Shown one piece after another: positions 1 through 64,000 of a stretch of DNA of 64,000 nt (position 1 is its first letter; each line of letters opens with the position of its first letter). The stretch is from a virus, in the IMG/VR virus record IMGVR_UViG_3300010413_000020, positions 43,282-107,281 of that record. The stretch is one strand, 5' to 3'. The notes below the pieces were generated by a model that saw nothing but the letters and a program-made list of their open reading frames with translations, was not told where the DNA came from and searched no databases. Position numbers and translations under genes: made by a program.

Positions 1-234
1 GGTTCATATCGTACAGGAACACTTGTACCTTCGTTCAACTCTTTCTGTGCTGTCGCGAGTGCTAACTATACGACTTGGATCAACACAAAACAGGCACGAG
101 ACCAGAACGTAGCCACGCTTACAACCGAAAAAATAGCGTTATCCGCGGAGTTGGTTGCTGCACAGGAGGCCGAGGACGCAGCCCTGGCAGCCGTGCTAGC
201 CGTCTGCCCGGACTTCGACCCCGCCTCTGTGTGA
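1..234 (+). CDS. C-terminal end of an unidentified protein (partial)
   Basis: The frame is open from the first base to a TGA at 232-234, leaving 77 residues of a protein whose start lies outside the window. The visible part is Ser/Thr/Asn-rich, then an Ala/Glu-rich helix-like stretch, then a short tail containing Cys-Pro-Asp-Phe-Asp-Pro. The helical end could be a coiled coil of a virion or tail-fibre-like protein, but no family is recognised. It converges on the minus-strand operon that ends at 236, leaving no room for an intergenic terminator. Confidence 0.5.
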   Translation, partial: GSYRTGTLVPSFNSFCAVASANYTTWINTKQARDQNVATLTTEKIALSAELVAAQEAEDAALAAVLAVCPDFDPASV

Positions 235-235
235 T

Positions 236-1558
236 TTAATAAGAACGCCTACTTAATCGATGATGTGTGTGAGAAACCCAGTGGAAGTCTTCCCAGTGGT
301 GGTAAACATCTTCCAATGTTTTTGCTTCTGCGTTAAACCAAGCCGTACCTCTTCCATTACCCAACGAGAAGTTTAGCCGGAGTTCTTCTCGTGCGTAGTA
401 AGTGATTCCTAGAGCGTAGTATTGAGTACTCCGCCACTTTCCTCGGTGAGTGGGACTGGTCCGATGTCCCGCAAGTTCAATAAGTACCGCTTTCAATTCA
501 GGATTGACAGGAACTCCCTTATGGGAAGCCTCAATATCTTTTCCGTACTTTTCGATAAAGGTTTTGGCTTCCGCGAAATCAGCAAAGGTTTCTACTCCAT
601 TCCAGGGTTTGGTGTGTCGTACAATTCCGAATTTGAGTTCTTTGCTTTCTACTGCAAAAGTAGTCCAATACTTACAGGAGTTATAACGTTTGTTGAGCTC
701 ATAGGCATTGAGTAATAAGTAGTTCAATTCTGCATCGGTGAATGGAATATGAACTTTATTTAATATCTCAACTACAGCATCCCCCGAACTTATAGGATAC
801 GGGCCGGAACACCAACGTCTTGAATGTTTGTCTCGTTGTCTTAAACAGGTATCTGCTACAAAACATTGAGAGCATACTTCTTTCTCAAACTTGTTAAAAC
901 GTTTTCGTTCTTGAATGCCTTTCTGTATTTGCTGAGACTTGTAATCGATTACTGAAAAGTCATGGTCTTCTGGTAGCCTGAAAGTTTTTCCGAAGTCTTC
1001 AGCGAGCGTGAGTCGGGGGCTAATATAGGTGAATCCTGCAATACGTGAAACACGATTCTTAAGATTCTTGAACGCTTCTCCTATCGTTGCTTCTCCTTCA
1101 GTAAGAACTAATTTTTTGATAGCACAATCCCTGGGGTTATCTCCTGATTCGAAACAACCCTTACATCCAATAATGGATTTTTGGGGGAGGGTACAACTAT
1201 AATAGATATCATAAAGATTGTGTTCCTTGATACCTTCTTTAGGAGAATAAGCTAACACAACTTGTCCTTTCCGCGCTGATTCCAAATCGTGGGCCACACT
1301 AGACGCAATTTCACTAGCTATTTTCCAACAAAACCCGCCGCTATCTGCGCCAAGCCAGGTATCTCGATAGATTAGGGCTCCTCCTTTCAAAAGATTTTGA
1401 AGTTCCGGGTCGTTCATGATGAGATGCTGGGTTGCTGGTTCTTCAATTACCGGATCGTTGGAGAGAGAAGTAAATAACATAACGAGAGGGCTGTCTTCAT
1501 CGACATTGTAGGTATCGGAAGTTGCGATTGTGAATACCTTATCCGGCGTTTCAGGCAT
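236..1558 (-). CDS. Cys-rich protein of unknown function, last gene of the RT operon
   Basis: About 440 residues, not recognised. It has two Cys clusters that look like metal sites: C-x2-C with a further Cys about ten residues later (CKGCFESGDNPRDC), and C-x2-C-x4-C plus a later Cys (CSQCFVADTC). The C-terminus is rich in His and Trp. I prefer the ATG at 1558 because a GGGGAGG Shine-Dalgarno lies just upstream; an ATG at 1573 is also in frame. The start overlaps the RT stop by eight bases, so the two are probably co-translated. Its conserved place directly behind the RT makes it a candidate effector or accessory protein, which is inference only. Confidence 0.7.
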   Translation of the reverse strand: MPETPDKVFTIATSDTYNVDEDSPLVMLFTSLSNDPVIEEPATQHLIMNDPELQNLLKGGALIYRDTWLGADSGGFCWKIASEIASSVAHDLESARKGQVVLAYSPKEGIKEHNLYDIYYSCTLPQKSIIGCKGCFESGDNPRDCAIKKLVLTEGEATIGEAFKNLKNRVSRIAGFTYISPRLTLAEDFGKTFRLPEDHDFSVIDYKSQQIQKGIQERKRFNKFEKEVCSQCFVADTCLRQRDKHSRRWCSGPYPISSGDAVVEILNKVHIPFTDAELNYLLLNAYELNKRYNSCKYWTTFAVESKELKFGIVRHTKPWNGVETFADFAEAKTFIEKYGKDIEASHKGVPVNPELKAVLIELAGHRTSPTHRGKWRSTQYYALGITYYAREELRLNFSLGNGRGTAWFNAEAKTLEDVYHHWEDFHWVSHTHHRLSRRSY

Positions 1559-2723
1559 GACTCCTCCCCTCATATTGTTCTTTAGCTGCGGTAAACTCCG
1601 CTAGTAGTTGTGTTCCTTTCTGGGGATTTATCTGTCCCATGTAATTTATTTTTCCTCGAAGCCATGTGAGGAGTGCTCCGCCATTTTTCTGTCCCGCTTT
1701 AGCTGCTTGTGAATCAAACCCGTGGACTAGGCAATTGTGGGTGATCGCTCTTACTTTCCTATATTCCATTGCTGGGATATTCGGCCTTTGGTTGAAAACT
1801 GTTCCAAGAAGGAATCTACCGTAATAGCCGTGGGCAATCTTAGTTTTACCGGGATTGATACGGTAGCCTGTATTATGTACGATAGATTTGATGTCCTCGA
1901 TGAACTGAAGAGTTTCGTCTTTACTGAAAGTACGTCCACACGTGAATGATAGGTCATCACAATAACGGGTATACACCCACTTCTTTGTTCCCTCGAGCTT
2001 GTCCTTTTCGTTTCGCTTATTCAGGTAAGAAATTATCTTCCCATCGAATAAATCGTTTGCTACGAGATTGCATATTGCACCAGAAGCAGGTGAACCCTGG
2101 GGAACTCCGCTCAAGAATTTAGGTACCCAAGCATCCGGAGATAACTTACTTTTGTGGCGATATTGCGGATTGGGAAAATCTGTAACCGTGAGTAGGTTCG
2201 CCAGCAGGCTTGCGACTTCATGATTATATCCTATCTTCTTGAAGTAGTTACGTATCATGGCGCGACTGGTGGATGGAAAGAAATCCTTGAGGTCCATGTG
2301 CACATATAATCCCTTACGCGGACAGTCATGCGCTTTTGGGGTTTTGGTTCCGGCATCTTCGCAAATTTTACAAGGAGGAATGTGCTGAAGGACGGCGTGT
2401 CTACAGGAAAGACCCTTTCGATAGGCCGTTACGTGAGCCCCTAATTGGTCTTGTAAAGGAACCAAATATCGGATGTGAAGTTGATGGAGCAATAATTTCA
2501 TCATGTCATTTGGAGAATGTAAAATGCGATGTCCTTTCTTCTTTTTAGGTATCTTGAAGATTTCGTACATATCCTTCTTGTTCTCCAACATGTACCACAT
2601 TACCTTATTGCGAAATCCCAGACTGAAAGCCAACGAACAATCGTCAAACGCATAGGGCACTTCATCCGGAAGATCAGGAAGCTCAATTACAGCAATTTGT
2701 GTTTTATTAAATCCCACACTCAT
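1551..2723 (-). CDS. Retron-like reverse transcriptase
   Basis: A 390-residue RNA-directed DNA polymerase. Visible RT motifs are MDLKDFFPS (about residues 143-151), the QGSPAS motif (about 209-214) and the catalytic RYCDDLSF (YCDD about 254-257). After these come NPGKTKI, a LLGTVFN segment where retron RTs have VTGLVVN, and the C-terminal LRGKINYMGQINPQKG block typical of retron RTs. QG-x-SP rather than SQ argues against a diversity-generating-retroelement RT. Unusually, a Cys cluster (C118, C121, C134) sits between the first RT blocks and the first catalytic Asp motif. The gene overlaps its upstream neighbour by four bases (ATGA). No msr/msd RNA was recognised next to it. Confidence 0.88.
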   Translation of the reverse strand: MSVGFNKTQIAVIELPDLPDEVPYAFDDCSLAFSLGFRNKVMWYMLENKKDMYEIFKIPKKKKGHRILHSPNDMMKLLLHQLHIRYLVPLQDQLGAHVTAYRKGLSCRHAVLQHIPPCKICEDAGTKTPKAHDCPRKGLYVHMDLKDFFPSTSRAMIRNYFKKIGYNHEVASLLANLLTVTDFPNPQYRHKSKLSPDAWVPKFLSGVPQGSPASGAICNLVANDLFDGKIISYLNKRNEKDKLEGTKKWVYTRYCDDLSFTCGRTFSKDETLQFIEDIKSIVHNTGYRINPGKTKIAHGYYGRFLLGTVFNQRPNIPAMEYRKVRAITHNCLVHGFDSQAAKAGQKNGGALLTWLRGKINYMGQINPQKGTQLLAEFTAAKEQYEGRSHA

Positions 2724-3373
2724 GCCTCACCTCCTGCTTCTTCTACTGAACGCTTAGAGTTGTTGTAAAACTCGTTGTCCAATGCCAGTTCAGATTCTGC
2801 CTTTGATTTGCAAGTGAAGGTACCTGGCGTACACTGATTTGAATGATATCCCGGTAGATTTTTGCAAACAGCGCAGAGTACTGGAATAGTCCTGGTCGGA
2901 GTATGAAACGCAATTTGCGGCATCATAACTTTTTCGTTATGCCCTCTTTGAATTGCCCGTGACATAAGATATCCGACTGAAGAGGCGTATGGGTTTTTGA
3001 ATTTCTTAGCATCTCCATACACCGTTCGTACATGAGTAGGCACAACCATTATCCAACCTCTGTGGTTTCGTATGAGTTTCTGGAAGTTGTCTTGGGATGT
3101 TCCGGGTGTTCCCTCTCTTCGCAAATCGTTGCGTTCCACAGATATTTCGCAGAGGTTATCTACGTGTAAGCTATTAAGTGCTTGAAGCAAATCTTTGTCT
3201 AACGGCATTGAGAGATAATAACGAAATGTCTTTCGAAAAACAGGTGCAAGTTTTTCACGTGCTAGGTACACGCGGTCATATGGAAAGTAATCATAGATAG
3301 GGGTCTTTTGGGAATGACGTAGTTTATGTTGTGCGATTTTCACACAAATAATCTTCTCTCGTCGTTGTGTCAT
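2720..3373 (-). CDS. Small basic protein with C-terminal zinc-like cluster, upstream of RT
   Basis: 217 residues, family not recognised. The N-terminal part is basic with many Tyr and Arg residues. Near the C-terminus is a Cys/His cluster (CAVCKNLPGYHSNQC, then another Cys) that could bind one zinc ion. Its stop overlaps the RT start by four bases, so the two products are probably made together. It may be a nucleic-acid-binding partner of the RT; this rests on charge, the zinc cluster and gene order only. Confidence 0.7.
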   Translation of the reverse strand: MTQRREKIICVKIAQHKLRHSQKTPIYDYFPYDRVYLAREKLAPVFRKTFRYYLSMPLDKDLLQALNSLHVDNLCEISVERNDLRREGTPGTSQDNFQKLIRNHRGWIMVVPTHVRTVYGDAKKFKNPYASSVGYLMSRAIQRGHNEKVMMPQIAFHTPTRTIPVLCAVCKNLPGYHSNQCTPGTFTCKSKAESELALDNEFYNNSKRSVEEAGGEA

Positions 3374-3389
3374 TTGCTTCTCTCCCTGT

Positions 3390-5060
3390 TTAATCTTTGA
3401 TCTTTAAAACCCTTGGTTGCATGTATTCGTTTTCAGTTCCAGTAGATGTGAGTACCCAGATAAGCGGGCATGGAGGTAAATATTCAGGAATGGGTCCGTG
3501 TGGCGGGCCAACCGGAGCTTCCCCGTCCGTTAAGAGAATCGCTAAATCTGGGGGGTCCGTCATAGGATTTTCTTCTCGGTCAGCGTTGGGCATCCAGTCC
3601 CCTTCTTCGTCTCTTCCACACATGTATTTGAGGGGTGGCGTAAAGCTTGTGCCACCATAGCCGTAACGATTGATTAATTGATATCTGTCTCTGGCGAATT
3701 TTTCAGTATCATCGGGACCCAGAAGTTTCTCATACTGAATGGCATGGTCGAACATGATGAGACGTATTGTTACTTCGTCTTCCTGGTTCATAATGCCTCG
3801 AATTTCGGCCATGAAATCCAGAAATTCGGATTGACTGACACTGCCGGATGTATCGACCATACACGCGATGTTGAATGCAAAGTTCTTTTGGAATCCGGGA
3901 TAGGGTTCCATACCTTCGTCTTCCAGATGGAAGAAACAGGGATTGGGATACGCGGTGCTTTCATCCAATTTGGAAGAAACTTCTGATCGCATCATGTTTT
4001 GTAGAACAATCTGCCAGGGAATTGTAGGCTCCTCGAGTAAATCTTGGATAGCTTCCATGAATTTTCCTGGAACTTTTCCACAACTTTTCTTGGTTTGTTC
4101 TACTGCGTTTTTGGTTATCCTTTTGGCTTCTCTCTTTGCACTATCAATTGCTCGTTCAATCTCGGCGCTGGTCATCTCATCAAAATCTAAATTCCAGGGG
4201 ACGTTTTGAGGGTTCTGGCCGCGTACTAGATCTTTAAACCACTCTGGGTAATTATCGTCCAGGCCGTCTGCGGGGGATAATTCTTCTGAATTAGCTCCAC
4301 CACCTCCTTTGTTGTTATCCCCTTCTTTGTCACCCTGACCAGATCGATTATTATCCTCTGTATTCTGGGTGGAAGATTTTGAAGAACCATCAGGGGAATC
4401 TCCTCTTCCACCTTTGGAATTTCCCGATTGGCGGGAGGACCCACCTTGTTGATTGGATTGATTGGCATTACACCCTCCTATCATTGGTATGATTTGTAGA
4501 TTTGGATTAAATCCGTCTTTTTGCATATTTTTCATTAATTCATTAAAATAGAACTCGAAGGATTGCCCTGTTGGATAGTTGTATTTCGCTTCTTCCGGCC
4601 AAATAAATCTATCTCGATACTTCGCAAAATTGGTACGTGGAGTTTCCAGGATAGGACGAACAGCAATGTCGTTTGCTGCCATATCCGCTGCTACATTCAT
4701 TATGGGTTGTAAACGGGCATAACGAATATTATCGTTGAGTTTCAGACGGATGCGCAACATTTTTTCCAGGTGTTGAAGAGCCAAATGCGCGGCTTCATGA
4801 ACCACTACGAGTAATTGAAACGGTCCTTCTTGTTGTACAAACCAGACAGGATGCCAAACCAACATGTACCTGCCGTGATTATCGAGAGTTACTGCTGCCG
4901 TAGGTGGCCAAAGGTCTTTACGGGGGGCGCGACCACAACCATTAATCATGCGGGCATAGAAGTTACTGCCTCCTCGGGGACTACAGAGCCACTGTAGAGC
5001 TCGAGACATTGCTCGGTCTATCTCTTCTTCAGAAAACTCTTGTTGTTTTATCTCTTCCAT
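3390..5060 (-). CDS. Putative metallopeptidase with VWA-like domain (DUF2201-type)
   Basis: 556 residues. The N-terminal half carries a zinc-peptidase helix, HEAAHLALQH (HExxH). A low-complexity Gly/Ser/Asn linker (about residues 195-260) follows. The C-terminal half is a VWA-like domain with the MIDAS motif DTSGSVS, then GGTSF and LLTDGE. This is the architecture of DUF2201 proteins, which usually work with a MoxR-family AAA+ ATPase; such an ATPase is encoded at 6906-8126. A Shine-Dalgarno (AGGAGA) precedes the ATG. It is the first gene of the minus-strand operon leading to the RT. The substrate is unknown. Confidence 0.82.
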   Translation of the reverse strand: MEEIKQQEFSEEEIDRAMSRALQWLCSPRGGSNFYARMINGCGRAPRKDLWPPTAAVTLDNHGRYMLVWHPVWFVQQEGPFQLLVVVHEAAHLALQHLEKMLRIRLKLNDNIRYARLQPIMNVAADMAANDIAVRPILETPRTNFAKYRDRFIWPEEAKYNYPTGQSFEFYFNELMKNMQKDGFNPNLQIIPMIGGCNANQSNQQGGSSRQSGNSKGGRGDSPDGSSKSSTQNTEDNNRSGQGDKEGDNNKGGGGANSEELSPADGLDDNYPEWFKDLVRGQNPQNVPWNLDFDEMTSAEIERAIDSAKREAKRITKNAVEQTKKSCGKVPGKFMEAIQDLLEEPTIPWQIVLQNMMRSEVSSKLDESTAYPNPCFFHLEDEGMEPYPGFQKNFAFNIACMVDTSGSVSQSEFLDFMAEIRGIMNQEDEVTIRLIMFDHAIQYEKLLGPDDTEKFARDRYQLINRYGYGGTSFTPPLKYMCGRDEEGDWMPNADREENPMTDPPDLAILLTDGEAPVGPPHGPIPEYLPPCPLIWVLTSTGTENEYMQPRVLKIKD

Positions 5061-5077
5061 TTATCTTCTCCTCTGTC

Positions 5078-5084
5078 TATAATT
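5078..5084 (+). promoter_or_regulatory. Candidate promoter -10 (TATAATT) in a divergent intergenic region
   Basis: TATAATT lies 17 bases after a weak TTCCAT, about 50 bases ahead of the plus-strand gene at 5135. The same TATANTT heptamer recurs in several other gene-start regions of the window. A small inverted repeat (GGCGT at 5090-5094 with ACGCC at 5102-5106) follows and could be an operator or leader hairpin. Confidence 0.35.
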
Positions 5085-5134
5085 CAATAGGCGTGAGACG
5101 AACGCCATAGATACAGGAACGTTGAGGTGTTTAT

Positions 5135-6148
5135 ATGACCCAGGTAATTGACCAGACAAATGACCCAGGTTTTTCTACTTTGAGGGTGATCGTGGACCGT
5201 TTTCCTCGATTGAGAGAAATGGCTAAAACTGCTAACCTCGATCCCTCTGAATTTTCAAATTTACCCGACGAAGCATTTGCATGGCCGGGACAGCGGCGGT
5301 TTCCTATACATAATGCGGAGCATACCGCACTGTCTATGGGTTACAGTAAAGTTGCTCAGAAATTACCATCGGATGTGGCAGAAACGATGGAGAAAGCCGC
5401 GTCTCTGCATGGGGTGGATACTGAGGCATTCGAGGAACCGGTTGCAATCGAAAAAGTAGCATCCGACGATGGGCATTATCTCATCCCTGACAAGCGTAGA
5501 TTTAAGATAGCATCTAAGGAAGATGTGCCTGTTGCGGAACGGATAATTCATGAAAAATACTCATCCCTCTCGGTCGGAGATAGAACTATTGCTTGTATGC
5601 AATTAGTTAAGGTCGCGGAGGAATACGGGGAGGAGTTACATCCTTCTACCATTAAACTCGCGGGTTTAACAATTACGAGTACTCGTACTATGCGAGATTG
5701 GATAGAGGCACGTAAAGAAGCTTCTCTAAGACTTGGATCTGCGATGGCTCAAGCATTTGAAACGTTAGCTAATCAATTTCAGGATGTAGAACCTTTTATT
5801 CATAATCGTGGCGACCAAATGAAACTGGCTAGTGCTTTACAGCGCATGGACGAGGCTGCGGGGTTAACTCAATTTTATGGCCGTAAGTTGTTAGACCCTA
5901 TAGAAACAGTCTTTAACACTCCTCATCGTTCCGATAATTTTGTTAAAGTGGGTTCCGCACTTCAGAATAAGGCACTCTTAGCTTCTCTCCCTCTCTCGTT
6001 TTGGGAAGACGCGTTAGGACCAGAAATTGCTGCCGAGATAGCCCCTAACGGTCAGGTGGATATAACTATGTTGGAGCAGATTCTTCCCACGCTGCCCGCC
6101 GATTTAAAATCGGCCTTGGAAACCCAACTCGCTGCGTATAATCGGTAG
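5135..6148 (+). CDS. Unknown protein with repeated K-x-A motifs
   Basis: 337 residues, mostly predicted helical, no family recognised. About ten short motifs of the form K-x-A or K-A-A are spread through it (for example MAKTA, YSKVA, MEKAA, IEKVA, FKIA, LVKVA, IKLA, MKLA). The same motif marks many presumed virion proteins of this phage, so this may be an internal head protein or a substrate of the prohead protease rather than a replication protein. A GAGGTG ribosome site precedes the ATG. It is followed three bases later by the next gene. Confidence 0.7.
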   Translation: MTQVIDQTNDPGFSTLRVIVDRFPRLREMAKTANLDPSEFSNLPDEAFAWPGQRRFPIHNAEHTALSMGYSKVAQKLPSDVAETMEKAASLHGVDTEAFEEPVAIEKVASDDGHYLIPDKRRFKIASKEDVPVAERIIHEKYSSLSVGDRTIACMQLVKVAEEYGEELHPSTIKLAGLTITSTRTMRDWIEARKEASLRLGSAMAQAFETLANQFQDVEPFIHNRGDQMKLASALQRMDEAAGLTQFYGRKLLDPIETVFNTPHRSDNFVKVGSALQNKALLASLPLSFWEDALGPEIAAEIAPNGQVDITMLEQILPTLPADLKSALETQLAAYNR

Positions 6149-6151
6149 TTT

Positions 6152-6916
6152 ATGGAACAACTTCTGGAAAAATTTGCGGAGCATGTTTCCCATCTTACAA
6201 ATTACACTGTAAAGACCGCCCAGAGAGCAGACATAGCACGAAAGTACTTACGCGAAGGGGATGAACGCTCGGCTGCGGCTTTGTTGATGGCCCTGCGTAC
6301 TCTTCATGGAATTGAGTCATTCTATTGGGAACCTGAGACTATTTGGTTGACCCTCGAACGGGATGATCATTTAGACATGGAAGAATTGGGACGTAATAAA
6401 TTACAAGCGGCTATTACCCTTATTGTTAATCCTGCATTTTTTTGGGACAATCTCGTATTCCAACGAACGGTTCAGGCACTTAATGGAGAACCCTTTGACC
6501 CAGAAGCACTTCAGGAATGCCATCCAGGATATATGTCTTGGGCAGTTTACGAATCAGGATTGATTCGAGGATTAGACCCTGAGGAACCTGTATCTGCTGA
6601 ACTGGATGAAGATGTTCAACAATACGTAGCAGTCTGTTTGAAGCGTGCAGGTTATGTATATCCTCCTAATCAATTAATCGCTGTTGCTGACAATTTAGAA
6701 AAGATTCTTCCTAGAGAGACCAAGCCATTTATCGACCAAGTAAAAAAATCATGGGAGCACCTGGACAAGGGAGCCCTCTCGGAACGTACATTCCAAGAGG
6801 ACCCCCTCGATGTCCAGTTAGCGCAACTTGCTTCCTGTTACGAATATGTGCGAGAACGCGCCAATGAAATGGCGAGTGAGATTCTTTCGTTAGACCGAGA
6901 ACTCCTCAACTCCTGA
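6152..6916 (+). CDS. Unknown helical protein
   Basis: 254 residues, rich in Leu, Glu and Ala. The N-terminus carries two K-x-A motifs (LEKFA, TVKTA). No domain is recognised. It is probably co-transcribed with the preceding gene and overlaps the convergent AAA+ gene by 11 bases at the 3' ends. Confidence 0.65.
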   Translation: MEQLLEKFAEHVSHLTNYTVKTAQRADIARKYLREGDERSAAALLMALRTLHGIESFYWEPETIWLTLERDDHLDMEELGRNKLQAAITLIVNPAFFWDNLVFQRTVQALNGEPFDPEALQECHPGYMSWAVYESGLIRGLDPEEPVSAELDEDVQQYVAVCLKRAGYVYPPNQLIAVADNLEKILPRETKPFIDQVKKSWEHLDKGALSERTFQEDPLDVQLAQLASCYEYVRERANEMASEILSLDRELLNS

Positions 6917-8126
6917 TTTTTTCTTCCATTCCGCGATAGTTGTTGTCTATTTCTAACTGAAGATTACACCAACTATCATAGTCTTGGAGTTCTCGCATCA
7001 GCGAATTGAGATATTCTTCCGATTTATTTTCCTCGGCAATAGACCGCATTTGAAAGAGCATTGCTCCGGCCATCTCCAGTGGGTGCAATTCTATGAACTT
7101 AAGAAAGTTCTTGGCGGTGTCTTCTACGTCTGGAGTTGTCGCAAACATCAAACGCAAAACGTTTTGGTCCAAATCAGCCAGGGGTTCATGCATGGCATTA
7201 TCGACCATTTTCTGTATGGCGTTTTTGACTTTACTGAATCTACGTAAAACGTCATCCGCACCAATTGTTAAAGAAGAATCTTTAAGATGTGCGGATAATT
7301 CCGAGGCCATGGTTACCCCTATGGATGCGGCGAATCGTTGCATAGCAAATTCGCTATTTAACGGAATACCCTTTGCTTCCATGTTGTAGGAATCTTCGCT
7401 GATGGTTTCGATGTTAGCAGGACAGTTATATTGTTTCTGTTCTTTCAGAGCCTTCCAGTCGTATATGTTGTTTGGTTTAGCTCTAAAGTAATCCAGAATA
7501 CCAGGATGACAGGCTTTATCTTTTGCTGCGCCTTGTCCGAAGAGATGGAATCGTTCAGTAGCAGCGTGTTTCATGAATCCTTTTAAATCCGGCAATACAT
7601 AAAAGAATTTAACGCGACGGCGTATCGCCGCTTCATTTTCAATCGAAGTTACATTATATTCCGCGGTTGAGGGATTCATCGTTCCTGCAACAAGACATTG
7701 TTTGGGCACCACATAGTTAAACATGCGCCCGTCTTCCATCATGGTAAAGAATTGATTAATGGCATGTTTGAGCCCGCGGTTGAGCTCATCAAAGAGAATG
7801 ATTTTCTTTTCATCTCCTTTAGGAAAGATTTCAGGAACGGCAACTTTGAAAAAGTCTTCAAGGGTACGCACTGGTATGCCGGAACCCATTAGGCCCCAGT
7901 GAGCAGTATGAATAGGAACGACGGTGTATCCTGTGTCATGCGCTATCTGTGACCAAATCTGTGTTTTGCCTATTCCCGAATCCCCTACCAGGACAATACA
8001 GCCCCGTCGTTGGTGAAATTCTAAGGACAAGCGAATTTGAGCCGCAGCTTCCGCAAGTGTGACCTGGGGAATGTCGCGCAATTCAGCATACTTAGGAACA
8101 ACTTTTTCTTCTTCTTTACTTGCCAT
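6906..8126 (-). CDS. MoxR-like AAA+ ATPase
   Basis: 406 residues. It shows Walker A (GDSGIGKTQ, about residues 48-56), Walker B (IILFDELNR, about 108-116) and a sensor-like GTMNPS segment followed by the arginine-rich stretch IRRRVKFF. This matches the MoxR family, chaperone-like ATPases commonly encoded with VWA-domain metallopeptidases such as the 3390-5060 product. The two may remodel or activate a protein complex during infection; the target is unknown. Confidence 0.85.
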   Translation of the reverse strand: MASKEEEKVVPKYAELRDIPQVTLAEAAAQIRLSLEFHQRRGCIVLVGDSGIGKTQIWSQIAHDTGYTVVPIHTAHWGLMGSGIPVRTLEDFFKVAVPEIFPKGDEKKIILFDELNRGLKHAINQFFTMMEDGRMFNYVVPKQCLVAGTMNPSTAEYNVTSIENEAAIRRRVKFFYVLPDLKGFMKHAATERFHLFGQGAAKDKACHPGILDYFRAKPNNIYDWKALKEQKQYNCPANIETISEDSYNMEAKGIPLNSEFAMQRFAASIGVTMASELSAHLKDSSLTIGADDVLRRFSKVKNAIQKMVDNAMHEPLADLDQNVLRLMFATTPDVEDTAKNFLKFIELHPLEMAGAMLFQMRSIAEENKSEEYLNSLMRELQDYDSWCNLQLEIDNNYRGMEEKIRS

Positions 8127-8152
8127 GCTTCTCTCCTTGCTTTAACTTTTAT

Positions 8153-9772
8153 ATGATGAAAGGCAATTTACAGCACTTTCGAATGAGTAGTGTCGCACAG
8201 GCATGGCTGCGCCTGGACGGACAACCCTTTCGATTAGATGATTGGCCGATGCACAAAGAGTTCTACGATGGGAGATTCCGCCGTAGTCTTTTTAAAACAA
8301 GTCGTCAGGTGGGTAAGAGCGTCACCATGTGCAACTTCAGTATCATTGAGTGCTCTCTTATACCGCACTTTTCTACAATGTTTGTGGCTCCCACTAAAGA
8401 GCATACCGTTAGATTTTCGAACACACGTTTAGGAAAGATTCTTCGCTACTCACCGGTTATTAACAAAACTTTTTTACGTACTGAGCTCGCTGATCGTGTG
8501 TTTCATAAACAATATACTAACGGCTCTGAGATGCTGTTGACCTATGGGTCCGATAGTGAGGAGCGGGTTCGTGGACCTTCAACTGACAGAAACATGTACG
8601 ATGAGGTCCAGGACATGCTTTATGACCCGGTTATTACTGTTGGTAATGAAACAATGTCCAATTCTCCTCATGCTTTTGAGACTTATGCGGGCACTCCTAA
8701 GACTATGGAGAATACCATTCAGTATCTCTGGGAGATTTCGACGCAGACAGAATGGGTGATGAAATGTGATGCCTGTGGGTCATACCAATTTATAGATAAC
8801 GAAAAACACTTGGGGAAATTAGGGCCGGTCTGTTTGAAATGCAAGTCTTACTTGAATCCTTTCCATGGCACCTGGATTGATATGAATCCTATAGATTACG
8901 GTGCAGGGGAAGACGAAGACACAAAATTAAAAGGTTTCCACATATCTCAACCCATGATGCCTTTCAATGTTCCAAAGTCGATGGAAGGGCGTGGAGATAT
9001 GGAAGAAGTCGCTCTCCGGCGATGGAAACGTATTATTAATAAGTTCGAGGGTACACCTATCTCTGTATTCCGCAACGAGGTTCTCGGCGTTTCCGACGCT
9101 ATTGGTACCCGCGTTCTTTCTAAACAAGAGCTCCAGGCTCTTTGTACTCCCCGTGAAATGCAAGATTTCCCTAATGATAAAACACTTGAAGGAATCAGTC
9201 TTACCGTAGGTGGTGTGGATTGGTCTGGTGGGGGTACTACAGGCGTTTCTCGTACTGTAATATGGATATGGGGTTTTAGACCTACAGACCGAAAACTAGT
9301 CTGTCTTCTCTATAAAGTGCTTGCGGGAATCAATCCAGTGAATGTCATAGACGAAATTGCAAAAATATTTGATGCATATCGTGTACAACTTGTTATTGGA
9401 GATGCGGGTGAAGGCCATACGGCTAACAATCTTTTGCGAAGCAAAATTGGAATTCACCGAGTACAGCAAGTACAATATGGTGCCCAAAAAAAGGCTATTA
9501 ACTGGAATGGAGAAGACCGTTGGATGGCCGACCGTACAACTCTTATCGACAACTATTTCATGGGTTTGAAACGGCAAGAATTTGAATTTGCTACTCGCTC
9601 TGAGATGGAAGTTGCCATCACCGATATTCTTAACGAGTATGAGGAAATAACTACAGCAGGTCGTCGTGTTTGGCGTCATTCTCCTCAACGTCCAGATGAT
9701 TGTCTTCATGCAGGACTTTTTGGTTGGCTTGCCTTTAAAATGGTTATGGGGGATATGAGAATGTATCAGTAA
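8153..9772 (+). CDS. terL: Terminase large subunit (DNA-packaging ATPase/nuclease)
   Basis: About 540 residues. The ATPase domain has a Walker A-like KTSRQVGKS near residue 50 and a Walker B-like MYDEVQD near residue 145. The nuclease domain begins with GGVDWSGGG, whose Asp is a likely catalytic metal ligand. A four-Cys zinc site (CDAC ... CLKC) sits between the two domains. An in-frame TTG at 8120 overlaps the divergent AAA+ gene; I prefer the ATG at 8153, although no clear Shine-Dalgarno is seen for it. The small subunit is not identified nearby. The structured non-coding region starts right after its stop. Confidence 0.9.
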   Translation: MMKGNLQHFRMSSVAQAWLRLDGQPFRLDDWPMHKEFYDGRFRRSLFKTSRQVGKSVTMCNFSIIECSLIPHFSTMFVAPTKEHTVRFSNTRLGKILRYSPVINKTFLRTELADRVFHKQYTNGSEMLLTYGSDSEERVRGPSTDRNMYDEVQDMLYDPVITVGNETMSNSPHAFETYAGTPKTMENTIQYLWEISTQTEWVMKCDACGSYQFIDNEKHLGKLGPVCLKCKSYLNPFHGTWIDMNPIDYGAGEDEDTKLKGFHISQPMMPFNVPKSMEGRGDMEEVALRRWKRIINKFEGTPISVFRNEVLGVSDAIGTRVLSKQELQALCTPREMQDFPNDKTLEGISLTVGGVDWSGGGTTGVSRTVIWIWGFRPTDRKLVCLLYKVLAGINPVNVIDEIAKIFDAYRVQLVIGDAGEGHTANNLLRSKIGIHRVQQVQYGAQKKAINWNGEDRWMADRTTLIDNYFMGLKRQEFEFATRSEMEVAITDILNEYEEITTAGRRVWRHSPQRPDDCLHAGLFGWLAFKMVMGDMRMYQ

Positions 9773-9792
9773 CTTTTGTCGCTGTCCGCTTA

Positions 9793-9816
9793 TTTTCCAA
9801 TGATTGCAGTGGAAAA
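9793..9816. other. Inverted repeat, 7-bp stem, between terminase and the structured RNA
   Basis: TTTTCCA (9793-9799) pairs with TGGAAAA (9810-9816) around a ten-base loop. The loop and 3' arm hold GCAGTG, which is complementary to CACTGC in the linker repeats downstream. Confidence 0.5.
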
Positions 9817-9834
9817 GAAGTGTTGTCAGAGTCT

Positions 9835-9861
9835 TTTTGCGAATAATGCCTATTCGCAAAA
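9835..9861. terminator. Perfect 11-bp hairpin after terminase
   Basis: TTTTGCGAATA (9835-9845) is perfectly complementary to TATTCGCAAAA (9851-9861) with a five-base loop. It lies 63 bases after the terminase stop and directly before the 5' pairing element of the large RNA. It could end terminase transcription or be a processing site; it lacks a classic downstream T-tract on either strand. Confidence 0.5.
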
Positions 9862-9888
9862 TAGCGCCCTAGCTTGATTGCAAAGAAC

Positions 9889-9903
9889 GGAGCGTAACGC
9901 TCC
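9889..9903 (+). repeat. Terminal hairpin, 5' copy
   Basis: GGAGCG-TAA-CGCTCC, a 6-bp hairpin near the 5' end of the large RNA. A nearly identical copy lies at 10847-10861. Confidence 0.75.
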
Positions 9904-10005
9904 AGCGTCTCTAACAGAGAGAAGCTCCGACAAAAGTCGCTGACCTTCTGGAGAGGGCCCTTTCAGGTCCTCCTGAAGACGGGACCTCGGCAAGAGGACA
10001 AACCC

Positions 10006-10021
10006 GGTACTGCTGTCATTA
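10006..10021 (+). repeat. Linker repeat 1 (degenerate)
   Basis: GGTACTGCTGTCATTA. It departs from the consensus GGCACTGCTGTCTTA at the third base and has one extra base near the end. It separates the first hairpin group (including 9965-9970 with 9982-9987) from the 12-bp stem unit. Confidence 0.8.
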
Positions 10022-10099
10022 GATGGGGCTTTTATCCCCGGCCCGAGTGGCGTGGGCTTCCACGGGGCAGGCGGGCTCGGGGGTAAAAGAACCAGTAAT

Positions 10100-10114
10100 G
10101 GCACTGCTGTCTTA
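10100..10114 (+). repeat. Linker repeat 2
   Basis: GGCACTGCTGTCTTA, exact consensus. It sits between the stems closing at 10089 and opening at 10119. Confidence 0.9.
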
Positions 10115-10194
10115 ACGTCCTGTTTAGGGTGCTCCTGATAGCCTGCGACTTGAAGAGGCGCGGCTCTCAGGGGCGTCCCTGAACAGGTGGTTCA

Positions 10195-10209
10195 GGCACT
10201 GCTGTCTTA
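10195..10209 (+). repeat. Linker repeat 3
   Basis: GGCACTGCTGTCTTA, exact consensus, preceded by TTCA. The next unit is one long irregular hairpin closed by GCCGGA (10214-10219) and TCCGGC (10273-10278). Confidence 0.9.
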
Positions 10210-10284
10210 ACGGGCCGGAACTGGTCAGAACCGTGGGGTGAGCCGTGAGGCGAAACCCCGGTGAGGACCTAGTCCGGCTGTTCA

Positions 10285-10300
10285 GGCACTGCTGTCTTTA
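10285..10300 (+). repeat. Linker repeat 4
   Basis: Consensus with one extra T (GGCACTGCTGTCTTTA), again preceded by TTCA. The next unit is closed by TCTAGT (10304-10309) and ACTAGA (10352-10357). Confidence 0.9.
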
Positions 10301-10363
10301 GAATCTAGTGGCCTGCCAAAGGAAAAGCGAAGCGATCCTTAGGCAGAGCAGACTAGAGACTAA

Positions 10364-10378
10364 GGCACTGCTGTCTTA
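10364..10378 (+). repeat. Linker repeat 5
   Basis: GGCACTGCTGTCTTA, exact consensus. Its last A can pair as the first base of the ATTTTCTC/GAGAAAAT stem. Confidence 0.9.
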
Positions 10379-10454
10379 TTTTCTCAACGCGAAGCCGCCC
10401 GGCTGCAGCACACTACTGTGCGGAAGCCTGGTGCGGCTGAACGGGGAGAAAATA

Positions 10455-10469
10455 GGCACTGCTGTCTTA
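10455..10469 (+). repeat. Linker repeat 6
   Basis: GGCACTGCTGTCTTA, exact consensus. It precedes the shortest unit, a hairpin with stem CACACCGC/GCGGTGTG. Confidence 0.9.
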
Positions 10470-10514
10470 TGGGGTCCACACCGCGCACTCCTCGGGGCTG
10501 CGGTGTGACGCCTA

Positions 10515-10529
10515 GGCACTGCTGTCCTA
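10515..10529 (+). repeat. Linker repeat 7
   Basis: GGCACTGCTGTCCTA, one difference from the consensus. The next unit nests CATTTC/GAAATG (10555-10560, 10575-10580) inside a bulged CGCGGGCACT stem (10539-10548 with 10587-10597). Confidence 0.9.
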
Positions 10530-10608
10530 TGCATTTGCCGCGGGCACTGCATGACATTTCCCGTCCAATTGAATGAAATGCCTGCGAGTGCCTCGCGTCG
10601 AATGATTG

Positions 10609-10623
10609 GGCACTGCTGTCTTG
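10609..10623 (+). repeat. Linker repeat 8
   Basis: GGCACTGCTGTCTTG. It leads into the longest, multibranched unit, closed by CTTGCA (10620-10625) and TGCAAG (10743-10748). Confidence 0.85.
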
Positions 10624-10747
10624 CATACGTTCCCCGTGCGAGGTGTAATGGTAGCCGAAGGGGCCATTATCACCTGCGGGGGAACATATACAGGCACCGT
10701 TGACTTTGCTCGGGCCCATGTGCCCAACGGCAGTGGGCTCCGTGCAA

Positions 10748-10760
10748 GGCACTGCTGTGA
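10748..10760 (+). repeat. Linker repeat 9 (3' end diverged)
   Basis: GGCACTGCTGTGA: the first eleven bases match the consensus and the end differs. The last unit follows, closed by TAGGAGAC/GTTTCCTA (10763-10770, 10821-10828) with an inner perfect 9-bp GCCACCACC/GGTGGTGGC stem. Confidence 0.8.
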
Positions 10761-10846
10761 TCTAGGAGACGAAAGCCACCACCCCGTGGTGAACAAAGTG
10801 AACCACTCAGGTGGTGGCGCGTTTCCTAATCGCGACAATCAGTAAT

Positions 10847-10861
10847 GGAGCGTATCGCTCC
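10847..10861 (+). repeat. Terminal hairpin, 3' copy
   Basis: GGAGCG-TAT-CGCTCC, identical in its stem to the hairpin at 9889-9903. The two sit symmetrically just inside the pairing ends of the RNA. Confidence 0.75.
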
Positions 10862-10926
10862 GACTCCGACAGCGCTCTGTTTTATAATACAGATGGAGTT
10901 CCAGTACCAAAAGCTTATACCGATAG

Positions 10927-13900
10927 TTAATCGATGTTTGTAAAATCGTAACGAATTTCTTCTTCAATAAAGTCGTAATCTTCTTGATTGAATTCTACAA
11001 CGGGATGTTCTGACAGGTAATGGTCAACAGATTGCAGTTCTCCATAAGAAGGGCCTACTTCTACATCCCAGGCAAAGGGTACAGGAAGCCATGGATATTG
11101 CTTAGCCACTCTGCGAACACCGTATTCTTTGAAGAAGTCCGGCATTTGTCCAATGTATTTTTTAGGCAGTTCGAAAACGATAGAATCATGTACAGTAATG
11201 AGCAGATGTCCTCCCATATCGCGAATAGGACCATCTACATCACAGAGAACACCCATCACAATATCTGAACTTGTACTTTGTATTTTGAAGTTAACCGCTT
11301 GACGTTCTGCTTTGGCAACCATATAGCGAGTCATTCCCTGTAGATCAAGACGTCGTCGGCGTCCGATAAACGTTTCAACTAACCCAAAGTTGTGTACCTG
11401 ATCTTTTGTAAGTTGAATATACTTCGGGATTGTGGGAAACATTCTAAAGAGAACATCGATAATTGCTTGTGCTTGGTCATTGGGAATTCCAACAATAACT
11501 GAGATTTTATTTTTACTGGCTCCATAAAGAATTCCAAAAACCACTCGTTTTACATTCTTACGAAGCTTATCGAGTTGTTTTCCATACCAAGGATCATCCT
11601 TCTCTATTTGTTCTCTATTTTGAAAGTCTTCGTAGGTCCAAGCGTGAACATCATCGATGCCTATTGTATCTAGAACTTTTTGTTTATCGCTTTCGCGTAC
11701 TCCCTGTAAGACGCTCTTAGGATTATAAACCATAGAGGAAAAGAAACTATGTGGGTCCATTCCATCATTTAAAGCTCGAATGAGGTTGGGGTCTTTACTG
11801 TACGCAGCGTAAACGCGCACTTCTGCGGCTTTGGCATCAGCGTTAACAATTAATTGAGTTTCGGGATTAGTGGGAATGAATATCTTTTTGATATTATGTG
11901 AACCGATTCGTTTAGGGATATTTTGCATATTTTCATCAGAGGATGATAGCCTTCCCGTTGCGGTTCCTGCTATATGAAAAGATGTGTGCATCTTTCCATC
12001 TTCTCGACTCAATGCTCTGATGTTTTCTACGAATGTGTTTCGTGCTTTGCTTACTCCTCGGTATTTAAGGAGAGCTTTGGCAAAGGGACAATCTTGTTGT
12101 GTTACAAGTCCTCTTAAAAATTTAGCGTCAGTTGAAATCTTGCCTGTAGGCGTGTAACTTAATTCTTCTTCAGTCAAATGATTATAAGATATTATCTCGT
12201 TAGTTTCGGGATGATAGAATCCCGCACCGAATAGAACTTTTCGAAGATGGGCAGTGCTATTAGGATTGAATTGCTCATCGAAGAGATTTGGTGGGATCAT
12301 TTTAAAGAGATCGATTTTAAGCATTATAATTGATTCATCCATATCGACGACTAAGTCTTCGATATATTTTTGGTCAACTGCCATACCGTAGAGTTCCATG
12401 TCTGCTAATATCTTAGAAGAAGGAATTAATCGCTCGAACATCAAATCTTTCAATGGGTCTTTGGAAGAACATTCAGGAGTAGCGATATTACGAAAATAAG
12501 GACTCTTACTTATCTCTCGACGTTGTTTTGCTAAGTGTTTATTCTCTTCTTCAATTCGAGCTCTTTGAATTGTGATAAGTTGTCGAGTAACATCGGCATC
12601 TACCGCGCCATATTCATTTAAGTCCTTTAAGGGAATATTAATAAAACCTTCGTCTTGCGCCAGTTTTTTAGCAGCGCCTTTTTCTTGAGCTGCTTCTTTC
12701 AATGCGTCTTTGGTTTCTAAACTATCCAAAATAGTTTTGAGTTGGTCTTCGTAACCTGAGTATTTTGGAATCATTAATTTAGTTAGGGCTTTCAGGCTAT
12801 AATAACCACGTTTATCCTCAGAAATTAAGTGCTCTCCCAACATCGTATCCCATGCAAATCTACGGACTTCCCAACCTTTACGTTGTAATACTTTGAGGTC
12901 GAACTTAGCGTTGTGAAATCCTTTGGGTTTAGGACATTGGAGTAACTGTGTAATATAAGGATGGACATCTGCCAGACTCCAAGGGGTTTCGGGGTGTTCA
13001 ATAGGGATAGACGCAGCTTTGCCTGGTGCCCAAGAAACTACAAGACTTAAGATTTTAAGTTTTTCACGATGAGGATATAGCGTATTGGTTTCAGTATCAA
13101 TTGCGATGACGTGGTTATCTGGGTTCTTTCCTGGAGGAGCGTATTCGACAACCATTTCTACGAGTTTACGCACGTCATCCAATTTCTTTGGAAAGATATA
13201 ATCTTTAATCAATTCACTTAAGGGCACTTCGGTATTAATAGTTTTTCCATGCTGTTGTTCGTAGACAGCATCCATAAACATTTCTACGTGCTGTTGGAAG
13301 ATTTTGTAGTATCCGGTTTTGACCAATAATGCACGTTTAGAAAACGTGGGAAATATAATTACAGGGCGATTACCTAATTTAGTCTCCAGGAATTTGCCTT
13401 GGACCGAAGCGTATTTTCCGATCTTAAGACCGAAAGACTGCACGACTGATGGCCCAAGGGCAAATACCATTATAGGTTGATCGTTATGTTTAGCGTGCTT
13501 GAATATTTCATCACGGAATTGAAGATAACAACATGAACGCATTCTTTTATTGGGTTTATCCACACTACATCTGACAGACGAAGTGTACCGACCAATAAGA
13601 TTAGCTGTGCGTTTGTGTGTGTCTTTATATTTTACGAAAGTATCCAGAATAACTTTTTCAACATCGTATCTCCAAGTAGTGTGATTTTTTACATCAGCTG
13701 ACGGCCCTGGAAGATAAGGCGATTCGGTAATGCAGAAATAATCGGCTCCAGTAGGGCCAATGCCCTCTGCATAATGTTCTTTGCGGTAAGCGGGACATTC
13801 CGAACACTTAGAACCTTTCCATGCATTAGGGCCACATAAATTACACTGTAAAAATTCAGTAGAGGTTTCGTTACCATTCGTGGTCACTTGCGTCTTTGGC

Positions 13901-13929
13901 CTGTTCGGTGGGTTTATCTTCGTCGGCAT
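10927..13929 (-). CDS. DNA polymerase I-family replicase with N-terminal UDG-like domain
   Basis: 1000 residues. The C-terminal two-thirds is a family A polymerase: 3'-5' exonuclease motif AIDTETNT (about residue 279) and HNAKFDLKVL, then palm motif A NADAKAAEVRVYA, finger motif B KRVVFGILYGASKN and motif C TVHDSIVFE. The first 230 residues resemble a family 4-type uracil-DNA glycosylase: a Cys cluster (CNLCGPNAWKGSKCSEC), ITESPYLPGPS, a Cys-rich SVRCSVDKPNKRMRSCC stretch and a VIIFPTFS segment near the usual His-Pro motif. The glycosylase activity is inferred and unproven. The start overlaps the primase gene by 59 bases, and GAGGGA precedes the ATG. Confidence 0.93.
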   Translation of the reverse strand: MPTKINPPNRPKTQVTTNGNETSTEFLQCNLCGPNAWKGSKCSECPAYRKEHYAEGIGPTGADYFCITESPYLPGPSADVKNHTTWRYDVEKVILDTFVKYKDTHKRTANLIGRYTSSVRCSVDKPNKRMRSCCYLQFRDEIFKHAKHNDQPIMVFALGPSVVQSFGLKIGKYASVQGKFLETKLGNRPVIIFPTFSKRALLVKTGYYKIFQQHVEMFMDAVYEQQHGKTINTEVPLSELIKDYIFPKKLDDVRKLVEMVVEYAPPGKNPDNHVIAIDTETNTLYPHREKLKILSLVVSWAPGKAASIPIEHPETPWSLADVHPYITQLLQCPKPKGFHNAKFDLKVLQRKGWEVRRFAWDTMLGEHLISEDKRGYYSLKALTKLMIPKYSGYEDQLKTILDSLETKDALKEAAQEKGAAKKLAQDEGFINIPLKDLNEYGAVDADVTRQLITIQRARIEEENKHLAKQRREISKSPYFRNIATPECSSKDPLKDLMFERLIPSSKILADMELYGMAVDQKYIEDLVVDMDESIIMLKIDLFKMIPPNLFDEQFNPNSTAHLRKVLFGAGFYHPETNEIISYNHLTEEELSYTPTGKISTDAKFLRGLVTQQDCPFAKALLKYRGVSKARNTFVENIRALSREDGKMHTSFHIAGTATGRLSSSDENMQNIPKRIGSHNIKKIFIPTNPETQLIVNADAKAAEVRVYAAYSKDPNLIRALNDGMDPHSFFSSMVYNPKSVLQGVRESDKQKVLDTIGIDDVHAWTYEDFQNREQIEKDDPWYGKQLDKLRKNVKRVVFGILYGASKNKISVIVGIPNDQAQAIIDVLFRMFPTIPKYIQLTKDQVHNFGLVETFIGRRRRLDLQGMTRYMVAKAERQAVNFKIQSTSSDIVMGVLCDVDGPIRDMGGHLLITVHDSIVFELPKKYIGQMPDFFKEYGVRRVAKQYPWLPVPFAWDVEVGPSYGELQSVDHYLSEHPVVEFNQEDYDFIEEEIRYDFTNID

Positions 13930-16900
13930 GGGTTCCCTCGCTTACTGTTTCCGCATTTGTTGCCATTCCTTCCTGGGCGGCTTTAACGGTATCGTCGAGT
14001 GCTTCTTGGGCGGAATCTAACCATTCTTTTGCACGAAAAACGACAACGTCTTGTAGCTTAATACCTGCACCCAGATACGGTCCTACTTTCCGTAAAATAT
14101 TACTTTGTTGAACTTCTTTAGGAGATAGGGCGGCACGATGTCGTTCTAATGTATCTCGCAATCTAGAACCGGACATTCCGTAGGTCTTTAATTGAGAAGG
14201 GAGCAACCGCGGGACAGCTTGGTCGAGAAGCATTAAAAGCAATTCTTTCTCCTCATCAAAGTAGATTCCACAGGCGGAGGTATTTATTTCAGCTCGTTTT
14301 TCTGGGGATACTAATAGATTAGCTACAGAGACATTAATGTTGGTTTCTCTCTGATAAATTACTGGATTATACAACATTGAACCAAGGTAACTCTCGGATT
14401 CAGAAATAGTGGTTGCCCGAAGAATAGTACTCTCATTGCTGATAATATATTTACGAAAGAACGTCTTCCAATCGAGTCCCAACAATTTCATAACTGCAGC
14501 AGCACTAAATAATGAAGATGCATAACGCCACTCTACGGTAAATGGAAGAGTTGCTTGGAGTTCATGTGCTTCACGTCGAATTTCTTTTTCGTATTGAGCC
14601 AGAGTAATTGCGTGCGGGAACATCGCAGTTGTGACTTCGTGAGCCATCTCTTCAATGCGTGTTTGTCCAAACTCATGGAGAATGACATTTACGGGATTGT
14701 TCTTTCCCTTTATTTTTTTCATTTCAACCATGAGCATTCTATTGAGATCCTGCGGTCGTTCTGCTCCTTGAATTGCGGCAAAGATGATGGGCATGCGTAA
14801 TATCGATTCATAGTGAGTACCGTCAGGCCGTCCGCGAATACGACGAGTTTCTCCAGAGATAAGACCACGAACCATTTCGAGAATTTTTCTGACTTCTTCA
14901 CCGGTTCGAGTATTGTTGCTCTCAAACTCATCGAGAACTGCTAACCGAGAATCGCAATTACACATGCTCGCGACAGATGCTGCTGTGTAATTCTCTGTTC
15001 CTTGTGAGGCATACAACAATCTAATTCCCGCATAACCAAGACCTGAAAAAGTTGAGAGAAGACTAGTTTTTCCTGAATGGGTATCCCCACTAACAAACAG
15101 CATAAGCGGACGTTCAAATGCATCCATGATAGGAAAGACAAGCATAAGAGCAGCGAGCAGTTGTGTAGTTACTTCTTGATTCTTGAATTTGTATCCGATG
15201 TCATACAAATGAACCAGATCGTCATATAACTTCTTTAAATCTGCTTCTTTGCCATCATTAAGTTTTTTAATTGAGAGACCTCCTGGATACCAAGGTTCTT
15301 CAACATTGCCTTTAATTCCTACGTCGAAGATGATGCCGTTTTCAGATGGACCTTCCAACTGTTCATAGGTGACTTTAGGACCGTCTCTTCGGATAGCAAA
15401 GACATCAGCCCCGCAAACAAGATATTCAACCAAAGCTTTGGTTGGAAGTTCAATACAGTGATAACCTTGACGGTATTGGCGTGATGACATGAAATCGGGA
15501 GCTCCTCTCGCTAATGTTTGAATTGCTTCCCGTATGAAATAACCAAGTTGTTTATCCAATTTGTGTCTGACAAGTCCATCTGTCTGTTCGGGCAATTCTA
15601 GGAATGAAGGAAAACCTACTTTTTCAACAACGAAATCGAATAGAGTTCCTACAATCGGTGCTAGTTCTTGTTTAAGCGATTGTTCACTATCTAGTTTTAC
15701 ACGATTGAAACGTTTATTTCGTTTATCATATAAAACTAAATAGCGATTGCCTGCGTTAATTTCCGTTCCTACAACGAAGAGTAATTCTCTCAAAGCATCA
15801 GTACATCGCATGATGAATCCATTTTCACTTTCTTCACGCGATGCTATTTGTCGTCGTAGGATGTCGGGGTTTACATTGTATTTAGATGCAACGGCTTCAG
15901 AAAAAGCTTCGCATTCCAATCGGTCTTTCAAATACTTACCGTGCTCGGCGGCTTTTTCTATGAGATTGCGATAGTCATTTTCCGCTACTGCATCTAACTC
16001 TACAGATGCTCTCTCAAACGCCCAGTCCCATGCAGTAGTAAAGTTGTCGTTGAATTTATTCCAAATGAATTGAGAAACTTTAGGCTCACCTAATTTAACA
16101 ATAGCTTCATCTATGTCTTTACACCCAATCAGGTTATCCCAACCAACGAATACACGAGTTTCTAATTTAACAATTTTCTCTAACCAACTTTGTACGATTT
16201 CATTTCCTTTAGCAGATGGTGCGTCACCAATCAAATAAGCTTTGGAAATCCCCGAGGCTCTAAGAATTGGTTCAATATGCCCGGCTCCCCCCCGACCTCC
16301 AACCGAATATAGAGGATAACGAGCTCTGCCCGCTTGTGCAAAACGCGCCATTGTAGAGAGAACATCAATTTCTCCTTCAGTTAGATACGCATAATCTACT
16401 TCAGCTTTGGGGTCTACAAAACCACGGTATTGATCCCAACCTAAACCGAAAAGTCCAAGTAAATCTTCAAAGTCGTCGTCGGGAATTGATATTTGTTTGG
16501 GTTTGTTGTTATTGGGAGCCCTTAATTTGAGTCTTCCAATTTCCTTAGGATTAACGTGTAACGGAAATAAAACCGAACCAGCAAAATTGGCATCACGAAT
16601 ATAATTTTTCAAATATTCGAATGCTGGGTCTGCTAAGTTTTGTGGTTCAGATTTCTTATTCGTTTGATTTTCCCACTGCTTGTGTGCACGCCGGAAACGT
16701 TTAATCATTATTTCTTGAAGTCGTGTGAGTTCAGGCATAATCCCGACAGGTAGGGCATGGAGTACATCCTTGGGAATACTGCGTGCGTTTATTAACCAAT
16801 CTAATGCCTTTTTTGCTATTTGATTTTCTTTCTTATCAGGGTCGGCCAGCGCATCACACATGAAATCGTGTGTTACTCTATAAATTTCCTCCTTCATTTG

Positions 16901-17284
16901 TAGGTTTCTACGCTGTGCTTCCAGTTCTGCTAATGCCTTCTTAGGCAAGAAGTTCATTCCGAACTTTTCTCTGAGATGTTGAAATGCTTCTGCTTCAGAA
17001 GCGTCGAGAAAGAGACTAAGAAGCTCTAGGGGATTGGTAATATAATGACCGCACCCGAAACATTTAGCGTAACCCCTACCGGTATAGATGTAGAATGAAG
17101 GGTCTTTGTCATCGTGTTCGGGGTTAACGCAAAGTCCCTTCAGTATGTCTTTCCCCGCGGGAATAAAGTTATGTGAGCGTTTGTAGTTATTGGCTATGTC
17201 TAACCAGTTGTGTGTACCTACTTGCGCCCAAATCTTCCATAACTGATCCCTAGTCAGCCCTTTGTTCTTTTTCTTTGTTGCCAT
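13871..17284 (-). CDS. Primase-helicase fusion
   Basis: About 1137 residues. The N-terminus has a primase zinc finger of CHC2 type (C-x4-H ... CFGC). A TOPRIM-like region follows (YLTEGEIDVLS, later GCKDIDEAI). The C-terminal half has an ATPase/helicase core with Walker A SGDTHSGKTS and an acidic Walker B (LAVLDEFES). It would prime and unwind DNA for the adjacent Pol I. I chose the ATG at 17284 because the product then begins MATKKKNKG; an in-frame GTG at 17326 would lengthen the overlap with the upstream nuclease gene. The acidic C-terminal tail overlaps the polymerase start. Confidence 0.88.
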   Translation of the reverse strand: MATKKKNKGLTRDQLWKIWAQVGTHNWLDIANNYKRSHNFIPAGKDILKGLCVNPEHDDKDPSFYIYTGRGYAKCFGCGHYITNPLELLSLFLDASEAEAFQHLREKFGMNFLPKKALAELEAQRRNLQMKEEIYRVTHDFMCDALADPDKKENQIAKKALDWLINARSIPKDVLHALPVGIMPELTRLQEIMIKRFRRAHKQWENQTNKKSEPQNLADPAFEYLKNYIRDANFAGSVLFPLHVNPKEIGRLKLRAPNNNKPKQISIPDDDFEDLLGLFGLGWDQYRGFVDPKAEVDYAYLTEGEIDVLSTMARFAQAGRARYPLYSVGGRGGAGHIEPILRASGISKAYLIGDAPSAKGNEIVQSWLEKIVKLETRVFVGWDNLIGCKDIDEAIVKLGEPKVSQFIWNKFNDNFTTAWDWAFERASVELDAVAENDYRNLIEKAAEHGKYLKDRLECEAFSEAVASKYNVNPDILRRQIASREESENGFIMRCTDALRELLFVVGTEINAGNRYLVLYDKRNKRFNRVKLDSEQSLKQELAPIVGTLFDFVVEKVGFPSFLELPEQTDGLVRHKLDKQLGYFIREAIQTLARGAPDFMSSRQYRQGYHCIELPTKALVEYLVCGADVFAIRRDGPKVTYEQLEGPSENGIIFDVGIKGNVEEPWYPGGLSIKKLNDGKEADLKKLYDDLVHLYDIGYKFKNQEVTTQLLAALMLVFPIMDAFERPLMLFVSGDTHSGKTSLLSTFSGLGYAGIRLLYASQGTENYTAASVASMCNCDSRLAVLDEFESNNTRTGEEVRKILEMVRGLISGETRRIRGRPDGTHYESILRMPIIFAAIQGAERPQDLNRMLMVEMKKIKGKNNPVNVILHEFGQTRIEEMAHEVTTAMFPHAITLAQYEKEIRREAHELQATLPFTVEWRYASSLFSAAAVMKLLGLDWKTFFRKYIISNESTILRATTISESESYLGSMLYNPVIYQRETNINVSVANLLVSPEKRAEINTSACGIYFDEEKELLLMLLDQAVPRLLPSQLKTYGMSGSRLRDTLERHRAALSPKEVQQSNILRKVGPYLGAGIKLQDVVVFRAKEWLDSAQEALDDTVKAAQEGMATNAETVSEGTHADEDKPTEQAKDASDHEW

Positions 17285-18068
17285 TGGTACCATCCGCATG
17301 TGCCGGACATATTCGTTGGTAGTCACACCAACCGCATAGAGGTCCTGGCCGCACCAAACTGTGTTTGTGAGCTTCGACAGTTGCTTCGTTAAGAAATTTT
17401 GTTATGTCTTCGAAGATAGGCTGAACGTCCCTCACGTCCTGCAACTTCTTAACGAATTCTATGGTATCTTCTTTCAAAAAATTAATACCCGTTTGAATGC
17501 GTTCCAATTCAGGCAAATGCGCCTTCAATAGAAGAGTATACGCATTGAACTGGGATTTAAAATAATTTAGAGCTCGGTACTTACCCGTTTTGTGGTCAAG
17601 GATTATTGCGTCATTTGTGCCTTTAAACGTCATATACAAATCAATAACTCCGCGCAAAAACCCATTGTTGTTAAAAAATTCAATAGGATTTCCATCAAAA
17701 TCTATTCCAAACCGTTGTTCCATCTTGGGCGCATTAGCATTATGCCGAGTACAATAAGCATTAAACTTCCGCAGGAAATTATAGGCGGCTGGTCTTAATG
17801 CCAGAGCTCTTTCTATTTCATTGGAAGTTAAATTGAATTCTTCAATTGCAAATTTAAACGCGGCGTCAACGGGGCGACCACAAAGAGCAAACTCTACCGC
17901 ACGGTGTACTGCTTGTCCTATGAGAGCATCAGCATTTGGAGGTAAATCCATCTTCTTTTTGGTGATATATTGAAGATAGAATTTGTGGGGGCACTGCTTG
18001 GCGGTATCAGCTTTACTGATTGACCAAGGAGCGTGTTCTTTGACAAATGTTGTGGGTTTAATTGTCAT
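17250..18068 (-). CDS. RecB/Cas4-like PD-(D/E)XK nuclease (copy 1)
   Basis: 272 residues. It begins WSISKADTAKQCPHKFYLQY, typical of Cas4/RecB-type nucleases, continues with a nuclease core (AIILDHKTGKY, matching D-x-K) and ends with a Cys cluster (CGWCDYQRIC). Together with the early Cys this could hold an iron-sulfur cluster as in Cas4 and AddB. It probably processes DNA ends during replication or recombination. It overlaps the primase gene by about 35 bases. Confidence 0.85.
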   Translation of the reverse strand: MTIKPTTFVKEHAPWSISKADTAKQCPHKFYLQYITKKKMDLPPNADALIGQAVHRAVEFALCGRPVDAAFKFAIEEFNLTSNEIERALALRPAAYNFLRKFNAYCTRHNANAPKMEQRFGIDFDGNPIEFFNNNGFLRGVIDLYMTFKGTNDAIILDHKTGKYRALNYFKSQFNAYTLLLKAHLPELERIQTGINFLKEDTIEFVKKLQDVRDVQPIFEDITKFLNEATVEAHKHSLVRPGPLCGWCDYQRICPAHADGTNGNKEKEQRAD

Positions 18069-18097
18069 TGGGTCACTCCTATATAGGGAGGAGAGAA

Positions 18098-18115
18098 AGG
18101 GGGATTATTCCCCCT
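18098..18115 (-). terminator. Hairpin after the candidate SSB gene
   Basis: A 7-bp stem AGGGGGA/TCCCCCT with a four-base loop, 22 bases beyond the minus-strand gene that ends at 18138. On the minus strand it is followed by TTTCTCTCC, a weak T-tract. It may reduce read-through into the nuclease gene. Confidence 0.5.
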
Positions 18116-18137
18116 AACTCCCTCGCTATTGTCTTAC

Positions 18138-19181
18138 TTAAACGTTGGCTTCGTCGTCTGGGGCATCTCCCATATCACCGTAATCAGGACCACCTTTTGC
18201 GTCGTCCTCGGTGATAAGGCCTGCCGAACCTCCGCCGTCACCTTCGTTTTTGGGACCACCATTATCATCCAGAGCTTCTTTAGCTTGGCGATAAACAGAG
18301 GCTATTCCCGGAATTACATGAGTATATTCCAGCATGGAACACATTAGATCACAGAAAGGATGCAGTTCTTCAGGAACAAGTTCTTCCTCGGGCTCAACTA
18401 CCATCACATACCATCTTCGATTTCTGTCGGCAGTGTTAGTCTTGGCTTCTGCAGTTATGCGGTACCATTTAGCCCAGTTATCTGTAGAACGTTTAACAAA
18501 TTTCAACAATTGCTTTCCTGCAGGTTCCGAAGTTTTCTGGAAACGCACTAGGACTATATCTTCCAGATTTTTGGAAAGCATGAATGCAACAACATCGTTT
18601 GCACACTTTTGTTTTTGTCCGTCTTTCCAAGGACGATGAGGACAACTTTCGCATTCACCATAAGTCGAACCCATTTTCCTATCCATGCTGTTGCAAATGG
18701 GCATGCGCACGCTATCACCGGCATCTGCATCTCCCCACATAGTTCGACCCGCCCAAAGTGCAACAACCGTACCTTCAAATTCGGGTCCAACATTTTCTTT
18801 TGTTGTTAGATAATAATGGCCAGGTATTTGATTTTCAGGACGATTCGGGTCATTTCCTGTTCCGTGATAAATACGCAATTCAGGAAAGTCCGGACGTCCA
18901 TCGGCATCGTAAACGCCTTTTCGTTTACCGGAAGCCCTTCTAATGATTTCGCTGATTCCATCCGCCATTTCATCGGGGAGATCATCTAAAACTTTTTGGA
19001 GGTCATGTGATGTTGGGAGAGCTGACGCTACACGTTCAACATCTTTAGCATAACGTTCCATAAAAAGTTCATTGTTGTATCCCAGCGTAGCTGCAAGAGA
19101 TGTTTCTTCGGGTTTATCTAATGCAGTTTCAGTGGATGTAGTTGTTTCTTCCGTATTGGATTTCTCTTTCTTTTGTCCCAT
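18138..19181 (-). CDS. Unknown replication-region protein, possible ssDNA-binding protein
   Basis: 347 residues. The middle has a Cys cluster (CNSMDRK ... CESCPHRPW ... KCAND) that suggests bound zinc. The last 45 residues are a flexible Gly/Asp-rich acidic tail ending in DAPDDEANV, as in many single-stranded-DNA-binding proteins. Its place among polymerase, primase and nuclease genes supports that role, but no OB-fold signature is evident, so the function is inference. A strong AAGGAGG site precedes the ATG at 19181. Confidence 0.7.
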   Translation of the reverse strand: MGQKKEKSNTEETTTSTETALDKPEETSLAATLGYNNELFMERYAKDVERVASALPTSHDLQKVLDDLPDEMADGISEIIRRASGKRKGVYDADGRPDFPELRIYHGTGNDPNRPENQIPGHYYLTTKENVGPEFEGTVVALWAGRTMWGDADAGDSVRMPICNSMDRKMGSTYGECESCPHRPWKDGQKQKCANDVVAFMLSKNLEDIVLVRFQKTSEPAGKQLLKFVKRSTDNWAKWYRITAEAKTNTADRNRRWYVMVVEPEEELVPEELHPFCDLMCSMLEYTHVIPGIASVYRQAKEALDDNGGPKNEGDGGGSAGLITEDDAKGGPDYGDMGDAPDDEANV

Positions 19182-19289
19182 AAAAGCCTCCTTTATTGTG
19201 TGGGTTTGGGGGGCAAGAGGAAATACTACGTCAAACTACTTGCGTTGTCCATGATTTTTATTTAAATGTAATATTAAAGGAGATTTACA

Positions 19290-20306
19290 ATGCAGGATTA
19301 TTTTACCGATAAAATTTACCAACTCTATTATGATGAAGTTGGAAAACATCCAATCCTATCACCTACCGAAGAACGGGACTTATTACTTCGCTATCACAAT
19401 TGTTCAGGTTGCAAACGGCGATTACCTTCCCGTATTGCAGTTAAGAACTGCCCCGCTTGCGGTACTGTTGTACCTTCCCATATTTCTGGCAAAGATTACA
19501 CCTGCGAAAATTGTGACCACAAGTTTGATACCCATATGGCTCCGCGAATATGCCCATATTGTGGATCTCCTAGAGATTTGGAGGCTCGACAAAAGCTTGT
19601 CGAATCTAATCTCCGTTTTGTCATTCGACGTGCCAAGAGTATCACAACTAAACCAGAACACTTAAGAAAGTTAGTATCTGCGGGCAATGTAGGATTAATG
19701 CTTGCAATAGATAAATTCAGTCTTGAACGTCAGACGCGATTTTTGACTTATGCTGAATGGTGGATACGTAAAGAAATGTTTGATGAAATACATTCATCTA
19801 GTTTCATTCACGTACCCACACATCGTCAAAAATCATTACGCCGAGAACAGAAAGAAGGAAAATACATTTGTAAACATTGTGGCCTACGTACTGATGATCC
19901 TGACTCACGAGAACATTGGACAGGTTGTACTGACATAGACCATGAATTTATTCTTCCATTAAATAATGATTCAGCGGTTTTAAATGATGCAGTTTCATTA
20001 GACGATGTTACCTTAGTTGATACTTCCAATGTAGAAAATCTTGCAATTGATTCTGACGCACAAGAACATTTACATGCGGCAATACAGGACATGACATTAA
20101 GTGAGCGTGATCGATTTATTATCATGGGATACTTTAATGTACCACTTCCTGATAGAAAATCGGAACCTAAAAGCTTACATCAATTAGCTGCATTGACTGG
20201 AATTACTCCAGAACGCGTCCGTCAAATCAAAGAAGAAACACTGAAAGTATTGCGAAAAGAATTAAAAAGGCGGGCAATAGAGGGGGTGGATGAAGTTTGT
20301 ATTTAA
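19290..20306 (+). CDS. Sigma-70-family factor with inserted zinc ribbons
   Basis: 338 residues. Region 2 is clear (EARQKLVESNLRFVIRRAK, then SAGNVGLMLAIDKF and FLTYAEWWIRKEM), and region 4 ends with an HTH (LAALTGITPERVRQIKEETLKVLRK). Four CxxC pairs (C38/C41, C54/C57, C72/C75, C88/C91) sit between the N-terminal helix and region 2.1. A further Cys/His set (C194, C197, C213, H218) lies after region 2. It is expressed from the opposite strand to its neighbours, with AAAGGAG before the ATG. It probably directs RNA polymerase to phage promoters. Confidence 0.9.
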   Translation: MQDYFTDKIYQLYYDEVGKHPILSPTEERDLLLRYHNCSGCKRRLPSRIAVKNCPACGTVVPSHISGKDYTCENCDHKFDTHMAPRICPYCGSPRDLEARQKLVESNLRFVIRRAKSITTKPEHLRKLVSAGNVGLMLAIDKFSLERQTRFLTYAEWWIRKEMFDEIHSSSFIHVPTHRQKSLRREQKEGKYICKHCGLRTDDPDSREHWTGCTDIDHEFILPLNNDSAVLNDAVSLDDVTLVDTSNVENLAIDSDAQEHLHAAIQDMTLSERDRFIIMGYFNVPLPDRKSEPKSLHQLAALTGITPERVRQIKEETLKVLRKELKRRAIEGVDEVCI

Positions 20307-21233
20307 CTACTCTTCGACAATAAGGCCGGATGCAATCTCGAAACCTTCGAGAACACCTTGATAGAATTCCCGCTTACGTGAGCTGCTGGTATTTTGAAGT
20401 TTTTCTCCATAATATTCCATCCACTCTAACGCCTTATCTTTGGAAATCATCTTAACCAGTTTTCGAACGTCTGGGTCAGCATAGTCAGTAATTTGAATTT
20501 TTGGTCCTGGTTTCTTTTTACTACCGCCGCCAGCTTTGGCTTCTTTCTTCTTACCTTTCTCTGCACTTCCTTTGCTGGCTCCTCCGGCGGTAGGTTTCGG
20601 TGCTGCTTTAGCTTTCCGGTCTACGAAGATATCTATTTTGTCTCCGATGTCTTGGGCAGTCATACCCTGTAGGGCGTATTCCACCATTTTATCGTAGAAG
20701 ACTTTATCCTCTTCGTAGTCCAAACGCGCAAAGTGGCGCACCATGGACAGAGGGATTTTACCGAGCTTCAACGCATTCTGTAATTTCTTGTGAATGCGTT
20801 GTGCCGCTAAGTGTTGGCTTACATAACCTTCGCTAACACCACACCCGTTGGCGATTTCTTTGACGGTTATCTTATTATCCACACACTTTTGAAACCCGCA
20901 AGAAATTTCCCAAGGGTTATTGTCCTCTCGAGCCAGATTGGCGATTAGGGATGTGAGAAATGCATCGCTATCATCTTTCTCCTCTGAGTAGGAGATAATA
21001 GCTTCTTTAACTCCCGCCTCTTGTAACGCAGCGTACCTGCGGCGACCATCAACGAGAATGACCTTGTTTGCATCTGTTGGATGGTTACGCACCGTTATTG
21101 CGACTTTTTGTCCTTTGGTTTTGATAGAAGAGACTAAGCCCTTGATGTCCCCAAGTTTCTCTCGGTTCCAATCCTCGGGCAACACAATGTTCTTGAGATC
21201 GATTGTTAGATTCTTGCTTTTTACTTCCGCCAT
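20307..21233 (-). CDS. ParB/Spo0J-like DNA-binding protein
   Basis: 308 residues. The N-terminal ParB-type domain shows VDGRRRYAALQEAG and the ANLAREDNNPWE segment. An HTH follows (ITVKEIANGCGVSEGYVSQHLAAQRIH). A Lys/Gly/Ala-rich linker (about 210-240) then leads to a C-terminal helical region. No ParA partner is in the window. It could act in genome partitioning, in transcription control or as a nuclease-type ParB. It converges on the sigma gene with no gap. Confidence 0.85.
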   Translation of the reverse strand: MAEVKSKNLTIDLKNIVLPEDWNREKLGDIKGLVSSIKTKGQKVAITVRNHPTDANKVILVDGRRRYAALQEAGVKEAIISYSEEKDDSDAFLTSLIANLAREDNNPWEISCGFQKCVDNKITVKEIANGCGVSEGYVSQHLAAQRIHKKLQNALKLGKIPLSMVRHFARLDYEEDKVFYDKMVEYALQGMTAQDIGDKIDIFVDRKAKAAPKPTAGGASKGSAEKGKKKEAKAGGGSKKKPGPKIQITDYADPDVRKLVKMISKDKALEWMEYYGEKLQNTSSSRKREFYQGVLEGFEIASGLIVEE

Positions 21234-21244
21234 AGGGTTTCCTT

Positions 21245-21556
21245 TCAGCTCATTTCTTCGTATTCACGAAGAAACTTTTCTTTGTTAATACGATGCAGAC
21301 TCAACTCTTCGGGTCTAGCACCTTCGAGAACTTCTCCATAAACATGAAATAATTCTGTGGTTAAGGGGATAATACTCTCTTCGTTGTTGTAAACCATAAT
21401 GTAGAGCGTACGCATTATACGCACTTTTTCTTCATCTGTAGTAGCTTCGCGTAAACGAGAGTTTACTCGTCTTCGAAGGGTTTTGTGCCGCACTGCGGAC
21501 AAATCGCTACTCCTGTTTCTTCTTGTGCTTGAAGTGGTGTTTTGCAATTCGGGCAC
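21245..21556 (-). CDS. Small unknown protein starting inside a zinc-ribbon gene
   Basis: 103 residues from a GTG at 21556 with AAGGAG eight bases upstream. The N-terminus is Arg-rich and the rest helical; no family is recognised. The first 94 bases overlap the 3' part of the small zinc-ribbon gene (21463-21621) in another frame, so either the genes overlap or the true start lies further in. Confidence 0.6.
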   Translation of the reverse strand: MPELQNTTSSTRRNRSSDLSAVRHKTLRRRVNSRLREATTDEEKVRIMRTLYIMVYNNEESIIPLTTELFHVYGEVLEGARPEELSLHRINKEKFLREYEEMS

Positions 21557-21621
21557 TTTCCTGTCTCCTTTGCTTCAGCTACCTTTTCTTCTGTGTTTTC
21601 AACAACGCCATATTTTTCCAT
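21463..21621 (-). CDS. 52-residue zinc-ribbon protein
   Basis: The sequence begins MEKYGVVENTEEK. It has two CxxC knuckles, CPNC (23-26) and CPQC (41-44), spaced as in a zinc ribbon, and an acidic end. It lies directly after the 135-residue gene with an AGGAGGTG Shine-Dalgarno before its ATG. The function is unknown; zinc ribbons of this size often bind nucleic acid or a polymerase. Confidence 0.7.
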   Translation of the reverse strand: MEKYGVVENTEEKVAEAKETGKCPNCKTPLQAQEETGVAICPQCGTKPFEDE

Positions 21622-21623
21622 TT

Positions 21624-22031
21624 TTACTGTTCACCTCCTTCACTGGTCTCTGCGCCCTTTTTACTCCCTTTATCTTTTTTATTATTCTTTTTCTTGGGTT
21701 GTGCAACTGGTCGAGGATTCTCCATGAAAATTTCTTTCATGAGAACTTCAACTCGTGCTTTGCACCCTTTACGTTTGGCTTCAGGATTATCACAGAGTTC
21801 ATTTAACATGCGAACTCTAAAATCCCCTTTATTCACTTGTTGAATGAGAACAAAATCGGGGGCCAAATCATGCATTTCCATCAGGAGATTAGCTAGATTT
21901 GTTTTTAGTGAATCTTGCGCGGTTTCTCGTTCTTTGTTAACCGCCTCCATTTCCTGTGCTTGCTCGAGAGAGACACGCACTTCTTCTTTTTTGAGACATC
22001 TACTGCATTGGGTTTCGACTGTTACTTCCAT
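21624..22031 (-). CDS. Unknown small protein with N-terminal CxxC and basic tail
   Basis: 135 residues. It has a CSRC knuckle near residue 9, a central helical part with two more Cys, and a Lys/Asn-rich C-terminus. The basic tail suggests nucleic-acid binding. It ends two bases before the start of the small zinc-ribbon gene. Confidence 0.65.
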   Translation of the reverse strand: MEVTVETQCSRCLKKEEVRVSLEQAQEMEAVNKERETAQDSLKTNLANLLMEMHDLAPDFVLIQQVNKGDFRVRMLNELCDNPEAKRKGCKARVEVLMKEIFMENPRPVAQPKKKNNKKDKGSKKGAETSEGGEQ

Positions 22032-22046
22032 TACTCACTCCTCTTT

Positions 22047-23234
22047 CTATTTTTGAAGTCTTTGGCAGGTAGCAGGACCTGCGATTCCATCTACTTTGAT
22101 TAGGTCAGAAGGATGCGTTTTATTCCAGTCTCTTTGGAACGAAGTTATGGCTTGGCGCGTCTGTGGCCCCATCTTTCCATCAACCTTTACATTGTAACCT
22201 TTTCGCGCCAATGCTTGTTGTACATCATCGGTATCAAAGAACCCGTCATCCTCAGCGTCAACATCATCATCGTGTGTGGGTGTTAAATTACCGTATTCAG
22301 GATTATTCGATTCATCGTGGGTATCCCAGCCATCTACTTCGTCCCAAATCGTACCTTCTTCATCAAGGAAATCTTCATATTGTTGGATGAAATCCATTTC
22401 AGGAAGGGGATCAAGAGAAAACATAGCTTCGTTAATATCATCGAAAGGCCAAATAGGACCCATGTCTGTCTTACCCCCACGCCAGTCACTGTGTTGACTC
22501 ATGCGCTCGGGAGCTAATCGCTCTCCAAGCGCTGCCAAAGAGACTCGCTTGAGGGTAAGGTTATTTAGAAGCTGTTCCTTTGTAAAAGGTTGCATTACTT
22601 TAACTCCCCTATATGCCTTATCCAGCATAACGGGTGGGAGTTCTTGTACCAGCGTAAGGGGTAATTGTTTGGCCCAATAATGCCAATTATCTCCTTCTCG
22701 GTGTAGCGCCCCGGCATTTACCATTTCGATGCTTATGGAATCTTTATTCCTGCGAGGTTCATGCCAAGCGCCATGCATTAATGGGATGATATAGAACGGA
22801 AGGTCATGGTACCCACATACGAAATGTGTGCTGGCACCATTGAATTTTTTCTTTCCATCTTTTCCTGTTTTGGTTTTATTTGCGCTAAACCAATTCAGAG
22901 TAGACCATTTTGAAATGCCTGCTGTAAAATGATCCGTCCACCAAAGATTTTCAAGTTTAGCTAACCTATTTTTAGTTAACTGTTTTGTAGGATAAAATTG
23001 CGCGAGGGATTTACTATGGTCCAAAATTCGTGCATGTGAATGAATAAACAGACAATTAAGAAGAAGAAATGCCTCGCTTTGAGTTAATTCTTCTTCTTGT
23101 GCTTTGGGCCAATACTCGTCGCAAATATCTTTAGCAGCGTCTCGGGCATCATTTACATATTCCCAAAACTTTTTATCTGACATTACGGTGAAGTCTTCGA
23201 GTTTTTTGAATAGCGCTTTGTCTATATCTTTCAT
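22047..23234 (-). CDS. Endolysin: N-acetylmuramoyl-L-alanine amidase with peptidoglycan-binding domain
   Basis: 395 residues. The amidase_2-type core has DHFTAG (first zinc His, about residue 101), STHFVCGYHD, AWHEPRRNKDSISIEMVNAG and the second metal region QHSDWRGGKTDMGP. It would cut the amide bond between MurNAc and the stem peptide. An acidic linker leads to a C-terminal peptidoglycan-binding domain (VQQALARKGYNVKVDGKMGPQTRQAI), truncated relative to a double repeat. There is no signal peptide, so release presumably needs a holin; none is certain nearby. It overlaps the upstream nuclease gene by four bases. Confidence 0.87.
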   Translation of the reverse strand: MKDIDKALFKKLEDFTVMSDKKFWEYVNDARDAAKDICDEYWPKAQEEELTQSEAFLLLNCLFIHSHARILDHSKSLAQFYPTKQLTKNRLAKLENLWWTDHFTAGISKWSTLNWFSANKTKTGKDGKKKFNGASTHFVCGYHDLPFYIIPLMHGAWHEPRRNKDSISIEMVNAGALHREGDNWHYWAKQLPLTLVQELPPVMLDKAYRGVKVMQPFTKEQLLNNLTLKRVSLAALGERLAPERMSQHSDWRGGKTDMGPIWPFDDINEAMFSLDPLPEMDFIQQYEDFLDEEGTIWDEVDGWDTHDESNNPEYGNLTPTHDDDVDAEDDGFFDTDDVQQALARKGYNVKVDGKMGPQTRQAITSFQRDWNKTHPSDLIKVDGIAGPATCQRLQK

Positions 23235-24097
23235 CTTGGTCCTCTACATTTCTGGTAATATCCGCAAAACTTTTCTGTGCACCCCCAAGAGGTTGGGTCG
23301 CACCGCGGAAAAATTCCCTTTTTGATGAGTTCCACTACTTCCACTAGGTCCTCAATCAGCACTTTCTTTTCGTTAACGCTTCTTAATGCCCTTTTAGCTT
23401 CATAACGGGAACCACTCTTCTGGTCAAGCAGGAAATCTACTCTTACTCGTTCTGTATTTTCAGCCAGAGCATAAAACGTGAGTTGTGGTTCTGTGTTTAA
23501 TTTTTGTGGAGGCCACAACCGTGTTGTGGTTTTCAAATCCGATACAACTTCTACAAGTGGCGGCGGCTTTTGTGGGTCATCCTTAAGTTCATATTCTCCG
23601 GGGACTTGATCAATAAGGTCAATAACTCCACGAACCGGAACTCCACCTAATTTGAGTGCAAAAGTCTTTTCGGCAGCCAGTGGGCGTATAAGCGGAACTG
23701 CTTGTTTGTAGTATACCCGGAAGTTAGCAATAGCACTCTGTTTAACTGAACCCTCTTCCGCGTCTTCCCAATCCTCAATTGTCTCCTTCTGGTGGTCAAA
23801 GGTATCAACTACTGCTTGAGTTGCCTCTTCCAGACTCAAAGGTTTTCCGGTTTTGATAGTATTTTTATGTACAACTTCTGCGCCTTTGTGTATCGCAGTA
23901 CCCTTAATCATTGCAACCGCAGGAGGTTTAATGAGTTCGAGAATATATCTGTAATAAAACTGCTTAGCACAGCGTCGATACATATTAAATTGCGAGGGGG
24001 AAATTACACCTTTAGGAATGTCATCATCAAAGAAATCTGGAGGATATTCAAAAACTAGTTTTTCGTCGGATTCTGTGGGTTTATCGTACTCATCCAT
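23231..24097 (-). CDS. RecB/Cas4-like PD-(D/E)XK nuclease (copy 2)
   Basis: 288 residues. It contains ISPSQFNMYRRCAKQFYYRY, GTAIHKGAEVVH, the core VEVVSDLKTTTR (D-x-K) followed by a QLTFYALA helix, and a C-terminal Cys cluster (C ... CTEKFCGYYQKC). These are the landmarks of RecB-type exonucleases with an iron-sulfur cluster. It differs widely from the nuclease at 17250-18068, so the two are not a recent duplication. Its role is probably recombination or DNA-end processing. Confidence 0.85.
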   Translation of the reverse strand: MDEYDKPTESDEKLVFEYPPDFFDDDIPKGVISPSQFNMYRRCAKQFYYRYILELIKPPAVAMIKGTAIHKGAEVVHKNTIKTGKPLSLEEATQAVVDTFDHQKETIEDWEDAEEGSVKQSAIANFRVYYKQAVPLIRPLAAEKTFALKLGGVPVRGVIDLIDQVPGEYELKDDPQKPPPLVEVVSDLKTTTRLWPPQKLNTEPQLTFYALAENTERVRVDFLLDQKSGSRYEAKRALRSVNEKKVLIEDLVEVVELIKKGIFPRCDPTSWGCTEKFCGYYQKCRGPR

Positions 24098-24099
24098 CG

Positions 24100-24510
24100 T
24101 TATCTACTCCTAGTTAGAGCACGAAGCTCTTTTTCCGAAATGGGAGGGGGCTCCTCCGTTTCTTCTGGGCCTAAAGGTCGGGTTAGCGGAGGGGTTCCTA
24201 CAGTGCGAGAATTATCTTGTCTAAGCATTTGGCTCGCATTAAGAACCTGCTCCATTGTCATGACTGCCGCAACCTCTGGAGAACTTTCTTCTTCAGGAAG
24301 GTCATCTAATAACTCTTCTGCTACATTTTCTTGGACATCTTCTGAGTCATCCGGAGGAGCTGCGCCTCGAGCAATTTCATCAACAGGAACACGTTTAATG
24401 CTGACTTCGAAAGGGTCGGGATTGACCGTCAAGTCGTCATCATCGATTTCGTATCCCAGTGATTTGCTTAATATGCGCAACAAGTCCGCACGTTCTAGAG
24501 TGATACGCAT
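24100..24510 (-). CDS. Acidic unknown protein
   Basis: 136 residues. The middle is rich in Asp, Glu and Pro, and the ends carry short helices (MRITLERADLLRILSKSLGYEI and SEKELRALTRSR). No family is recognised. It lies two bases upstream of the nuclease gene and ten downstream of the helicase, so it belongs to the same transcript. Confidence 0.65.
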   Translation of the reverse strand: MRITLERADLLRILSKSLGYEIDDDDLTVNPDPFEVSIKRVPVDEIARGAAPPDDSEDVQENVAEELLDDLPEEESSPEVAAVMTMEQVLNASQMLRQDNSRTVGTPPLTRPLGPEETEEPPPISEKELRALTRSR

Positions 24511-24519
24511 GTCTTCTCC

Positions 24520-26544
24520 TTAAACCGTTCGAACACTGGCTATTTTGCGAGAAGCCTTAGTGCTTAAAACACACGTGTCCGACCAGGGGTTTGTGCCGTC
24601 TTCCACACAGCGGCAGTATTCTCTACAAAGAGTGCAGTTAATTTTTTCTGTAAGAAGTTGTGAGACATCCTTTTTATTCTTTAACGCAATTAGCTGCTGA
24701 ATTTCAAGTGTTTTTGCTGCACAAATATCATAAACAACCGTTTTCTGATTCTGCCCAATTCTAAAAGCACGACCTAGAGACTGGTCACGATCATCCGCTT
24801 TCCAAGAACGACTGTAATAAATTGTGTATTTAGCCGCTGTTAGGGTTATGGCAATACCCGTACTAATTTGGCCTAAATAAAGGCGGCACTGACCGTCTTT
24901 CTGAAACCGCTCTTCCATCTGTTTTATCTTGTGGGTTGTGCTGCCGTCTACTCGTACGTATCCCCAATTGTTCTTTTTGAACAGTGTCTCTATATCGTCA
25001 AGCTCTGCAGTATAGTTGGCCCACACAATGGATTTAGCAGAAGGCACTATTCCTTCCAGTAAACTTTCGAGTGCTTGTAATTTTGGATTGGGCGAGTAAC
25101 GAAGTTCTTCTTTAGCCGTTTTGTCGATTAGGTGTCGAAGGTCACATTGGGAGTTTCCTGGTTGTATTCTTCGGCTTACGCAATACTCTACTTTATCGCA
25201 CGTATTACAAATCCCGGTGTCTTGGGGAACATAAATAAAGCCACTACAAAGTTGAAGTAATTTGTTTACCCGAATAGCGCCATTTTGAATCTCTAAAGCG
25301 GGGGCATCTGGGCGTTCAATTGCCCACTCCTTTACAACGTAATTATAATCTCGGCGCTGTGCGGGGGAGAGTTCAAATTCAATCGATTCAAACCGGCGTT
25401 CGGGTAAGTCAACACATTCTTCTAACTTCTTTTGACTGGATATCTCAGCTACACGTTTATTAAGCACGTGCAGATTTTTAAAACCTACAACAATGTGGTC
25501 ATTGTGCGGCGACATAACCAAAAAAGTGGACTTGAATGTCGTGAAGTTCTCTGGCGTCACATAGGGTGCCAGGAACTTCAATTGCGGGTAGAGATCTCGT
25601 GGGTCTCCCTGCGATAAAGTGCCTGTGAGAAGATACCTTCTGGTAGCTTTTCTTGAAAGTTGTAAACAAACTTTTGTACGGGCACTTTGGATACGCTTAA
25701 CTTTGTGAGATTCGTCTCCCACTATTGTGATATATGGAAAATCTGAAAGCCACTGGGGCTCTCCTCTTATTTTAGACTGCAAATATTTTGCAATTTCTTG
25801 TGGAGTAGCACGGTTTGCCACCCATTCTTGAACACAATGGATTTGTTCTTTTTCATCATTTATTGACTTAAGAATTTTTATGAACTTAGGATTAGGAACA
25901 CGATTATATTGTCTGAGAAACTCTATCACTTTGGGAAATAATTTAGGAATACCATATATCCTAGCAGTGTCATAAGAAGAAATTAAAACGTCGTAATCTT
26001 TAGACTCAGCCAATTGTTTTAATTTTGAAGCTCGAGATCCGGTTAATCGTGTGGCTGAGAGCAAACCTCCAGAGTGCAACTTGATTTCTTTTACCCAATT
26101 ATGTGTCGCAATTCGCGGACACAGAATTAATACCTTCCCTTCAAACTCTGGGATAGCGTCGATTATGACTTTACTTTTACCGGTACCCATTTCCCAGTTG
26201 AGAATCCATCGATAATTTTGAACCACTTCGGCGTATCCTTCTAGCTGGTGACTAAATGAGGGAGTAACGAAGTTACGCTGTTGTGCCTGTGCTAAAAGTT
26301 CACTATGACTTTTAAGGCTATTTACCCAGTTTTGGGCATTTTCGGTTAACGTAATGCTTTTATGGACTTTTGTAAGGTCATGTAGTACGTTTTCTATAAA
26401 AGGAGGAAACGCTGGAAAGAGATAGCGTTCGTTTTTGATGTCTTCGGTTGCACCATATACACGTGACCACCGTGAATCAAAACACGTAGGGTCATTCATT
26501 TGGAACACTGGGGTATGATTTATGAAGTCAAGTCCGATTTTCAT
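24520..26544 (-). CDS. SNF2-type superfamily 2 helicase/translocase
   Basis: 674 residues. Motif I is MGTGKSKVII, motif II DESH, motif III LLTGTLSQGD, and the C-terminal lobe has SKSIVWANYTAE and the SNF2-like motif VI DQSLGRAFRIGQNQKTVVYDI. A Cys cluster (CNTCDKVEYC ... C) interrupts the two lobes, and more Cys sit near the end (CTLCREYCRC). It would use ATP to move along or remodel DNA, in recombination, repair or replication. It is the first gene of this minus-strand operon. Confidence 0.9.
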   Translation of the reverse strand: MKIGLDFINHTPVFQMNDPTCFDSRWSRVYGATEDIKNERYLFPAFPPFIENVLHDLTKVHKSITLTENAQNWVNSLKSHSELLAQAQQRNFVTPSFSHQLEGYAEVVQNYRWILNWEMGTGKSKVIIDAIPEFEGKVLILCPRIATHNWVKEIKLHSGGLLSATRLTGSRASKLKQLAESKDYDVLISSYDTARIYGIPKLFPKVIEFLRQYNRVPNPKFIKILKSINDEKEQIHCVQEWVANRATPQEIAKYLQSKIRGEPQWLSDFPYITIVGDESHKVKRIQSARTKVCLQLSRKATRRYLLTGTLSQGDPRDLYPQLKFLAPYVTPENFTTFKSTFLVMSPHNDHIVVGFKNLHVLNKRVAEISSQKKLEECVDLPERRFESIEFELSPAQRRDYNYVVKEWAIERPDAPALEIQNGAIRVNKLLQLCSGFIYVPQDTGICNTCDKVEYCVSRRIQPGNSQCDLRHLIDKTAKEELRYSPNPKLQALESLLEGIVPSAKSIVWANYTAELDDIETLFKKNNWGYVRVDGSTTHKIKQMEERFQKDGQCRLYLGQISTGIAITLTAAKYTIYYSRSWKADDRDQSLGRAFRIGQNQKTVVYDICAAKTLEIQQLIALKNKKDVSQLLTEKINCTLCREYCRCVEDGTNPWSDTCVLSTKASRKIASVRTV

Positions 26545-26565
26545 AACGTCCTCCTTATCGTATTA

Positions 26566-26586
26566 TTGAGTTGTCTAACAACTCAA
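26566..26586. promoter_or_regulatory. Perfect 9-bp inverted repeat between divergent genes
   Basis: TTGAGTTGT (26566-26574) and ACAACTCAA (26578-26586), separated by CTA, lie in the 52-base gap between the helicase and portal genes. The right arm overlaps the portal Shine-Dalgarno (AAGGAG from 26585). It could be an operator for both directions, or an RNA hairpin that controls access to the portal ribosome site. Confidence 0.55.
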
Positions 26587-26596
26587 GGAGAGCAGC

Positions 26597-28354
26597 ATGA
26601 CCTTTGAGCCTAGTTGTGGCGTAATGAGTCCTTTCGGGGGAGGCAAAAATGCCCAGTCTCACCCTAACCCATATTACAATTTTTCGCAGGTCTTTACTCC
26701 TCGTAGGTTAAAAGACTTGTTTAAGTGGTGTGAATTTATTTTTTATAATAGTCCACATATTTTTGCAGCTCTTCGTAAATTTGGAGAATACCCGATCACG
26801 GATATTACTTATGAAACTACGAATGAAGCATTGAAGGATAAGCACGAATATCTTTTAGAAAAAGTTGTTCGAGCAAGAGAGTTGTTGATCAAGGCCACCC
26901 TGGACAAATACGTTTATGGGAATGCCTTTATATCTATGTACCAACCCTTCATTCGCTTTTTGAAGTGTCCTAAATGCAGCACACTTGTTAATATTAGAAA
27001 TGTTTCCTACAAATTCAGTTTGCATAAATTGAAATTCAGTTATACGTGCCCCCACTGTAAAGCGGCCAACTCTATCGGTAAAGACCATATTATTGATAAA
27101 AAATTGATGTTAAGTCGTAAAGTCAATTTCATACGGTGGGACCCCAAGCTTATAGACATTGACCACAATCCAATGACGGGGGATTCAGAATACTACTACA
27201 CAATTCCGCAAGAGATAGTACAACGAGTAACTGGAGGACATAAAACTCTGATTGACACCCTTCCGATGGGTTTCTTAGAAGCTATAAAATCTAATAAGAA
27301 ATTTAAGTTTAATCGAGATGCTATTCTCCATATGAAAGTAGGAGGTCCTGCGGGTATTAGCCCTCAATGGGGTTTGCCGCCTCTTCTTTCTGTGATTAAC
27401 TCATTTCATTATACTGCAATACTTCGTAAAGCTAATGAAGCGATAGCTCTCGATCATCTTGTCCCATTCCGAATAATTCATCCAGCACAGGCGTCTGGAA
27501 CGGGCGATCCTTTAATGCAAATGAATTTAGTCAAGTGGCGCGACAGTTTGAAAATTAATATGAAACAGTGGCGCATGGACCCGCTACATATGATGATATC
27601 GCCTGTGCCTCTGGGGCTAACTCAAGTAGGAGGACAGGGACGTGCACTTTTAACACTGGGTGAAATACAGGAAGCAGAAAAGAATATTGTGGCAGCCTTG
27701 GGTATTCCGATTGAGTTTCTCTATGGAGGACTTACCGGCAAAGGTATGGAAGCTACGCTCCGTTTAATTGAAAATCAGTTAGAAACCCACATTAATGATT
27801 TGCTCGACTTACTTCAATGGGTAGATGATCGCTGCGCTGCTTTTTTGGGATGGGACAAGATAGAAGTTGGAATGACGAAATTTCGAATGATTGATGACGA
27901 CACTAATAAACAGATAATTTTCAATCTTTGGATGCAAGGCAAGACCGGACAATCTCTACCGGTAATTTCAGATGATACGATAATGACTATGTATGATATT
28001 GACCGTGAAAAAGAAGAGCGGAAGCTTAAACAACAACAACTTGATAGTATCCGTATGCAGATGGAGATGGAACAAGATACTGCTAAATTGCAAAATAGTC
28101 TTAAAAAACAAATTGAGATGGAAATGCAACAACAAGGTATGGGTGGTCCTGGCCCGATGGGATATAATCAACAACAAATCTTGGCAGAGGCAGACCGCAT
28201 CGTTCAAGAACAGTTGATGTCTGTAGATGAGGGAACTCGTAAGAGTATGTTGCATCAATTACAAATGGAAGACGCCGTGATGTACGCGGTAGTTGTCCAG
28301 CGCCTTGAGCAGGTGCAAACCGTTAATAAGCAACAGGCAACAGCCGGAATGTAA
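26597..28354 (+). CDS. Portal protein
   Basis: 585 residues. The region ALGIPIEFLYGGLTGKGMEATLRLIENQLETHINDLLDLLQWVDD matches the clip/stem part of phage portal proteins, which form the dodecameric channel for DNA entry and tail attachment. Unusually, two Cys pairs (CPKC, CPHC, about residues 122-155) form a zinc-ribbon-like insert. The C-terminus is rich in Gln and Met. It starts with an AAGGAG site and is followed six bases later by the next gene. Confidence 0.87.
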   Translation: MTFEPSCGVMSPFGGGKNAQSHPNPYYNFSQVFTPRRLKDLFKWCEFIFYNSPHIFAALRKFGEYPITDITYETTNEALKDKHEYLLEKVVRARELLIKATLDKYVYGNAFISMYQPFIRFLKCPKCSTLVNIRNVSYKFSLHKLKFSYTCPHCKAANSIGKDHIIDKKLMLSRKVNFIRWDPKLIDIDHNPMTGDSEYYYTIPQEIVQRVTGGHKTLIDTLPMGFLEAIKSNKKFKFNRDAILHMKVGGPAGISPQWGLPPLLSVINSFHYTAILRKANEAIALDHLVPFRIIHPAQASGTGDPLMQMNLVKWRDSLKINMKQWRMDPLHMMISPVPLGLTQVGGQGRALLTLGEIQEAEKNIVAALGIPIEFLYGGLTGKGMEATLRLIENQLETHINDLLDLLQWVDDRCAAFLGWDKIEVGMTKFRMIDDDTNKQIIFNLWMQGKTGQSLPVISDDTIMTMYDIDREKEERKLKQQQLDSIRMQMEMEQDTAKLQNSLKKQIEMEMQQQGMGGPGPMGYNQQQILAEADRIVQEQLMSVDEGTRKSMLHQLQMEDAVMYAVVVQRLEQVQTVNKQQATAGM

Positions 28355-28359
28355 AACCC

Positions 28360-28980
28360 ATGGCCGACAGTAATAGAGGAAACCTATCCGGATTCGATTT
28401 TCTCCAAATGATGGAAGATTCTCGGAGACTACCGGAAACCCCTACAGGCGGACCTAGTAAAGCAGTGGAATTACCTGCTGCATCGGAACAACCCAGTGAT
28501 GGTGTTAACCCATTTTTGGAACATGAAGTACCAACCGACAAAGTTTCGGTGCCTACCCATTTCCTTTCATTTTCTAGAGTGTTTGTGCTCTGGAAAAATT
28601 GGGAAGACTGTGCAAAATGTATCGAAGAAGTTACTACTGAACGTAATACTTTTGAGGCACGAAAAGCAGAGGCTGAGCGCAAAGGTGAAAAGTTCGAGGA
28701 AGAGTTGGACAACCGAGAGCGTGAATGCCCACACAATCATCGGAAAGAATATAAAGAAACAATTGACCGTTGTCTACGCGGTGACGGTGTTATTGTTCTT
28801 AGAGAAGCGTTTAATCTCAAGAACGGAACACGTTGTATGCACCTAGAATGGCTCGAAGCCGATCCTGAATTTGTTAAACAACAAAAAAAGATAGAAGAAG
28901 AACGTAGAGCCAACCAAGTTTATCCTCCAGACGTAGAAGCTGCTTTTAATAAAGGGAAAAAGAAGGCAACCCCTGAATAG
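28360..28980 (+). CDS. Unknown protein next to the portal
   Basis: 206 residues. The N-terminal 65 residues are Pro/Ser/Glu-rich and probably disordered. The rest is charged, helical and coiled-coil-like, with several Cys/His (CAKC, CPHNH, another two Cys) that might bind a metal. It follows the portal gene closely, so it may assist portal or head assembly. Confidence 0.65.
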   Translation: MADSNRGNLSGFDFLQMMEDSRRLPETPTGGPSKAVELPAASEQPSDGVNPFLEHEVPTDKVSVPTHFLSFSRVFVLWKNWEDCAKCIEEVTTERNTFEARKAEAERKGEKFEEELDNRERECPHNHRKEYKETIDRCLRGDGVIVLREAFNLKNGTRCMHLEWLEADPEFVKQQKKIEEERRANQVYPPDVEAAFNKGKKKATPE

Positions 28981-28981
28981 A

Positions 28982-29049
28982 GAGGGTCACCTTCAGTGTT
29001 CTGTTATATGAACACTAATTCGATGTAGATAATTGACATCGTGACCCTC
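28982..29049 (+). terminator. Three-way-junction structure followed by a T-tract
   Basis: GAGGGTCAC (28982-28990) pairs with GTGACCCTC (29041-29049). Inside are two complete hairpins, AGTGTTC/GAACACT (28995-29001, 29010-29016) and GATGT/ACATC (29022-29026, 29036-29040). CTTTTC follows. It starts two bases after the stop of the preceding gene, so it probably ends the portal transcript, but the branched shape is unusual for a terminator. Confidence 0.7.
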
Positions 29050-29107
29050 CTTTTCAGATGAGTTTTTTGCTTCATTATCTTATACCAATGATATATTTAG
29101 ATATATG

Positions 29108-29142
29108 AGCGCTGTGCTCTATACTTTTGTAGTATCTTTTTT
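29108..29142 (+). promoter_or_regulatory. Leader of the RNA polymerase gene: hairpins and TATACTT
   Basis: GAGC-GCTGT-GCTC and then ATACT/AGTAT around TTTGT are followed by CTTTTTT and the GGAGG ribosome site. TATACTT at 29120-29126 is one of the recurring heptamers and overlaps the second hairpin. The sequence could be a promoter, an attenuator, or both. Confidence 0.35.
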
Positions 29143-29154
29143 GGAGGAATCGAC

Positions 29155-32100
29155 ATGGCGGAAGAATTAACGCCGGTATTGGTTAGCGCAGAAACTCGAC
29201 GGGATGATATACGAAACAAGGTATTATCCGGACTTCAAGAAGCTTTTCCGATTAAATCGCGAAGTAAAACTTTAGAATTAGCCGATCTCAAAATGGATAG
29301 TAAAGAATTTTCTCCGACAGAGCAAAAAATGGCTATTCTCCGAGGTGATACTCTTTCCGAGAGTGTAAGGGGTACTGTGCGGATGCGGGACAAGGACGGA
29401 AAATTAGTCGATGAAGTTAAAAATTTTACAGTTGCCCGAGTACCTTGGTTTACTCCTAGACATACTCTCATAGTAGGAGGTAACGAATATTCTGTATCGA
29501 ATCAGATACGCCCTAAACCGGGGGTGTATGCTCGCAAACGAGCCAACGGAATTTTAGAGGCTAGTTTTAATACTCGAGGAGGTAGCAACTTTAATGTGAG
29601 TATGGACCCGGCCCAAGGAGTGCCGCGGTTGGAATATGGTTCTACTAAAATTCCTCTCTACCCAATACTTCGACAAGCCGGTATACCCCATTCCCGAATA
29701 GCTGAAAAATGGGGACCACGATTAGCAGATAAGAATGCAGAACAATTAACTAAGCTCACAGACAAATCCGTTCAGACGCTCTATAAAAAAGTAGTTCCGG
29801 AGTATCAACAAAGTGGAGGAGCTTCAACTTCTCAGAAAACAAAAGAGATTTTTGAAAAATACTTACGATCTCATATGGACCCAGAAGTAAATCAACGAAC
29901 TCTTGGTAAACCTTATGCCAGTGTAACTCCAGACAGTCTACTTGATGCCTCACATAAAGTGCTAAAGATTTTCAAGAATCCTACAGATGTAGATGATAGA
30001 GATAATTTAGATTTTAAAGCGCTACATTCAATCGATGATTTTTTTAAAGAAGTGATAACTCTAAATGCTCGGGATGTAGCACGTAAGACTGCTATTAAAA
30101 TGGAGGTTTCACCGTCGTTACGAAAGGCACTTCCTTCGGGTCCTTTTACTCCGGGTCTCATTCGTTTTATAAATAGTTCACAACTTGTTGCTGTTCCAAC
30201 TCAGACTAATCCTATTGAATTAGTAGATTCAGCTATGCGCGTAACTGCTCTGGGGGAAGGAGGTATTTCATCTGATCGTGCAATTCCGATGGAAGCTAGA
30301 CAGGTTCATCCTACACAAATAGGGGCACTAGATCCCTTTCGTACTCCCGAGTCTTTTAGAGCAGGTATTGATGTTAGGGCTGCGATGGCCGTTAGACGCG
30401 ATAAGCAGGGCAATATTTTTGTTCCAGTTTATGATGCTAAAGCTAAACGTAAACGTTACGTGCGTGCTGGAGAAATGCAAACAGAAGTTGTGGCTTTTCC
30501 TAATCAGCCATTACGTGGGCAAGTGGATGCATTAGTTGGTGGTGAGTTGCGAAAAGTTCCTGCCAAGCAAGTGCGTTATCAGATACCACACCCTTCATTA
30601 ATGTATGGCCCAACTACTAACTTAGTTCCTTTTATGGAATCGCAACAGGGTAATCGTACAGTTATGGGTTCCAAAATGCAGGTACAGGCCCTACCTTTAA
30701 TTTATCGGGAAGCACCGTTAATACAAGTACAGAGTCCTCGCAAAGAATCTTTTGAACAGTTAATGGCTAGTATTGTTAATCCGACTACTCCTGTTGCTGG
30801 TACTGTAGCAAAAGTAGATGATGATTTTGTTTACATTCGACCTGATGAAGAAAAAACAAGTGCTCGAGGTGGTACTTTAATTAAAGTTCCTTACGAACAA
30901 AATTTTCCTCTGGCGGCTAAGACACACTTACATCACGAAGTTACTGTTAAAGAGGGTGACCGAGTTCGTTCAGGACAACAGGTAGCCCAATCTAATTTCA
31001 CGAAAGATGGAACCTTAGCCTTGGGTAAAAATCTTAGTGTCGCTTATATGCCTTATTACGGGGCTAATTCTAATGACGCCGTAGTTATTAGTGATGCTGC
31101 ATCTAAGAAACTGACTTCGGAACGAATGTATAAGATGGTTGTTCCGCGGGATAATGATTTGATATTTAACCGAACCAAACACAAGGTTTATTATGGGCAA
31201 AACTACGACAAGAAATTTTATGACACGTTAGACTCCGATGGAGTGATTCGTCCAGGAACTAAGCTAGAACCCGGTGATCCGCTTTTTTTAGGATTACGTA
31301 AATCTCAACTTACTTCCGATGATTTGCTTCTCGGACGTTTACATAAATCCCTAGCACGACCTTTTAGAGAAAATTCACACACATGGGATCATGACTATCC
31401 AGGGGAAGTAGTTGATGTTGTTAAGACACCCAAACGTATTGCCTTTACTGTTCGAACGCAGGAACCGATGGGTGTAGGGGATAAGCTAGCAGGACGTTAT
31501 GGAAATAAAGGTGTTGTTTCCATGGTGATTCCCGATGACCAAATGGTTCAGGACGAAGCCGGAAAACCTATAGATGTTATTATGACATCTGCCGGGGTAG
31601 TTTCTCGTGCAAATCCTGCACAAATTATCGAAACAGCAGTTGGCAAGGTTGCTGAAAAAACCGGAAAACCTATTTTAGTTGAAAGTCTTTCTGGTCGAAA
31701 TAATGTACAGTGGGCTAAAGACCTTCTGAAAAAACATAATTTAAAAGACAAAGAAACTGTTTTTGATCCAGTTGCAGGAAAGAAAATTCCTAATGTTTTT
31801 GTAGGACGACAATACATTCTGAAATTGATGAAATCCACAGATACTAATTACAGTGCTAGAGGACTTGGTAATTACGATGTAAATCAACAACCAACTAAAG
31901 GAGGAGTACACAGTGCTAAGGCTCTGGGTAAGATGGAGTTCGATGCTCTTATAGGGCACAATGCTCGGAATATTCTTAGAGAAGCGGCGACTTTAAAAAG
32001 CCAAAAAAATGATGAGTGGTGGAGAGCGCTTCAGTTAGGTTATCCTACTCCTCCTCCTAAAGCTTCTTTTGCCTATGATAAATTTTTGAACATGTTAACT

Positions 32101-33510
32101 GGAGCAGGAGTTAGGGTTCATCGAGAGAGTAACCGCCTTTCGTTAGCCCCGCTTACTGATAAAGACGTTGTTTCTATGTCTGCGGGAGAAATCGAAGAAC
32201 CTAAATTAATTAGAGCTAAAGATCTAAAGCCTGAAAGAGGGGGACTTTTCGATGTTGCCAAAACGGGAGGAATGACAGGAAAAAAATGGAGCCATGTAGA
32301 CCTTGCGGAACCTATCGTTAATCCGGTATTTCGTGAACCCGTTCGGCGCTTTTTGGGAATGACCAATCCGCAGCTAGACGAAACTTTAAAAACTAAAGGG
32401 GGAGTGTTTGTTAAACGTGAATTGTCCAAAATTGATTTGGATGCAAAAGAAAAAGCAATTCTTAAAGGTCTTCAAAAGAAAACAGGAGATAATCTCCAGG
32501 GAGATGTTAAACAAATAAAGTATATACGAGCGCTTAAAGCCCAAGGGCTTACGCCCGATAAAGCCTATATCGTTTCTAAAGTTCCAGTGTTACCTCCTGT
32601 TTTTCGTCCTATTCTCCCCGGTAAAGGAGGTCAGGAAATCATCTACGGAGATATTAATCCACTTTACCGGGATCTAATTTACGTGAATAACCAATTCAAA
32701 GAAGTAAAGAAAACAAAATTATTACCTGGCGAAGAAGAAAATTTGCGCCCAACACTCAACCAAGCTGTGGGAGCTGTTTATGGGGTTAATGATCCGGTAA
32801 CGGCTAAATCAAAAGCTCGAAGTCACAAAGGCTTTCTAACGTATATTTCTGGAACAAACTCTCCTAAAACAGGGTATTTTCACCAAAAGCTTATGCGGCG
32901 TACCCAAGACATGGCGGGCCGAGGAACTATCGTTCCGGATAGCACTTTAGGAATGGACGAAGTGGGTGTGCCTGAAGATATGCTCTGGACTATGTATGAA
33001 AAAACTCTCATCAGTAATTTAGTCCGGAATGGCTATTCGGCTCTGCAAGCCAACAAAATGGTGAAGGACCGGCATCCTGCTGCACAAATCCAGTTACAGA
33101 AAGAAGTTCAATCTCGTCCAGTAATTATCAATCGAGCTCCTACACTTCATAGATATAGTATGGTGGCCGCATATCCTAAGCCGGTGCCCGGTAAAACAAT
33201 CCGGGTTAACCCTTTTGTAGAAGAGGGTATGAACGCAGACTACGATGGAGACACCATGATGTTGCATGTGCCAGTAGGGTCAAGTGCGATTGAAGAAGCT
33301 CGAGGTATGACTCTTTCTAACCTTTTGTACAGTGATAAATCTAAACAAGATCTCTTGGTCTTTCCTCAACACGAGGCCATAATGGGAATTGCTCACGCTT
33401 CTTCTTTGGATGAGAAGAATAAACCAGTAAAATTTAAGAACTCGGGAGATGCAATGAAAGCATATCGTGAGGGTAAAATTAGTTTAGGAACACGAGTCCA
33501 AATTGGATAA
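29155..33510 (+). CDS. RNA polymerase: beta subunit fused to the N-terminal part of beta'
   Basis: 1451 residues. Beta landmarks in order: VPWFTPRHTLIVGGNEYSVSNQI (about 95), the fork region VTALGEGGISSDRA with VHPTQIGALDPFRTPE (about 360-400), GSKMQVQALPL, YMPYYGANSNDAVVISD, RYGNKGVVSMVIP and QQPTKGGVHS. Beta' landmarks follow without a break: GLFDVAKTGG, PVLPPVFRPI, SRPVIINRAPTLHR and the catalytic loop NADYDGDTMMLHVP (about 1360), whose three Asp residues would bind the active-site magnesium. The usual N-terminal zinc finger of beta' is absent. GGAGG precedes the ATG. The rest of beta' is encoded at 35770. Confidence 0.93.
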   Translation: MAEELTPVLVSAETRRDDIRNKVLSGLQEAFPIKSRSKTLELADLKMDSKEFSPTEQKMAILRGDTLSESVRGTVRMRDKDGKLVDEVKNFTVARVPWFTPRHTLIVGGNEYSVSNQIRPKPGVYARKRANGILEASFNTRGGSNFNVSMDPAQGVPRLEYGSTKIPLYPILRQAGIPHSRIAEKWGPRLADKNAEQLTKLTDKSVQTLYKKVVPEYQQSGGASTSQKTKEIFEKYLRSHMDPEVNQRTLGKPYASVTPDSLLDASHKVLKIFKNPTDVDDRDNLDFKALHSIDDFFKEVITLNARDVARKTAIKMEVSPSLRKALPSGPFTPGLIRFINSSQLVAVPTQTNPIELVDSAMRVTALGEGGISSDRAIPMEARQVHPTQIGALDPFRTPESFRAGIDVRAAMAVRRDKQGNIFVPVYDAKAKRKRYVRAGEMQTEVVAFPNQPLRGQVDALVGGELRKVPAKQVRYQIPHPSLMYGPTTNLVPFMESQQGNRTVMGSKMQVQALPLIYREAPLIQVQSPRKESFEQLMASIVNPTTPVAGTVAKVDDDFVYIRPDEEKTSARGGTLIKVPYEQNFPLAAKTHLHHEVTVKEGDRVRSGQQVAQSNFTKDGTLALGKNLSVAYMPYYGANSNDAVVISDAASKKLTSERMYKMVVPRDNDLIFNRTKHKVYYGQNYDKKFYDTLDSDGVIRPGTKLEPGDPLFLGLRKSQLTSDDLLLGRLHKSLARPFRENSHTWDHDYPGEVVDVVKTPKRIAFTVRTQEPMGVGDKLAGRYGNKGVVSMVIPDDQMVQDEAGKPIDVIMTSAGVVSRANPAQIIETAVGKVAEKTGKPILVESLSGRNNVQWAKDLLKKHNLKDKETVFDPVAGKKIPNVFVGRQYILKLMKSTDTNYSARGLGNYDVNQQPTKGGVHSAKALGKMEFDALIGHNARNILREAATLKSQKNDEWWRALQLGYPTPPPKASFAYDKFLNMLTGAGVRVHRESNRLSLAPLTDKDVVSMSAGEIEEPKLIRAKDLKPERGGLFDVAKTGGMTGKKWSHVDLAEPIVNPVFREPVRRFLGMTNPQLDETLKTKGGVFVKRELSKIDLDAKEKAILKGLQKKTGDNLQGDVKQIKYIRALKAQGLTPDKAYIVSKVPVLPPVFRPILPGKGGQEIIYGDINPLYRDLIYVNNQFKEVKKTKLLPGEEENLRPTLNQAVGAVYGVNDPVTAKSKARSHKGFLTYISGTNSPKTGYFHQKLMRRTQDMAGRGTIVPDSTLGMDEVGVPEDMLWTMYEKTLISNLVRNGYSALQANKMVKDRHPAAQIQLQKEVQSRPVIINRAPTLHRYSMVAAYPKPVPGKTIRVNPFVEEGMNADYDGDTMMLHVPVGSSAIEEARGMTLSNLLYSDKSKQDLLVFPQHEAIMGIAHASSLDEKNKPVKFKNSGDAMKAYREGKISLGTRVQIG

Positions 33511-33516
33511 TCGATT

Positions 33517-33864
33517 ATGAAAAAGACTGCACAAGAAATAGCAAGCGATGTTGTAAACAATCTAGAGAACACGTCACCGTTAGATGCTGCAACCAAAGAA
33601 CATAAACGCCAATATTTTGCTAAAATGGACCCGCACACTTATGCCGGACTGAGTTTAGGTGGCGCTTTGGGGATACTTCCACTCCTTTCTCAAAATGTCC
33701 GAAATACAGGAATATTGGCAGGAATATATCCTTTGGTTGGGGGTGGGTTAGGTGCATTGAGCGGTCGAGTTGTAGGGCGGCATTTGGTTGGTCCATATCA
33801 AAAACCTACACTAGAAGAACTACAGCAAATTATGTTGGCAAAAGAAAGAGAAAAAAATGATTAA
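33517..33864 (+). CDS. Small glycine-zipper membrane-like protein
   Basis: 115 residues starting MKKTAQEIAS. A hydrophobic Gly-rich central part (GLSLGGALGILPLL, then GIYPLVGGGLGALSG) could form two membrane helices. It carries the K-T-A motif shared by many proteins here. It lies between the two RNA polymerase genes and overlaps the next gene by eight bases. The function is unknown; Gly-zipper proteins of this kind can act in membrane penetration or head packing. Confidence 0.65.
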   Translation: MKKTAQEIASDVVNNLENTSPLDAATKEHKRQYFAKMDPHTYAGLSLGGALGILPLLSQNVRNTGILAGIYPLVGGGLGALSGRVVGRHLVGPYQKPTLEELQQIMLAKEREKND

Positions 33865-34216
33865 AACAGCAGCCCAGCCAGCATATCAACGATGGCAACA
33901 AAAATGTGCGATGGACGTTGACGAAGAAAGAGAACATATTCGAAATTTATTAACCGGAGGTCTTGCTGGCGCAGTAGACCCCTTAGTTGCCGGTATTGCC
34001 GCTTCAGCTTCTAAACCTACGGGTGATCCAACTCAACAATTTTGGGGAACACTTGGAGGGTCACTTGGAGGTAAGATAGTAGGTGGCGGAATTGGACGTT
34101 TAGCTGGAAAACCAGGAACGATTCTTGGACTTCTTTTGGGAGGAGGTGGAGGCGGTTATGCCGCACAGCGGTTAATGGCACATCACCGAAAAGAAATGGA
34201 ACCTGAAGAAGATTAA
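33857..34216 (+). CDS. Second small glycine-zipper protein
   Basis: 119 residues starting MIKTAAQ. The second half is a Gly-rich hydrophobic stretch (GGSLGGKIVGGGIGRLAG ... ILGLLLGGGGGGYAAQ) and the last residues are acidic. It resembles its upstream neighbour in layout (K-T-A start, Gly zipper), so the two may be distant paralogues. Confidence 0.65.
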   Translation: MIKTAAQPAYQRWQQKCAMDVDEEREHIRNLLTGGLAGAVDPLVAGIAASASKPTGDPTQQFWGTLGGSLGGKIVGGGIGRLAGKPGTILGLLLGGGGGGYAAQRLMAHHRKEMEPEED

Positions 34217-34231
34217 GGTTTGTCTTAACGT

Positions 34232-35770
34232 ATGCCATATTCATCTCCAGCACAACGCGCTGCTATTTGGGCCAATCGCAAACGTCAAGAGGTTCAACCA
34301 TCTCGACATGACATAGCTGAATATTATACCGACCCTCAAGTACGACAAGAAATACTTTCGCAACTTCGAAATCGTCCCGTAATGGCAATACAGTCTCTTC
34401 CGTCTGGTCAAAAAATAGTTCGAAGAAATCTTTCAACAGGTGACCCCATACAAATAACTAAAGCGGATTTCAGCGGGGGCGAATCCGATTTAGGCTGGTA
34501 TACTGATAGGCGTTTTGCGGAATTCCACCCAGTTATAGGTACTCGAACGGATAAAGTTTGGGTAGATATTGATCCTGGGCCTAATCGAAGTACTGAAAGT
34601 TTAAAACCATTAGTACGAAAAGTTGTAGACTCCGTTAATCAAATGTCTAATGTACAGGATGTACAGCTTGCTTATTCTGGAGGACGCGGATTTCACGTCC
34701 GAGGTATACTCAAAAAACCAGAAGATACTGATTCTATGCGAGTACGTTTGACTGAGCAGCTCAAAAGAGATTTTCCCGAGGAGGATGTTGTCTTTCAAAA
34801 GCCAAAGGGAAAACAAGTGCGTTTAGATACGTCTACGCTGAAACGTATGGGATCTATCCGGGCACTTCGGTCCATTAACGTAGATACTGGACGCGTGGCG
34901 CTACCTCTTTCATTACAAGAGTTGGATTCATTTAATCCTTCTGATGCTGCTTTAAAGACAATTTTAAAATCTCGGGAGATAGCTCCAGGAATTCCTCAAT
35001 CTCAACGAATTCACGCACTTCCCGATAAACCCAAGAAGCCGCAATGGACGCTAGCAATCCAAGAACACGATGCTAAACGTGCAGGTAAACACTGGGATTT
35101 GCGTTTAGTGGACCCACATACTGGATTTGCACATTCTTGGGCAGTACCAAAAGCACAGTTTCCTACCGCTAAACCATTGTTGGCTATTCAAACTCCCACA
35201 CATACTTCTGACTATGCGTTGAATTTTGGAGGGAAAGGGCCACAGGAAATTGGTGAAGGTTATGGCAAAGGAACTGTAGAGATTAAATATAAAGAACCAG
35301 TAAAGGTGGTTTCTTCTAGTCCTGACAAGATAAAATTCCAGCGTATAATTAATGGGGATGCGCAAGAGTATATGCTCTTCAGAACAAAAGATAATTCATG
35401 GCTTATTAGGAATATAAAGGGACAGGAAAAGAAAGGTGCGGCTATACCCATGAACCATATTTTTAAATTTGGATATTTTGATACATTAGTCAAATTGGGG
35501 ATAGCTAAGGGTAAAATGCCGGAACCTTCTATTAGTGAAATGCAACAACCTCTTGATAATACTGACATGAATACTCCTGTAGGAATGTTAGCGGACCTTA
35601 TGCAGCAATTGCCGGATGATAATTTCGATTCACGTTCACGAAAACCACAACACCAGAGTGCCGAAGATAGGCTTAATAGGGACGTTTCATGGAGCAGTCC
35701 AACGGATATACCATATAGCCAAATGGATGGTCCCACTCCCTGGGTTACATTACCCGGAGGCACACCCTGA
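34232..35770 (+). CDS. LigD-like protein: primase/polymerase domain plus 3'-phosphoesterase domain, no ligase
   Basis: 512 residues. Residues about 100-230 resemble the archaeo-eukaryotic primase fold of LigD: VWVDIDPGPN (two metal Asp, 112 and 114), SGGRGFHV (149-156) and the late SIRALRSINVDTGRVALPL segment. Residues about 270-355 match the LigD phosphoesterase domain: QEHDAKRAGKHWDLRL, SWAVPK, and GEGYGKGTVEI. No ATP-dependent ligase motif (KxDG) is present. The C-terminal 130 residues are Pro/Gln-rich and unassigned. In bacteria these domains process ends in non-homologous end joining. The last base of its stop is the first base of the next start. Confidence 0.78.
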   Translation: MPYSSPAQRAAIWANRKRQEVQPSRHDIAEYYTDPQVRQEILSQLRNRPVMAIQSLPSGQKIVRRNLSTGDPIQITKADFSGGESDLGWYTDRRFAEFHPVIGTRTDKVWVDIDPGPNRSTESLKPLVRKVVDSVNQMSNVQDVQLAYSGGRGFHVRGILKKPEDTDSMRVRLTEQLKRDFPEEDVVFQKPKGKQVRLDTSTLKRMGSIRALRSINVDTGRVALPLSLQELDSFNPSDAALKTILKSREIAPGIPQSQRIHALPDKPKKPQWTLAIQEHDAKRAGKHWDLRLVDPHTGFAHSWAVPKAQFPTAKPLLAIQTPTHTSDYALNFGGKGPQEIGEGYGKGTVEIKYKEPVKVVSSSPDKIKFQRIINGDAQEYMLFRTKDNSWLIRNIKGQEKKGAAIPMNHIFKFGYFDTLVKLGIAKGKMPEPSISEMQQPLDNTDMNTPVGMLADLMQQLPDDNFDSRSRKPQHQSAEDRLNRDVSWSSPTDIPYSQMDGPTPWVTLPGGTP

Positions 35771-37572
35771 TGGCGGGAACACAAACATTTGGCAAATATT
35801 TGATAAATCAAAATTTGCCTTCCAATTATTCTGTTCAAGAAGAAATGGGTAAACAAAATTTTAAAGAACAGATGAATAGACTGGCTAGAGAAAATCCTAA
35901 TCAGTATGTAGAAACAATTTCGAAATTAAAAAGATTGGGAGATGAGTTAGCAACTACTGAAGGTCTCTCAATTGGCTTAGATGATATTGCACCGAATTAT
36001 AAAGAGCGAGATAAGATTTTAGCGCCTCTCCAGAAAAAATTTAATTTAGCGGGTTCGGATGACCGTAAACGTGCAATTGTAGAGGAAGCTCAAGAAAAAT
36101 TAGTAAATCATGCAATGCAGCACAAGGGTTCCTTAACACTTCAGGTTAAAAGTGGAGCTCGAGGTAAGCCAGTGCAATATGGAATGATTGTTAGTGGTTT
36201 AGGTTATGCTCGAGATCCTATGAATGGAAAATCGGTTCCGTGGTTGATTGGTAAGTCATTTGCAGAAGGTTTGAAACCGTCAGACTACTGGGCGCAAACC
36301 GGGCAATCTGTCATGGATGTCGTTCGAACATACACTGCAATTTCAGAACCCGGAGAGTTGTCTAAGAAACTTATAAGCTCTATGACGGACCTTGTTGTCA
36401 CAGAAGATGATTGTGGAACATCGAATGGTATTTTAATGGATGCTACTTCACCAGATGCAGTGGACAGATACTTGGCTAAAGATGTAGGTCCATTTAAAAG
36501 AAATCTTCTTATTACTCCAACAATACAACCTAAATTAGCGAGAACAGCCAAACAGATATTGGTACGTTCACCAATGACTTGTGAAGCAGCTGATGGTGTT
36601 TGTCAAAAATGCCAAGGACTGGACGAAAAAGGTTCTCCCCATCCTTTAGGTGTCAATGTAGGGGTGCGTGCGGCTCAGGCCATGGCCGAACCGCTGACAC
36701 AATTTGCCCTCAATGCAAAACACGGCGGAAGAACATTAAAATCCGATAAGTTTCAAGTTCATGGAATTTCAGGTTTTCGACAAATCATTGAGACTCCGCG
36801 GCAGTTTGTTAATAAAGCTACACTTGCGAATCGCACAGGTAAAGTAACAAAGATAGAGGAAGCTCCGCAAGGGGGTTACAATGTAAATATCGAAAATGAT
36901 GTGCATTATATTCCTCCTAATTTGGGGCTTAAAGTCAAACGAGGACAGACCGTTGAAACAGGAGATGTTTTAAGCGAAGGAATTCCTAAGCCTGATGAAG
37001 TTGTTCGTTACCGAGGACTTGGAGCAGGACGTTTATATATGGTAGACGTTCTCAAGAATCTATATAAAGGGCAAGGCAAAGATTTAGACCAACGACATTT
37101 TGAACTCTTGGCGAAAAGTGGGATGAATCATGTACGTATTATGAATGACCCTTCTCATAGATTTATTAAGGGCGATATTGTGAATTACAATACTCTTCGT
37201 GCAGAGTTAAGTAGAGAAGCTAGAGAGAAAGATTTAAAAGAAGCTCTCGGAGATACCCTTGGAAAAGAATATTATCAATTTGCCGTAGGTACTCGAATTA
37301 CTCCTCGAATAGCAAATGAGTTGAATAAACAAAATGTTAAAAAAGTTATGGTTGCTCCTAGGGCTCCTGAAGTAACTTTTGTTATGAAGCCTGCTACAAC
37401 AATTCCTAAATTGAATCCTGATTGGATGGCAAGATTGTCACACCAAGGATTGAAGTCTTCAATTCTTCAAGCGGCACACACAGGTGAAATTGCCAATATT
37501 CATGGAGTTCATCCTGTTCCTGCGTATGTATATGGAGTAGAATTTGGACAAGGTACTAAGGGACGTTACTAA
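35770..37572 (+). CDS. RNA polymerase beta' subunit, C-terminal part
   Basis: 600 residues. DLVVTEDDCGTSNGI (about 211) and MTCEAADGVCQKCQG give the four Cys of the second beta' zinc site. VGVRAAQAMAEPLTQFALNAKHGGRT is the trigger-loop region. The C-terminal SHQGLKSSILQAAHTGEIANI matches the end of beta'. It must assemble with the 29155-33510 product to form an active core. No alpha or omega subunit is visible. The split falls after the catalytic loop. Confidence 0.92.
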   Translation: MAGTQTFGKYLINQNLPSNYSVQEEMGKQNFKEQMNRLARENPNQYVETISKLKRLGDELATTEGLSIGLDDIAPNYKERDKILAPLQKKFNLAGSDDRKRAIVEEAQEKLVNHAMQHKGSLTLQVKSGARGKPVQYGMIVSGLGYARDPMNGKSVPWLIGKSFAEGLKPSDYWAQTGQSVMDVVRTYTAISEPGELSKKLISSMTDLVVTEDDCGTSNGILMDATSPDAVDRYLAKDVGPFKRNLLITPTIQPKLARTAKQILVRSPMTCEAADGVCQKCQGLDEKGSPHPLGVNVGVRAAQAMAEPLTQFALNAKHGGRTLKSDKFQVHGISGFRQIIETPRQFVNKATLANRTGKVTKIEEAPQGGYNVNIENDVHYIPPNLGLKVKRGQTVETGDVLSEGIPKPDEVVRYRGLGAGRLYMVDVLKNLYKGQGKDLDQRHFELLAKSGMNHVRIMNDPSHRFIKGDIVNYNTLRAELSREAREKDLKEALGDTLGKEYYQFAVGTRITPRIANELNKQNVKKVMVAPRAPEVTFVMKPATTIPKLNPDWMARLSHQGLKSSILQAAHTGEIANIHGVHPVPAYVYGVEFGQGTKGRY

Positions 37573-37574
37573 TT

Positions 37575-38144
37575 ATGCCCAACTTGTTTGAACAAGGTCA
37601 TTTTGAAATGTTGCAAGCCTTAGGTTTAACTAAGACTGCTGCTCCTATTATTTACAAAGCTCCCTTTCTTCGAAGGGCAGGATGGTGGCTTGGTAAAAAA
37701 TTGCCTCAATGGGGAAAAGCTCTTAAGGAAACAGCTATAGGAGAACCGAGAAAATTTTTAAGAGAGTTGGAACAGGGAAAAGCGTTTTCTAAAGGCAGCC
37801 TTATAAGAGAAAGTTATAAAGCTCCCGGTATTCTCAATAAAGTTTTTTGGTATGGTTTCCCCGCTTATGAAGGTTTGGAAATTTTGAGAGATCAAGACCC
37901 GAATAAGGCAGAACGCTTGGGAGGATTAATTGGTGGAACAGCATTAGGAATGGGGGCGTTTAAGCCTCTAGGAATGTTGGGATACATGGGTGCAGATTGG
38001 TTAGGTCATCGGTTAGGTTCGGGACTGGCCCGTACGGCTAAACATTTGGCAGGACCCGAAGTAAACCCACAAGGTCGTTGGGAATACCCGATACCTGAGG
38101 CACCACAATATTTCCAACCTCCAATGTATCCACCCTATGCATAA
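37575..38144 (+). CDS. Unknown protein with K-T-A start and Gly-rich centre
   Basis: 189 residues. Near the N-terminus is LGLTKTAAPIIYKAPF. A basic middle and a Gly-rich hydrophobic part (GGLIGGTALGMGAFKPLGMLGYMG) follow, then a Pro/Tyr-rich tail. It begins three bases after the beta' stop. It is probably a virion-associated protein of the same class as the other Gly-zipper proteins. Confidence 0.65.
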   Translation: MPNLFEQGHFEMLQALGLTKTAAPIIYKAPFLRRAGWWLGKKLPQWGKALKETAIGEPRKFLRELEQGKAFSKGSLIRESYKAPGILNKVFWYGFPAYEGLEILRDQDPNKAERLGGLIGGTALGMGAFKPLGMLGYMGADWLGHRLGSGLARTAKHLAGPEVNPQGRWEYPIPEAPQYFQPPMYPPYA

Positions 38145-38161
38145 AGGTATTAAAATAGGTC

Positions 38162-38191
38162 TTGGGTAAATGAATAAAGCGTCTTATACTT
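38162..38191 (+). promoter_or_regulatory. Candidate promoter (TTGGGT, 17 bases, TATACTT)
   Basis: TTGGGT at 38162-38167 and TATACTT at 38185-38191 are 17 bases apart in an 88-base gap. A gene with a GGAGGT ribosome site starts 42 bases downstream. Confidence 0.4.
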
Positions 38192-38232
38192 GCGGGTGAT
38201 ACTTGGAAAGGTGAAGTGGAGGTAAAAATATA

Positions 38233-38724
38233 ATGCATCCTACAATGTTGAAAGAGGCATATGCTTTTGGTGCTAAAACTGCTTTGCAGGAATTAGGATA
38301 TGATATGTCTTCGGCCAACGCCTTTTCCATTAAGTTAGCAGACGAAGGTATGAATCCAGTTTTAAAAGCGATTCTTGGAACTGGTTTAGGTTTAGCGGGA
38401 GGCGCGGCGTTAGGTGGTGGATTGGGTGCGGGAGCAACTGCTTTAGCTAAACAATTAGGTAAAAAGATTCCTAATCTATCTGCGTTGTCTTTAAAGACTC
38501 CCAACAGAATTAAGATACCGAAATTGAATATGACGGGAAGACAACAACGGAATCTTGGAACCCTTGTTCGCAATGCTACATCGGGTGCTGCTCTTGGAGG
38601 TCTTCCTGCGGAAGCCGAAAGAGCAGTTTTAAATAATGCATTATGGGGTAACGTTAACATAGGTGCCCGTGCTCTTGGAGGCATGGGGGCGCTTGCTGGT
38701 GGTGTTGGAGCATTAACTGATTAG
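38233..38724 (+). CDS. Glycine-zipper protein
   Basis: 163 residues. The N-terminus carries FGAKTALQELGYDM, and a similar FG-x-K/Q or Q-x-LGY start is seen in proteins at 52826 and 57837. Two Gly-rich hydrophobic segments follow (GTGLGLAGGAALGGGLGAGA and GGMGALAGGVGAL) with a basic part between them. A role in the virion or at a membrane is likely but unproven. Confidence 0.65.
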   Translation: MHPTMLKEAYAFGAKTALQELGYDMSSANAFSIKLADEGMNPVLKAILGTGLGLAGGAALGGGLGAGATALAKQLGKKIPNLSALSLKTPNRIKIPKLNMTGRQQRNLGTLVRNATSGAALGGLPAEAERAVLNNALWGNVNIGARALGGMGALAGGVGALTD

Positions 38725-38761
38725 AAACTAACGTCGTTAGACGAAGGACACGGAGGAAATA

Positions 38762-39814
38762 ATGGGACTCTTCAAAAGAGCACATATTCGCGGAATGGCT
38801 CACGAACTGACTCGACAAGGTATAGTTACTTGGCCGAGTAAAACAGCAGAAGAAGAAGCAGCAGATGGTTTAGCCGACGCCTTGGAAGAGGAAGAGGTAC
38901 CTGAAGTGACAGGAGAGGAAGGCTTAGACCCTGAGACAGCACAAGCAGCTCTCGACAAATTGGTGGAAGTAGCCGAGGAAATAGCAGCAAAAACAGGTAG
39001 CTATGACCCAAGCCTTACTAAAACCGCAGCTTCGACCTCTTATGAAGATGCTGCCAGCGATGCCGCTTGGTCCCTTATGGAAAAAGCTGCAGAAGAGACT
39101 GCGGTCGATTCCGGTCCTGATATGCCCGGACAATCTGCACCTACTCCGGATTTAGGTGCTACGGCGGAAGCCGAACAGGATGCTCGAAATGTTCCTTCGG
39201 CTGATTTGGTAGGACCACAAGGTACTTCCGATGTTGATACCTCTCCGGGCGCTGTTGGAGCGGAAGAGAAACAACCCGAACAACCCGGAGCTGAAGAAAG
39301 TCCTCCAACCGGCGAAGTAGCTAAAACCAGTAGTTTAGAATCGCTTCAATCCATGCTGCGAAAATTGGCTCGTGAAGAGTTCAATAAAGTTGCAGCAGAC
39401 GGCGCATCTCTTTCTGGGGGGTCTACACAAGGAAGTCCTCCTGTACCAAGACAAGATCTCAACGATAACCTCGTGATTCCCGGTGCTGTAGCTCCTTCTC
39501 AGGGACAAACGGGACAAAATGTTCCTGGAGCTGCTAATGTTGGTGTTACGATGAAACAACCAGCAGGAACTCCCGGACCAACGGCCCCGACCCCAAATAA
39601 ACCTGCGCAAGATGCGATGAAACAAGCTATGGCTATTCTTTCATCCACTCCAACAGGACGTTCTTTCTTGAAAAAGCTTTCCGAAGAGGCTGAAGCGGAA
39701 GAGGAAGAGGAGATGAGCGAGGAAGAGAAGGCCGAAAAGAAAGAGAAAGAGGAAAAGAAAGAAGCCCATGTAGCGTCTGTCCTCCAGGCTCTTGCACAAG
39801 CTGTAGCTCTTTAA
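38762..39814 (+). CDS. Acidic low-complexity protein with K-x-A motifs
   Basis: 350 residues, very rich in Glu, Ala and Pro. K-x-A type motifs recur (PSKTA, LTKTA, MEKAA, LRKLA, FNKVA). The C-terminus is a charged Glu/Lys coiled-coil-like segment (about 310-340). Composition resembles scaffold or internal core proteins that are cleaved or expelled during head maturation. This is inference from composition and motif. Confidence 0.65.
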   Translation: MGLFKRAHIRGMAHELTRQGIVTWPSKTAEEEAADGLADALEEEEVPEVTGEEGLDPETAQAALDKLVEVAEEIAAKTGSYDPSLTKTAASTSYEDAASDAAWSLMEKAAEETAVDSGPDMPGQSAPTPDLGATAEAEQDARNVPSADLVGPQGTSDVDTSPGAVGAEEKQPEQPGAEESPPTGEVAKTSSLESLQSMLRKLAREEFNKVAADGASLSGGSTQGSPPVPRQDLNDNLVIPGAVAPSQGQTGQNVPGAANVGVTMKQPAGTPGPTAPTPNKPAQDAMKQAMAILSSTPTGRSFLKKLSEEAEAEEEEEMSEEEKAEKKEKEEKKEAHVASVLQALAQAVAL

Positions 39815-39854
39815 TCTTCTTAGAAACAGTCTTTCCTCTAACATAACTCCACAG

Positions 39855-39861
39855 TATAATT
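39855..39861 (+). promoter_or_regulatory. Candidate promoter -10 (TATAATT)
   Basis: TATAATT, 17 bases after TTTCCT (39832-39837), in the 87-base gap before the large gene at 39902, which has a GGGAGG ribosome site. Confidence 0.4.
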
Positions 39862-39901
39862 AGAATCGACTACCCTAGCGTAAAAAAGGGAGGATATTAT
39901 T

Positions 39902-42589
39902 ATGCCCGATGGATTTGCTATGTCGCCTCAAGTTCAGTCATTCGGAAATCCGCAAGGTGGACCCGAACAAGAAGAGCAAATGTTCAAGGAACGCTTTAAT
40001 CAGATGGCGTACCAAGTTCTTTTTTCTAAGTTTTCGGAACTTGCTCCGGATGTAATAACTTTTAAAATCCTCGAAGTTGATGTTGAGGAAGGAAGTGGTA
40101 TAGGGGTTTTTGTTATCAATTATCAACAACGGCCTATATACATTCCGGTAATTATGGTGGATAGCCGTTTGAAGCCAATGGAGATGTTCTATTTCAAAGA
40201 ATTGAATATCTTTTTGCCTTTGTCGATTCAATGGCTCGAGGAAATTTCTAAGATGACATTGGACGAACAAGGAGAGGGGGCGAAGTTACCTAAAGATGTT
40301 CCTCAAGATGTCAATATCCGAGATCTTGTTCTTCCCCCAATGACTACAACGGGGCGCATAGGTTATGCAAGTTTTGACCCGGATATTGATGCGAAACTTC
40401 TTTTTAAAGAAGCAGAAGATCATAGTCTGGAAATTCATCCCCAGTTTTTGAATGTTCTTCGTACTGCGCCCAAGGTTGTTTTGGATGGAGTTAAATTAGC
40501 TTTTCACCGAAATCCAAATCTCCTTCAAAAATTCGCATCAAACTACGGCACTCAACCACTAATTCAGGCAATGTCCGAAGGGTACGAGAATGCCAAAACT
40601 TTTGAAAAGACGGCGGCGTTAAATCCTGGCTGTGTACGCGTGTTGACTAAAGCAGCTAGTTCAGAGGAATTTTTAAAAGTATTTGGAAAAACTGCAGGTA
40701 TTGCGTTCACCGAAGCTCTTAGGAATGGGTTTGTTGCTAAAGATACGCGTCCAGGAATCACAAAGGTTGCAGTAAAAATGGAAGCACCCGCATTCCTAGA
40801 AGCACCGGGTCCTGAACCGGGTTGGCATAAAGTTTGGTTTGTAGATGGCAAGCCGGGTATTTACTTTGTAATTCCGTTTCCTAAAGATCCCGATGGTTAT
40901 GAAGTTAATCGCCCTGTTTGCGGGTCTGGATACGGTGGAAATCGACACCTAGACATGAGTTATTTACTAATCAGTAAAGATGGTAAAGAAGCGTGGACCA
41001 CTGACCAAGTAGTTGGACAACGTATCTACGATTTTGAAAATGACGATGCAGGCGTGGGTATTAAAGGATCGAAAATTTTCAATCTTCTTAATACCAATGC
41101 TAAAGGGGATAATCCTACTGCGCGGAGTTATGGATATTTCATCAATGTTTCAGGCCGTGGGATTGAAGCAACTAAACCTTTCCGTATTGAAACCATTACC
41201 CAAGATGGGGAAATAACAAGGATAGTGGGAGAATACGGTGATCCTAAGGTCGTCATTGATGGCGATCCTTCTCGGAAACGGATTAACGTATCAATGGGTG
41301 GCGGCATGATGTTCATGCCCAATACTGCTAAGTACGTTGAGATTATGAAAGTTCCCGCGCCTTCAGCAGACGGCAATGACCATCAAGCATGGCAAAAAGT
41401 TAGAGATTATCAACGAGAACGTAAGAGTTCGGTTGTGAAAGACCCCAAATTATTATTCCGTTGGATGAATCACATTTTACAAAAAGCCAAAGGGCTCCCT
41501 GTAAATGTTAAAAGTGCAGGTCTGAACCAGTGGTGGATAGCCGGAAATGACCGCGCTTTATACGTTGGAGAAGCTCTTGAAAAGGTAGCGAATCTTTACA
41601 ATATTTCTACTGAAGATGCTGCTGGAGTTCTTATTGACGCGCAGCGACACGGAATTTCTTCGGCACATATTTTGGATACGCAATCGGGAAGTTTGTTAAA
41701 GCAAGCTTTTGAAAAAATTGCTCAACCCATGCCGGAAGAAGGTCCGATGCAATATCAATCTCAACCCGGACAGCAAGAAGGCCTACCTCCTATGGGACAA
41801 GCCCCAATGCAACCAATGCAACAAGGTGAAATGCCTATGGGACAGGGAGCTCCTCCGTTTGATCCAATGCAGGGAGCTCCACCTCCTCAGTCTCCGATGA
41901 GTGCTACAGACTTAGCTATTGGAGAAGCTATACAGGGGCTGCAGCAACAGAATCAAACTATGCAGCAAGAAAACCAAGCACAGATGGCGCAGCTCCAACA
42001 GAAAATGGATATGGAGATGCAGCAGAACGAGCAACTTGTTGGAGTACTGCAAGGGATTCAGCAGAGATCTAATGAGCTTGAAGCAGCTACTAACGGTCAA
42101 ATCCCGATGGGAGCAGAACAGTCACCGGGTATCGCGGCACAGATGATTGCACCTACTCCGCCTCCTCCTCCTGAGCCGCCACCAACTCCTATGATGGACC
42201 AGGAGGGGTTGTCTCCGGAATTAATAGCAGACCAAATAAATCCTGCAATGGTTGATCAGGCAGCAAGTTTTCAAGACCAGGGAATGTTTGATACTGCGGC
42301 TATAGCAATGCTCGCCGCTGCGCCTGTGCTTCAGGATATCGTTGCTTCTTACGTTCCTAATATGGAAAAAGCTGTCGATAATTTAGGACGTGTTTTATTA
42401 ACTCTTTGGATGAAAGAAAATGAAACTAGAGAGGCATTAGGAGATGAAGAATTCATAAGTTTAGAAGATAAACTTCGAACAGTCTTTAAGAATATGGGTG
42501 ATGTGGTTTTATCTCTGAGTCATAATGCAATGGCAGTTCAAAGCGATGCAGATAAAGCTCAGATGATGATGCAGAACAGTCGTGGATGA
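39902..42589 (+). CDS. Large unknown virion-type protein
   Basis: 895 residues. The first 200 are well folded in appearance. K-x-A motifs recur in the middle (LQKFA, FEKTA, VLTKAA, FGKTA, ITKVA, LEKVA, FEKIA). From about 615 on it is Met/Gln/Pro-rich with a Gln-rich coiled coil, then Pro runs and a helical end. No family is recognised. It is too early in the gene order to be the tape measure with any confidence; it may be an internal head or core protein. Confidence 0.65.
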   Translation: MPDGFAMSPQVQSFGNPQGGPEQEEQMFKERFNQMAYQVLFSKFSELAPDVITFKILEVDVEEGSGIGVFVINYQQRPIYIPVIMVDSRLKPMEMFYFKELNIFLPLSIQWLEEISKMTLDEQGEGAKLPKDVPQDVNIRDLVLPPMTTTGRIGYASFDPDIDAKLLFKEAEDHSLEIHPQFLNVLRTAPKVVLDGVKLAFHRNPNLLQKFASNYGTQPLIQAMSEGYENAKTFEKTAALNPGCVRVLTKAASSEEFLKVFGKTAGIAFTEALRNGFVAKDTRPGITKVAVKMEAPAFLEAPGPEPGWHKVWFVDGKPGIYFVIPFPKDPDGYEVNRPVCGSGYGGNRHLDMSYLLISKDGKEAWTTDQVVGQRIYDFENDDAGVGIKGSKIFNLLNTNAKGDNPTARSYGYFINVSGRGIEATKPFRIETITQDGEITRIVGEYGDPKVVIDGDPSRKRINVSMGGGMMFMPNTAKYVEIMKVPAPSADGNDHQAWQKVRDYQRERKSSVVKDPKLLFRWMNHILQKAKGLPVNVKSAGLNQWWIAGNDRALYVGEALEKVANLYNISTEDAAGVLIDAQRHGISSAHILDTQSGSLLKQAFEKIAQPMPEEGPMQYQSQPGQQEGLPPMGQAPMQPMQQGEMPMGQGAPPFDPMQGAPPPQSPMSATDLAIGEAIQGLQQQNQTMQQENQAQMAQLQQKMDMEMQQNEQLVGVLQGIQQRSNELEAATNGQIPMGAEQSPGIAAQMIAPTPPPPPEPPPTPMMDQEGLSPELIADQINPAMVDQAASFQDQGMFDTAAIAMLAAAPVLQDIVASYVPNMEKAVDNLGRVLLTLWMKENETREALGDEEFISLEDKLRTVFKNMGDVVLSLSHNAMAVQSDADKAQMMMQNSRG

Positions 42590-43284
42590 GAAATGATGAC
42601 CCAGCTAGGCTATGGAATGAAGTCCGTGAAGCCTTAGAACAAGAGAAAGCTCCCAAGGAGCCCTTTTTAAAAGCTGTTTACGATGTAATGACGGGTAAAA
42701 TTAAAAATGAAGATATTGAAGAAGCTTTGGAGCTCATTAAAGTTGCGGAATACCGAGAACCAATAATGGCATATTTTTTGAGTGGGGCTACTATTAAAGA
42801 GATGGCTCAAAATCTTCATATGAGTGAAAAAGTATTACGTCACTTTGAAAAACTCATGATGGATCGAAGTGCATTTAAGCATAAGTTACACTGGCGGCGT
42901 TACGCTAAACAATATGCTGAAGCATGTGAAACAAAAGAGGGAAAAGCATTAGTCGAATCTGGAATGTTAATGGGACCTGTAGCTATATCTTTTCATTTAC
43001 AACATGGAAATGAGACACTTACAACAAGTGATAAAGAATTAGCGGAAAAATTAGCACAGACTTCTTTCTTTAAAGGATTAGTTGCTAGAGGTACAAATAT
43101 AACTTCCTTGGAAGCTCGAGAAGCACTTCGTTGGGCACAGTTGCACATGAAACAAGTAGCTGCTAAAGCTAATATTGACGACAGTGACGAATTAGAACAA
43201 GATGCGATGGCTGCAATCGAGCGTTTTGTTTCTACTAAAACACCAGAAGAACTGGGTGTAAAACCTGGAGAAATTTTGCATTAA
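42586..43284 (+). CDS. Unknown helical protein with HTH-like segment
   Basis: 232 residues. GATIKEMAQNLHMSEKVLRHFEKLM looks like a helix-turn-helix. The remainder is helical, ending TPEELGVKPGEILH. The ATG overlaps the previous stop (ATGA). An HTH in a packaging/head cluster could suit a small terminase-like role, but the position far from terL makes this weak. Confidence 0.6.
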   Translation: MRNDDPARLWNEVREALEQEKAPKEPFLKAVYDVMTGKIKNEDIEEALELIKVAEYREPIMAYFLSGATIKEMAQNLHMSEKVLRHFEKLMMDRSAFKHKLHWRRYAKQYAEACETKEGKALVESGMLMGPVAISFHLQHGNETLTTSDKELAEKLAQTSFFKGLVARGTNITSLEAREALRWAQLHMKQVAAKANIDDSDELEQDAMAAIERFVSTKTPEELGVKPGEILH

Positions 43285-43295
43285 AGGGGTAGAGT

Positions 43296-44147
43296 ATGTG
43301 GACAAAATTACAATTTGAGAAGGCCGCAGAAAAAATTGGAGAACAATTTGTTGTTTCTTCCGGTGCTGAAAGTATCGATGACATGGCCGCTAAAGTTGCT
43401 GCAACTGAAGGGCTCAACCCTGATGGAATAAGAACAATGGTTCGTTTAGCTAACGTAAATGCTTTTGAGAAGTTATTTGCGAAAAGAGCTAAAGATGGGG
43501 CGGAAGACCGAATGATTGAATTTGATTTGGGAGATCCCGAAAAAGTTATCAATCGGCTTTATAAAGATGCCCAAGAAAAAGAAGAAAAACAACAACAAGA
43601 AAAGACTGCATCATATAATCATCAATTGGATTTCTTTGGAGATATTCCTAAAGAAACCATTCCTTTGGAAAAAATAGCGAGTGCCGTTCCTGGAGTAGAA
43701 ATTCAACCGAAAAAAGAACGAACCCTTCAGCCACATGAAGTTAAGTATGCTTTTTTACGTGCAGAGGATCGAATACGGGAACAATCACAACAAGCGACTT
43801 TTCGATGGGTAGACCAATTGGAAAAAGCAGCGCGATGCATTGTTGCTAAGGATAGTAATCCTGCTTATCGTACTCATTTTGAGAAAACAGCAGTTGCTCT
43901 TTTAGGAGAAAAGATAATTCCTGAATTAATGGCAATACAATTTTTGACAAATCCTACTGGAATGCAACCTAATGTTTTTAACGGGGAAAAAGTAGCTTCT
44001 GTTCTTGAACACCACGTAGCTAACCCTTCTCATGATGAGAAACCTATAATAGATATGATGAAGAAAGCTCAAGAAGCACGGGTCGAAGTTGAACGATGTG
44101 ATGCTGGGATTAAATGGATTGCAGATAATATGCCAGGAGGGCATTAA
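43296..44147 (+). CDS. Unknown helical protein with many K-x-A motifs
   Basis: 283 residues. Motifs include FEKAA, AKVAA, EKTAS, LEKIA, LEKAA, FEKTA and GEKVA, spread evenly. A polar EKEEKQQQEKT stretch lies near residue 100. The last base of its stop is the first base of the next ATG. It is probably an internal head protein. Confidence 0.65.
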   Translation: MWTKLQFEKAAEKIGEQFVVSSGAESIDDMAAKVAATEGLNPDGIRTMVRLANVNAFEKLFAKRAKDGAEDRMIEFDLGDPEKVINRLYKDAQEKEEKQQQEKTASYNHQLDFFGDIPKETIPLEKIASAVPGVEIQPKKERTLQPHEVKYAFLRAEDRIREQSQQATFRWVDQLEKAARCIVAKDSNPAYRTHFEKTAVALLGEKIIPELMAIQFLTNPTGMQPNVFNGEKVASVLEHHVANPSHDEKPIIDMMKKAQEARVEVERCDAGIKWIADNMPGGH

Positions 44148-44830
44148 TGCCTGCTAAACCTCCACTGATTGTTAGATTAGCAGATCTCTTAGGAGAACGC
44201 TTGCCTGCTTTTCTTGCGAAACATCCTTCTTTAACCGCGGCGGGTGCGGGAATGGGATTAGGAGCATTAAGTATGCGTGGACCAGTACACCAAATGGAAG
44301 GACAATTAACGATGGAAAGGATGGGGCATCCTCAAGCGAAATACTCATCAGCTACATTGGCTGATTTCTCTAAGAAAAAAACGATTCTTGCTACCAAATT
44401 GGCGTTTACTAAATATGCCGATTTTGGAGAGGATATTTCAGGTGGATTTAGTGGTGGAGTAGGAAAAGGAATTGCAGCAGAGGGAATTGGCGCTATACGA
44501 AGACTCATAGGTATGACTGCTCAAGCTATAAAGGAAAAAACAATAAATGAACCGCAACGACAAACTATTGTTCAGAATATTATTGAGCAAGACCCTATTG
44601 TAAGTGGTTACGAACAACAACAACCGGGCATGTCTGCACAGGCCTTTCAAACAATGCGGCGTTTTGCCCCAGAATTAAGTACTGACCCCAATATTGTTCA
44701 AGCATTTTTGCGAAATGCTGCGATGACGGGGGGTGTTATGGATTATGCTACTATAAAAGGTCTCGCTGATGCAGAAGCGGCAGTACATAAGGCACAGAAC
44801 GAAGGCCAATGGTTGAAGGGAGGGTTCTAA
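44147..44830 (+). CDS. Unknown protein, Gly-rich, virion-type
   Basis: 227 residues. An N-terminal Ala/Gly hydrophobic segment (SLTAAGAGMGLGALSM) is followed by TKLAFTKYADFG and a Gly-rich GGFSGGVGKGIAAEGIGA stretch. It is helical towards the end. No family is recognised. Confidence 0.6.
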   Translation: MPAKPPLIVRLADLLGERLPAFLAKHPSLTAAGAGMGLGALSMRGPVHQMEGQLTMERMGHPQAKYSSATLADFSKKKTILATKLAFTKYADFGEDISGGFSGGVGKGIAAEGIGAIRRLIGMTAQAIKEKTINEPQRQTIVQNIIEQDPIVSGYEQQQPGMSAQAFQTMRRFAPELSTDPNIVQAFLRNAAMTGGVMDYATIKGLADAEAAVHKAQNEGQWLKGGF

Positions 44831-44831
44831 A

Positions 44832-45050
44832 ATGGATAAAGAAGAACTCAAAATTATAAACGAATATCTTCCCGCTTCCGTCAAAGAAGCTGTTGCTAAT
44901 CACCAAACAGATAAGATAGTGATGGCAATGACGGGACTCCCTGATTTATCAATAGATAAAATAGCGGGATATTTTGGCGGACGCATGGCTGCACGGAGAT
45001 TAAAGTGGCGTCCTGTGTTCGAGGGACTAAATGCTCTGAAAAACCTGTAG
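44832..45050 (+). CDS. Small unknown protein
   Basis: 72 residues, one base after the previous stop. It includes a short IDKIAGYFGGRMAARRLKWR segment with a basic end. It may be a head assembly accessory protein; the role is unknown. Confidence 0.55.
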   Translation: MDKEELKIINEYLPASVKEAVANHQTDKIVMAMTGLPDLSIDKIAGYFGGRMAARRLKWRPVFEGLNALKNL

Positions 45051-45059
45051 GAGAATATT

Positions 45060-45458
45060 ATGTTGAGTTTCGCGACAGAGGTTTCTCAGCTTGTCCATTC
45101 TTTGGGGGAAATGGATAATCTAGCTGTGAAAATAGCCGCAGCAGAATCTGCACAAGCACAACACACTGTAGCAAAGGGTTCGGTAGCTCTTTACGATGTA
45201 ATTGTCAAAAAAGCGCAGGATTTGTCTAAAAAAGAGTTACCGGGGCATTTTAAGGTTGCATGGTGTATAAACCAGATGGCGGCGGCGTTAGGAAAGCCTC
45301 CGCTTACGGCAGATACAAACCTTAAAATTGCATCCGTTGTGGCAGTAGACGAAACACTTACCTCAATGCTGTCTGCTTATCCTAATGACCTTAAGTATGC
45401 AGAAGCTCGAGCATATGGTAGAGAATACCTAATGGAAATTTTACGGGGAGTCATTTAG
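45060..45458 (+). CDS. Unknown helical protein
   Basis: 132 residues with K-x-A motifs (LAVKIAAAES, VKKAQ, LKIAS). It has a GGAG ribosome site and ends one base before the putative protease start. Confidence 0.6.
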   Translation: MLSFATEVSQLVHSLGEMDNLAVKIAAAESAQAQHTVAKGSVALYDVIVKKAQDLSKKELPGHFKVAWCINQMAAALGKPPLTADTNLKIASVVAVDETLTSMLSAYPNDLKYAEARAYGREYLMEILRGVI

Positions 45459-45459
45459 G

Positions 45460-47541
45460 TTGCTCAAGATAACCCATTTAGAACCATATTTTCCTACTGG
45501 TGAAGCCACCATACAGCCCGTAGTTTTATGGGCTAATGGCAAACCGTGTTACGAAGGAATCTCTAAACACGCAAGTGTTGGTTCTGATTACTTTAAAAAC
45601 ATTGTGCCTGTGCCGGGGCATTCAATTGTTTATGTACTAGCGATGGGCGCATGGGAATCTTATGGCGAAAATAGAAATGGAGACAGTTTTCCTGAGTTCC
45701 CGTATAAGGAAAATGAAGACCCTCCGTGGATAGCACCTAGTGATGTTCTAACGCAACATTACAAGTCATTTGAAACGCATGCACACAACTATCGGCACCA
45801 TGTAAATAAAGACCCTAAAAAAGCTGTTGGTAAGGTAATGAAAGCGTTCTGGAATCCCTTGATGCATAGGGTTGAACTCCTTATTGACCTGGATGATGAA
45901 AAGGCCCCAGACCTTGCTAAACGAATTGCTGCAGGAGAATTTCCCCCTGTGAGCATGGGAACCCGCGTCAAATACGATGTATGTTCTATTTGTGGAAATA
46001 GAGCACCTACACGAGCACAGTATTGCAAGCACTTAAAATTCCAAATGCGGGATGTCATTAATGGGATGAAAGTGTCTGCTCTTAATCCAAGCCCTAAATT
46101 TTTTGATATCTCATGGGTTTATCGCCCCGCAGACCAGACTGCATTCATGATGAAGAAAGTAGCAGAAGAGGCATATGATATGATCTCAGGAAGTGCTGCC
46201 GGGGAATATATTGAAGATATGGAACAACAGAAGTTAGCAGCTAAAAAATTAGCTGTTATTGATAAGATTGTTCAAGGTGTTCCTGTAGATGCTAAAACAG
46301 AAGGCATCGACCCCGGTGAATTATCGAATCTTTACAAAATGCGTAATTTAGTTCTGGAAGCAGGACGAAATACGCCAGATTTACCGGATGATTTACTTCG
46401 AAACTTATCCCGTTTTTCATTACCTAAAATTTTTTCCTCTACTTTAGCATCTGGAGGGATGCTACTTAGTACCCCCGAAGTTACTAAAATAATAATCTAC
46501 AAATCCCGTCCCCAAATGGCTATTCCAAGGGACATCTTGGACAAATCTGTTGCCCTTCAAGGGAGTGTTCTTGATTTGTTCCATGATGTCCCGAATCTTT
46601 TAGACCTATTGAAAAAAACTGGTTCATTAGATTTGGGTCCAGAGCATGTGGACGAACAAATAATGAATGCAGTATCCCCTTTTATGGAAAAACGTTCGGG
46701 TATTGCTCAATATTTGAAACGGAGATTTGTTCCCCAAAATTGGAGAGAAGAAACTCCTTATACTACTCCATTAACATTAACAGACCCGTCGTCAGGAAAT
46801 ATTTATGGAACCACTCGCGGTGCAGCAATTCAGGCACACGACGAAATAGCTAAACGAAATCTTTATAAGGTTTTGGGAGGAACCGCATTATTAGGGGGAG
46901 CGTATAAATTAATTGGTAGTGGTTTAGACTATAAAGGATTTGGTAAGTATAAACCCCTTGCTGCTTTAGCTTTAGGCGCATTAGGAATTTCTCAATGGCC
47001 TGGAATGGGGCAGCACTATATGACAGATCAGGGGATACCTATACCAACAATTACAGAATTGTCCAAAGTATCTCAAGTACATCCATCTTCTTTATCAACT
47101 TTAGCTCTTCCTATTTTTGGGACCTTAGGTTTAATGGCGGCTTTAGCGCATGATTATCAGTCACGTTTAAAATCAGGAATTCCTATTGGATATGAAGGAC
47201 AACCGTTATCACGCCGTGTTCTTGACCAAATTGAACAATTTTCACAAGAGCATCCCCTGATTACAGGGGCAGCGGGGATTGTTGCAGGTCGTAGGATTGG
47301 AAAAACCGCCCCGGTACAATTTCTTACACGAAAAGGACAACAAATTTTTTCTCCTATCAAAGAAACAGTTACTGGGGCAGGTAGAGCGGCTAGTGATACT
47401 CTTCGTGATTTAACCCAGGGCGTTAAAATCTCTTCCTATTTGGAAAATGAGTTGCGATCTGAGAAAAGTACAGTACTTCTCCCAGAACTAAATTTGGATA
47501 AATTGGCTGAATGGCTGGGATGGTTAATTGTAGAAGGTTGA
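45460..47541 (+). CDS. Putative prohead protease with long C-terminal extension
   Basis: 693 residues from a TTG start, with GGGGAG upstream. The N-terminal 220 residues look like a head maturation protease: a His pair in FETHAHNYRHHVNKDPKKAVGKV (H107/H109) and Ser165 in GEFPPVSMGTRV, the usual His...Ser layout. A zinc-knuckle-like set (C175, C178, C189, H191) follows. The rest (about 230-693) is helical with Gly-rich hydrophobic segments and K-x-A motifs, and could be a core or scaffold part. Its location upstream of the scaffold-like and capsid genes supports this call. The protease assignment comes from motifs and gene order, not a certain family match. Confidence 0.58.
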   Translation: MLKITHLEPYFPTGEATIQPVVLWANGKPCYEGISKHASVGSDYFKNIVPVPGHSIVYVLAMGAWESYGENRNGDSFPEFPYKENEDPPWIAPSDVLTQHYKSFETHAHNYRHHVNKDPKKAVGKVMKAFWNPLMHRVELLIDLDDEKAPDLAKRIAAGEFPPVSMGTRVKYDVCSICGNRAPTRAQYCKHLKFQMRDVINGMKVSALNPSPKFFDISWVYRPADQTAFMMKKVAEEAYDMISGSAAGEYIEDMEQQKLAAKKLAVIDKIVQGVPVDAKTEGIDPGELSNLYKMRNLVLEAGRNTPDLPDDLLRNLSRFSLPKIFSSTLASGGMLLSTPEVTKIIIYKSRPQMAIPRDILDKSVALQGSVLDLFHDVPNLLDLLKKTGSLDLGPEHVDEQIMNAVSPFMEKRSGIAQYLKRRFVPQNWREETPYTTPLTLTDPSSGNIYGTTRGAAIQAHDEIAKRNLYKVLGGTALLGGAYKLIGSGLDYKGFGKYKPLAALALGALGISQWPGMGQHYMTDQGIPIPTITELSKVSQVHPSSLSTLALPIFGTLGLMAALAHDYQSRLKSGIPIGYEGQPLSRRVLDQIEQFSQEHPLITGAAGIVAGRRIGKTAPVQFLTRKGQQIFSPIKETVTGAGRAASDTLRDLTQGVKISSYLENELRSEKSTVLLPELNLDKLAEWLGWLIVEG

Positions 47542-47608
47542 ATTCTACTTGTGAAAGATAAATCTGCAACCTATGATTGGTTGCGTAACACAAATGTGAG
47601 GCAAGACC

Positions 47609-48391
47609 ATGGATTTGAAAGAAGTTTTGAAGCAAATGGAAGAAGGACAGGAAAAAGTGGCTGCAGCACAGCGAGGAACCCCCGCTGTTGTTCCGCAAGA
47701 AGCCAATGCTTTGGCTGCTGCTCTAGAAAAAGCAGCTGCGGCAATAACTCCAGAGGAAAAGGGTGCAACGGATGCTGTGAACGCGCTTCAAGTAGTAGCT
47801 GAAAAACTCGCTGCTCAAGAGCGAGAGGCGGATTTAGCCCATGCAAATCTTTGTGGCCAAGCGTTCGCGGATGGAGCAATCAATAAGTTTGCTGCTTGGG
47901 ACGCTGTGACTAAGATGGCTATGGCTCAGCAGACTTTTGCAACTCCAATTCCAGGACAGGTTGCTCAATATCAATCGCAGTCCAAATTAGCTACTGATCA
48001 AACTGTGCCCATGGAAAAATGGGCATCAAGTGATCCTGTCCTTATGGAAAAAGTTGCAGTACAACGATACCTCGGAAGTTTAACCCAGGCTGATTTACAG
48101 CGGGCAACTCCACAGGAACTTCAAAAACTGGCGGAAATCCAAAAGGCTGCTCAGTTTACTCGTGAAGACCTCATGAAGATAGCTGCCGAAGAAGGGGATC
48201 AGGAAACGCTCTACAAGTTGGCAGCCGAGCAGGGGTATGCTGATACAATGGAAAAAGCAGCTGCTGATTACGAGGCGGGAGCACAGCAGGCGCTTCAGGA
48301 AGTCCACTCGTTGGCTACTGGAGAGTTCCTTAAGGGAGCGGCGGAAGCTGAGATATTGATTAATCATTATCGTCAGCAAGCAGGGCAATAG
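47609..48391 (+). CDS. Scaffold-like protein with about a dozen K-x-A motifs
   Basis: 260 residues, almost wholly Ala/Glu/Gln/Lys helical, with no Cys apart from one. The motif [hydrophobic]-x-K-x-A occurs about twelve times (QEKVA, LEKAA, AEKLA, INKFA, QSKLA, MEKWA, MEKVA, LQKLA, LMKIA, LYKLA, MEKAA and others). Its place between the putative protease and the decoration/capsid genes is that of a scaffolding protein. The repeated motif is a candidate protease site, so this protein may be cut to pieces on maturation. Confidence 0.65.
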   Translation: MDLKEVLKQMEEGQEKVAAAQRGTPAVVPQEANALAAALEKAAAAITPEEKGATDAVNALQVVAEKLAAQEREADLAHANLCGQAFADGAINKFAAWDAVTKMAMAQQTFATPIPGQVAQYQSQSKLATDQTVPMEKWASSDPVLMEKVAVQRYLGSLTQADLQRATPQELQKLAEIQKAAQFTREDLMKIAAEEGDQETLYKLAAEQGYADTMEKAAADYEAGAQQALQEVHSLATGEFLKGAAEAEILINHYRQQAGQ

Positions 48392-48392
48392 C

Positions 48393-48542
48393 ATGTACTC
48401 AACAGGAGCTAAAACCGCGTATGCAAAATTGCTTAAAGTAGCAATGCAAAAATTAGCTTCAACATATGGTGTTGTACTGCAATCGGATACGGGCAAGATG
48501 CCTCGACAAGGAGCGAAGAATGCGTCGTCTCCCAAACGTTAA
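48393..48542 (+). CDS. 49-residue protein with K-T-A / K-L-A motifs
   Basis: ATG at 48393, two bases after the previous stop; TAA at 48540-48542. The sequence begins MYSTGAKTAYAKLLKVAMQ and goes on QKLAS, so its first half is nearly a concentrate of the shared motif; the second half is polar. It overlaps the next gene by 23 bases. Length and weak ribosome site leave some doubt. Confidence 0.5.
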   Translation: MYSTGAKTAYAKLLKVAMQKLASTYGVVLQSDTGKMPRQGAKNASSPKR

Positions 48543-48750
48543 TGAAGTTGTTGCTCAGGTTCTAAAACAGGCGGATGATATTCGCCAACAGGAAACTGAA
48601 AAAACAGCGGAAAGTTTACTTCCTTCCTTTACTATTCCGGTAGCTGAAGGAATGTATAAATTGGCGACGGTATTACGTTCAATCGATCCAGAGAAAGTGA
48701 CTTTGGAAGACGTTAATTCTTTCGCTAACCGTCTAATGGAGCAAGCATGA
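48520..48750 (+). CDS. Small unknown protein in the head cluster
   Basis: 76 residues from the ATG at 48520, chosen because AAGGAG lies seven bases upstream; a longer in-frame start at 48466 overlaps the preceding small gene. Motifs TEKTA and MYKLA are present. Its stop overlaps the next ATG (ATGA). Confidence 0.6.
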   Translation: MRRLPNVNEVVAQVLKQADDIRQQETEKTAESLLPSFTIPVAEGMYKLATVLRSIDPEKVTLEDVNSFANRLMEQA

Positions 48751-48923
48751 GTAATAATACCTCACCTAATGTCGTGCTCGCCCAAGGTTTACGGGTAATT
48801 GCCACTTCTTTACGGAAAGAAGCTGCAGTTATTCGACGAAAAAAAGCCGTGAAGTGTGCTCAAGTTCTCACGGCTGCGAAAGGGCTTAATCAGCTCACTC
48901 GTATCCTGAGAGGAGAACAATAA
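48747..48923 (+). CDS. 58-residue basic protein
   Basis: It starts MSNNTSPNVVLAQGL and is rich in Arg and Lys (LRKEAAVIRRKKAVKCAQVL). ATGA overlap with the preceding gene and a TAATG junction with the following one support real translation. No family is recognised. Confidence 0.55.
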   Translation: MSNNTSPNVVLAQGLRVIATSLRKEAAVIRRKKAVKCAQVLTAAKGLNQLTRILRGEQ

Positions 48924-49276
48924 TGAGCGCAGCGGAAAAACTTATGGAACTCGTAGCGGATGTATTAGAGAAGAATGCTGAATACTACGAAAGTTTAGAA
49001 TCCGAGCGCGTGAATAAAGAGAAAGAAGCGCAACACACAAAAGCTTCGTCTCTAGCTGCTCGTATTTCTGAAACCGTTGGTGAACCCCTCGATGAAGAAT
49101 TGATTGCCAAACTTTCCACTATAGACCCCGACATTCATGGTCTGTTGGAGCGTACAGTAGGAAGTATGGAAACCGTGGATTCTCTGGGTGGGGTTGAAGA
49201 CAACGAAAAGGTCGCCGGACTCGATGGGTTGCCCCCTGAAGATGTCCGTTTTCTTTCATTCATAAACAACAGTTAG
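48923..49276 (+). CDS. Small acidic unknown protein
   Basis: 117 residues, helical and acidic, with EKNA, KASSLAAR and NEKVAGLDG. It has GAGGAG just before its start and ends ten bases before the decoration-protein gene. It may be a minor scaffold or assembly protein. Confidence 0.6.
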   Translation: MSAAEKLMELVADVLEKNAEYYESLESERVNKEKEAQHTKASSLAARISETVGEPLDEELIAKLSTIDPDIHGLLERTVGSMETVDSLGGVEDNEKVAGLDGLPPEDVRFLSFINNS

Positions 49277-49285
49277 GAGGATGCA

Positions 49286-49813
49286 ATGACACTTCTGAAT
49301 TCGCAGTTCGACGTCATTAGCCATGACCCGCATCCTAATGCGCGTGCAGGGCTTTTGGTCGTACTGCCGGTGCATGGGGCTCCGTCACCCTACAGTTCAC
49401 TGCCTGCGAGTGGAACTCCTGTAGCGGGTGACATTGACCCCGGAATGTGCATCGCGATGAACAATGTCGGAGAAGCGATTCCTGCAGATCAGGATTTGAT
49501 TACTCCCCCGGCTATTCTGTTCATCACGGTGGACGGTGACAAGGATTACGATGGCGCTTTTGTGCACAAAATTACGTGCATACAGGGCGGCGGGGAATTT
49601 CGCCTCGATACCAACAATTTCGCGGTGGATACCTACGCTCCTGGAGACGTTCTGACTGCACAAGGAACAAGCGATCCAGGGACTCCTGGTAAGTGGCGTA
49701 AAGCTGCTGCTGGCGAGGCCATGTACGCCATCGTGGGCCCTGGTGGCGCGGACGGAACCAAAGGAACACTGGATATTCTCATCCCTCAGGGATGGGCACC
49801 AGTGCATCCATAG
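49286..49813 (+). CDS. Putative capsid decoration/stabilisation protein
   Basis: 175 residues, beta-rich in appearance, high in Gly, Pro and Asp. An AGGAGG site and its position immediately before the major capsid gene are typical of head decoration proteins. Codon use is richer in G/C at third positions than in neighbouring genes, as in the capsid gene, which suggests high expression. There are no K-x-A repeats. Confidence 0.6.
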   Translation: MTLLNSQFDVISHDPHPNARAGLLVVLPVHGAPSPYSSLPASGTPVAGDIDPGMCIAMNNVGEAIPADQDLITPPAILFITVDGDKDYDGAFVHKITCIQGGGEFRLDTNNFAVDTYAPGDVLTAQGTSDPGTPGKWRKAAAGEAMYAIVGPGGADGTKGTLDILIPQGWAPVHP

Positions 49814-49828
49814 GAAAGGAGGACGAGA

Positions 49829-50737
49829 ATGTACGCAATGCAAACACCAGAAACCTCGGCTTCCTTTGTTAACTCCAACTTTGTAAGAAAGTTGGATGAA
49901 GGCCGCGTCAAAGAGGCCGCAGAGGAGAGCTCAGCTTTTATCCGTGAAAAACTTCGTCAAGAAGCGGCTGTTAGGGAACTTATTGTTCCCGAGGGCATTA
50001 CGGAGGAAGAGATTGACCGAGATGAGCACACCGATCAACCGAAGAAAATCATCGACAAGGAGCCGGACTCCGTAGCGACCTTCGTCCAGTTTCAAGGTAC
50101 CGGTCGTAGAACTTGGTTCCGCGGCAAAAGGTATGCGATTTACTTCGGTAAGGTTGAATCAGAGCGATTCACCAAGTCGAAATTCGAGTTGATGACTTAC
50201 ACCTCGGATATTCGCAAGATTCTTTCGGACAACTCCGTGAAGGATATGGCGGATCAAGAGGACCAAAAGTTCATCGACCTTGTTGCTGCCATCATCGCGC
50301 TCAATCCCGCACAGCAATCGGGTGGTCCGTTCCAGAGTGGAACATTCAAACAGGCTATGCAAGCGATGCTCAATCGTAAGATCCCAGTTGGGAAGATGCT
50401 GATGACCAAATCGCAGTATCTCAATGCTTTAGATTTACCGGCCACCACGGTTGGCGATGATATTGCTAAGAGACACTTCGATGAGGGTATCGAAGCTTCT
50501 CAAAAGCTCTGGGGTATCCCAGTGGTGACTACGATAAAGAGTGACATTTACGACCCAACAAAGGCGTGGGTGTTCGCTCCTCAAGCGCCGAATAACTTCC
50601 TCGGTAACTTCTATCTGCTCCAGGATGCTACTCTGTACATCCGTCAAGAAGCAGATATTATCGAGTTTTGGAGCTACGAAGCGCTTGGTCTGGGTATCGG
50701 TAATAGACTGTCGATCCAGCAGATTCAGTTCGTCTAG
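49829..50737 (+). CDS. Major capsid protein (HK97-like)
   Basis: 302 residues. A helical N-terminal region (about 1-60, including VKEAAEESS and EKLRQEAA) precedes folded segments such as IPVGKMLMTKSQYLNAL, DEGIEASQKLWGIPVVTTI and FYLLQDATLYIRQEADIIEFWSYEALGLGIGNRLSIQQIQ, the pattern of HK97-fold capsid proteins. A near-perfect AAGGAGG ribosome site and G/C-ending codons fit very high expression. It follows protease, scaffold and decoration genes in the usual order. Confidence 0.82.
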   Translation: MYAMQTPETSASFVNSNFVRKLDEGRVKEAAEESSAFIREKLRQEAAVRELIVPEGITEEEIDRDEHTDQPKKIIDKEPDSVATFVQFQGTGRRTWFRGKRYAIYFGKVESERFTKSKFELMTYTSDIRKILSDNSVKDMADQEDQKFIDLVAAIIALNPAQQSGGPFQSGTFKQAMQAMLNRKIPVGKMLMTKSQYLNALDLPATTVGDDIAKRHFDEGIEASQKLWGIPVVTTIKSDIYDPTKAWVFAPQAPNNFLGNFYLLQDATLYIRQEADIIEFWSYEALGLGIGNRLSIQQIQFV

Positions 50738-50761
50738 AGCTCTCTGCGAGGAGGTTGAGCT

Positions 50762-51265
50762 ATGAAGATGGTAGAGCTTAAAAATGTAGGGAACTCCAGA
50801 ATTTCTATTCGCCAGGTTCGAGGCCTTGCTCTCGATCCGGGTGAATCAAAGAAGGTACCTCCGGCAACAGCTGCGCATCCGGCTGTAAAACGTTACATCG
50901 GGCGCGGATTAGAGCTAGTAGGTGCCCCGAAGGCGGAGCCCAAAGCCCCCGCACCGCCCGCTTCTAAACCTTCGCCGGTACCTCCTAAGGTTACTGAGCC
51001 CAAGCCAGAACCTAAGGTAGAACCGGAGACTGGGGAATCAGAAGCCCCGGACGATGAAGGAGAGAATGCGACGGTCGGAGACCTTCGAGAGAGTTTTCTC
51101 TCTGCACCCGGTATCACAGAAGCAAATGTAGATGAGATTCTGGATATCTATCCAAGCATGGAAGCATTAGCGGATGCGTCTAAGGAAGACCTTTGCGACC
51201 TTGGTGTTTCGAAGTCCTACGCTAATCGCCTCATAAGCTGGGCCAACGACAAGCTCAACGACTAA
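50762..51265 (+). CDS. Unknown protein with Pro-rich linker and helix-hairpin-helix-like end
   Basis: 167 residues. A short folded N-terminus (VELKNVGNSRISIRQVRGLALDPGESK) is followed by a Pro/Lys/Glu linker (about 58-100). The C-terminal 60 residues resemble helix-hairpin-helix folds (LSAPGITEANVDEILDIYPSMEALADASKEDLCDLGVSKSYANRLI). It lies directly after the capsid gene; a head-tail joining or DNA-contacting role is possible. Confidence 0.6.
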   Translation: MKMVELKNVGNSRISIRQVRGLALDPGESKKVPPATAAHPAVKRYIGRGLELVGAPKAEPKAPAPPASKPSPVPPKVTEPKPEPKVEPETGESEAPDDEGENATVGDLRESFLSAPGITEANVDEILDIYPSMEALADASKEDLCDLGVSKSYANRLISWANDKLND

Positions 51266-51345
51266 TTCGATACTCTTCCCTTTCCCTTACAGCCTAAATC
51301 TACTAAAATTACCACGATATCTCTATGTGTTGGAGGTAAGACTAA

Positions 51346-51618
51346 ATGTCTACTGTTATGGTCAATCACAACTATCCGAACGACGACGAAATGACTGTTG
51401 TTGATGAGCAAGATATACCTATCGAGGGTGTTGAAATTCGTATTTTTGAATTAACCGCTTTTCAAGCTGGAGTAGTGGATAGTTGGGTAGGGTCAACTCT
51501 AACTGACATAGACGGACACTGGATAGACCCCATTGGTCTTGAATCAGGAAATACCTGGGTGGTACACTTTGAAAAACCCACAGTCTACGGTCCAGAGCAC
51601 GTAGAAATAACGACGTAG
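51346..51618 (+). CDS. Small beta-sandwich protein
   Basis: 90 residues. VVDEQDIPIEGVEIRIFE ... TLTDIDGHWIDPIGLESGNTWVVHFEKP looks like the carboxypeptidase-regulatory/CnaB type of beta-sandwich that decorates phage capsids and tails. GGAGG precedes the ATG. Confidence 0.55.
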   Translation: MSTVMVNHNYPNDDEMTVVDEQDIPIEGVEIRIFELTAFQAGVVDSWVGSTLTDIDGHWIDPIGLESGNTWVVHFEKPTVYGPEHVEITT

Positions 51619-51627
51619 GAGGATACT

Positions 51628-52341
51628 ATGTACATGGTTGGTAAAACACCCGCAGGGTTACGACAGAAGAGCGCATCAGCTTTTGGTGGATTCATCCCTA
51701 AAAATGCTGCTGGTGTTATTTTTGAACCTTTTGTTTCTAATGGAATGCTAACCTACGTCAATCCGAATAACCAGGTCGAAACCGCACTAGCACAAGGTGG
51801 CTTATTCTATTTTGGTTCCGAACAAACGGTTAAAGTACATGAGATTAGGGCATTAGCTGCTTTAGGAAATATTTCAGCAGTAGTAGGAGATCTTCAGGAT
51901 ATCAAATCCGCTAAATTTACTGTGGGAGGGGCTACACCTGCGATAGACCTCACCGCTTTAGCAGTAATTCCTAAAGACAAAGTTATAGTTACTTCTCCCG
52001 CGGGTGTTGAAACATACACTGTAAAAACGGTTATTTCCGCTACTGAACTCGAACTGGAAGAAATAGTAACAGATCGTGCCTTAGCGGTAGGAGATGTTTT
52101 TACAATTACGAGCGCAGACGGCGTTACCACGCGCTATACTCACACCTTAGCTGGAGTAGATACTTTAGATGTTGATACCTCTACAATTCATGATGTTCCA
52201 GTTGGTACACCTGCTGCGAGCCGTATTGTATTTTTTCCTCCAGTGATACTTCTTCCTACTCAAGTTCTTAAAGTGAGTACGGCAGCAGCAAATGCGGCAG
52301 GGTGGTTAGATATTTACGTTGTAAAGGGTGATTGGATTTAA
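51628..52341 (+). CDS. Unknown structural-type protein
   Basis: 237 residues, mainly Val/Thr/Ala-rich beta-type sequence. It contains a repeated theme of small domains (VIVTSPAGVETYTVKTVISATELELEEI) also seen in the sheath protein insertions. Its stop and the next ATG share a base (TAATG). Confidence 0.6.
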   Translation: MYMVGKTPAGLRQKSASAFGGFIPKNAAGVIFEPFVSNGMLTYVNPNNQVETALAQGGLFYFGSEQTVKVHEIRALAALGNISAVVGDLQDIKSAKFTVGGATPAIDLTALAVIPKDKVIVTSPAGVETYTVKTVISATELELEEIVTDRALAVGDVFTITSADGVTTRYTHTLAGVDTLDVDTSTIHDVPVGTPAASRIVFFPPVILLPTQVLKVSTAAANAAGWLDIYVVKGDWI

Positions 52342-52829
52342 TGCCAGTTCAACTTACAAAGGATGCGCTTCCGCTGGACGTAGAAGAAATCAGAATGTTT
52401 CTTCGGGATCAGCCCGACTATAACATCCTGATGGATGACATTGAATTTTCGAATAACGATATTCAAAGAGCTATGCGTCTCACTGTAGCAAAGTGGAATG
52501 CAATAACACCTATCTCTAATTTGACGAGCCCCGCACAACTCAACGAATATATTCTCCTGTGTGGAGTTTGTTGTATTCTCCTTAGGTCGGAAGGATTGCG
52601 TCAAGTTCGAAATCAGTTAACCGTGCAAGATGGTAATATTGCTCCAGTAGGTTTGGACGAGAAAGAAGCTATTTATCTTAAATGGGCTCTTCATTTTTGT
52701 GAAGAATTTGAACGAATGTCTCAAGCCATGAAAGTACAAGAAAATATGGAATCATTGCTTGACGACCGATGTGGAGGAGCAAGTGGATTTGGGTCTGGAT
52801 ATAGGTGGATTGGAAGGTATTCGTCATGA
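52341..52829 (+). CDS. Putative head-tail connector
   Basis: 162 residues from the ATG at 52341, which overlaps the previous stop. The sequence (VEEIRMFLRDQPDYNILMDDIEFSNNDIQRAMRLTVAKWNAI) is helical and resembles small head completion/connector proteins in length and position. Its stop overlaps the next ATG (ATGA). Confidence 0.55.
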   Translation: MPVQLTKDALPLDVEEIRMFLRDQPDYNILMDDIEFSNNDIQRAMRLTVAKWNAITPISNLTSPAQLNEYILLCGVCCILLRSEGLRQVRNQLTVQDGNIAPVGLDEKEAIYLKWALHFCEEFERMSQAMKVQENMESLLDDRCGGASGFGSGYRWIGRYSS

Positions 52830-53434
52830 GGTTTTCCGCTAATGATTTACACCGGTTCGGAATGCAGAAATTAGCTCAATTAGAGGGTGTGGCTCTCCCA
52901 TATTCTACCGACTCCTTTTCTGCGGAATCGTCTTATCCTACACAGTCTCCAGTAACGGTAATAATCGCTTCGCCTCCCGCTCCCCCTGAAAAAACAGAAA
53001 GTCCTAAACCCCAAAAAACGATGCTTCCATTTGCTCCTACAGCCGGGATTACAAGAGCACCTACACCTTTAGAAGCTCACGAAATGGATTCCTATTCTAA
53101 AGCTGGACTTTTAGGGTTACTTGGAGGTTCCGCTGCAGGTTTGCTAGCAGGTATGGTTCTTCCTGGCAAACAAATGATACGGCATGGTCTTTTAGGTGCG
53201 GGAGCTGGCTTATTAGGAGGAATTGGACGGCACTATGAACAAAGCTCGGAACCCCCAGGACTTTCTCCTGTATATACAATTCCTGGAGGCATTAGGACTG
53301 GAGGAGCTTTGGGTGCAATTGGTGGTGGATTGGGAGCTCATTTTCTACCTATGGGAATGAAATTAGTACCAGGGATACTGAGCGGAGCGGCCTCTGGAGC
53401 TATAGGTGGTGCGCTCGCTAGTCAGATGATTTAA
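52826..53434 (+). CDS. Glycine-zipper protein with K-L-A start
   Basis: 202 residues from the ATG at 52826. It begins MRFSANDLHRFGMQKLAQLEG, has a Pro/Ser-rich linker, then three Gly-rich hydrophobic segments (GLLGLLGGSAAGLLAGMVL, GLLGAGAGLLGGIG, GGALGAIGGGLGAHFLPMG). It could insert in membranes or line the virion interior. Its layout is like those at 38233 and 57837. Confidence 0.65.
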   Translation: MRFSANDLHRFGMQKLAQLEGVALPYSTDSFSAESSYPTQSPVTVIIASPPAPPEKTESPKPQKTMLPFAPTAGITRAPTPLEAHEMDSYSKAGLLGLLGGSAAGLLAGMVLPGKQMIRHGLLGAGAGLLGGIGRHYEQSSEPPGLSPVYTIPGGIRTGGALGAIGGGLGAHFLPMGMKLVPGILSGAASGAIGGALASQMI

Positions 53435-54303
53435 TGCCAGTGCCAACTTCAGAGACTGTTTGGAAACAAAAAACTCCTCCAAAAAAGGGAATCTTTAGAG
53501 TTGTAATTAATCGCATTACCGGGTTGTGGCCAAGAAAGGTTTTGATTCAGTGGATTATTAGAGAACCGACGCAAGCCACTGATTATTTTTTTAATGTTTA
53601 TCGCTCAGGAAGTGCCGAAGGGCCTTGGGAAGAATTAGCCACAGATTTAGATAACTACTATTTTTTGGATGATAACTTTCCTGCTCCAAACGATAGAAGC
53701 GAACCGGGTCTTTTTTCTATGCGACGAACTCTTTATTACCGAGTTGTGGCAACTCATCCAATAGATGGCACTGTAGACGTGGTTCAAAAATTAGAAGCAA
53801 GTCTTGATCGAAGACGTGCCGGTATTGTTCGTAAATTGCGTAGGGATGCTGCCGTAGCTTTAAAAAAAGGATCGGGAACACAAGTCGCGATTCTCAAAAG
53901 AAAGTGGTGGGGTGAACCTTGTGAAATCTGTAGAGCCGCAACAGGACAAACAACAAGAGGGCATTGTAAAGAGTGTAACGGAACCGGTATTATCCATGGG
54001 TACTGGGGCCCGGTCTACGGTTATGCTACTCGGTCTGCTACACCTACTAATGTCGGAACAGAAAACCAAGGAAACGTTGAAGTACACCAAGTACAGATAA
54101 AAATGTTGGATATTCCAGAAGTGGAACGCTATGATATTCTTGTATTTTTACGGGACAACAAACGATACATTGTAAATCAAGTTCTACCCACGGAAATTCA
54201 TACAGTAAATGTTCATCAAGAATTAAATGTTTCAGAGTTATCACGTTCTTCTCGTGAATATTCACTTGAAGTAGACCCTTGGCACGACCCAAAATGGTTT
54301 TAA
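53434..54303 (+). CDS. Putative neck protein with DnaJ-like zinc site
   Basis: 289 residues. The N-terminal 110 residues resemble a fibronectin-type beta-sandwich (VLIQWIIREPTQATDYFFNVYRSGSAEGPWEEL). Four Cys in CEIC and CKECNGTG are like a DnaJ zinc motif. The last part is beta-type. Its position between connector and tail genes suggests a neck or head completion protein. Confidence 0.55.
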   Translation: MPVPTSETVWKQKTPPKKGIFRVVINRITGLWPRKVLIQWIIREPTQATDYFFNVYRSGSAEGPWEELATDLDNYYFLDDNFPAPNDRSEPGLFSMRRTLYYRVVATHPIDGTVDVVQKLEASLDRRRAGIVRKLRRDAAVALKKGSGTQVAILKRKWWGEPCEICRAATGQTTRGHCKECNGTGIIHGYWGPVYGYATRSATPTNVGTENQGNVEVHQVQIKMLDIPEVERYDILVFLRDNKRYIVNQVLPTEIHTVNVHQELNVSELSRSSREYSLEVDPWHDPKWF

Positions 54304-55044
54304 ATGCCACTACGAACTAATAAAAACTGGAGAAATGAAGCACTTCCTAGGTTAGAAAACGAGGGGGTAGATGTTTTTCCAGGAAGTCCACTTGCTGTAA
54401 TTGGCCTTTGGGTTTTCGCTTTACGGGAACGATTTAAGTACAACGAAGCTTATCCACTTCCTTGGATGTGGGATCGCCCATTACGCCCCGCTGACGAAGA
54501 AGATGGAAGCCCAGGACCTGAAGGGTCGCCTAGACGAGTACATATTGAATCAGCATACAATGTTGAAAAATCAGTGCGCAATTATCGTCCTTATATTGTG
54601 GTTGGTAGGGGTGGAGGAAATACTACAGCAGACAAGGTAAGTATTAATAATTTTGTAGGACTTAATCCTAAAAATCAATTCAAGGCATATCACTGTTATG
54701 CTACAATGCCTATAGTGCTTGAATGTGGAGCGGAAGCTTCAGGAGAATCTAGTACTATTGGGGAGTTGGTTTGGGCATTTATTCTTAGTACTCGTGAAAT
54801 TTTTAGAAAGGATTTTGGTTTCCATGAAATTACCGAACCCGTAATGTCGGACACAAAACCTAAAGAAGACGACAAGGAAATTTGGATAACTAATGTCATG
54901 TATCAAATCCAGTACGATATGCGATGGGGTACTGAACCAATTGCGCCGGTTTTAAGAGAGATAGGATTGAGGATACAAGCCCAAAAAGATTACAATAATA
55001 TGTTTCTCGAACTTGCCCTTCGGGGTGAAGCGGAAAATAGTTAA
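54304..55044 (+). CDS. Putative neck/tail completion protein
   Basis: 246 residues, beginning PLRTNKNWRNEALPRLENEGVDVFPGSPLAVIGLWVFALRERF. It starts one base after the previous stop and lies just before the sheath gene, where tail completion or tail terminator proteins are usual. No firm family match. Confidence 0.5.
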   Translation: MPLRTNKNWRNEALPRLENEGVDVFPGSPLAVIGLWVFALRERFKYNEAYPLPWMWDRPLRPADEEDGSPGPEGSPRRVHIESAYNVEKSVRNYRPYIVVGRGGGNTTADKVSINNFVGLNPKNQFKAYHCYATMPIVLECGAEASGESSTIGELVWAFILSTREIFRKDFGFHEITEPVMSDTKPKEDDKEIWITNVMYQIQYDMRWGTEPIAPVLREIGLRIQAQKDYNNMFLELALRGEAENS

Positions 55045-55076
55045 TGTTTTTCCTACGTGTTTCACTAACGAGATAC

Positions 55077-55083
55077 TATAATT
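55077..55083 (+). promoter_or_regulatory. Candidate promoter -10 (TATAATT) before the sheath gene
   Basis: TATAATT in the 77-base gap ahead of the sheath gene, 39 bases before the ATG. No convincing -35 is seen, so recognition would depend on the heptamer alone. Confidence 0.35.
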
Positions 55084-55121
55084 GACCCAGCAGAATATGA
55101 AACGTACCAAGGAGACGACAG

Positions 55122-57836
55122 ATGGCAGCACAACGACCAAATGTCATAGTTTATCAGGAGTATGAGACCCTTACAGTTTCCCCCGACATTCCGGATTTAC
55201 ATGTCCTGATTGTTGGTCCATGTAATCAAATTCTCGACTACCTGGATGACAAAGACGACTGTTATGCGGATGAGTATGGCGAATTAGATGCCAACTCTCC
55301 GCTGGTTTCCCCATCCGCGGTAATACTTTCGGACCCTCCCAATGTTATGCCCGGTGGAGAATTAATAGCGAGTTCTGTCGATATTTATTTTGACGAAGCT
55401 CGTGCGGTGTTGCTTGAATCTACCGCAGGACTTGGAACTCCTGATAAAGGTCAATATTCTCTAGGAGATAATCTCTTTATCGCGCATACAACTGCGGGTG
55501 GAGCGCATTTTGGTTCCGAAGGTGTGGCTCCCGGAGATATCCTCATAGTGAATCCAGCCGCAGGCACGGCAGACTATATTATGACCGTCAACAGTGTCAT
55601 TTATGCATTAAATGATTTTGGCGGAACTCTCGACTTTCAGACCAATGGTGTGCAAGCGGGAGATATAGTTATTCTGACCAATGATAATCCTCCGGGAGGA
55701 GGACCTCGAAACGGTACCTACGAAGTAGTGCGAGTACGAGATGATGAAACTCTCGAATTTACCGGATTAAATTGGGTAGGACATGCTGAAGATTCATTCG
55801 GCGGAGCAAACACAGTAACGATCACTATTACTGATCCTAATGGTGCAGTTCGTTCGGGATATCCTGCCACGGTAGAACTTGCCGATTACTCTGATCTCCG
55901 GATGACCTCTGATTTCAGTGCTAACAGCATTGCTAATAGAGACTGGAGAGTAGAGCGGGATGCTTCGGATCTTGAATTGGATTCAGGCGATTTTTCTGTC
56001 TCTGGAAACGAGATTACGATTAACGGTGGGATTACTGTAGACTTGAGTTCCGTTCTTACTGGCAAAAAGATTTCTTACGCCAAAATCTACGTCCAATATA
56101 TGGCAAAGCGGTCGGATCTCCAGATAGTAAACACTTTTAGTAATTATTCAGAGATGGTTTCGTCTCTGGGTAAATACGATTCGCGAAATCCACTATTCAC
56201 AGGTTGTGTTGTTGCTAAAGCCAATACAACGACTGCAATTAAAGCCTATGCGGTTACTGACGACACCTTAACTGCATATCTGGATTTTATCGACCGTATC
56301 AGTACGGTGCGGGATGTCTATGCGATTGTTCCCCTTACATATGACACTTCTATTTTGGCTGCGCTAAACAGCATGGCTGAACAATTAGCCGATCCTAATG
56401 AAGTTTTGACTCGAGGAATAAAACAAAAGTTCAGGGTCATTTTAGGGGCGGTGGATCTCATTACTCAAAAGTACATGGTGAATGAGTCCAATGGCGGATA
56501 TACCTCTCAAAAGAGTGCAACTGCGCCTTCTGGCGTTAAAACTCTGACGTTTTCTCAAGTAGGAGGCACTAATCCCAACTTTAGTACTGCAGGAATTGTT
56601 CCTGGAGATATCGTTGAAGTTTTTGACAGTGGAGGGGCTACTACAACCTATTACACTGTCGCTCATTTAAACGATTTGTTAGTCCTCGAAACGGATGAGG
56701 TTTTAACAACGGTCACGCTGAATACTGCAACGGACCATTTTAAAATTTGGCCCGCCGCAGAACAGGGAACATGGACTCCAGGTCAAGAAAAGGTTGATAT
56801 GGAAGTAGGCGTTGGTGGAGTAACCAGCTTTACAGTCACAGGTTCCGCTCTGGATAATCTCTATCTGATTTTTGAAGCTGCAGGAGCAAACTTCATTGTC
56901 AATGGGGTTATTCCTGGAGATATAATTGAAATTCCGGAAGATCCTACGGTGGATAGTTGGAGCACAGGAGTTCAGTCCTGGGTTATCACAGATGTCATTA
57001 GTAATGAACGCGTGGCAATTGTAAACAATGGAACCAATACTTCCACGCTGGCCAATGAGCTTCCTCACTTATACAAACGTGAAGATGGCGCTGCTCTGAC
57101 GGGTGGATTGATTTGGTTCCGAGTACTCCGCAATTTGACTAAAGCTCAGCAAGTCGATGAAGTTGTGGCTGTTGCTGAAAGTTTTGCCAGTAAGCGTCTC
57201 ATCTTGGCTTTCCCGGATGAAGTAGATGTAGCGGGACTTGTAGACGGAAGCAAAGAACGTACAGATTCTACAATTCCTGAATTGGCTGATGCACAACCGG
57301 GTTATTACTTAGCTTGCGCTATAGGTGGGTTGACTGCGGGACAACCTCCGCAACAAGGCTTTACCAACATGGGTATCGCAGGAATCTCTCGGATTTACAA
57401 TTCGAGCGATTATTTCAGTGAAGAGCAACTTACTGATTTGTCAAATGGAGGAATCTATACGTTCATCCAAGACAACCCTAGTGCACTGCCCTACTCCATT
57501 CACGAAGTCACAACCGATGTGTCTGCATTAGAATTCAGTGAATATATGGTCGTGAAAGATTTCGACTTTGTAGCTTGGACCTTCCTTGATACCCTGTTGC
57601 CTTTCATTGGTCCATATAATGTTAACCGTGAAACAATTGAGTTCATCCGGCAAGCACTGTTCACAACGGGAGATACATTGAAGAGTCGCTATGTTGCGAA
57701 GATTGGAGCTCCATTAGATTCCTACACTTTAGATGGTGTAGAAACATCTTCGTTGAGCCCAGATCGCATCGAGGCCTACATTGATGTAAACCTCCCCATG
57801 ACTCTAAATACGATTGGATTACACCTGGTGGCGTAA
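55122..57836 (+). CDS. Contractile tail sheath protein
   Basis: 904 residues, long for a sheath. The N-terminus RPNVIVYQEYETLTVSPDIPDLHVLIVGP and the C-terminus DRIEAYIDVNLPMTLNTIGLHLVA are typical of myovirus sheaths. The middle carries extra beta-type insert domains (for example about 110-250 and 455-640) that would decorate the outside. The gene defines the phage as contractile-tailed. GGAG precedes the ATG. Confidence 0.85.
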   Translation: MAAQRPNVIVYQEYETLTVSPDIPDLHVLIVGPCNQILDYLDDKDDCYADEYGELDANSPLVSPSAVILSDPPNVMPGGELIASSVDIYFDEARAVLLESTAGLGTPDKGQYSLGDNLFIAHTTAGGAHFGSEGVAPGDILIVNPAAGTADYIMTVNSVIYALNDFGGTLDFQTNGVQAGDIVILTNDNPPGGGPRNGTYEVVRVRDDETLEFTGLNWVGHAEDSFGGANTVTITITDPNGAVRSGYPATVELADYSDLRMTSDFSANSIANRDWRVERDASDLELDSGDFSVSGNEITINGGITVDLSSVLTGKKISYAKIYVQYMAKRSDLQIVNTFSNYSEMVSSLGKYDSRNPLFTGCVVAKANTTTAIKAYAVTDDTLTAYLDFIDRISTVRDVYAIVPLTYDTSILAALNSMAEQLADPNEVLTRGIKQKFRVILGAVDLITQKYMVNESNGGYTSQKSATAPSGVKTLTFSQVGGTNPNFSTAGIVPGDIVEVFDSGGATTTYYTVAHLNDLLVLETDEVLTTVTLNTATDHFKIWPAAEQGTWTPGQEKVDMEVGVGGVTSFTVTGSALDNLYLIFEAAGANFIVNGVIPGDIIEIPEDPTVDSWSTGVQSWVITDVISNERVAIVNNGTNTSTLANELPHLYKREDGAALTGGLIWFRVLRNLTKAQQVDEVVAVAESFASKRLILAFPDEVDVAGLVDGSKERTDSTIPELADAQPGYYLACAIGGLTAGQPPQQGFTNMGIAGISRIYNSSDYFSEEQLTDLSNGGIYTFIQDNPSALPYSIHEVTTDVSALEFSEYMVVKDFDFVAWTFLDTLLPFIGPYNVNRETIEFIRQALFTTGDTLKSRYVAKIGAPLDSYTLDGVETSSLSPDRIEAYIDVNLPMTLNTIGLHLVA

Positions 57837-58454
57837 ATGCAGACAGTCTCTTCAGAAGATATTATCAAACTCGGATATTGTATTGGACAAACCAATGCTA
57901 TGTCTGAGCTTGGCTATCCTGAAGAGATAATTAAAGAAGCACAAGGACCTATAGCTTGGATTGCTTCTAAGCTTCCCGCTGCCGGTAGGTGGTTGGCAAG
58001 GGGAGGGGTAACTTTAGCTCGAGCAGGGGCCGAACGGGCTGCAGCCGGTGGCGCAGGCTATACTGCGAAAGGCCTAGGAAGTCTCCAAGGATTTTTTGGA
58101 CGGGGTGCTGCAGGCGTTGGAAGAAATCTTTCATCTGCTGGTTATGCTTTTGGAAGGAATCCTTGGGGTACAGTAGGTCGTGGACTTTTAAATTATGGCA
58201 AAGGTGCGATTTTTATGGGAGGGCGGGGAATCGGTGGTAAACTAGGTAAAGCTACTTTTGCCGGACAAATGGGAAAAATGATGTTCGGCCCCGGAGAAGC
58301 TGCGGCAGGAAGAATGGTTGGAGGCCCTGCAATGGGAGGTTACGGAGGTATGGGAGGCGGTTACATGGGTATGGGAGGTTATGCCGGAGCTGGAAATTAT
58401 ATGGGAACACCCGGTACTAATTTGTGGACAAATCCCCATCCGTGGGGATATTAG
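57837..58454 (+). CDS. Gly-rich unknown protein between sheath and tube
   Basis: 205 residues starting immediately after the sheath stop. An N-terminal helix (SSEDIIKLGYCIGQTNAMSELGYPEEIIKEA) precedes Gly/Arg/Ala-rich sequence, and the last 50 residues are Gly/Met/Tyr repeats (GGYGGMGGGYMGMGGYAGAG). It has the small-helix-plus-Gly-zipper layout of several other proteins here. A structural or membrane-active role is possible. Confidence 0.6.
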   Translation: MQTVSSEDIIKLGYCIGQTNAMSELGYPEEIIKEAQGPIAWIASKLPAAGRWLARGGVTLARAGAERAAAGGAGYTAKGLGSLQGFFGRGAAGVGRNLSSAGYAFGRNPWGTVGRGLLNYGKGAIFMGGRGIGGKLGKATFAGQMGKMMFGPGEAAAGRMVGGPAMGGYGGMGGGYMGMGGYAGAGNYMGTPGTNLWTNPHPWGY

Positions 58455-58475
58455 TAAAGAGAACGGAGGGTAAAG

Positions 58476-59246
58476 ATGCCCCTGGGAATTACAAAAGGAA
58501 TTCAGTTTTGGAAAACTCAATCGCAAACGGTTGAGCGTTTTACTGACGATGCCGCGTATACATCGGCGCATCCAGACGATACCCTAGTATTGGCGGGACC
58601 TCCGCGTCAACTTGACGTAGCTCAAGGTGGTGGAGCAACGTCTGGTTTTGGTAGTCTCATTGCTATTGGAATGATTCAGGGATTCCAATTCAACAGTCAA
58701 AAGCCGACACAACCAATGCAGGCCATAGGCTCTGGACGAACTTATTTCGTCTCAGGGAAAAGCCAAACTACATGGCGTATTGGGAGACTGTTTTGTAATG
58801 GTCGCAATCTGTTGCGAGTTCTTTACCACAATGCGGTGTCCATGAACTTGCCGGTACAGGATTTCGACGATAGGCCAGTAGGTCAAAGTTTCCAGGATAC
58901 CTATTACATCAACCTGGATTCAGAGCTCTATTACATTCCCTTTGGAATAGCCGCAATGTTCCGAGATAAAGCCAAAGACTTCCTGGGAGCTGTCTATTTG
59001 GAGTTATCCATGATTCAAAGCTATGGAGTAGGTTTCAATGCGGGGCAGGCCATGATAATGGAAGATGTTAATGGTATGTGCGACCGTGTACTCCCCTGGA
59101 GGCCTACTGGAATATCTGCTGATCCTGAAGTCTCTCGGGATACTATTGATGAAGTTATCGGGTTTATTAATGGTACGGGACTTCCTACTGACGGTACAGG
59201 TCTTCAAGACGATTTAGCGCCACAGCCTCCTTCACAATCTCTTTAA
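58476..59246 (+). CDS. Putative tail tube protein
   Basis: 256 residues. Features such as PLGITKGIQFWKTQSQTVERF, GMIQGFQFNSQKPTQPMQAIGSGRTYFVSGKSQTTWRI and LGAVYLELSMIQSYG fit a tube protein, as does its position after the sheath gene. GGAGG precedes the ATG. Confidence 0.6.
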   Translation: MPLGITKGIQFWKTQSQTVERFTDDAAYTSAHPDDTLVLAGPPRQLDVAQGGGATSGFGSLIAIGMIQGFQFNSQKPTQPMQAIGSGRTYFVSGKSQTTWRIGRLFCNGRNLLRVLYHNAVSMNLPVQDFDDRPVGQSFQDTYYINLDSELYYIPFGIAAMFRDKAKDFLGAVYLELSMIQSYGVGFNAGQAMIMEDVNGMCDRVLPWRPTGISADPEVSRDTIDEVIGFINGTGLPTDGTGLQDDLAPQPPSQSL

Positions 59247-59261
59247 CTTTATGCTATAGTT
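59231..59261 (+). promoter_or_regulatory. Candidate promoter giving a leaderless baseplate mRNA
   Basis: TTCACA (59231-59236), 18 bases, then TATAGTT (59255-59261), six bases before the ATG at 59268. Initiation at the usual distance would fall on or next to the ATG, and no Shine-Dalgarno is present. The site overlaps the end of the tube gene. Confidence 0.4.
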
Positions 59262-59267
59262 TTCTAG

Positions 59268-60827
59268 ATGGCACCTAAAGTTAAACATCTAGGAGACAAT
59301 CCCGAAGCTACTCGAAAACTAGCTCTTGGAGAATACCCTGTCGGGGAAAGTCCACAGCCCCATAAAAGCGAATTAGCTGAGGTGATGGCGTTTAACCCAT
59401 CATTAAATTCTTACATTGTAGTTACTAGAGGAAGTGGGGGAAACGCTAAACAACCTGGACGACGACAATTAAGAGGAATCCCGCGAATGGTTGACCGTCC
59501 AGGACGTGTTTCTCCTTTGTCCACCGGCACGGTAGTTGTAATTAATTGGGAACTCGGTTTTCCGTATATTGCTGGAGTTCTCAATGTTAATACAGTCAAA
59601 GCTGACGTTGAAGGTGGAGTTCAAGAACCTATGACTGTTGGAGAGGGAGTTTCTGCTTCAGTTAATAAATCATTAAGTGAAACGGATTCCAGTGACCCAG
59701 GATACTATCGTTTTCCAGGAACTCCCGAAGATGTGGTAGGTGGCGACTGGATGGAAATAACTCCGGATGGAAATTATGTAGGAGCATTCCGGAGAAATTA
59801 CAATGTAATGAGTGCAGGTAAGGGGCATAAAGCAAAATTTGAGCAATTCGGAGAGAAAGATCTAACCCGTCTAACTACTGGAGATCATGAGCTAATTACC
59901 GATTTTGGTGTTCTAGAAATATATAATGAAGAGGGCCGATGCGGTCTTTCTTTTAGGGCAGCGGCAGACCAACTAAACGAAAGTGGAGGTAAAGAACAGC
60001 AATGGACTTTCAAATTAGATATTGGAGATCAAGGTGACTTTTTCAATATGGAAGTTTTAGACACAGCACAAAAAACTAAAGCTAAATTTCATATATCCGC
60101 AGATGGTCGTGTTACACTCATTGGGGTTAATGGATTAGATTTAATAAATGGCGGCACTACGCCTAAACATGAAGAAACTGCGGGTCCTGTAATCCAACGA
60201 TTTTTAGATAAATTTACTTCTTATATTGAGGGTGCTTTTACCCAAGAAATAAAAAGTTCGAGAACTATAGAAGTTTCCGAAATAGATAAAAAAATAGTCG
60301 GAGGGATTAAAAGTCTCTCTGTTAATTCAAATGAATTTATTAATGTCGGAGGAAACAGACAAGAAGTTGTTACAGGGGGGTCTCCTCTTTTAGCTTCGCC
60401 TCTTAATGTCGCCATTGAAAGCCAGATACTTAATGGAAGTTATCATTTAGAAGTAGGGAATCCTTCCTTAGGATCTAATCCTTTGGCACAGGCTGGAATG
60501 ACTTTTGCGGTTAATAATGGCGATATCGTCTTAGGTCAAAATCCTAAAGCCATTGTTCCTGCTGTAAAAGCTCGTGTGAGTTTAAATTCATTTCTTTCAA
60601 ATTCAATTGCCTTAGGCGGACTTGCTGAGCGAATATCTAATAACCCAGCTCTTTTTCATGCAGTTTTATATGAGGTTCTTCAGCCCGTTCTTTCGGGGAT
60701 GATGGCTATGTTTGATTCTCATGTTCATGTTCCCCCTGGAAACACCCCGCCTACTGTTTTGATGACCCCTTTGTATACTTTATCGCTCTTAAATATGCAA
60801 AGCCAAAGAGTTCTTATAGGACTTTAA
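59268..60827 (+). CDS. Baseplate spike/hub protein (gp5/gpV-like)
   Basis: 519 residues. The segment PGRVSPLSTGTVVVINWELGFPYIAGVLN is like the OB-fold of baseplate spikes. EDVVGGDWMEITPDGNYVGAFRRNYNVMSAGKGHKAKF and the following Gly/Asn/Asp-rich repeats suggest a beta-helical needle. DSHVHVPPGNTPP near the C-terminus contains an H-x-H, as in spike tips that bind iron. It has no Shine-Dalgarno. Confidence 0.65.
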   Translation: MAPKVKHLGDNPEATRKLALGEYPVGESPQPHKSELAEVMAFNPSLNSYIVVTRGSGGNAKQPGRRQLRGIPRMVDRPGRVSPLSTGTVVVINWELGFPYIAGVLNVNTVKADVEGGVQEPMTVGEGVSASVNKSLSETDSSDPGYYRFPGTPEDVVGGDWMEITPDGNYVGAFRRNYNVMSAGKGHKAKFEQFGEKDLTRLTTGDHELITDFGVLEIYNEEGRCGLSFRAAADQLNESGGKEQQWTFKLDIGDQGDFFNMEVLDTAQKTKAKFHISADGRVTLIGVNGLDLINGGTTPKHEETAGPVIQRFLDKFTSYIEGAFTQEIKSSRTIEVSEIDKKIVGGIKSLSVNSNEFINVGGNRQEVVTGGSPLLASPLNVAIESQILNGSYHLEVGNPSLGSNPLAQAGMTFAVNNGDIVLGQNPKAIVPAVKARVSLNSFLSNSIALGGLAERISNNPALFHAVLYEVLQPVLSGMMAMFDSHVHVPPGNTPPTVLMTPLYTLSLLNMQSQRVLIGL

Positions 60828-60834
60828 GATTTGG

Positions 60835-60864
60835 TTGTTGAAGGAGAATAAACAGACTATACTT
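60835..60864 (+). promoter_or_regulatory. Candidate promoter (TTGTTG, 17 bases, TATACTT)
   Basis: TTGTTG at 60835-60840 and TATACTT at 60858-60864 in the 79-base gap before the gene at 60907, which has a GGAGG ribosome site. Confidence 0.4.
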
Positions 60865-60906
60865 CTAACGAATTCGGAAAAAGGTAACCGAACGGAGGAA
60901 TAGAAA

Positions 60907-61773
60907 ATGTTAAAAGTCACCATTACGGCAAATGACAGTCCTATTACTGTTCAGGACCCGCGACCTACCAACAACTATGGCGAAGAGCAAGCGGCTTATT
61001 CGCTCGAACCCGGTGAAACCAAATCAGTCAATGTCAGCTGGCAATACATTGAACGAATCGCTGCCCAGCTGGAAGCACTGGCGGCATTAGACCCTCCGCT
61101 GTGCTCTTTTACGATTGAGCCTTCGGATGCTCCGATGTTTGTACAACAAAGTGATGCTCCCGATGTTCCAATCATAGATTACATCGACAAGAATGCTCCA
61201 GTGCAAGCAGGAGATACGCTTGTTGCTACCGGTCCAAACCTGGCCGGTGGTGCAATGGCATATGCTGAAATCGTCGGTGATGGTGCTGTTGGTAAATGTG
61301 AACTCTATGCAATGCCTGGTAGTGATGGCAATCTCTACGATATAGAAGTAGTGGATACCGGTGGAGGAGGACTTTCAGTAGCGATTAATACTGTCGGAAG
61401 TCGAGAAGTTATCACTATCGACCTGGGCGGTTCTGCTGCAGAAACCGTGACTACTCTCGCAGCTCTTATCAACAACTCGGGAAGTGCTACTTATGGTCTG
61501 GTATTTGCTAGAGCAACGGGTACAGGTACCGACCCTGTTACTACCGCTCGAGATTTGGTAGCTTTCAGTGGAGGAACCGGTGTTGGTCTCAGCGTTACAC
61601 TAGCCGGTGTTGCCTGTGTGGTGACTGACATCGACGATTCAACGCCAACAGCAGTTGTACTTACGATAGCTACAGGAGACTACTCTACGCTCGGTTTAGC
61701 GTCAGGTGCCCCTATCACGCTCCAAATACGCGCTAACGGCAAGCTCACCTTTGCTACTCTGGTTGCCGCCTAG
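60907..61773 (+). CDS. Unknown structural-type protein
   Basis: 288 residues, beta-type, rich in Thr, Val, Gly and Ala with almost no Lys. The last part (GDYSTLGLASGAPITLQIRANGKLTFATLVAA) resembles secreted or virion surface folds. It is the last plus-strand gene before a multi-hairpin terminator. It may be a fibre or decoration protein. Confidence 0.6.
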   Translation: MLKVTITANDSPITVQDPRPTNNYGEEQAAYSLEPGETKSVNVSWQYIERIAAQLEALAALDPPLCSFTIEPSDAPMFVQQSDAPDVPIIDYIDKNAPVQAGDTLVATGPNLAGGAMAYAEIVGDGAVGKCELYAMPGSDGNLYDIEVVDTGGGGLSVAINTVGSREVITIDLGGSAAETVTTLAALINNSGSATYGLVFARATGTGTDPVTTARDLVAFSGGTGVGLSVTLAGVACVVTDIDDSTPTAVVLTIATGDYSTLGLASGAPITLQIRANGKLTFATLVAA

Positions 61774-61775
61774 CC

Positions 61776-61879
61776 AAAAAAAGGGATGGCCGAAGTTGTG
61801 GGTTTCCTCAGCCATCCCGGTCGAGTGCCCCTCGACCACTTTGAGCCCCCTACTAGCCGCTCTGGTGGGGGGCTCGATT
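61776..61879. terminator. Bidirectional terminator made of three hairpins
   Basis: Hairpin 1: GGGATGGC (61783-61790) with GCCATCCC (61811-61818), preceded by seven A, so on the minus strand it is followed by seven T. Hairpin 2: GGTCGAG (61819-61825) with CTCGACC (61831-61837). Hairpin 3: GAGCCCCC (61843-61850) with GGGGGCTC (61868-61875), followed by GATTTTCT on the plus strand. It separates convergent genes. Confidence 0.85.
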
Positions 61880-61881
61880 TT

Positions 61882-62577
61882 CTAGATCAATCCGCGGTCA
61901 CTAGCTTCTTCTCTGAACTCCTCTAATTTTTCTCCTGCCATTTTAGCTCCAACATTAAGTTCTTCTTCGGGATATTCATATAACATGATCGGTCTAAGTA
62001 ATTCTTTAGTCCACAACACTCGTTTGGTTACTCTTGAAAAATTGATTCGTATTATCGCTTGGACTGCCGATATAAATTCGTCGTTATGTAGATTTGCGAT
62101 TCTAACAATGTTTCCTTCGGTGTTCATCCATTTGTCAATATTTTCAATCCAGGTCCAATATTCAGGAGCTTTGACCGTACTTGAGCGTATTGCGGCTTTC
62201 TCCTGTTTTTTAATTTTATTAGGTTGAACTACACTCCTTTCAGATACTTCTTTTTCCAGTTCTTTTAGATAAGTAATCCACTGGGAATATTTACACTTAA
62301 GATTCTGATGACCGGCTGGTTGAAAAAAGAGTTCCTCAAGTTCTAAACGATTTTCATCTACCAGTTTTTGTGGAGTATACATACCGCTAAGTAAATCTAG
62401 CTTATTTTTTTCACATAAAATTACGTGGTCTTTTTCGGAACAAGATGCCAGAAAAAATATGGTACCATCACCCATTCTTGCTACCACTTCTTTAACCGCA
62501 TCTTGTCCACATTTCGGACAACTACAAATCTGGAATTTATCAAGTTGTTCTCGTATATAAAGTGGTAAATGCACCAT
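61882..62577 (-). CDS. Unknown protein with N-terminal zinc-ribbon-like Cys
   Basis: 231 residues. CSCPKC at about 18-23 and two later Cys (C49, C59) could bind zinc. The rest is charged and helical. It is preceded by GGAG and lies beyond the stem-loop terminator of the next minus gene. Confidence 0.6.
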   Translation of the reverse strand: MVHLPLYIREQLDKFQICSCPKCGQDAVKEVVARMGDGTIFFLASCSEKDHVILCEKNKLDLLSGMYTPQKLVDENRLELEELFFQPAGHQNLKCKYSQWITYLKELEKEVSERSVVQPNKIKKQEKAAIRSSTVKAPEYWTWIENIDKWMNTEGNIVRIANLHNDEFISAVQAIIRINFSRVTKRVLWTKELLRPIMLYEYPEEELNVGAKMAGEKLEEFREEASDRGLI

Positions 62578-62605
62578 GAATTTCTCCTTCTAAAAAAATC
62601 GTTCG

Positions 62606-62654
62606 GAGCCTTATAGGGTGCCCCAGAGTTTTATCTCTGGGACACCCTCGGCTC
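62606..62654 (-). terminator. Terminator hairpin after the basic/acidic tail gene
   Basis: GAGCC pairs with GGCTC, GGGTG with CACCC and CCAGAG with CTCTGG, forming one long stem with small internal loops. On the minus strand a run of seven T follows within ten bases, as expected for intrinsic termination of the 62661-63035 gene. Confidence 0.75.
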
Positions 62655-62660
62655 TTCCGT

Positions 62661-63035
62661 CTACGCGGCCCTCTTGTCCTTCTTGGACTTTTTGTCCGAG
62701 CCCTTCTCCTCGTCTTCGTCCTCGTCCTCGTCGTCCTTCTCCTCCTTCTCCATCTCCTTCACCGCCTCGGCCACTTTCTTGGCCTGCTCCTTGTTCAGGA
62801 TGATGGTTGCTTTTCTGGACTTGATTTTGACGGTGCCTTTCTTCTCGTCGCCTTCGACGTTTTTGCCCTCGATGAGGCGCTCGGCACCTTTCATGCCGAG
62901 ACCCACGATGAGGGTTCCCACCGCTGCGGCTCCGGACATCTTTAGCAAGTCACCGAAGGACAGCCCACCGGCCTCGCTCGCCTCGCCCAGGGATATTCCA
63001 TCCTCTCGGGCATTCTGCTGGATCAAAGTTTTCAT
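62661..63035 (-). CDS. Small protein with one hydrophobic segment and Lys/Asp/Glu tail
   Basis: 124 residues. Residues about 33-54 (MSGAAAVGTLIVGLGMKGAERL) form a possible membrane or Gly-zipper helix, and the C-terminal 45 are runs of Glu, Asp and Lys. Codons end overwhelmingly in G or C (AAG, GAG, GAC, GCC), unlike neighbouring genes. It has AAGGAGG before the ATG and a strong terminator, so it is probably a highly expressed single-gene unit. Holin-like or DNA-binding functions are both guesses. Confidence 0.65.
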   Translation of the reverse strand: MKTLIQQNAREDGISLGEASEAGGLSFGDLLKMSGAAAVGTLIVGLGMKGAERLIEGKNVEGDEKKGTVKIKSRKATIILNKEQAKKVAEAVKEMEKEEKDDEDEDEDEEKGSDKKSKKDKRAA

Positions 63036-63179
63036 GAAATTTCCTCCTTGAAAAATGTTTACGCCTAGGTCGTGTCACTAAACCCAGGTCTGTTCATCTT
63101 CTTATACCTTTAAATAGAGGGTGTTTTTGCTTCGTATTTCTTGCTTCGTTTTTATCACTACTGCCACTACCGCTATTTG

Positions 63180-63328
63180 TTAAGAAACGATTTTGATTTC
63201 TAAATCTTCTACTTCGGTGAAATCAATCTCCTGGTTTCCGATTAACATATTCGAGATTTCCTCCTCATTTTTCCCGAACTGTGCTATTGTACCTTTTACG
63301 ACTCCGTAACAGTTTCTCTATCTTTCAT
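63180..63328 (-). pseudogene. Possible small gene interrupted by a frameshift
   Basis: An ATG at 63328 lies six bases after a perfect AGGAGGGT site but reads only ten codons. In the -1 frame a protein-like stretch (YGVVKGTIAQFGKNEEEISN, then MLIGNQEIDFTEVEDLEIKIVS) runs to a TAA at 63180. Together they would make about 50 residues. It may be an indel, a programmed frameshift, or a leader peptide plus a separate 22-residue reading frame that has its own AGGAGG. The rest of 63036-63344 shows nothing else. Confidence 0.35.
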
Positions 63329-63362
63329 TGCGATACCCTCCTGGTTGGTGTATTTTTGTTGT

Positions 63363-63617
63363 ATGGTGTGGCAGCGGAGAGCTAATAATTTAGATAAGCT
63401 AGAAACTCTCAGTTCTCTAGTTGTACGACTATTGCGTTTAAGTATGTTTCAAAAACTAAGTAGGGGCGAACAACAATTGCGGGTTTATGGTATTTCTCCG
63501 GGTTTGACAGATGAGTATGCAAAATACGCACAGGAAGAAACCCGCGTATTGATAAAACAGTCGAAAAAAGAATCTGAATTATTACGAATTAAAACGCCTA
63601 AAGAAAGTGCTTTTTAA
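63363..63617 (+). CDS. Small basic unknown protein
   Basis: 84 residues from the ATG at 63363; an in-frame TTG at 63345 would add six. It has no clear Shine-Dalgarno. Leu/Arg/Lys-rich and helical, with no family recognised. Its stop and the next ATG share a base (TAATG). Confidence 0.5.
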   Translation: MVWQRRANNLDKLETLSSLVVRLLRLSMFQKLSRGEQQLRVYGISPGLTDEYAKYAQEETRVLIKQSKKESELLRIKTPKESAF

Positions 63618-64000
63618 TGACAATTACTATAGAGAACGGTAAACGGTCAGCACAACAAATCGCGTCTTTAAGTACCGCTTTATACCTGAAAGCTAACGCT
63701 AAATATAAAAAATTGATAATAGATTATCTTGGACATTTTCCTTTAGCGTTAGCTATTGGACATCTTCTCAGAGTCAATCCTAGACTTGAAGATTCCCCAG
63801 ACGTCACCAAAGATGGACGCCGAGGTTTTATGTTTGCTCGACGTAGATATGCGATTCAAGCAGACATAGATTGGGATAAATTAGATACCCCGAGAACTGG
63901 GGCATATATTTGGGGTAGAGACATAAACGATACTTCATTAACTTTTTATACCTCAAATTCTTCTCTCTTTTCACAGCCAGATGTTGACTTTTGGCGCACG
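63617..64000 (+). CDS. Unknown protein, cut by the window end
   Basis: 128 codons are visible, beginning MTITIENGKRSAQQIASLST. It has mixed helical and polar sequence with several Trp and Tyr near the visible end. It is coupled to the previous gene by the TAATG junction and may be a tail or baseplate component given the local order; function not recognised. Confidence 0.55.
   Translation, partial: MTITIENGKRSAQQIASLSTALYLKANAKYKKLIIDYLGHFPLALAIGHLLRVNPRLEDSPDVTKDGRRGFMFARRRYAIQADIDWDKLDTPRTGAYIWGRDINDTSLTFYTSNSSLFSQPDVDFWRT

Follow-up and report, generated by a model that had tools for sequence, protein, structure and literature searches.

The phage gene at positions 34232 to 35770 (plus strand) encodes a LigD-type enzyme of 512 aa in which a primase-polymerase domain (Pol) is followed by a 3'-phosphoesterase domain (PE) and from which the ligase domain is missing. 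This is a known kind of enzyme in a new setting, a phage Pol-PE encoded within a split RNA polymerase. LigD-type enzymes function in bacterial and archaeal break repair, and host NHEJ is required by some mycobacteriophages. LigD Pol domains favor rNTPs, and LigD PE domains remove 3' ribonucleotides. A phage-encoded Pol-PE is not described in the open-access literature that we searched. Our preferred interpretation, to which we assign a probability of roughly 0.45, is that Pol-PE is a Ku-independent LigD-type enzyme that processes DNA ends and gaps, is packaged together with the virion RNA polymerase, and repairs the phage DNA as it enters, with a host ligase doing the sealing. The window referred to below is the whole stretch of 64,000 nucleotides that was analyzed, which comes from a source record that is itself a 107-kb fragment.

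Domain structure of the Pol-PE protein

The open reading frame is real, and profiles, AlphaFold, and PDB folds agree on the layout of its product, which is an AEP primase-polymerase domain, a PE domain, and a tail of ~110 aa that is predicted to be disordered. The AEP domain (residues 25 to 248, positions 34304 to 34975) is defined by motifs I to IV, profile, model, and fold; the PE domain (residues 268 to 396, positions 35033 to 35419) by profile, active-site residues, model, and fold; and the tail (residues 404 to 512, positions 35441 to 35767) by the model and by a separate gene in sister phages. All are on the plus strand. In Pfam searches, LigD_Prim-Pol (PF21686) matches residues 26 to 246 with an E value of 2.8e-10, which exceeds the curated cut-off. 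LigD_N (PF13298), the PE family, matches residues 277 to 351 with an E value of 7.7e-7 and a score of 29.7 bits, below the cut-off of 31.1, which is passed by the relatives L058 (50.1 bits) and L069 (39.3 bits). Sequence and profile searches of the PDB lead from the PE domain to archaeal PE structures (sequence search against the Korarchaeum PE structure 3p4h, E value of 3e-8) and from the Pol domain to Mtb and Pae LigD.

An AlphaFold model built from 23 sequences has pLDDT values mostly of 83 to 97 across Pol and PE and a disordered tail. With Foldseek, the modeled Pol domain matches Prim-PolC, the Pol domains of Mtb and Pae LigD, and the Methanocella NHEJ Pol with E values of 1e-9 to 1e-11, and its best PDB fold match is Prim-PolC of Mycobacterium smegmatis. 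The PE domain matches archaeal LigD-PE structures at 5e-7, with a TM score of 0.83 by target length for 3p4h. Neither Pfam nor the fold search detects a ligase domain in the protein, no PHROGs family matches it, and among the predicted viral structures of BFVD the best matches are only remote AEP-type proteins, with no clear match to PE. Based on the profiles, the model, and the fold comparisons, we conclude that this protein is a LigD-type Pol-PE enzyme without a ligase domain. The first-pass annotation, which had read motifs of both LigD domains in one protein with the ligase domain missing, was therefore correct on each of these points, and structure prediction gives the primase-polymerase and phosphoesterase folds that it implied.

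Catalytic residues and family placement of the Pol domain

Six PE residues (H279, H287, D289, R291, H324, and Y328) are invariant among 23 homologues and make up a His-His-Asp metal triad and an Arg-His-Tyr phosphate site, roles described in PMC8656161. That paper names H42, H48, D50, R52, H84, and Y88 in Pae PE, which correspond to these six, and D137, D139, S172, H178, and R244 in Mtb LigD Pol. The motifs of the phage Pol domain are D112-x-D114 (motif I), S149 and H155 (motif II), D199 (motif III), and R210 and N216 (motif IV). D112, D114, S149, and D199 are invariant in the same 23 homologues, so the metal-binding residues are retained in both domains. H155 is replaced by Tyr in 11 of the 23, scattered over several branches of the tree. 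R210 is kept in all 23 and N216 in 21, and their six-residue spacing matches that of R231 and N237 in PolpTN2. In the alignment with Mtb LigD, these two positions are occupied by Ile and Arg244. The position of R210 is judged from the alignment and not from an AEP-wide tree.

The stated hallmarks of the PrimPol-PV1 supergroup are an Arg in motif IV, part of the flange, and less strict conservation of the motif II His, and the LigD AEPs are said to be without this Arg (PMC5862659). The same work reports Tyr or Gln in place of the motif II His in other AEP families, including PolpTN2 (Gln), which is active. As judged by profile and predicted fold, then, the Pol domain is LigD/Prim-PolC-like, and because of R210/N216 and the relaxed motif II His it appears PrimPol-PV1-like at the diagnostic positions. 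The label of LigD polymerase given in the first-pass annotation fits the nearest profile and fold but not these two positions. Mean identity across the homologues is higher in PE (0.55) than in Pol (0.44). Comparisons of close pairs, Tyr-type pairs included, indicate strong purifying selection on both domains, with synonymous sites that are often saturated.

The Pol-PE gene lies inside a split RNA polymerase beta' gene

The first RNA polymerase ORF (29155 to 33510, plus strand) is a fusion of beta and the N-terminal part of beta' (Rpb2 plus Rpb1 domains 1 and 2), with the sequence NADYDGD near its end, and the second (35770 to 37572, plus strand) is the C-terminal part of beta'. Since the first ORF carries Rpb1 domains 1 and 2 and the second carries the remainder, the sequence places the Pol-PE gene inside a split beta'. 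The gene had been described as lying between two halves of the polymerase, which it does, except that the break falls within beta' rather than between beta and beta'. The one-base coupling to beta' that had also been reported is present as TGATG at 35768 to 35772, in which the Pol-PE stop and the beta' start overlap. The slot between the two RNA polymerase ORFs also contains two small Gly-rich hydrophobic ORFs that belong to no family (33517 to 33864 and 33857 to 34216, both plus strand). Such Gly-rich hydrophobic segments are separate ORFs in the window (33517 to 34216) and are fused to PE proteins in L064 (5485 to 7509) and L071 (5971 to 7089).

Elsewhere, the window encodes a GpA-type terminase, a sigma factor, a family A DNA polymerase, an SNF2 helicase, a ParB-like protein, and an amidase. 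A candidate primase of the DnaG type with a CHC2 zinc finger (13871 to 17326, minus strand) lies beside the phage's DNA polymerase gene; its match to PF01807 has an E value of 2.5e-5, slightly below the cut-off, and one member of the window protein set matches the DNA primase family phrog_47. The window also encodes a reverse-transcriptase-like domain (RVT_1, E value of 8e-14), probably at 1551 to 2723 on the minus strand, where the ORF likely to carry it has a YCDD motif. Outside the window, the source record encodes UDG, class II RNR, dNMP kinase, RuvC, and others. That part of the record (L002 to L004) also encodes a protein that strongly matches an ice-binding beta-roll family (LbR_Ice_bind, E value of 1e-33).

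Relatives that carry Pol-PE

A search of viral contigs with the single Pol-PE protein found nothing, and relatives were retrieved with the RNA polymerase beta as query and then with an alignment of Pol-PE homologues. The beta query gave 24 loci, retrieved irrespective of Pol-PE. Among them, every locus whose slot is complete and whose beta is at least 61% identical carries Pol-PE in that slot, except L023. The alignment query gave 44 loci, on contigs that partly overlap the beta-query set. Altogether, Pol-PE is present in 27 other phage contigs, of which one is truncated and some are near-identical to one another; L005 has only a truncated start of Pol-PE. The gene is downstream of beta in all 27 and is mostly joined to beta and beta' by a 4-base or 1-base overlap or with no gap. 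A scan of genome contigs with the same alignment detected no relative, and therefore no cellular donor was identified.

In L023, all that is left is a 141-aa ORF corresponding to the end of PE and the tail. In this locus (16875 to 22592), Pol and most of PE are gone, and the slot is occupied by an SNF2-type helicase, a DUF5662 protein, and others. Since L023 has lost the enzyme yet keeps the tail, its sequence suggests that the enzyme is dispensable in some relatives and that the tail can persist after enzyme loss. Separately, the beta genes of L010, L013, L016, L017, L019, L021, L023, L059, L063, and L068 have in-frame inserts of ~290 to 510 codons. Two catalytic motifs are affected, with inserts lying after GDKL (residue 779 of the window beta) and at NADYDGD (residue ~1367). 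The inserts after GDKL begin with CYTxDTEVLT or similar, and by sequence these beta-gene inserts look like inteins.

Slot proteins and the tail in sister phages

In a sister clade with beta ~50% identical (L060 to L068 and L071/72), the protein encoded in the slot has PE but no detectable Pol; the N-terminal part of the L063 protein was searched for a Pol domain and none was found. In L060 to L066, the same protein continues after PE into an ATP-dependent DNA ligase domain. An alignment of ten PE-ligase proteins shows no variation in ligase motif I (K-x-D-G) or in further motif residues, and the predicted ligase fold matches those of DNA ligases from archaea, T4, and humans. In L069, the slot protein combines Pol and PE with a P-loop kinase-like domain between them, and across the sister slots the partners of PE vary among ligase, GNAT, C39 peptidase, and P-loop kinase. 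PE or PE-ligase lies outside the slot in L070 and L073 to L076. On the contig of L028 (G012; beta 36% identical), there is a PE-domain match at 31133 to 31501, also outside the RNA polymerase slot. Because the slot holds PE-ligase and, in L069, Pol with a P-loop kinase and PE, we take its modules to be ones that heal and seal DNA ends. Extra regions with YHGT/YHY motifs and no Pfam match occur in L067 (5002 to 7401), L068 (5980 to 7272), and L069 (3349 to 6444); one of them is common to L067 and L069 (32% identity), and these regions may be ADP-ribosyltransferase-like.

The tail of Pol-PE corresponds to a separate gene of ~100 aa directly upstream of beta' in L061 to L068 and L071/72. A homologue of the tail was sought in the phages Arash and D69 and in L057/L058 and was not found. 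We considered whether a short motif early in the tail might be a general packaging signal and dropped the idea, as the motif is near the start of only two other window ORFs.

Ku, ligases, and UDG

No Ku (PF02735) was found in the source record, 27 related IMG/VR records, and two cultured relatives, a total of 30 records of which many are fragments. ATP-dependent ligase (PF01068) was not found in any Pol-PE record, including contigs of 179, 173, 170, and 144 kb, and neither NAD ligase nor RNA ligase of PF09414 was detected in the Pol-PE records searched for them. Most records being fragments, these absences are informative mainly for the contigs of near-genome length (relatives of 144 to 179 kb were checked). 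The earlier observation that neither Ku nor a separate ligase is seen, made on the window, thus extends to its relatives that carry Pol-PE. UDG is present in 15 of 17 related records. In G002, G003, G015, G018, and G020 to G024, the UDG matches lie within open frames of ~900 to 1170 aa, which perhaps represent UDG fused to a larger replication protein.

Similarity to an RNA polymerase detected in Arash virions

The window beta is 36% identical over its full length to gp206 of Salmonella phage Arash. Proteomics of Arash virions gave more spectra for beta (gp206) than for any other protein and placed beta' (gp216) among the top five, and UDG and DNA ligase are also detected (PMC10585845). Two proteins encoded between Arash beta and beta', gp210 and gp213, are detected in virions as well (proteome, PMC10585845). 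The authors of that study caution that carry-over could explain abundant enzymes in virion preparations (PMC10585845). Pol-PE is absent throughout the genomes of Arash and D69, each of which encodes a separate ATP-dependent ligase; by BLAST, these ligases have no clear kinship to the slot ligases. Its homology with the Arash enzyme makes the window RNA polymerase a probable virion RNA polymerase. This homology, the coupling of the Pol-PE gene to the genes of the split polymerase, and the tail, which matches a sister protein encoded beside beta', suggest that Pol-PE is probably packaged with it and that the two most likely travel together.

Discussion

In the model that we favor, Pol-PE would enter the cell with the virion RNA polymerase and repair the incoming DNA before or during the first transcription. 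PE would strip 3'-phosphates and 3'-terminal ribonucleotides to give a clean 3'-OH, the AEP domain would then fill short gaps, probably with rNTPs, and the nick would be sealed by a ligase from another source, the host being the most likely one, whereas the sister phages would supply their own. The enzyme activity, the packaging, the substrate, and the host ligase are all things that we infer. Several observations weigh against the model, namely the lack of Pol-PE in Arash, the carry-over that its authors consider, the missing motif II His in about half of the homologues, and the loss of the enzyme in L023. Like mycobacterial Prim-PolC/LigC, Pol-PE would act on nicks and short gaps and so would not need Ku. 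Since Ku is missing and UDG is common, such a pathway would be closer to Prim-PolC/LigC excision repair than to classical NHEJ. A wider proposal, which we hold only tentatively, is that Pol-PE belongs to a Ku-free modular repair set (Pol-PE, PE-ligase, or Pol-kinase-PE, exchanged at one locus) that is packaged with RNA polymerase, enters together with the genome, and would mend it during first transcription.

Comparison with known systems shows how Pol-PE resembles and differs from each. Like M. tuberculosis LigD (Pol-PE-Lig), it has Pol before PE, the PE residues, Pol motifs I to III, and the fold. In contrast to that protein, it has neither a ligase domain nor a Ku partner, a tail takes the place of the ligase, motif IV has Arg plus Asn, and the gene lies within a split RNA polymerase. 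In the mycobacterial LigC complex, Prim-PolC fills gaps of 1 to 3 nt using rNTPs (PMC5663958). It is the best Pol fold match, and Ku-independent short-gap repair with rNTPs is the mode that we propose for Pol-PE as well; however, Prim-PolC has no PE, is encoded with its partner LigC, and is only ~21% identical. The stand-alone archaeal LigD-type PE proteins (3p4h and 3p43) share the PE fold, the active-site residues, and ~32% identity, but they are single-domain cellular proteins with no AEP fusion. With the PrimPol-PV1 supergroup (PolpTN2 and PrimHYQ), the phage domain shares the motif IV Arg, the Asn six residues on, and His/Tyr in motif II, although it is nearer to LigD and Prim-PolC in Pfam and fold searches and the PV1 enzymes serve in replication and are often combined with helicases. 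Arash and Vibrio phage D69 have the same split RNA polymerase (~36% identity over the full length) but lack Pol-PE and have a separate ATP-dependent ligase. Mycobacteriophages Omega and Corndog also use an NHEJ-type pathway (PMC8068969), but these rely on host LigD, while here the Pol-PE is phage encoded and there is no Ku.

The first-pass annotation had suggested that the enzyme seals or cleans genome ends, circularizes the genome, or acts as a primase. A repair role remains plausible. Circularization could occur, although nothing favors it over repair of nicks and gaps. If Pol-PE were a phage-supplied part of NHEJ, it would trim and fill the termini after injection, and host Ku and ligase would join the ends. 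Its domains are those of NHEJ LigD, Omega and Corndog are recircularized via NHEJ proteins (PMC8068969), and sister phages supply PE-ligase. We nevertheless consider this unlikely, given that Ku was found in none of the 30 records, that the slot enzymes are often without Pol, and that neither genome ends nor a Ku-bearing host provides evidence for it. A little less likely again is a counter-defense role, in which an enzyme either made in the cell or injected, perhaps acting after entry and not present in the virion, would repair phage DNA in which host nucleases have produced breaks and 3'-blocked ends. The modular sister slot proteins with their varied partners do resemble injected polyvalent proteins (PMC5512222) in joining disparate domains, but no defense system or matching lesion was identified, and the late-type location of the gene is ill suited to a purely early intracellular role.

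The replacement of H155 by Tyr on several branches, the greater conservation of PE, and the many sister proteins that retain PE without Pol would all fit a degenerate Pol that serves as a DNA-binding scaffold while only PE, or only the tail, works. We think this improbable, since all three metal-binding aspartates are kept in every homologue, purifying selection acts on Pol even in Tyr-type pairs, and Tyr or Gln occurs at this position in other AEP families, with PolpTN2 (Gln) being active (PMC5862659). We give slightly less credence to work on RNA, that is, processing of the 3' ends of transcripts or R-loop RNA or extension of primers made by the RNA polymerase. The coupling of the gene to RNA polymerase, the rNTP preference of LigD Pol, and the removal of 3' ribonucleotides by LigD PE are consistent with such work, but sister slot proteins are fused to ligases whose fold best matches DNA ligases. 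A role as the replicative primase of the phage is very improbable. AEP enzymes are primases in many phages (PMC5862659), but this phage already has a CHC2/DnaG-type primase beside its DNA polymerase, sister slots often keep PE without Pol, and the gene is grouped with RNA polymerase and not with replication genes.

The slot, by exchanging Pol, PE, ligase, and kinase modules, provides a natural series of repair-enzyme variants. If the wider proposal is true, Pol-PE would be part of a virion-delivered repair machine coupled to transcription, and if the enzyme is packaged with RNA polymerase, it would offer a way to study how a large phage protects its incoming DNA before phage protein synthesis.
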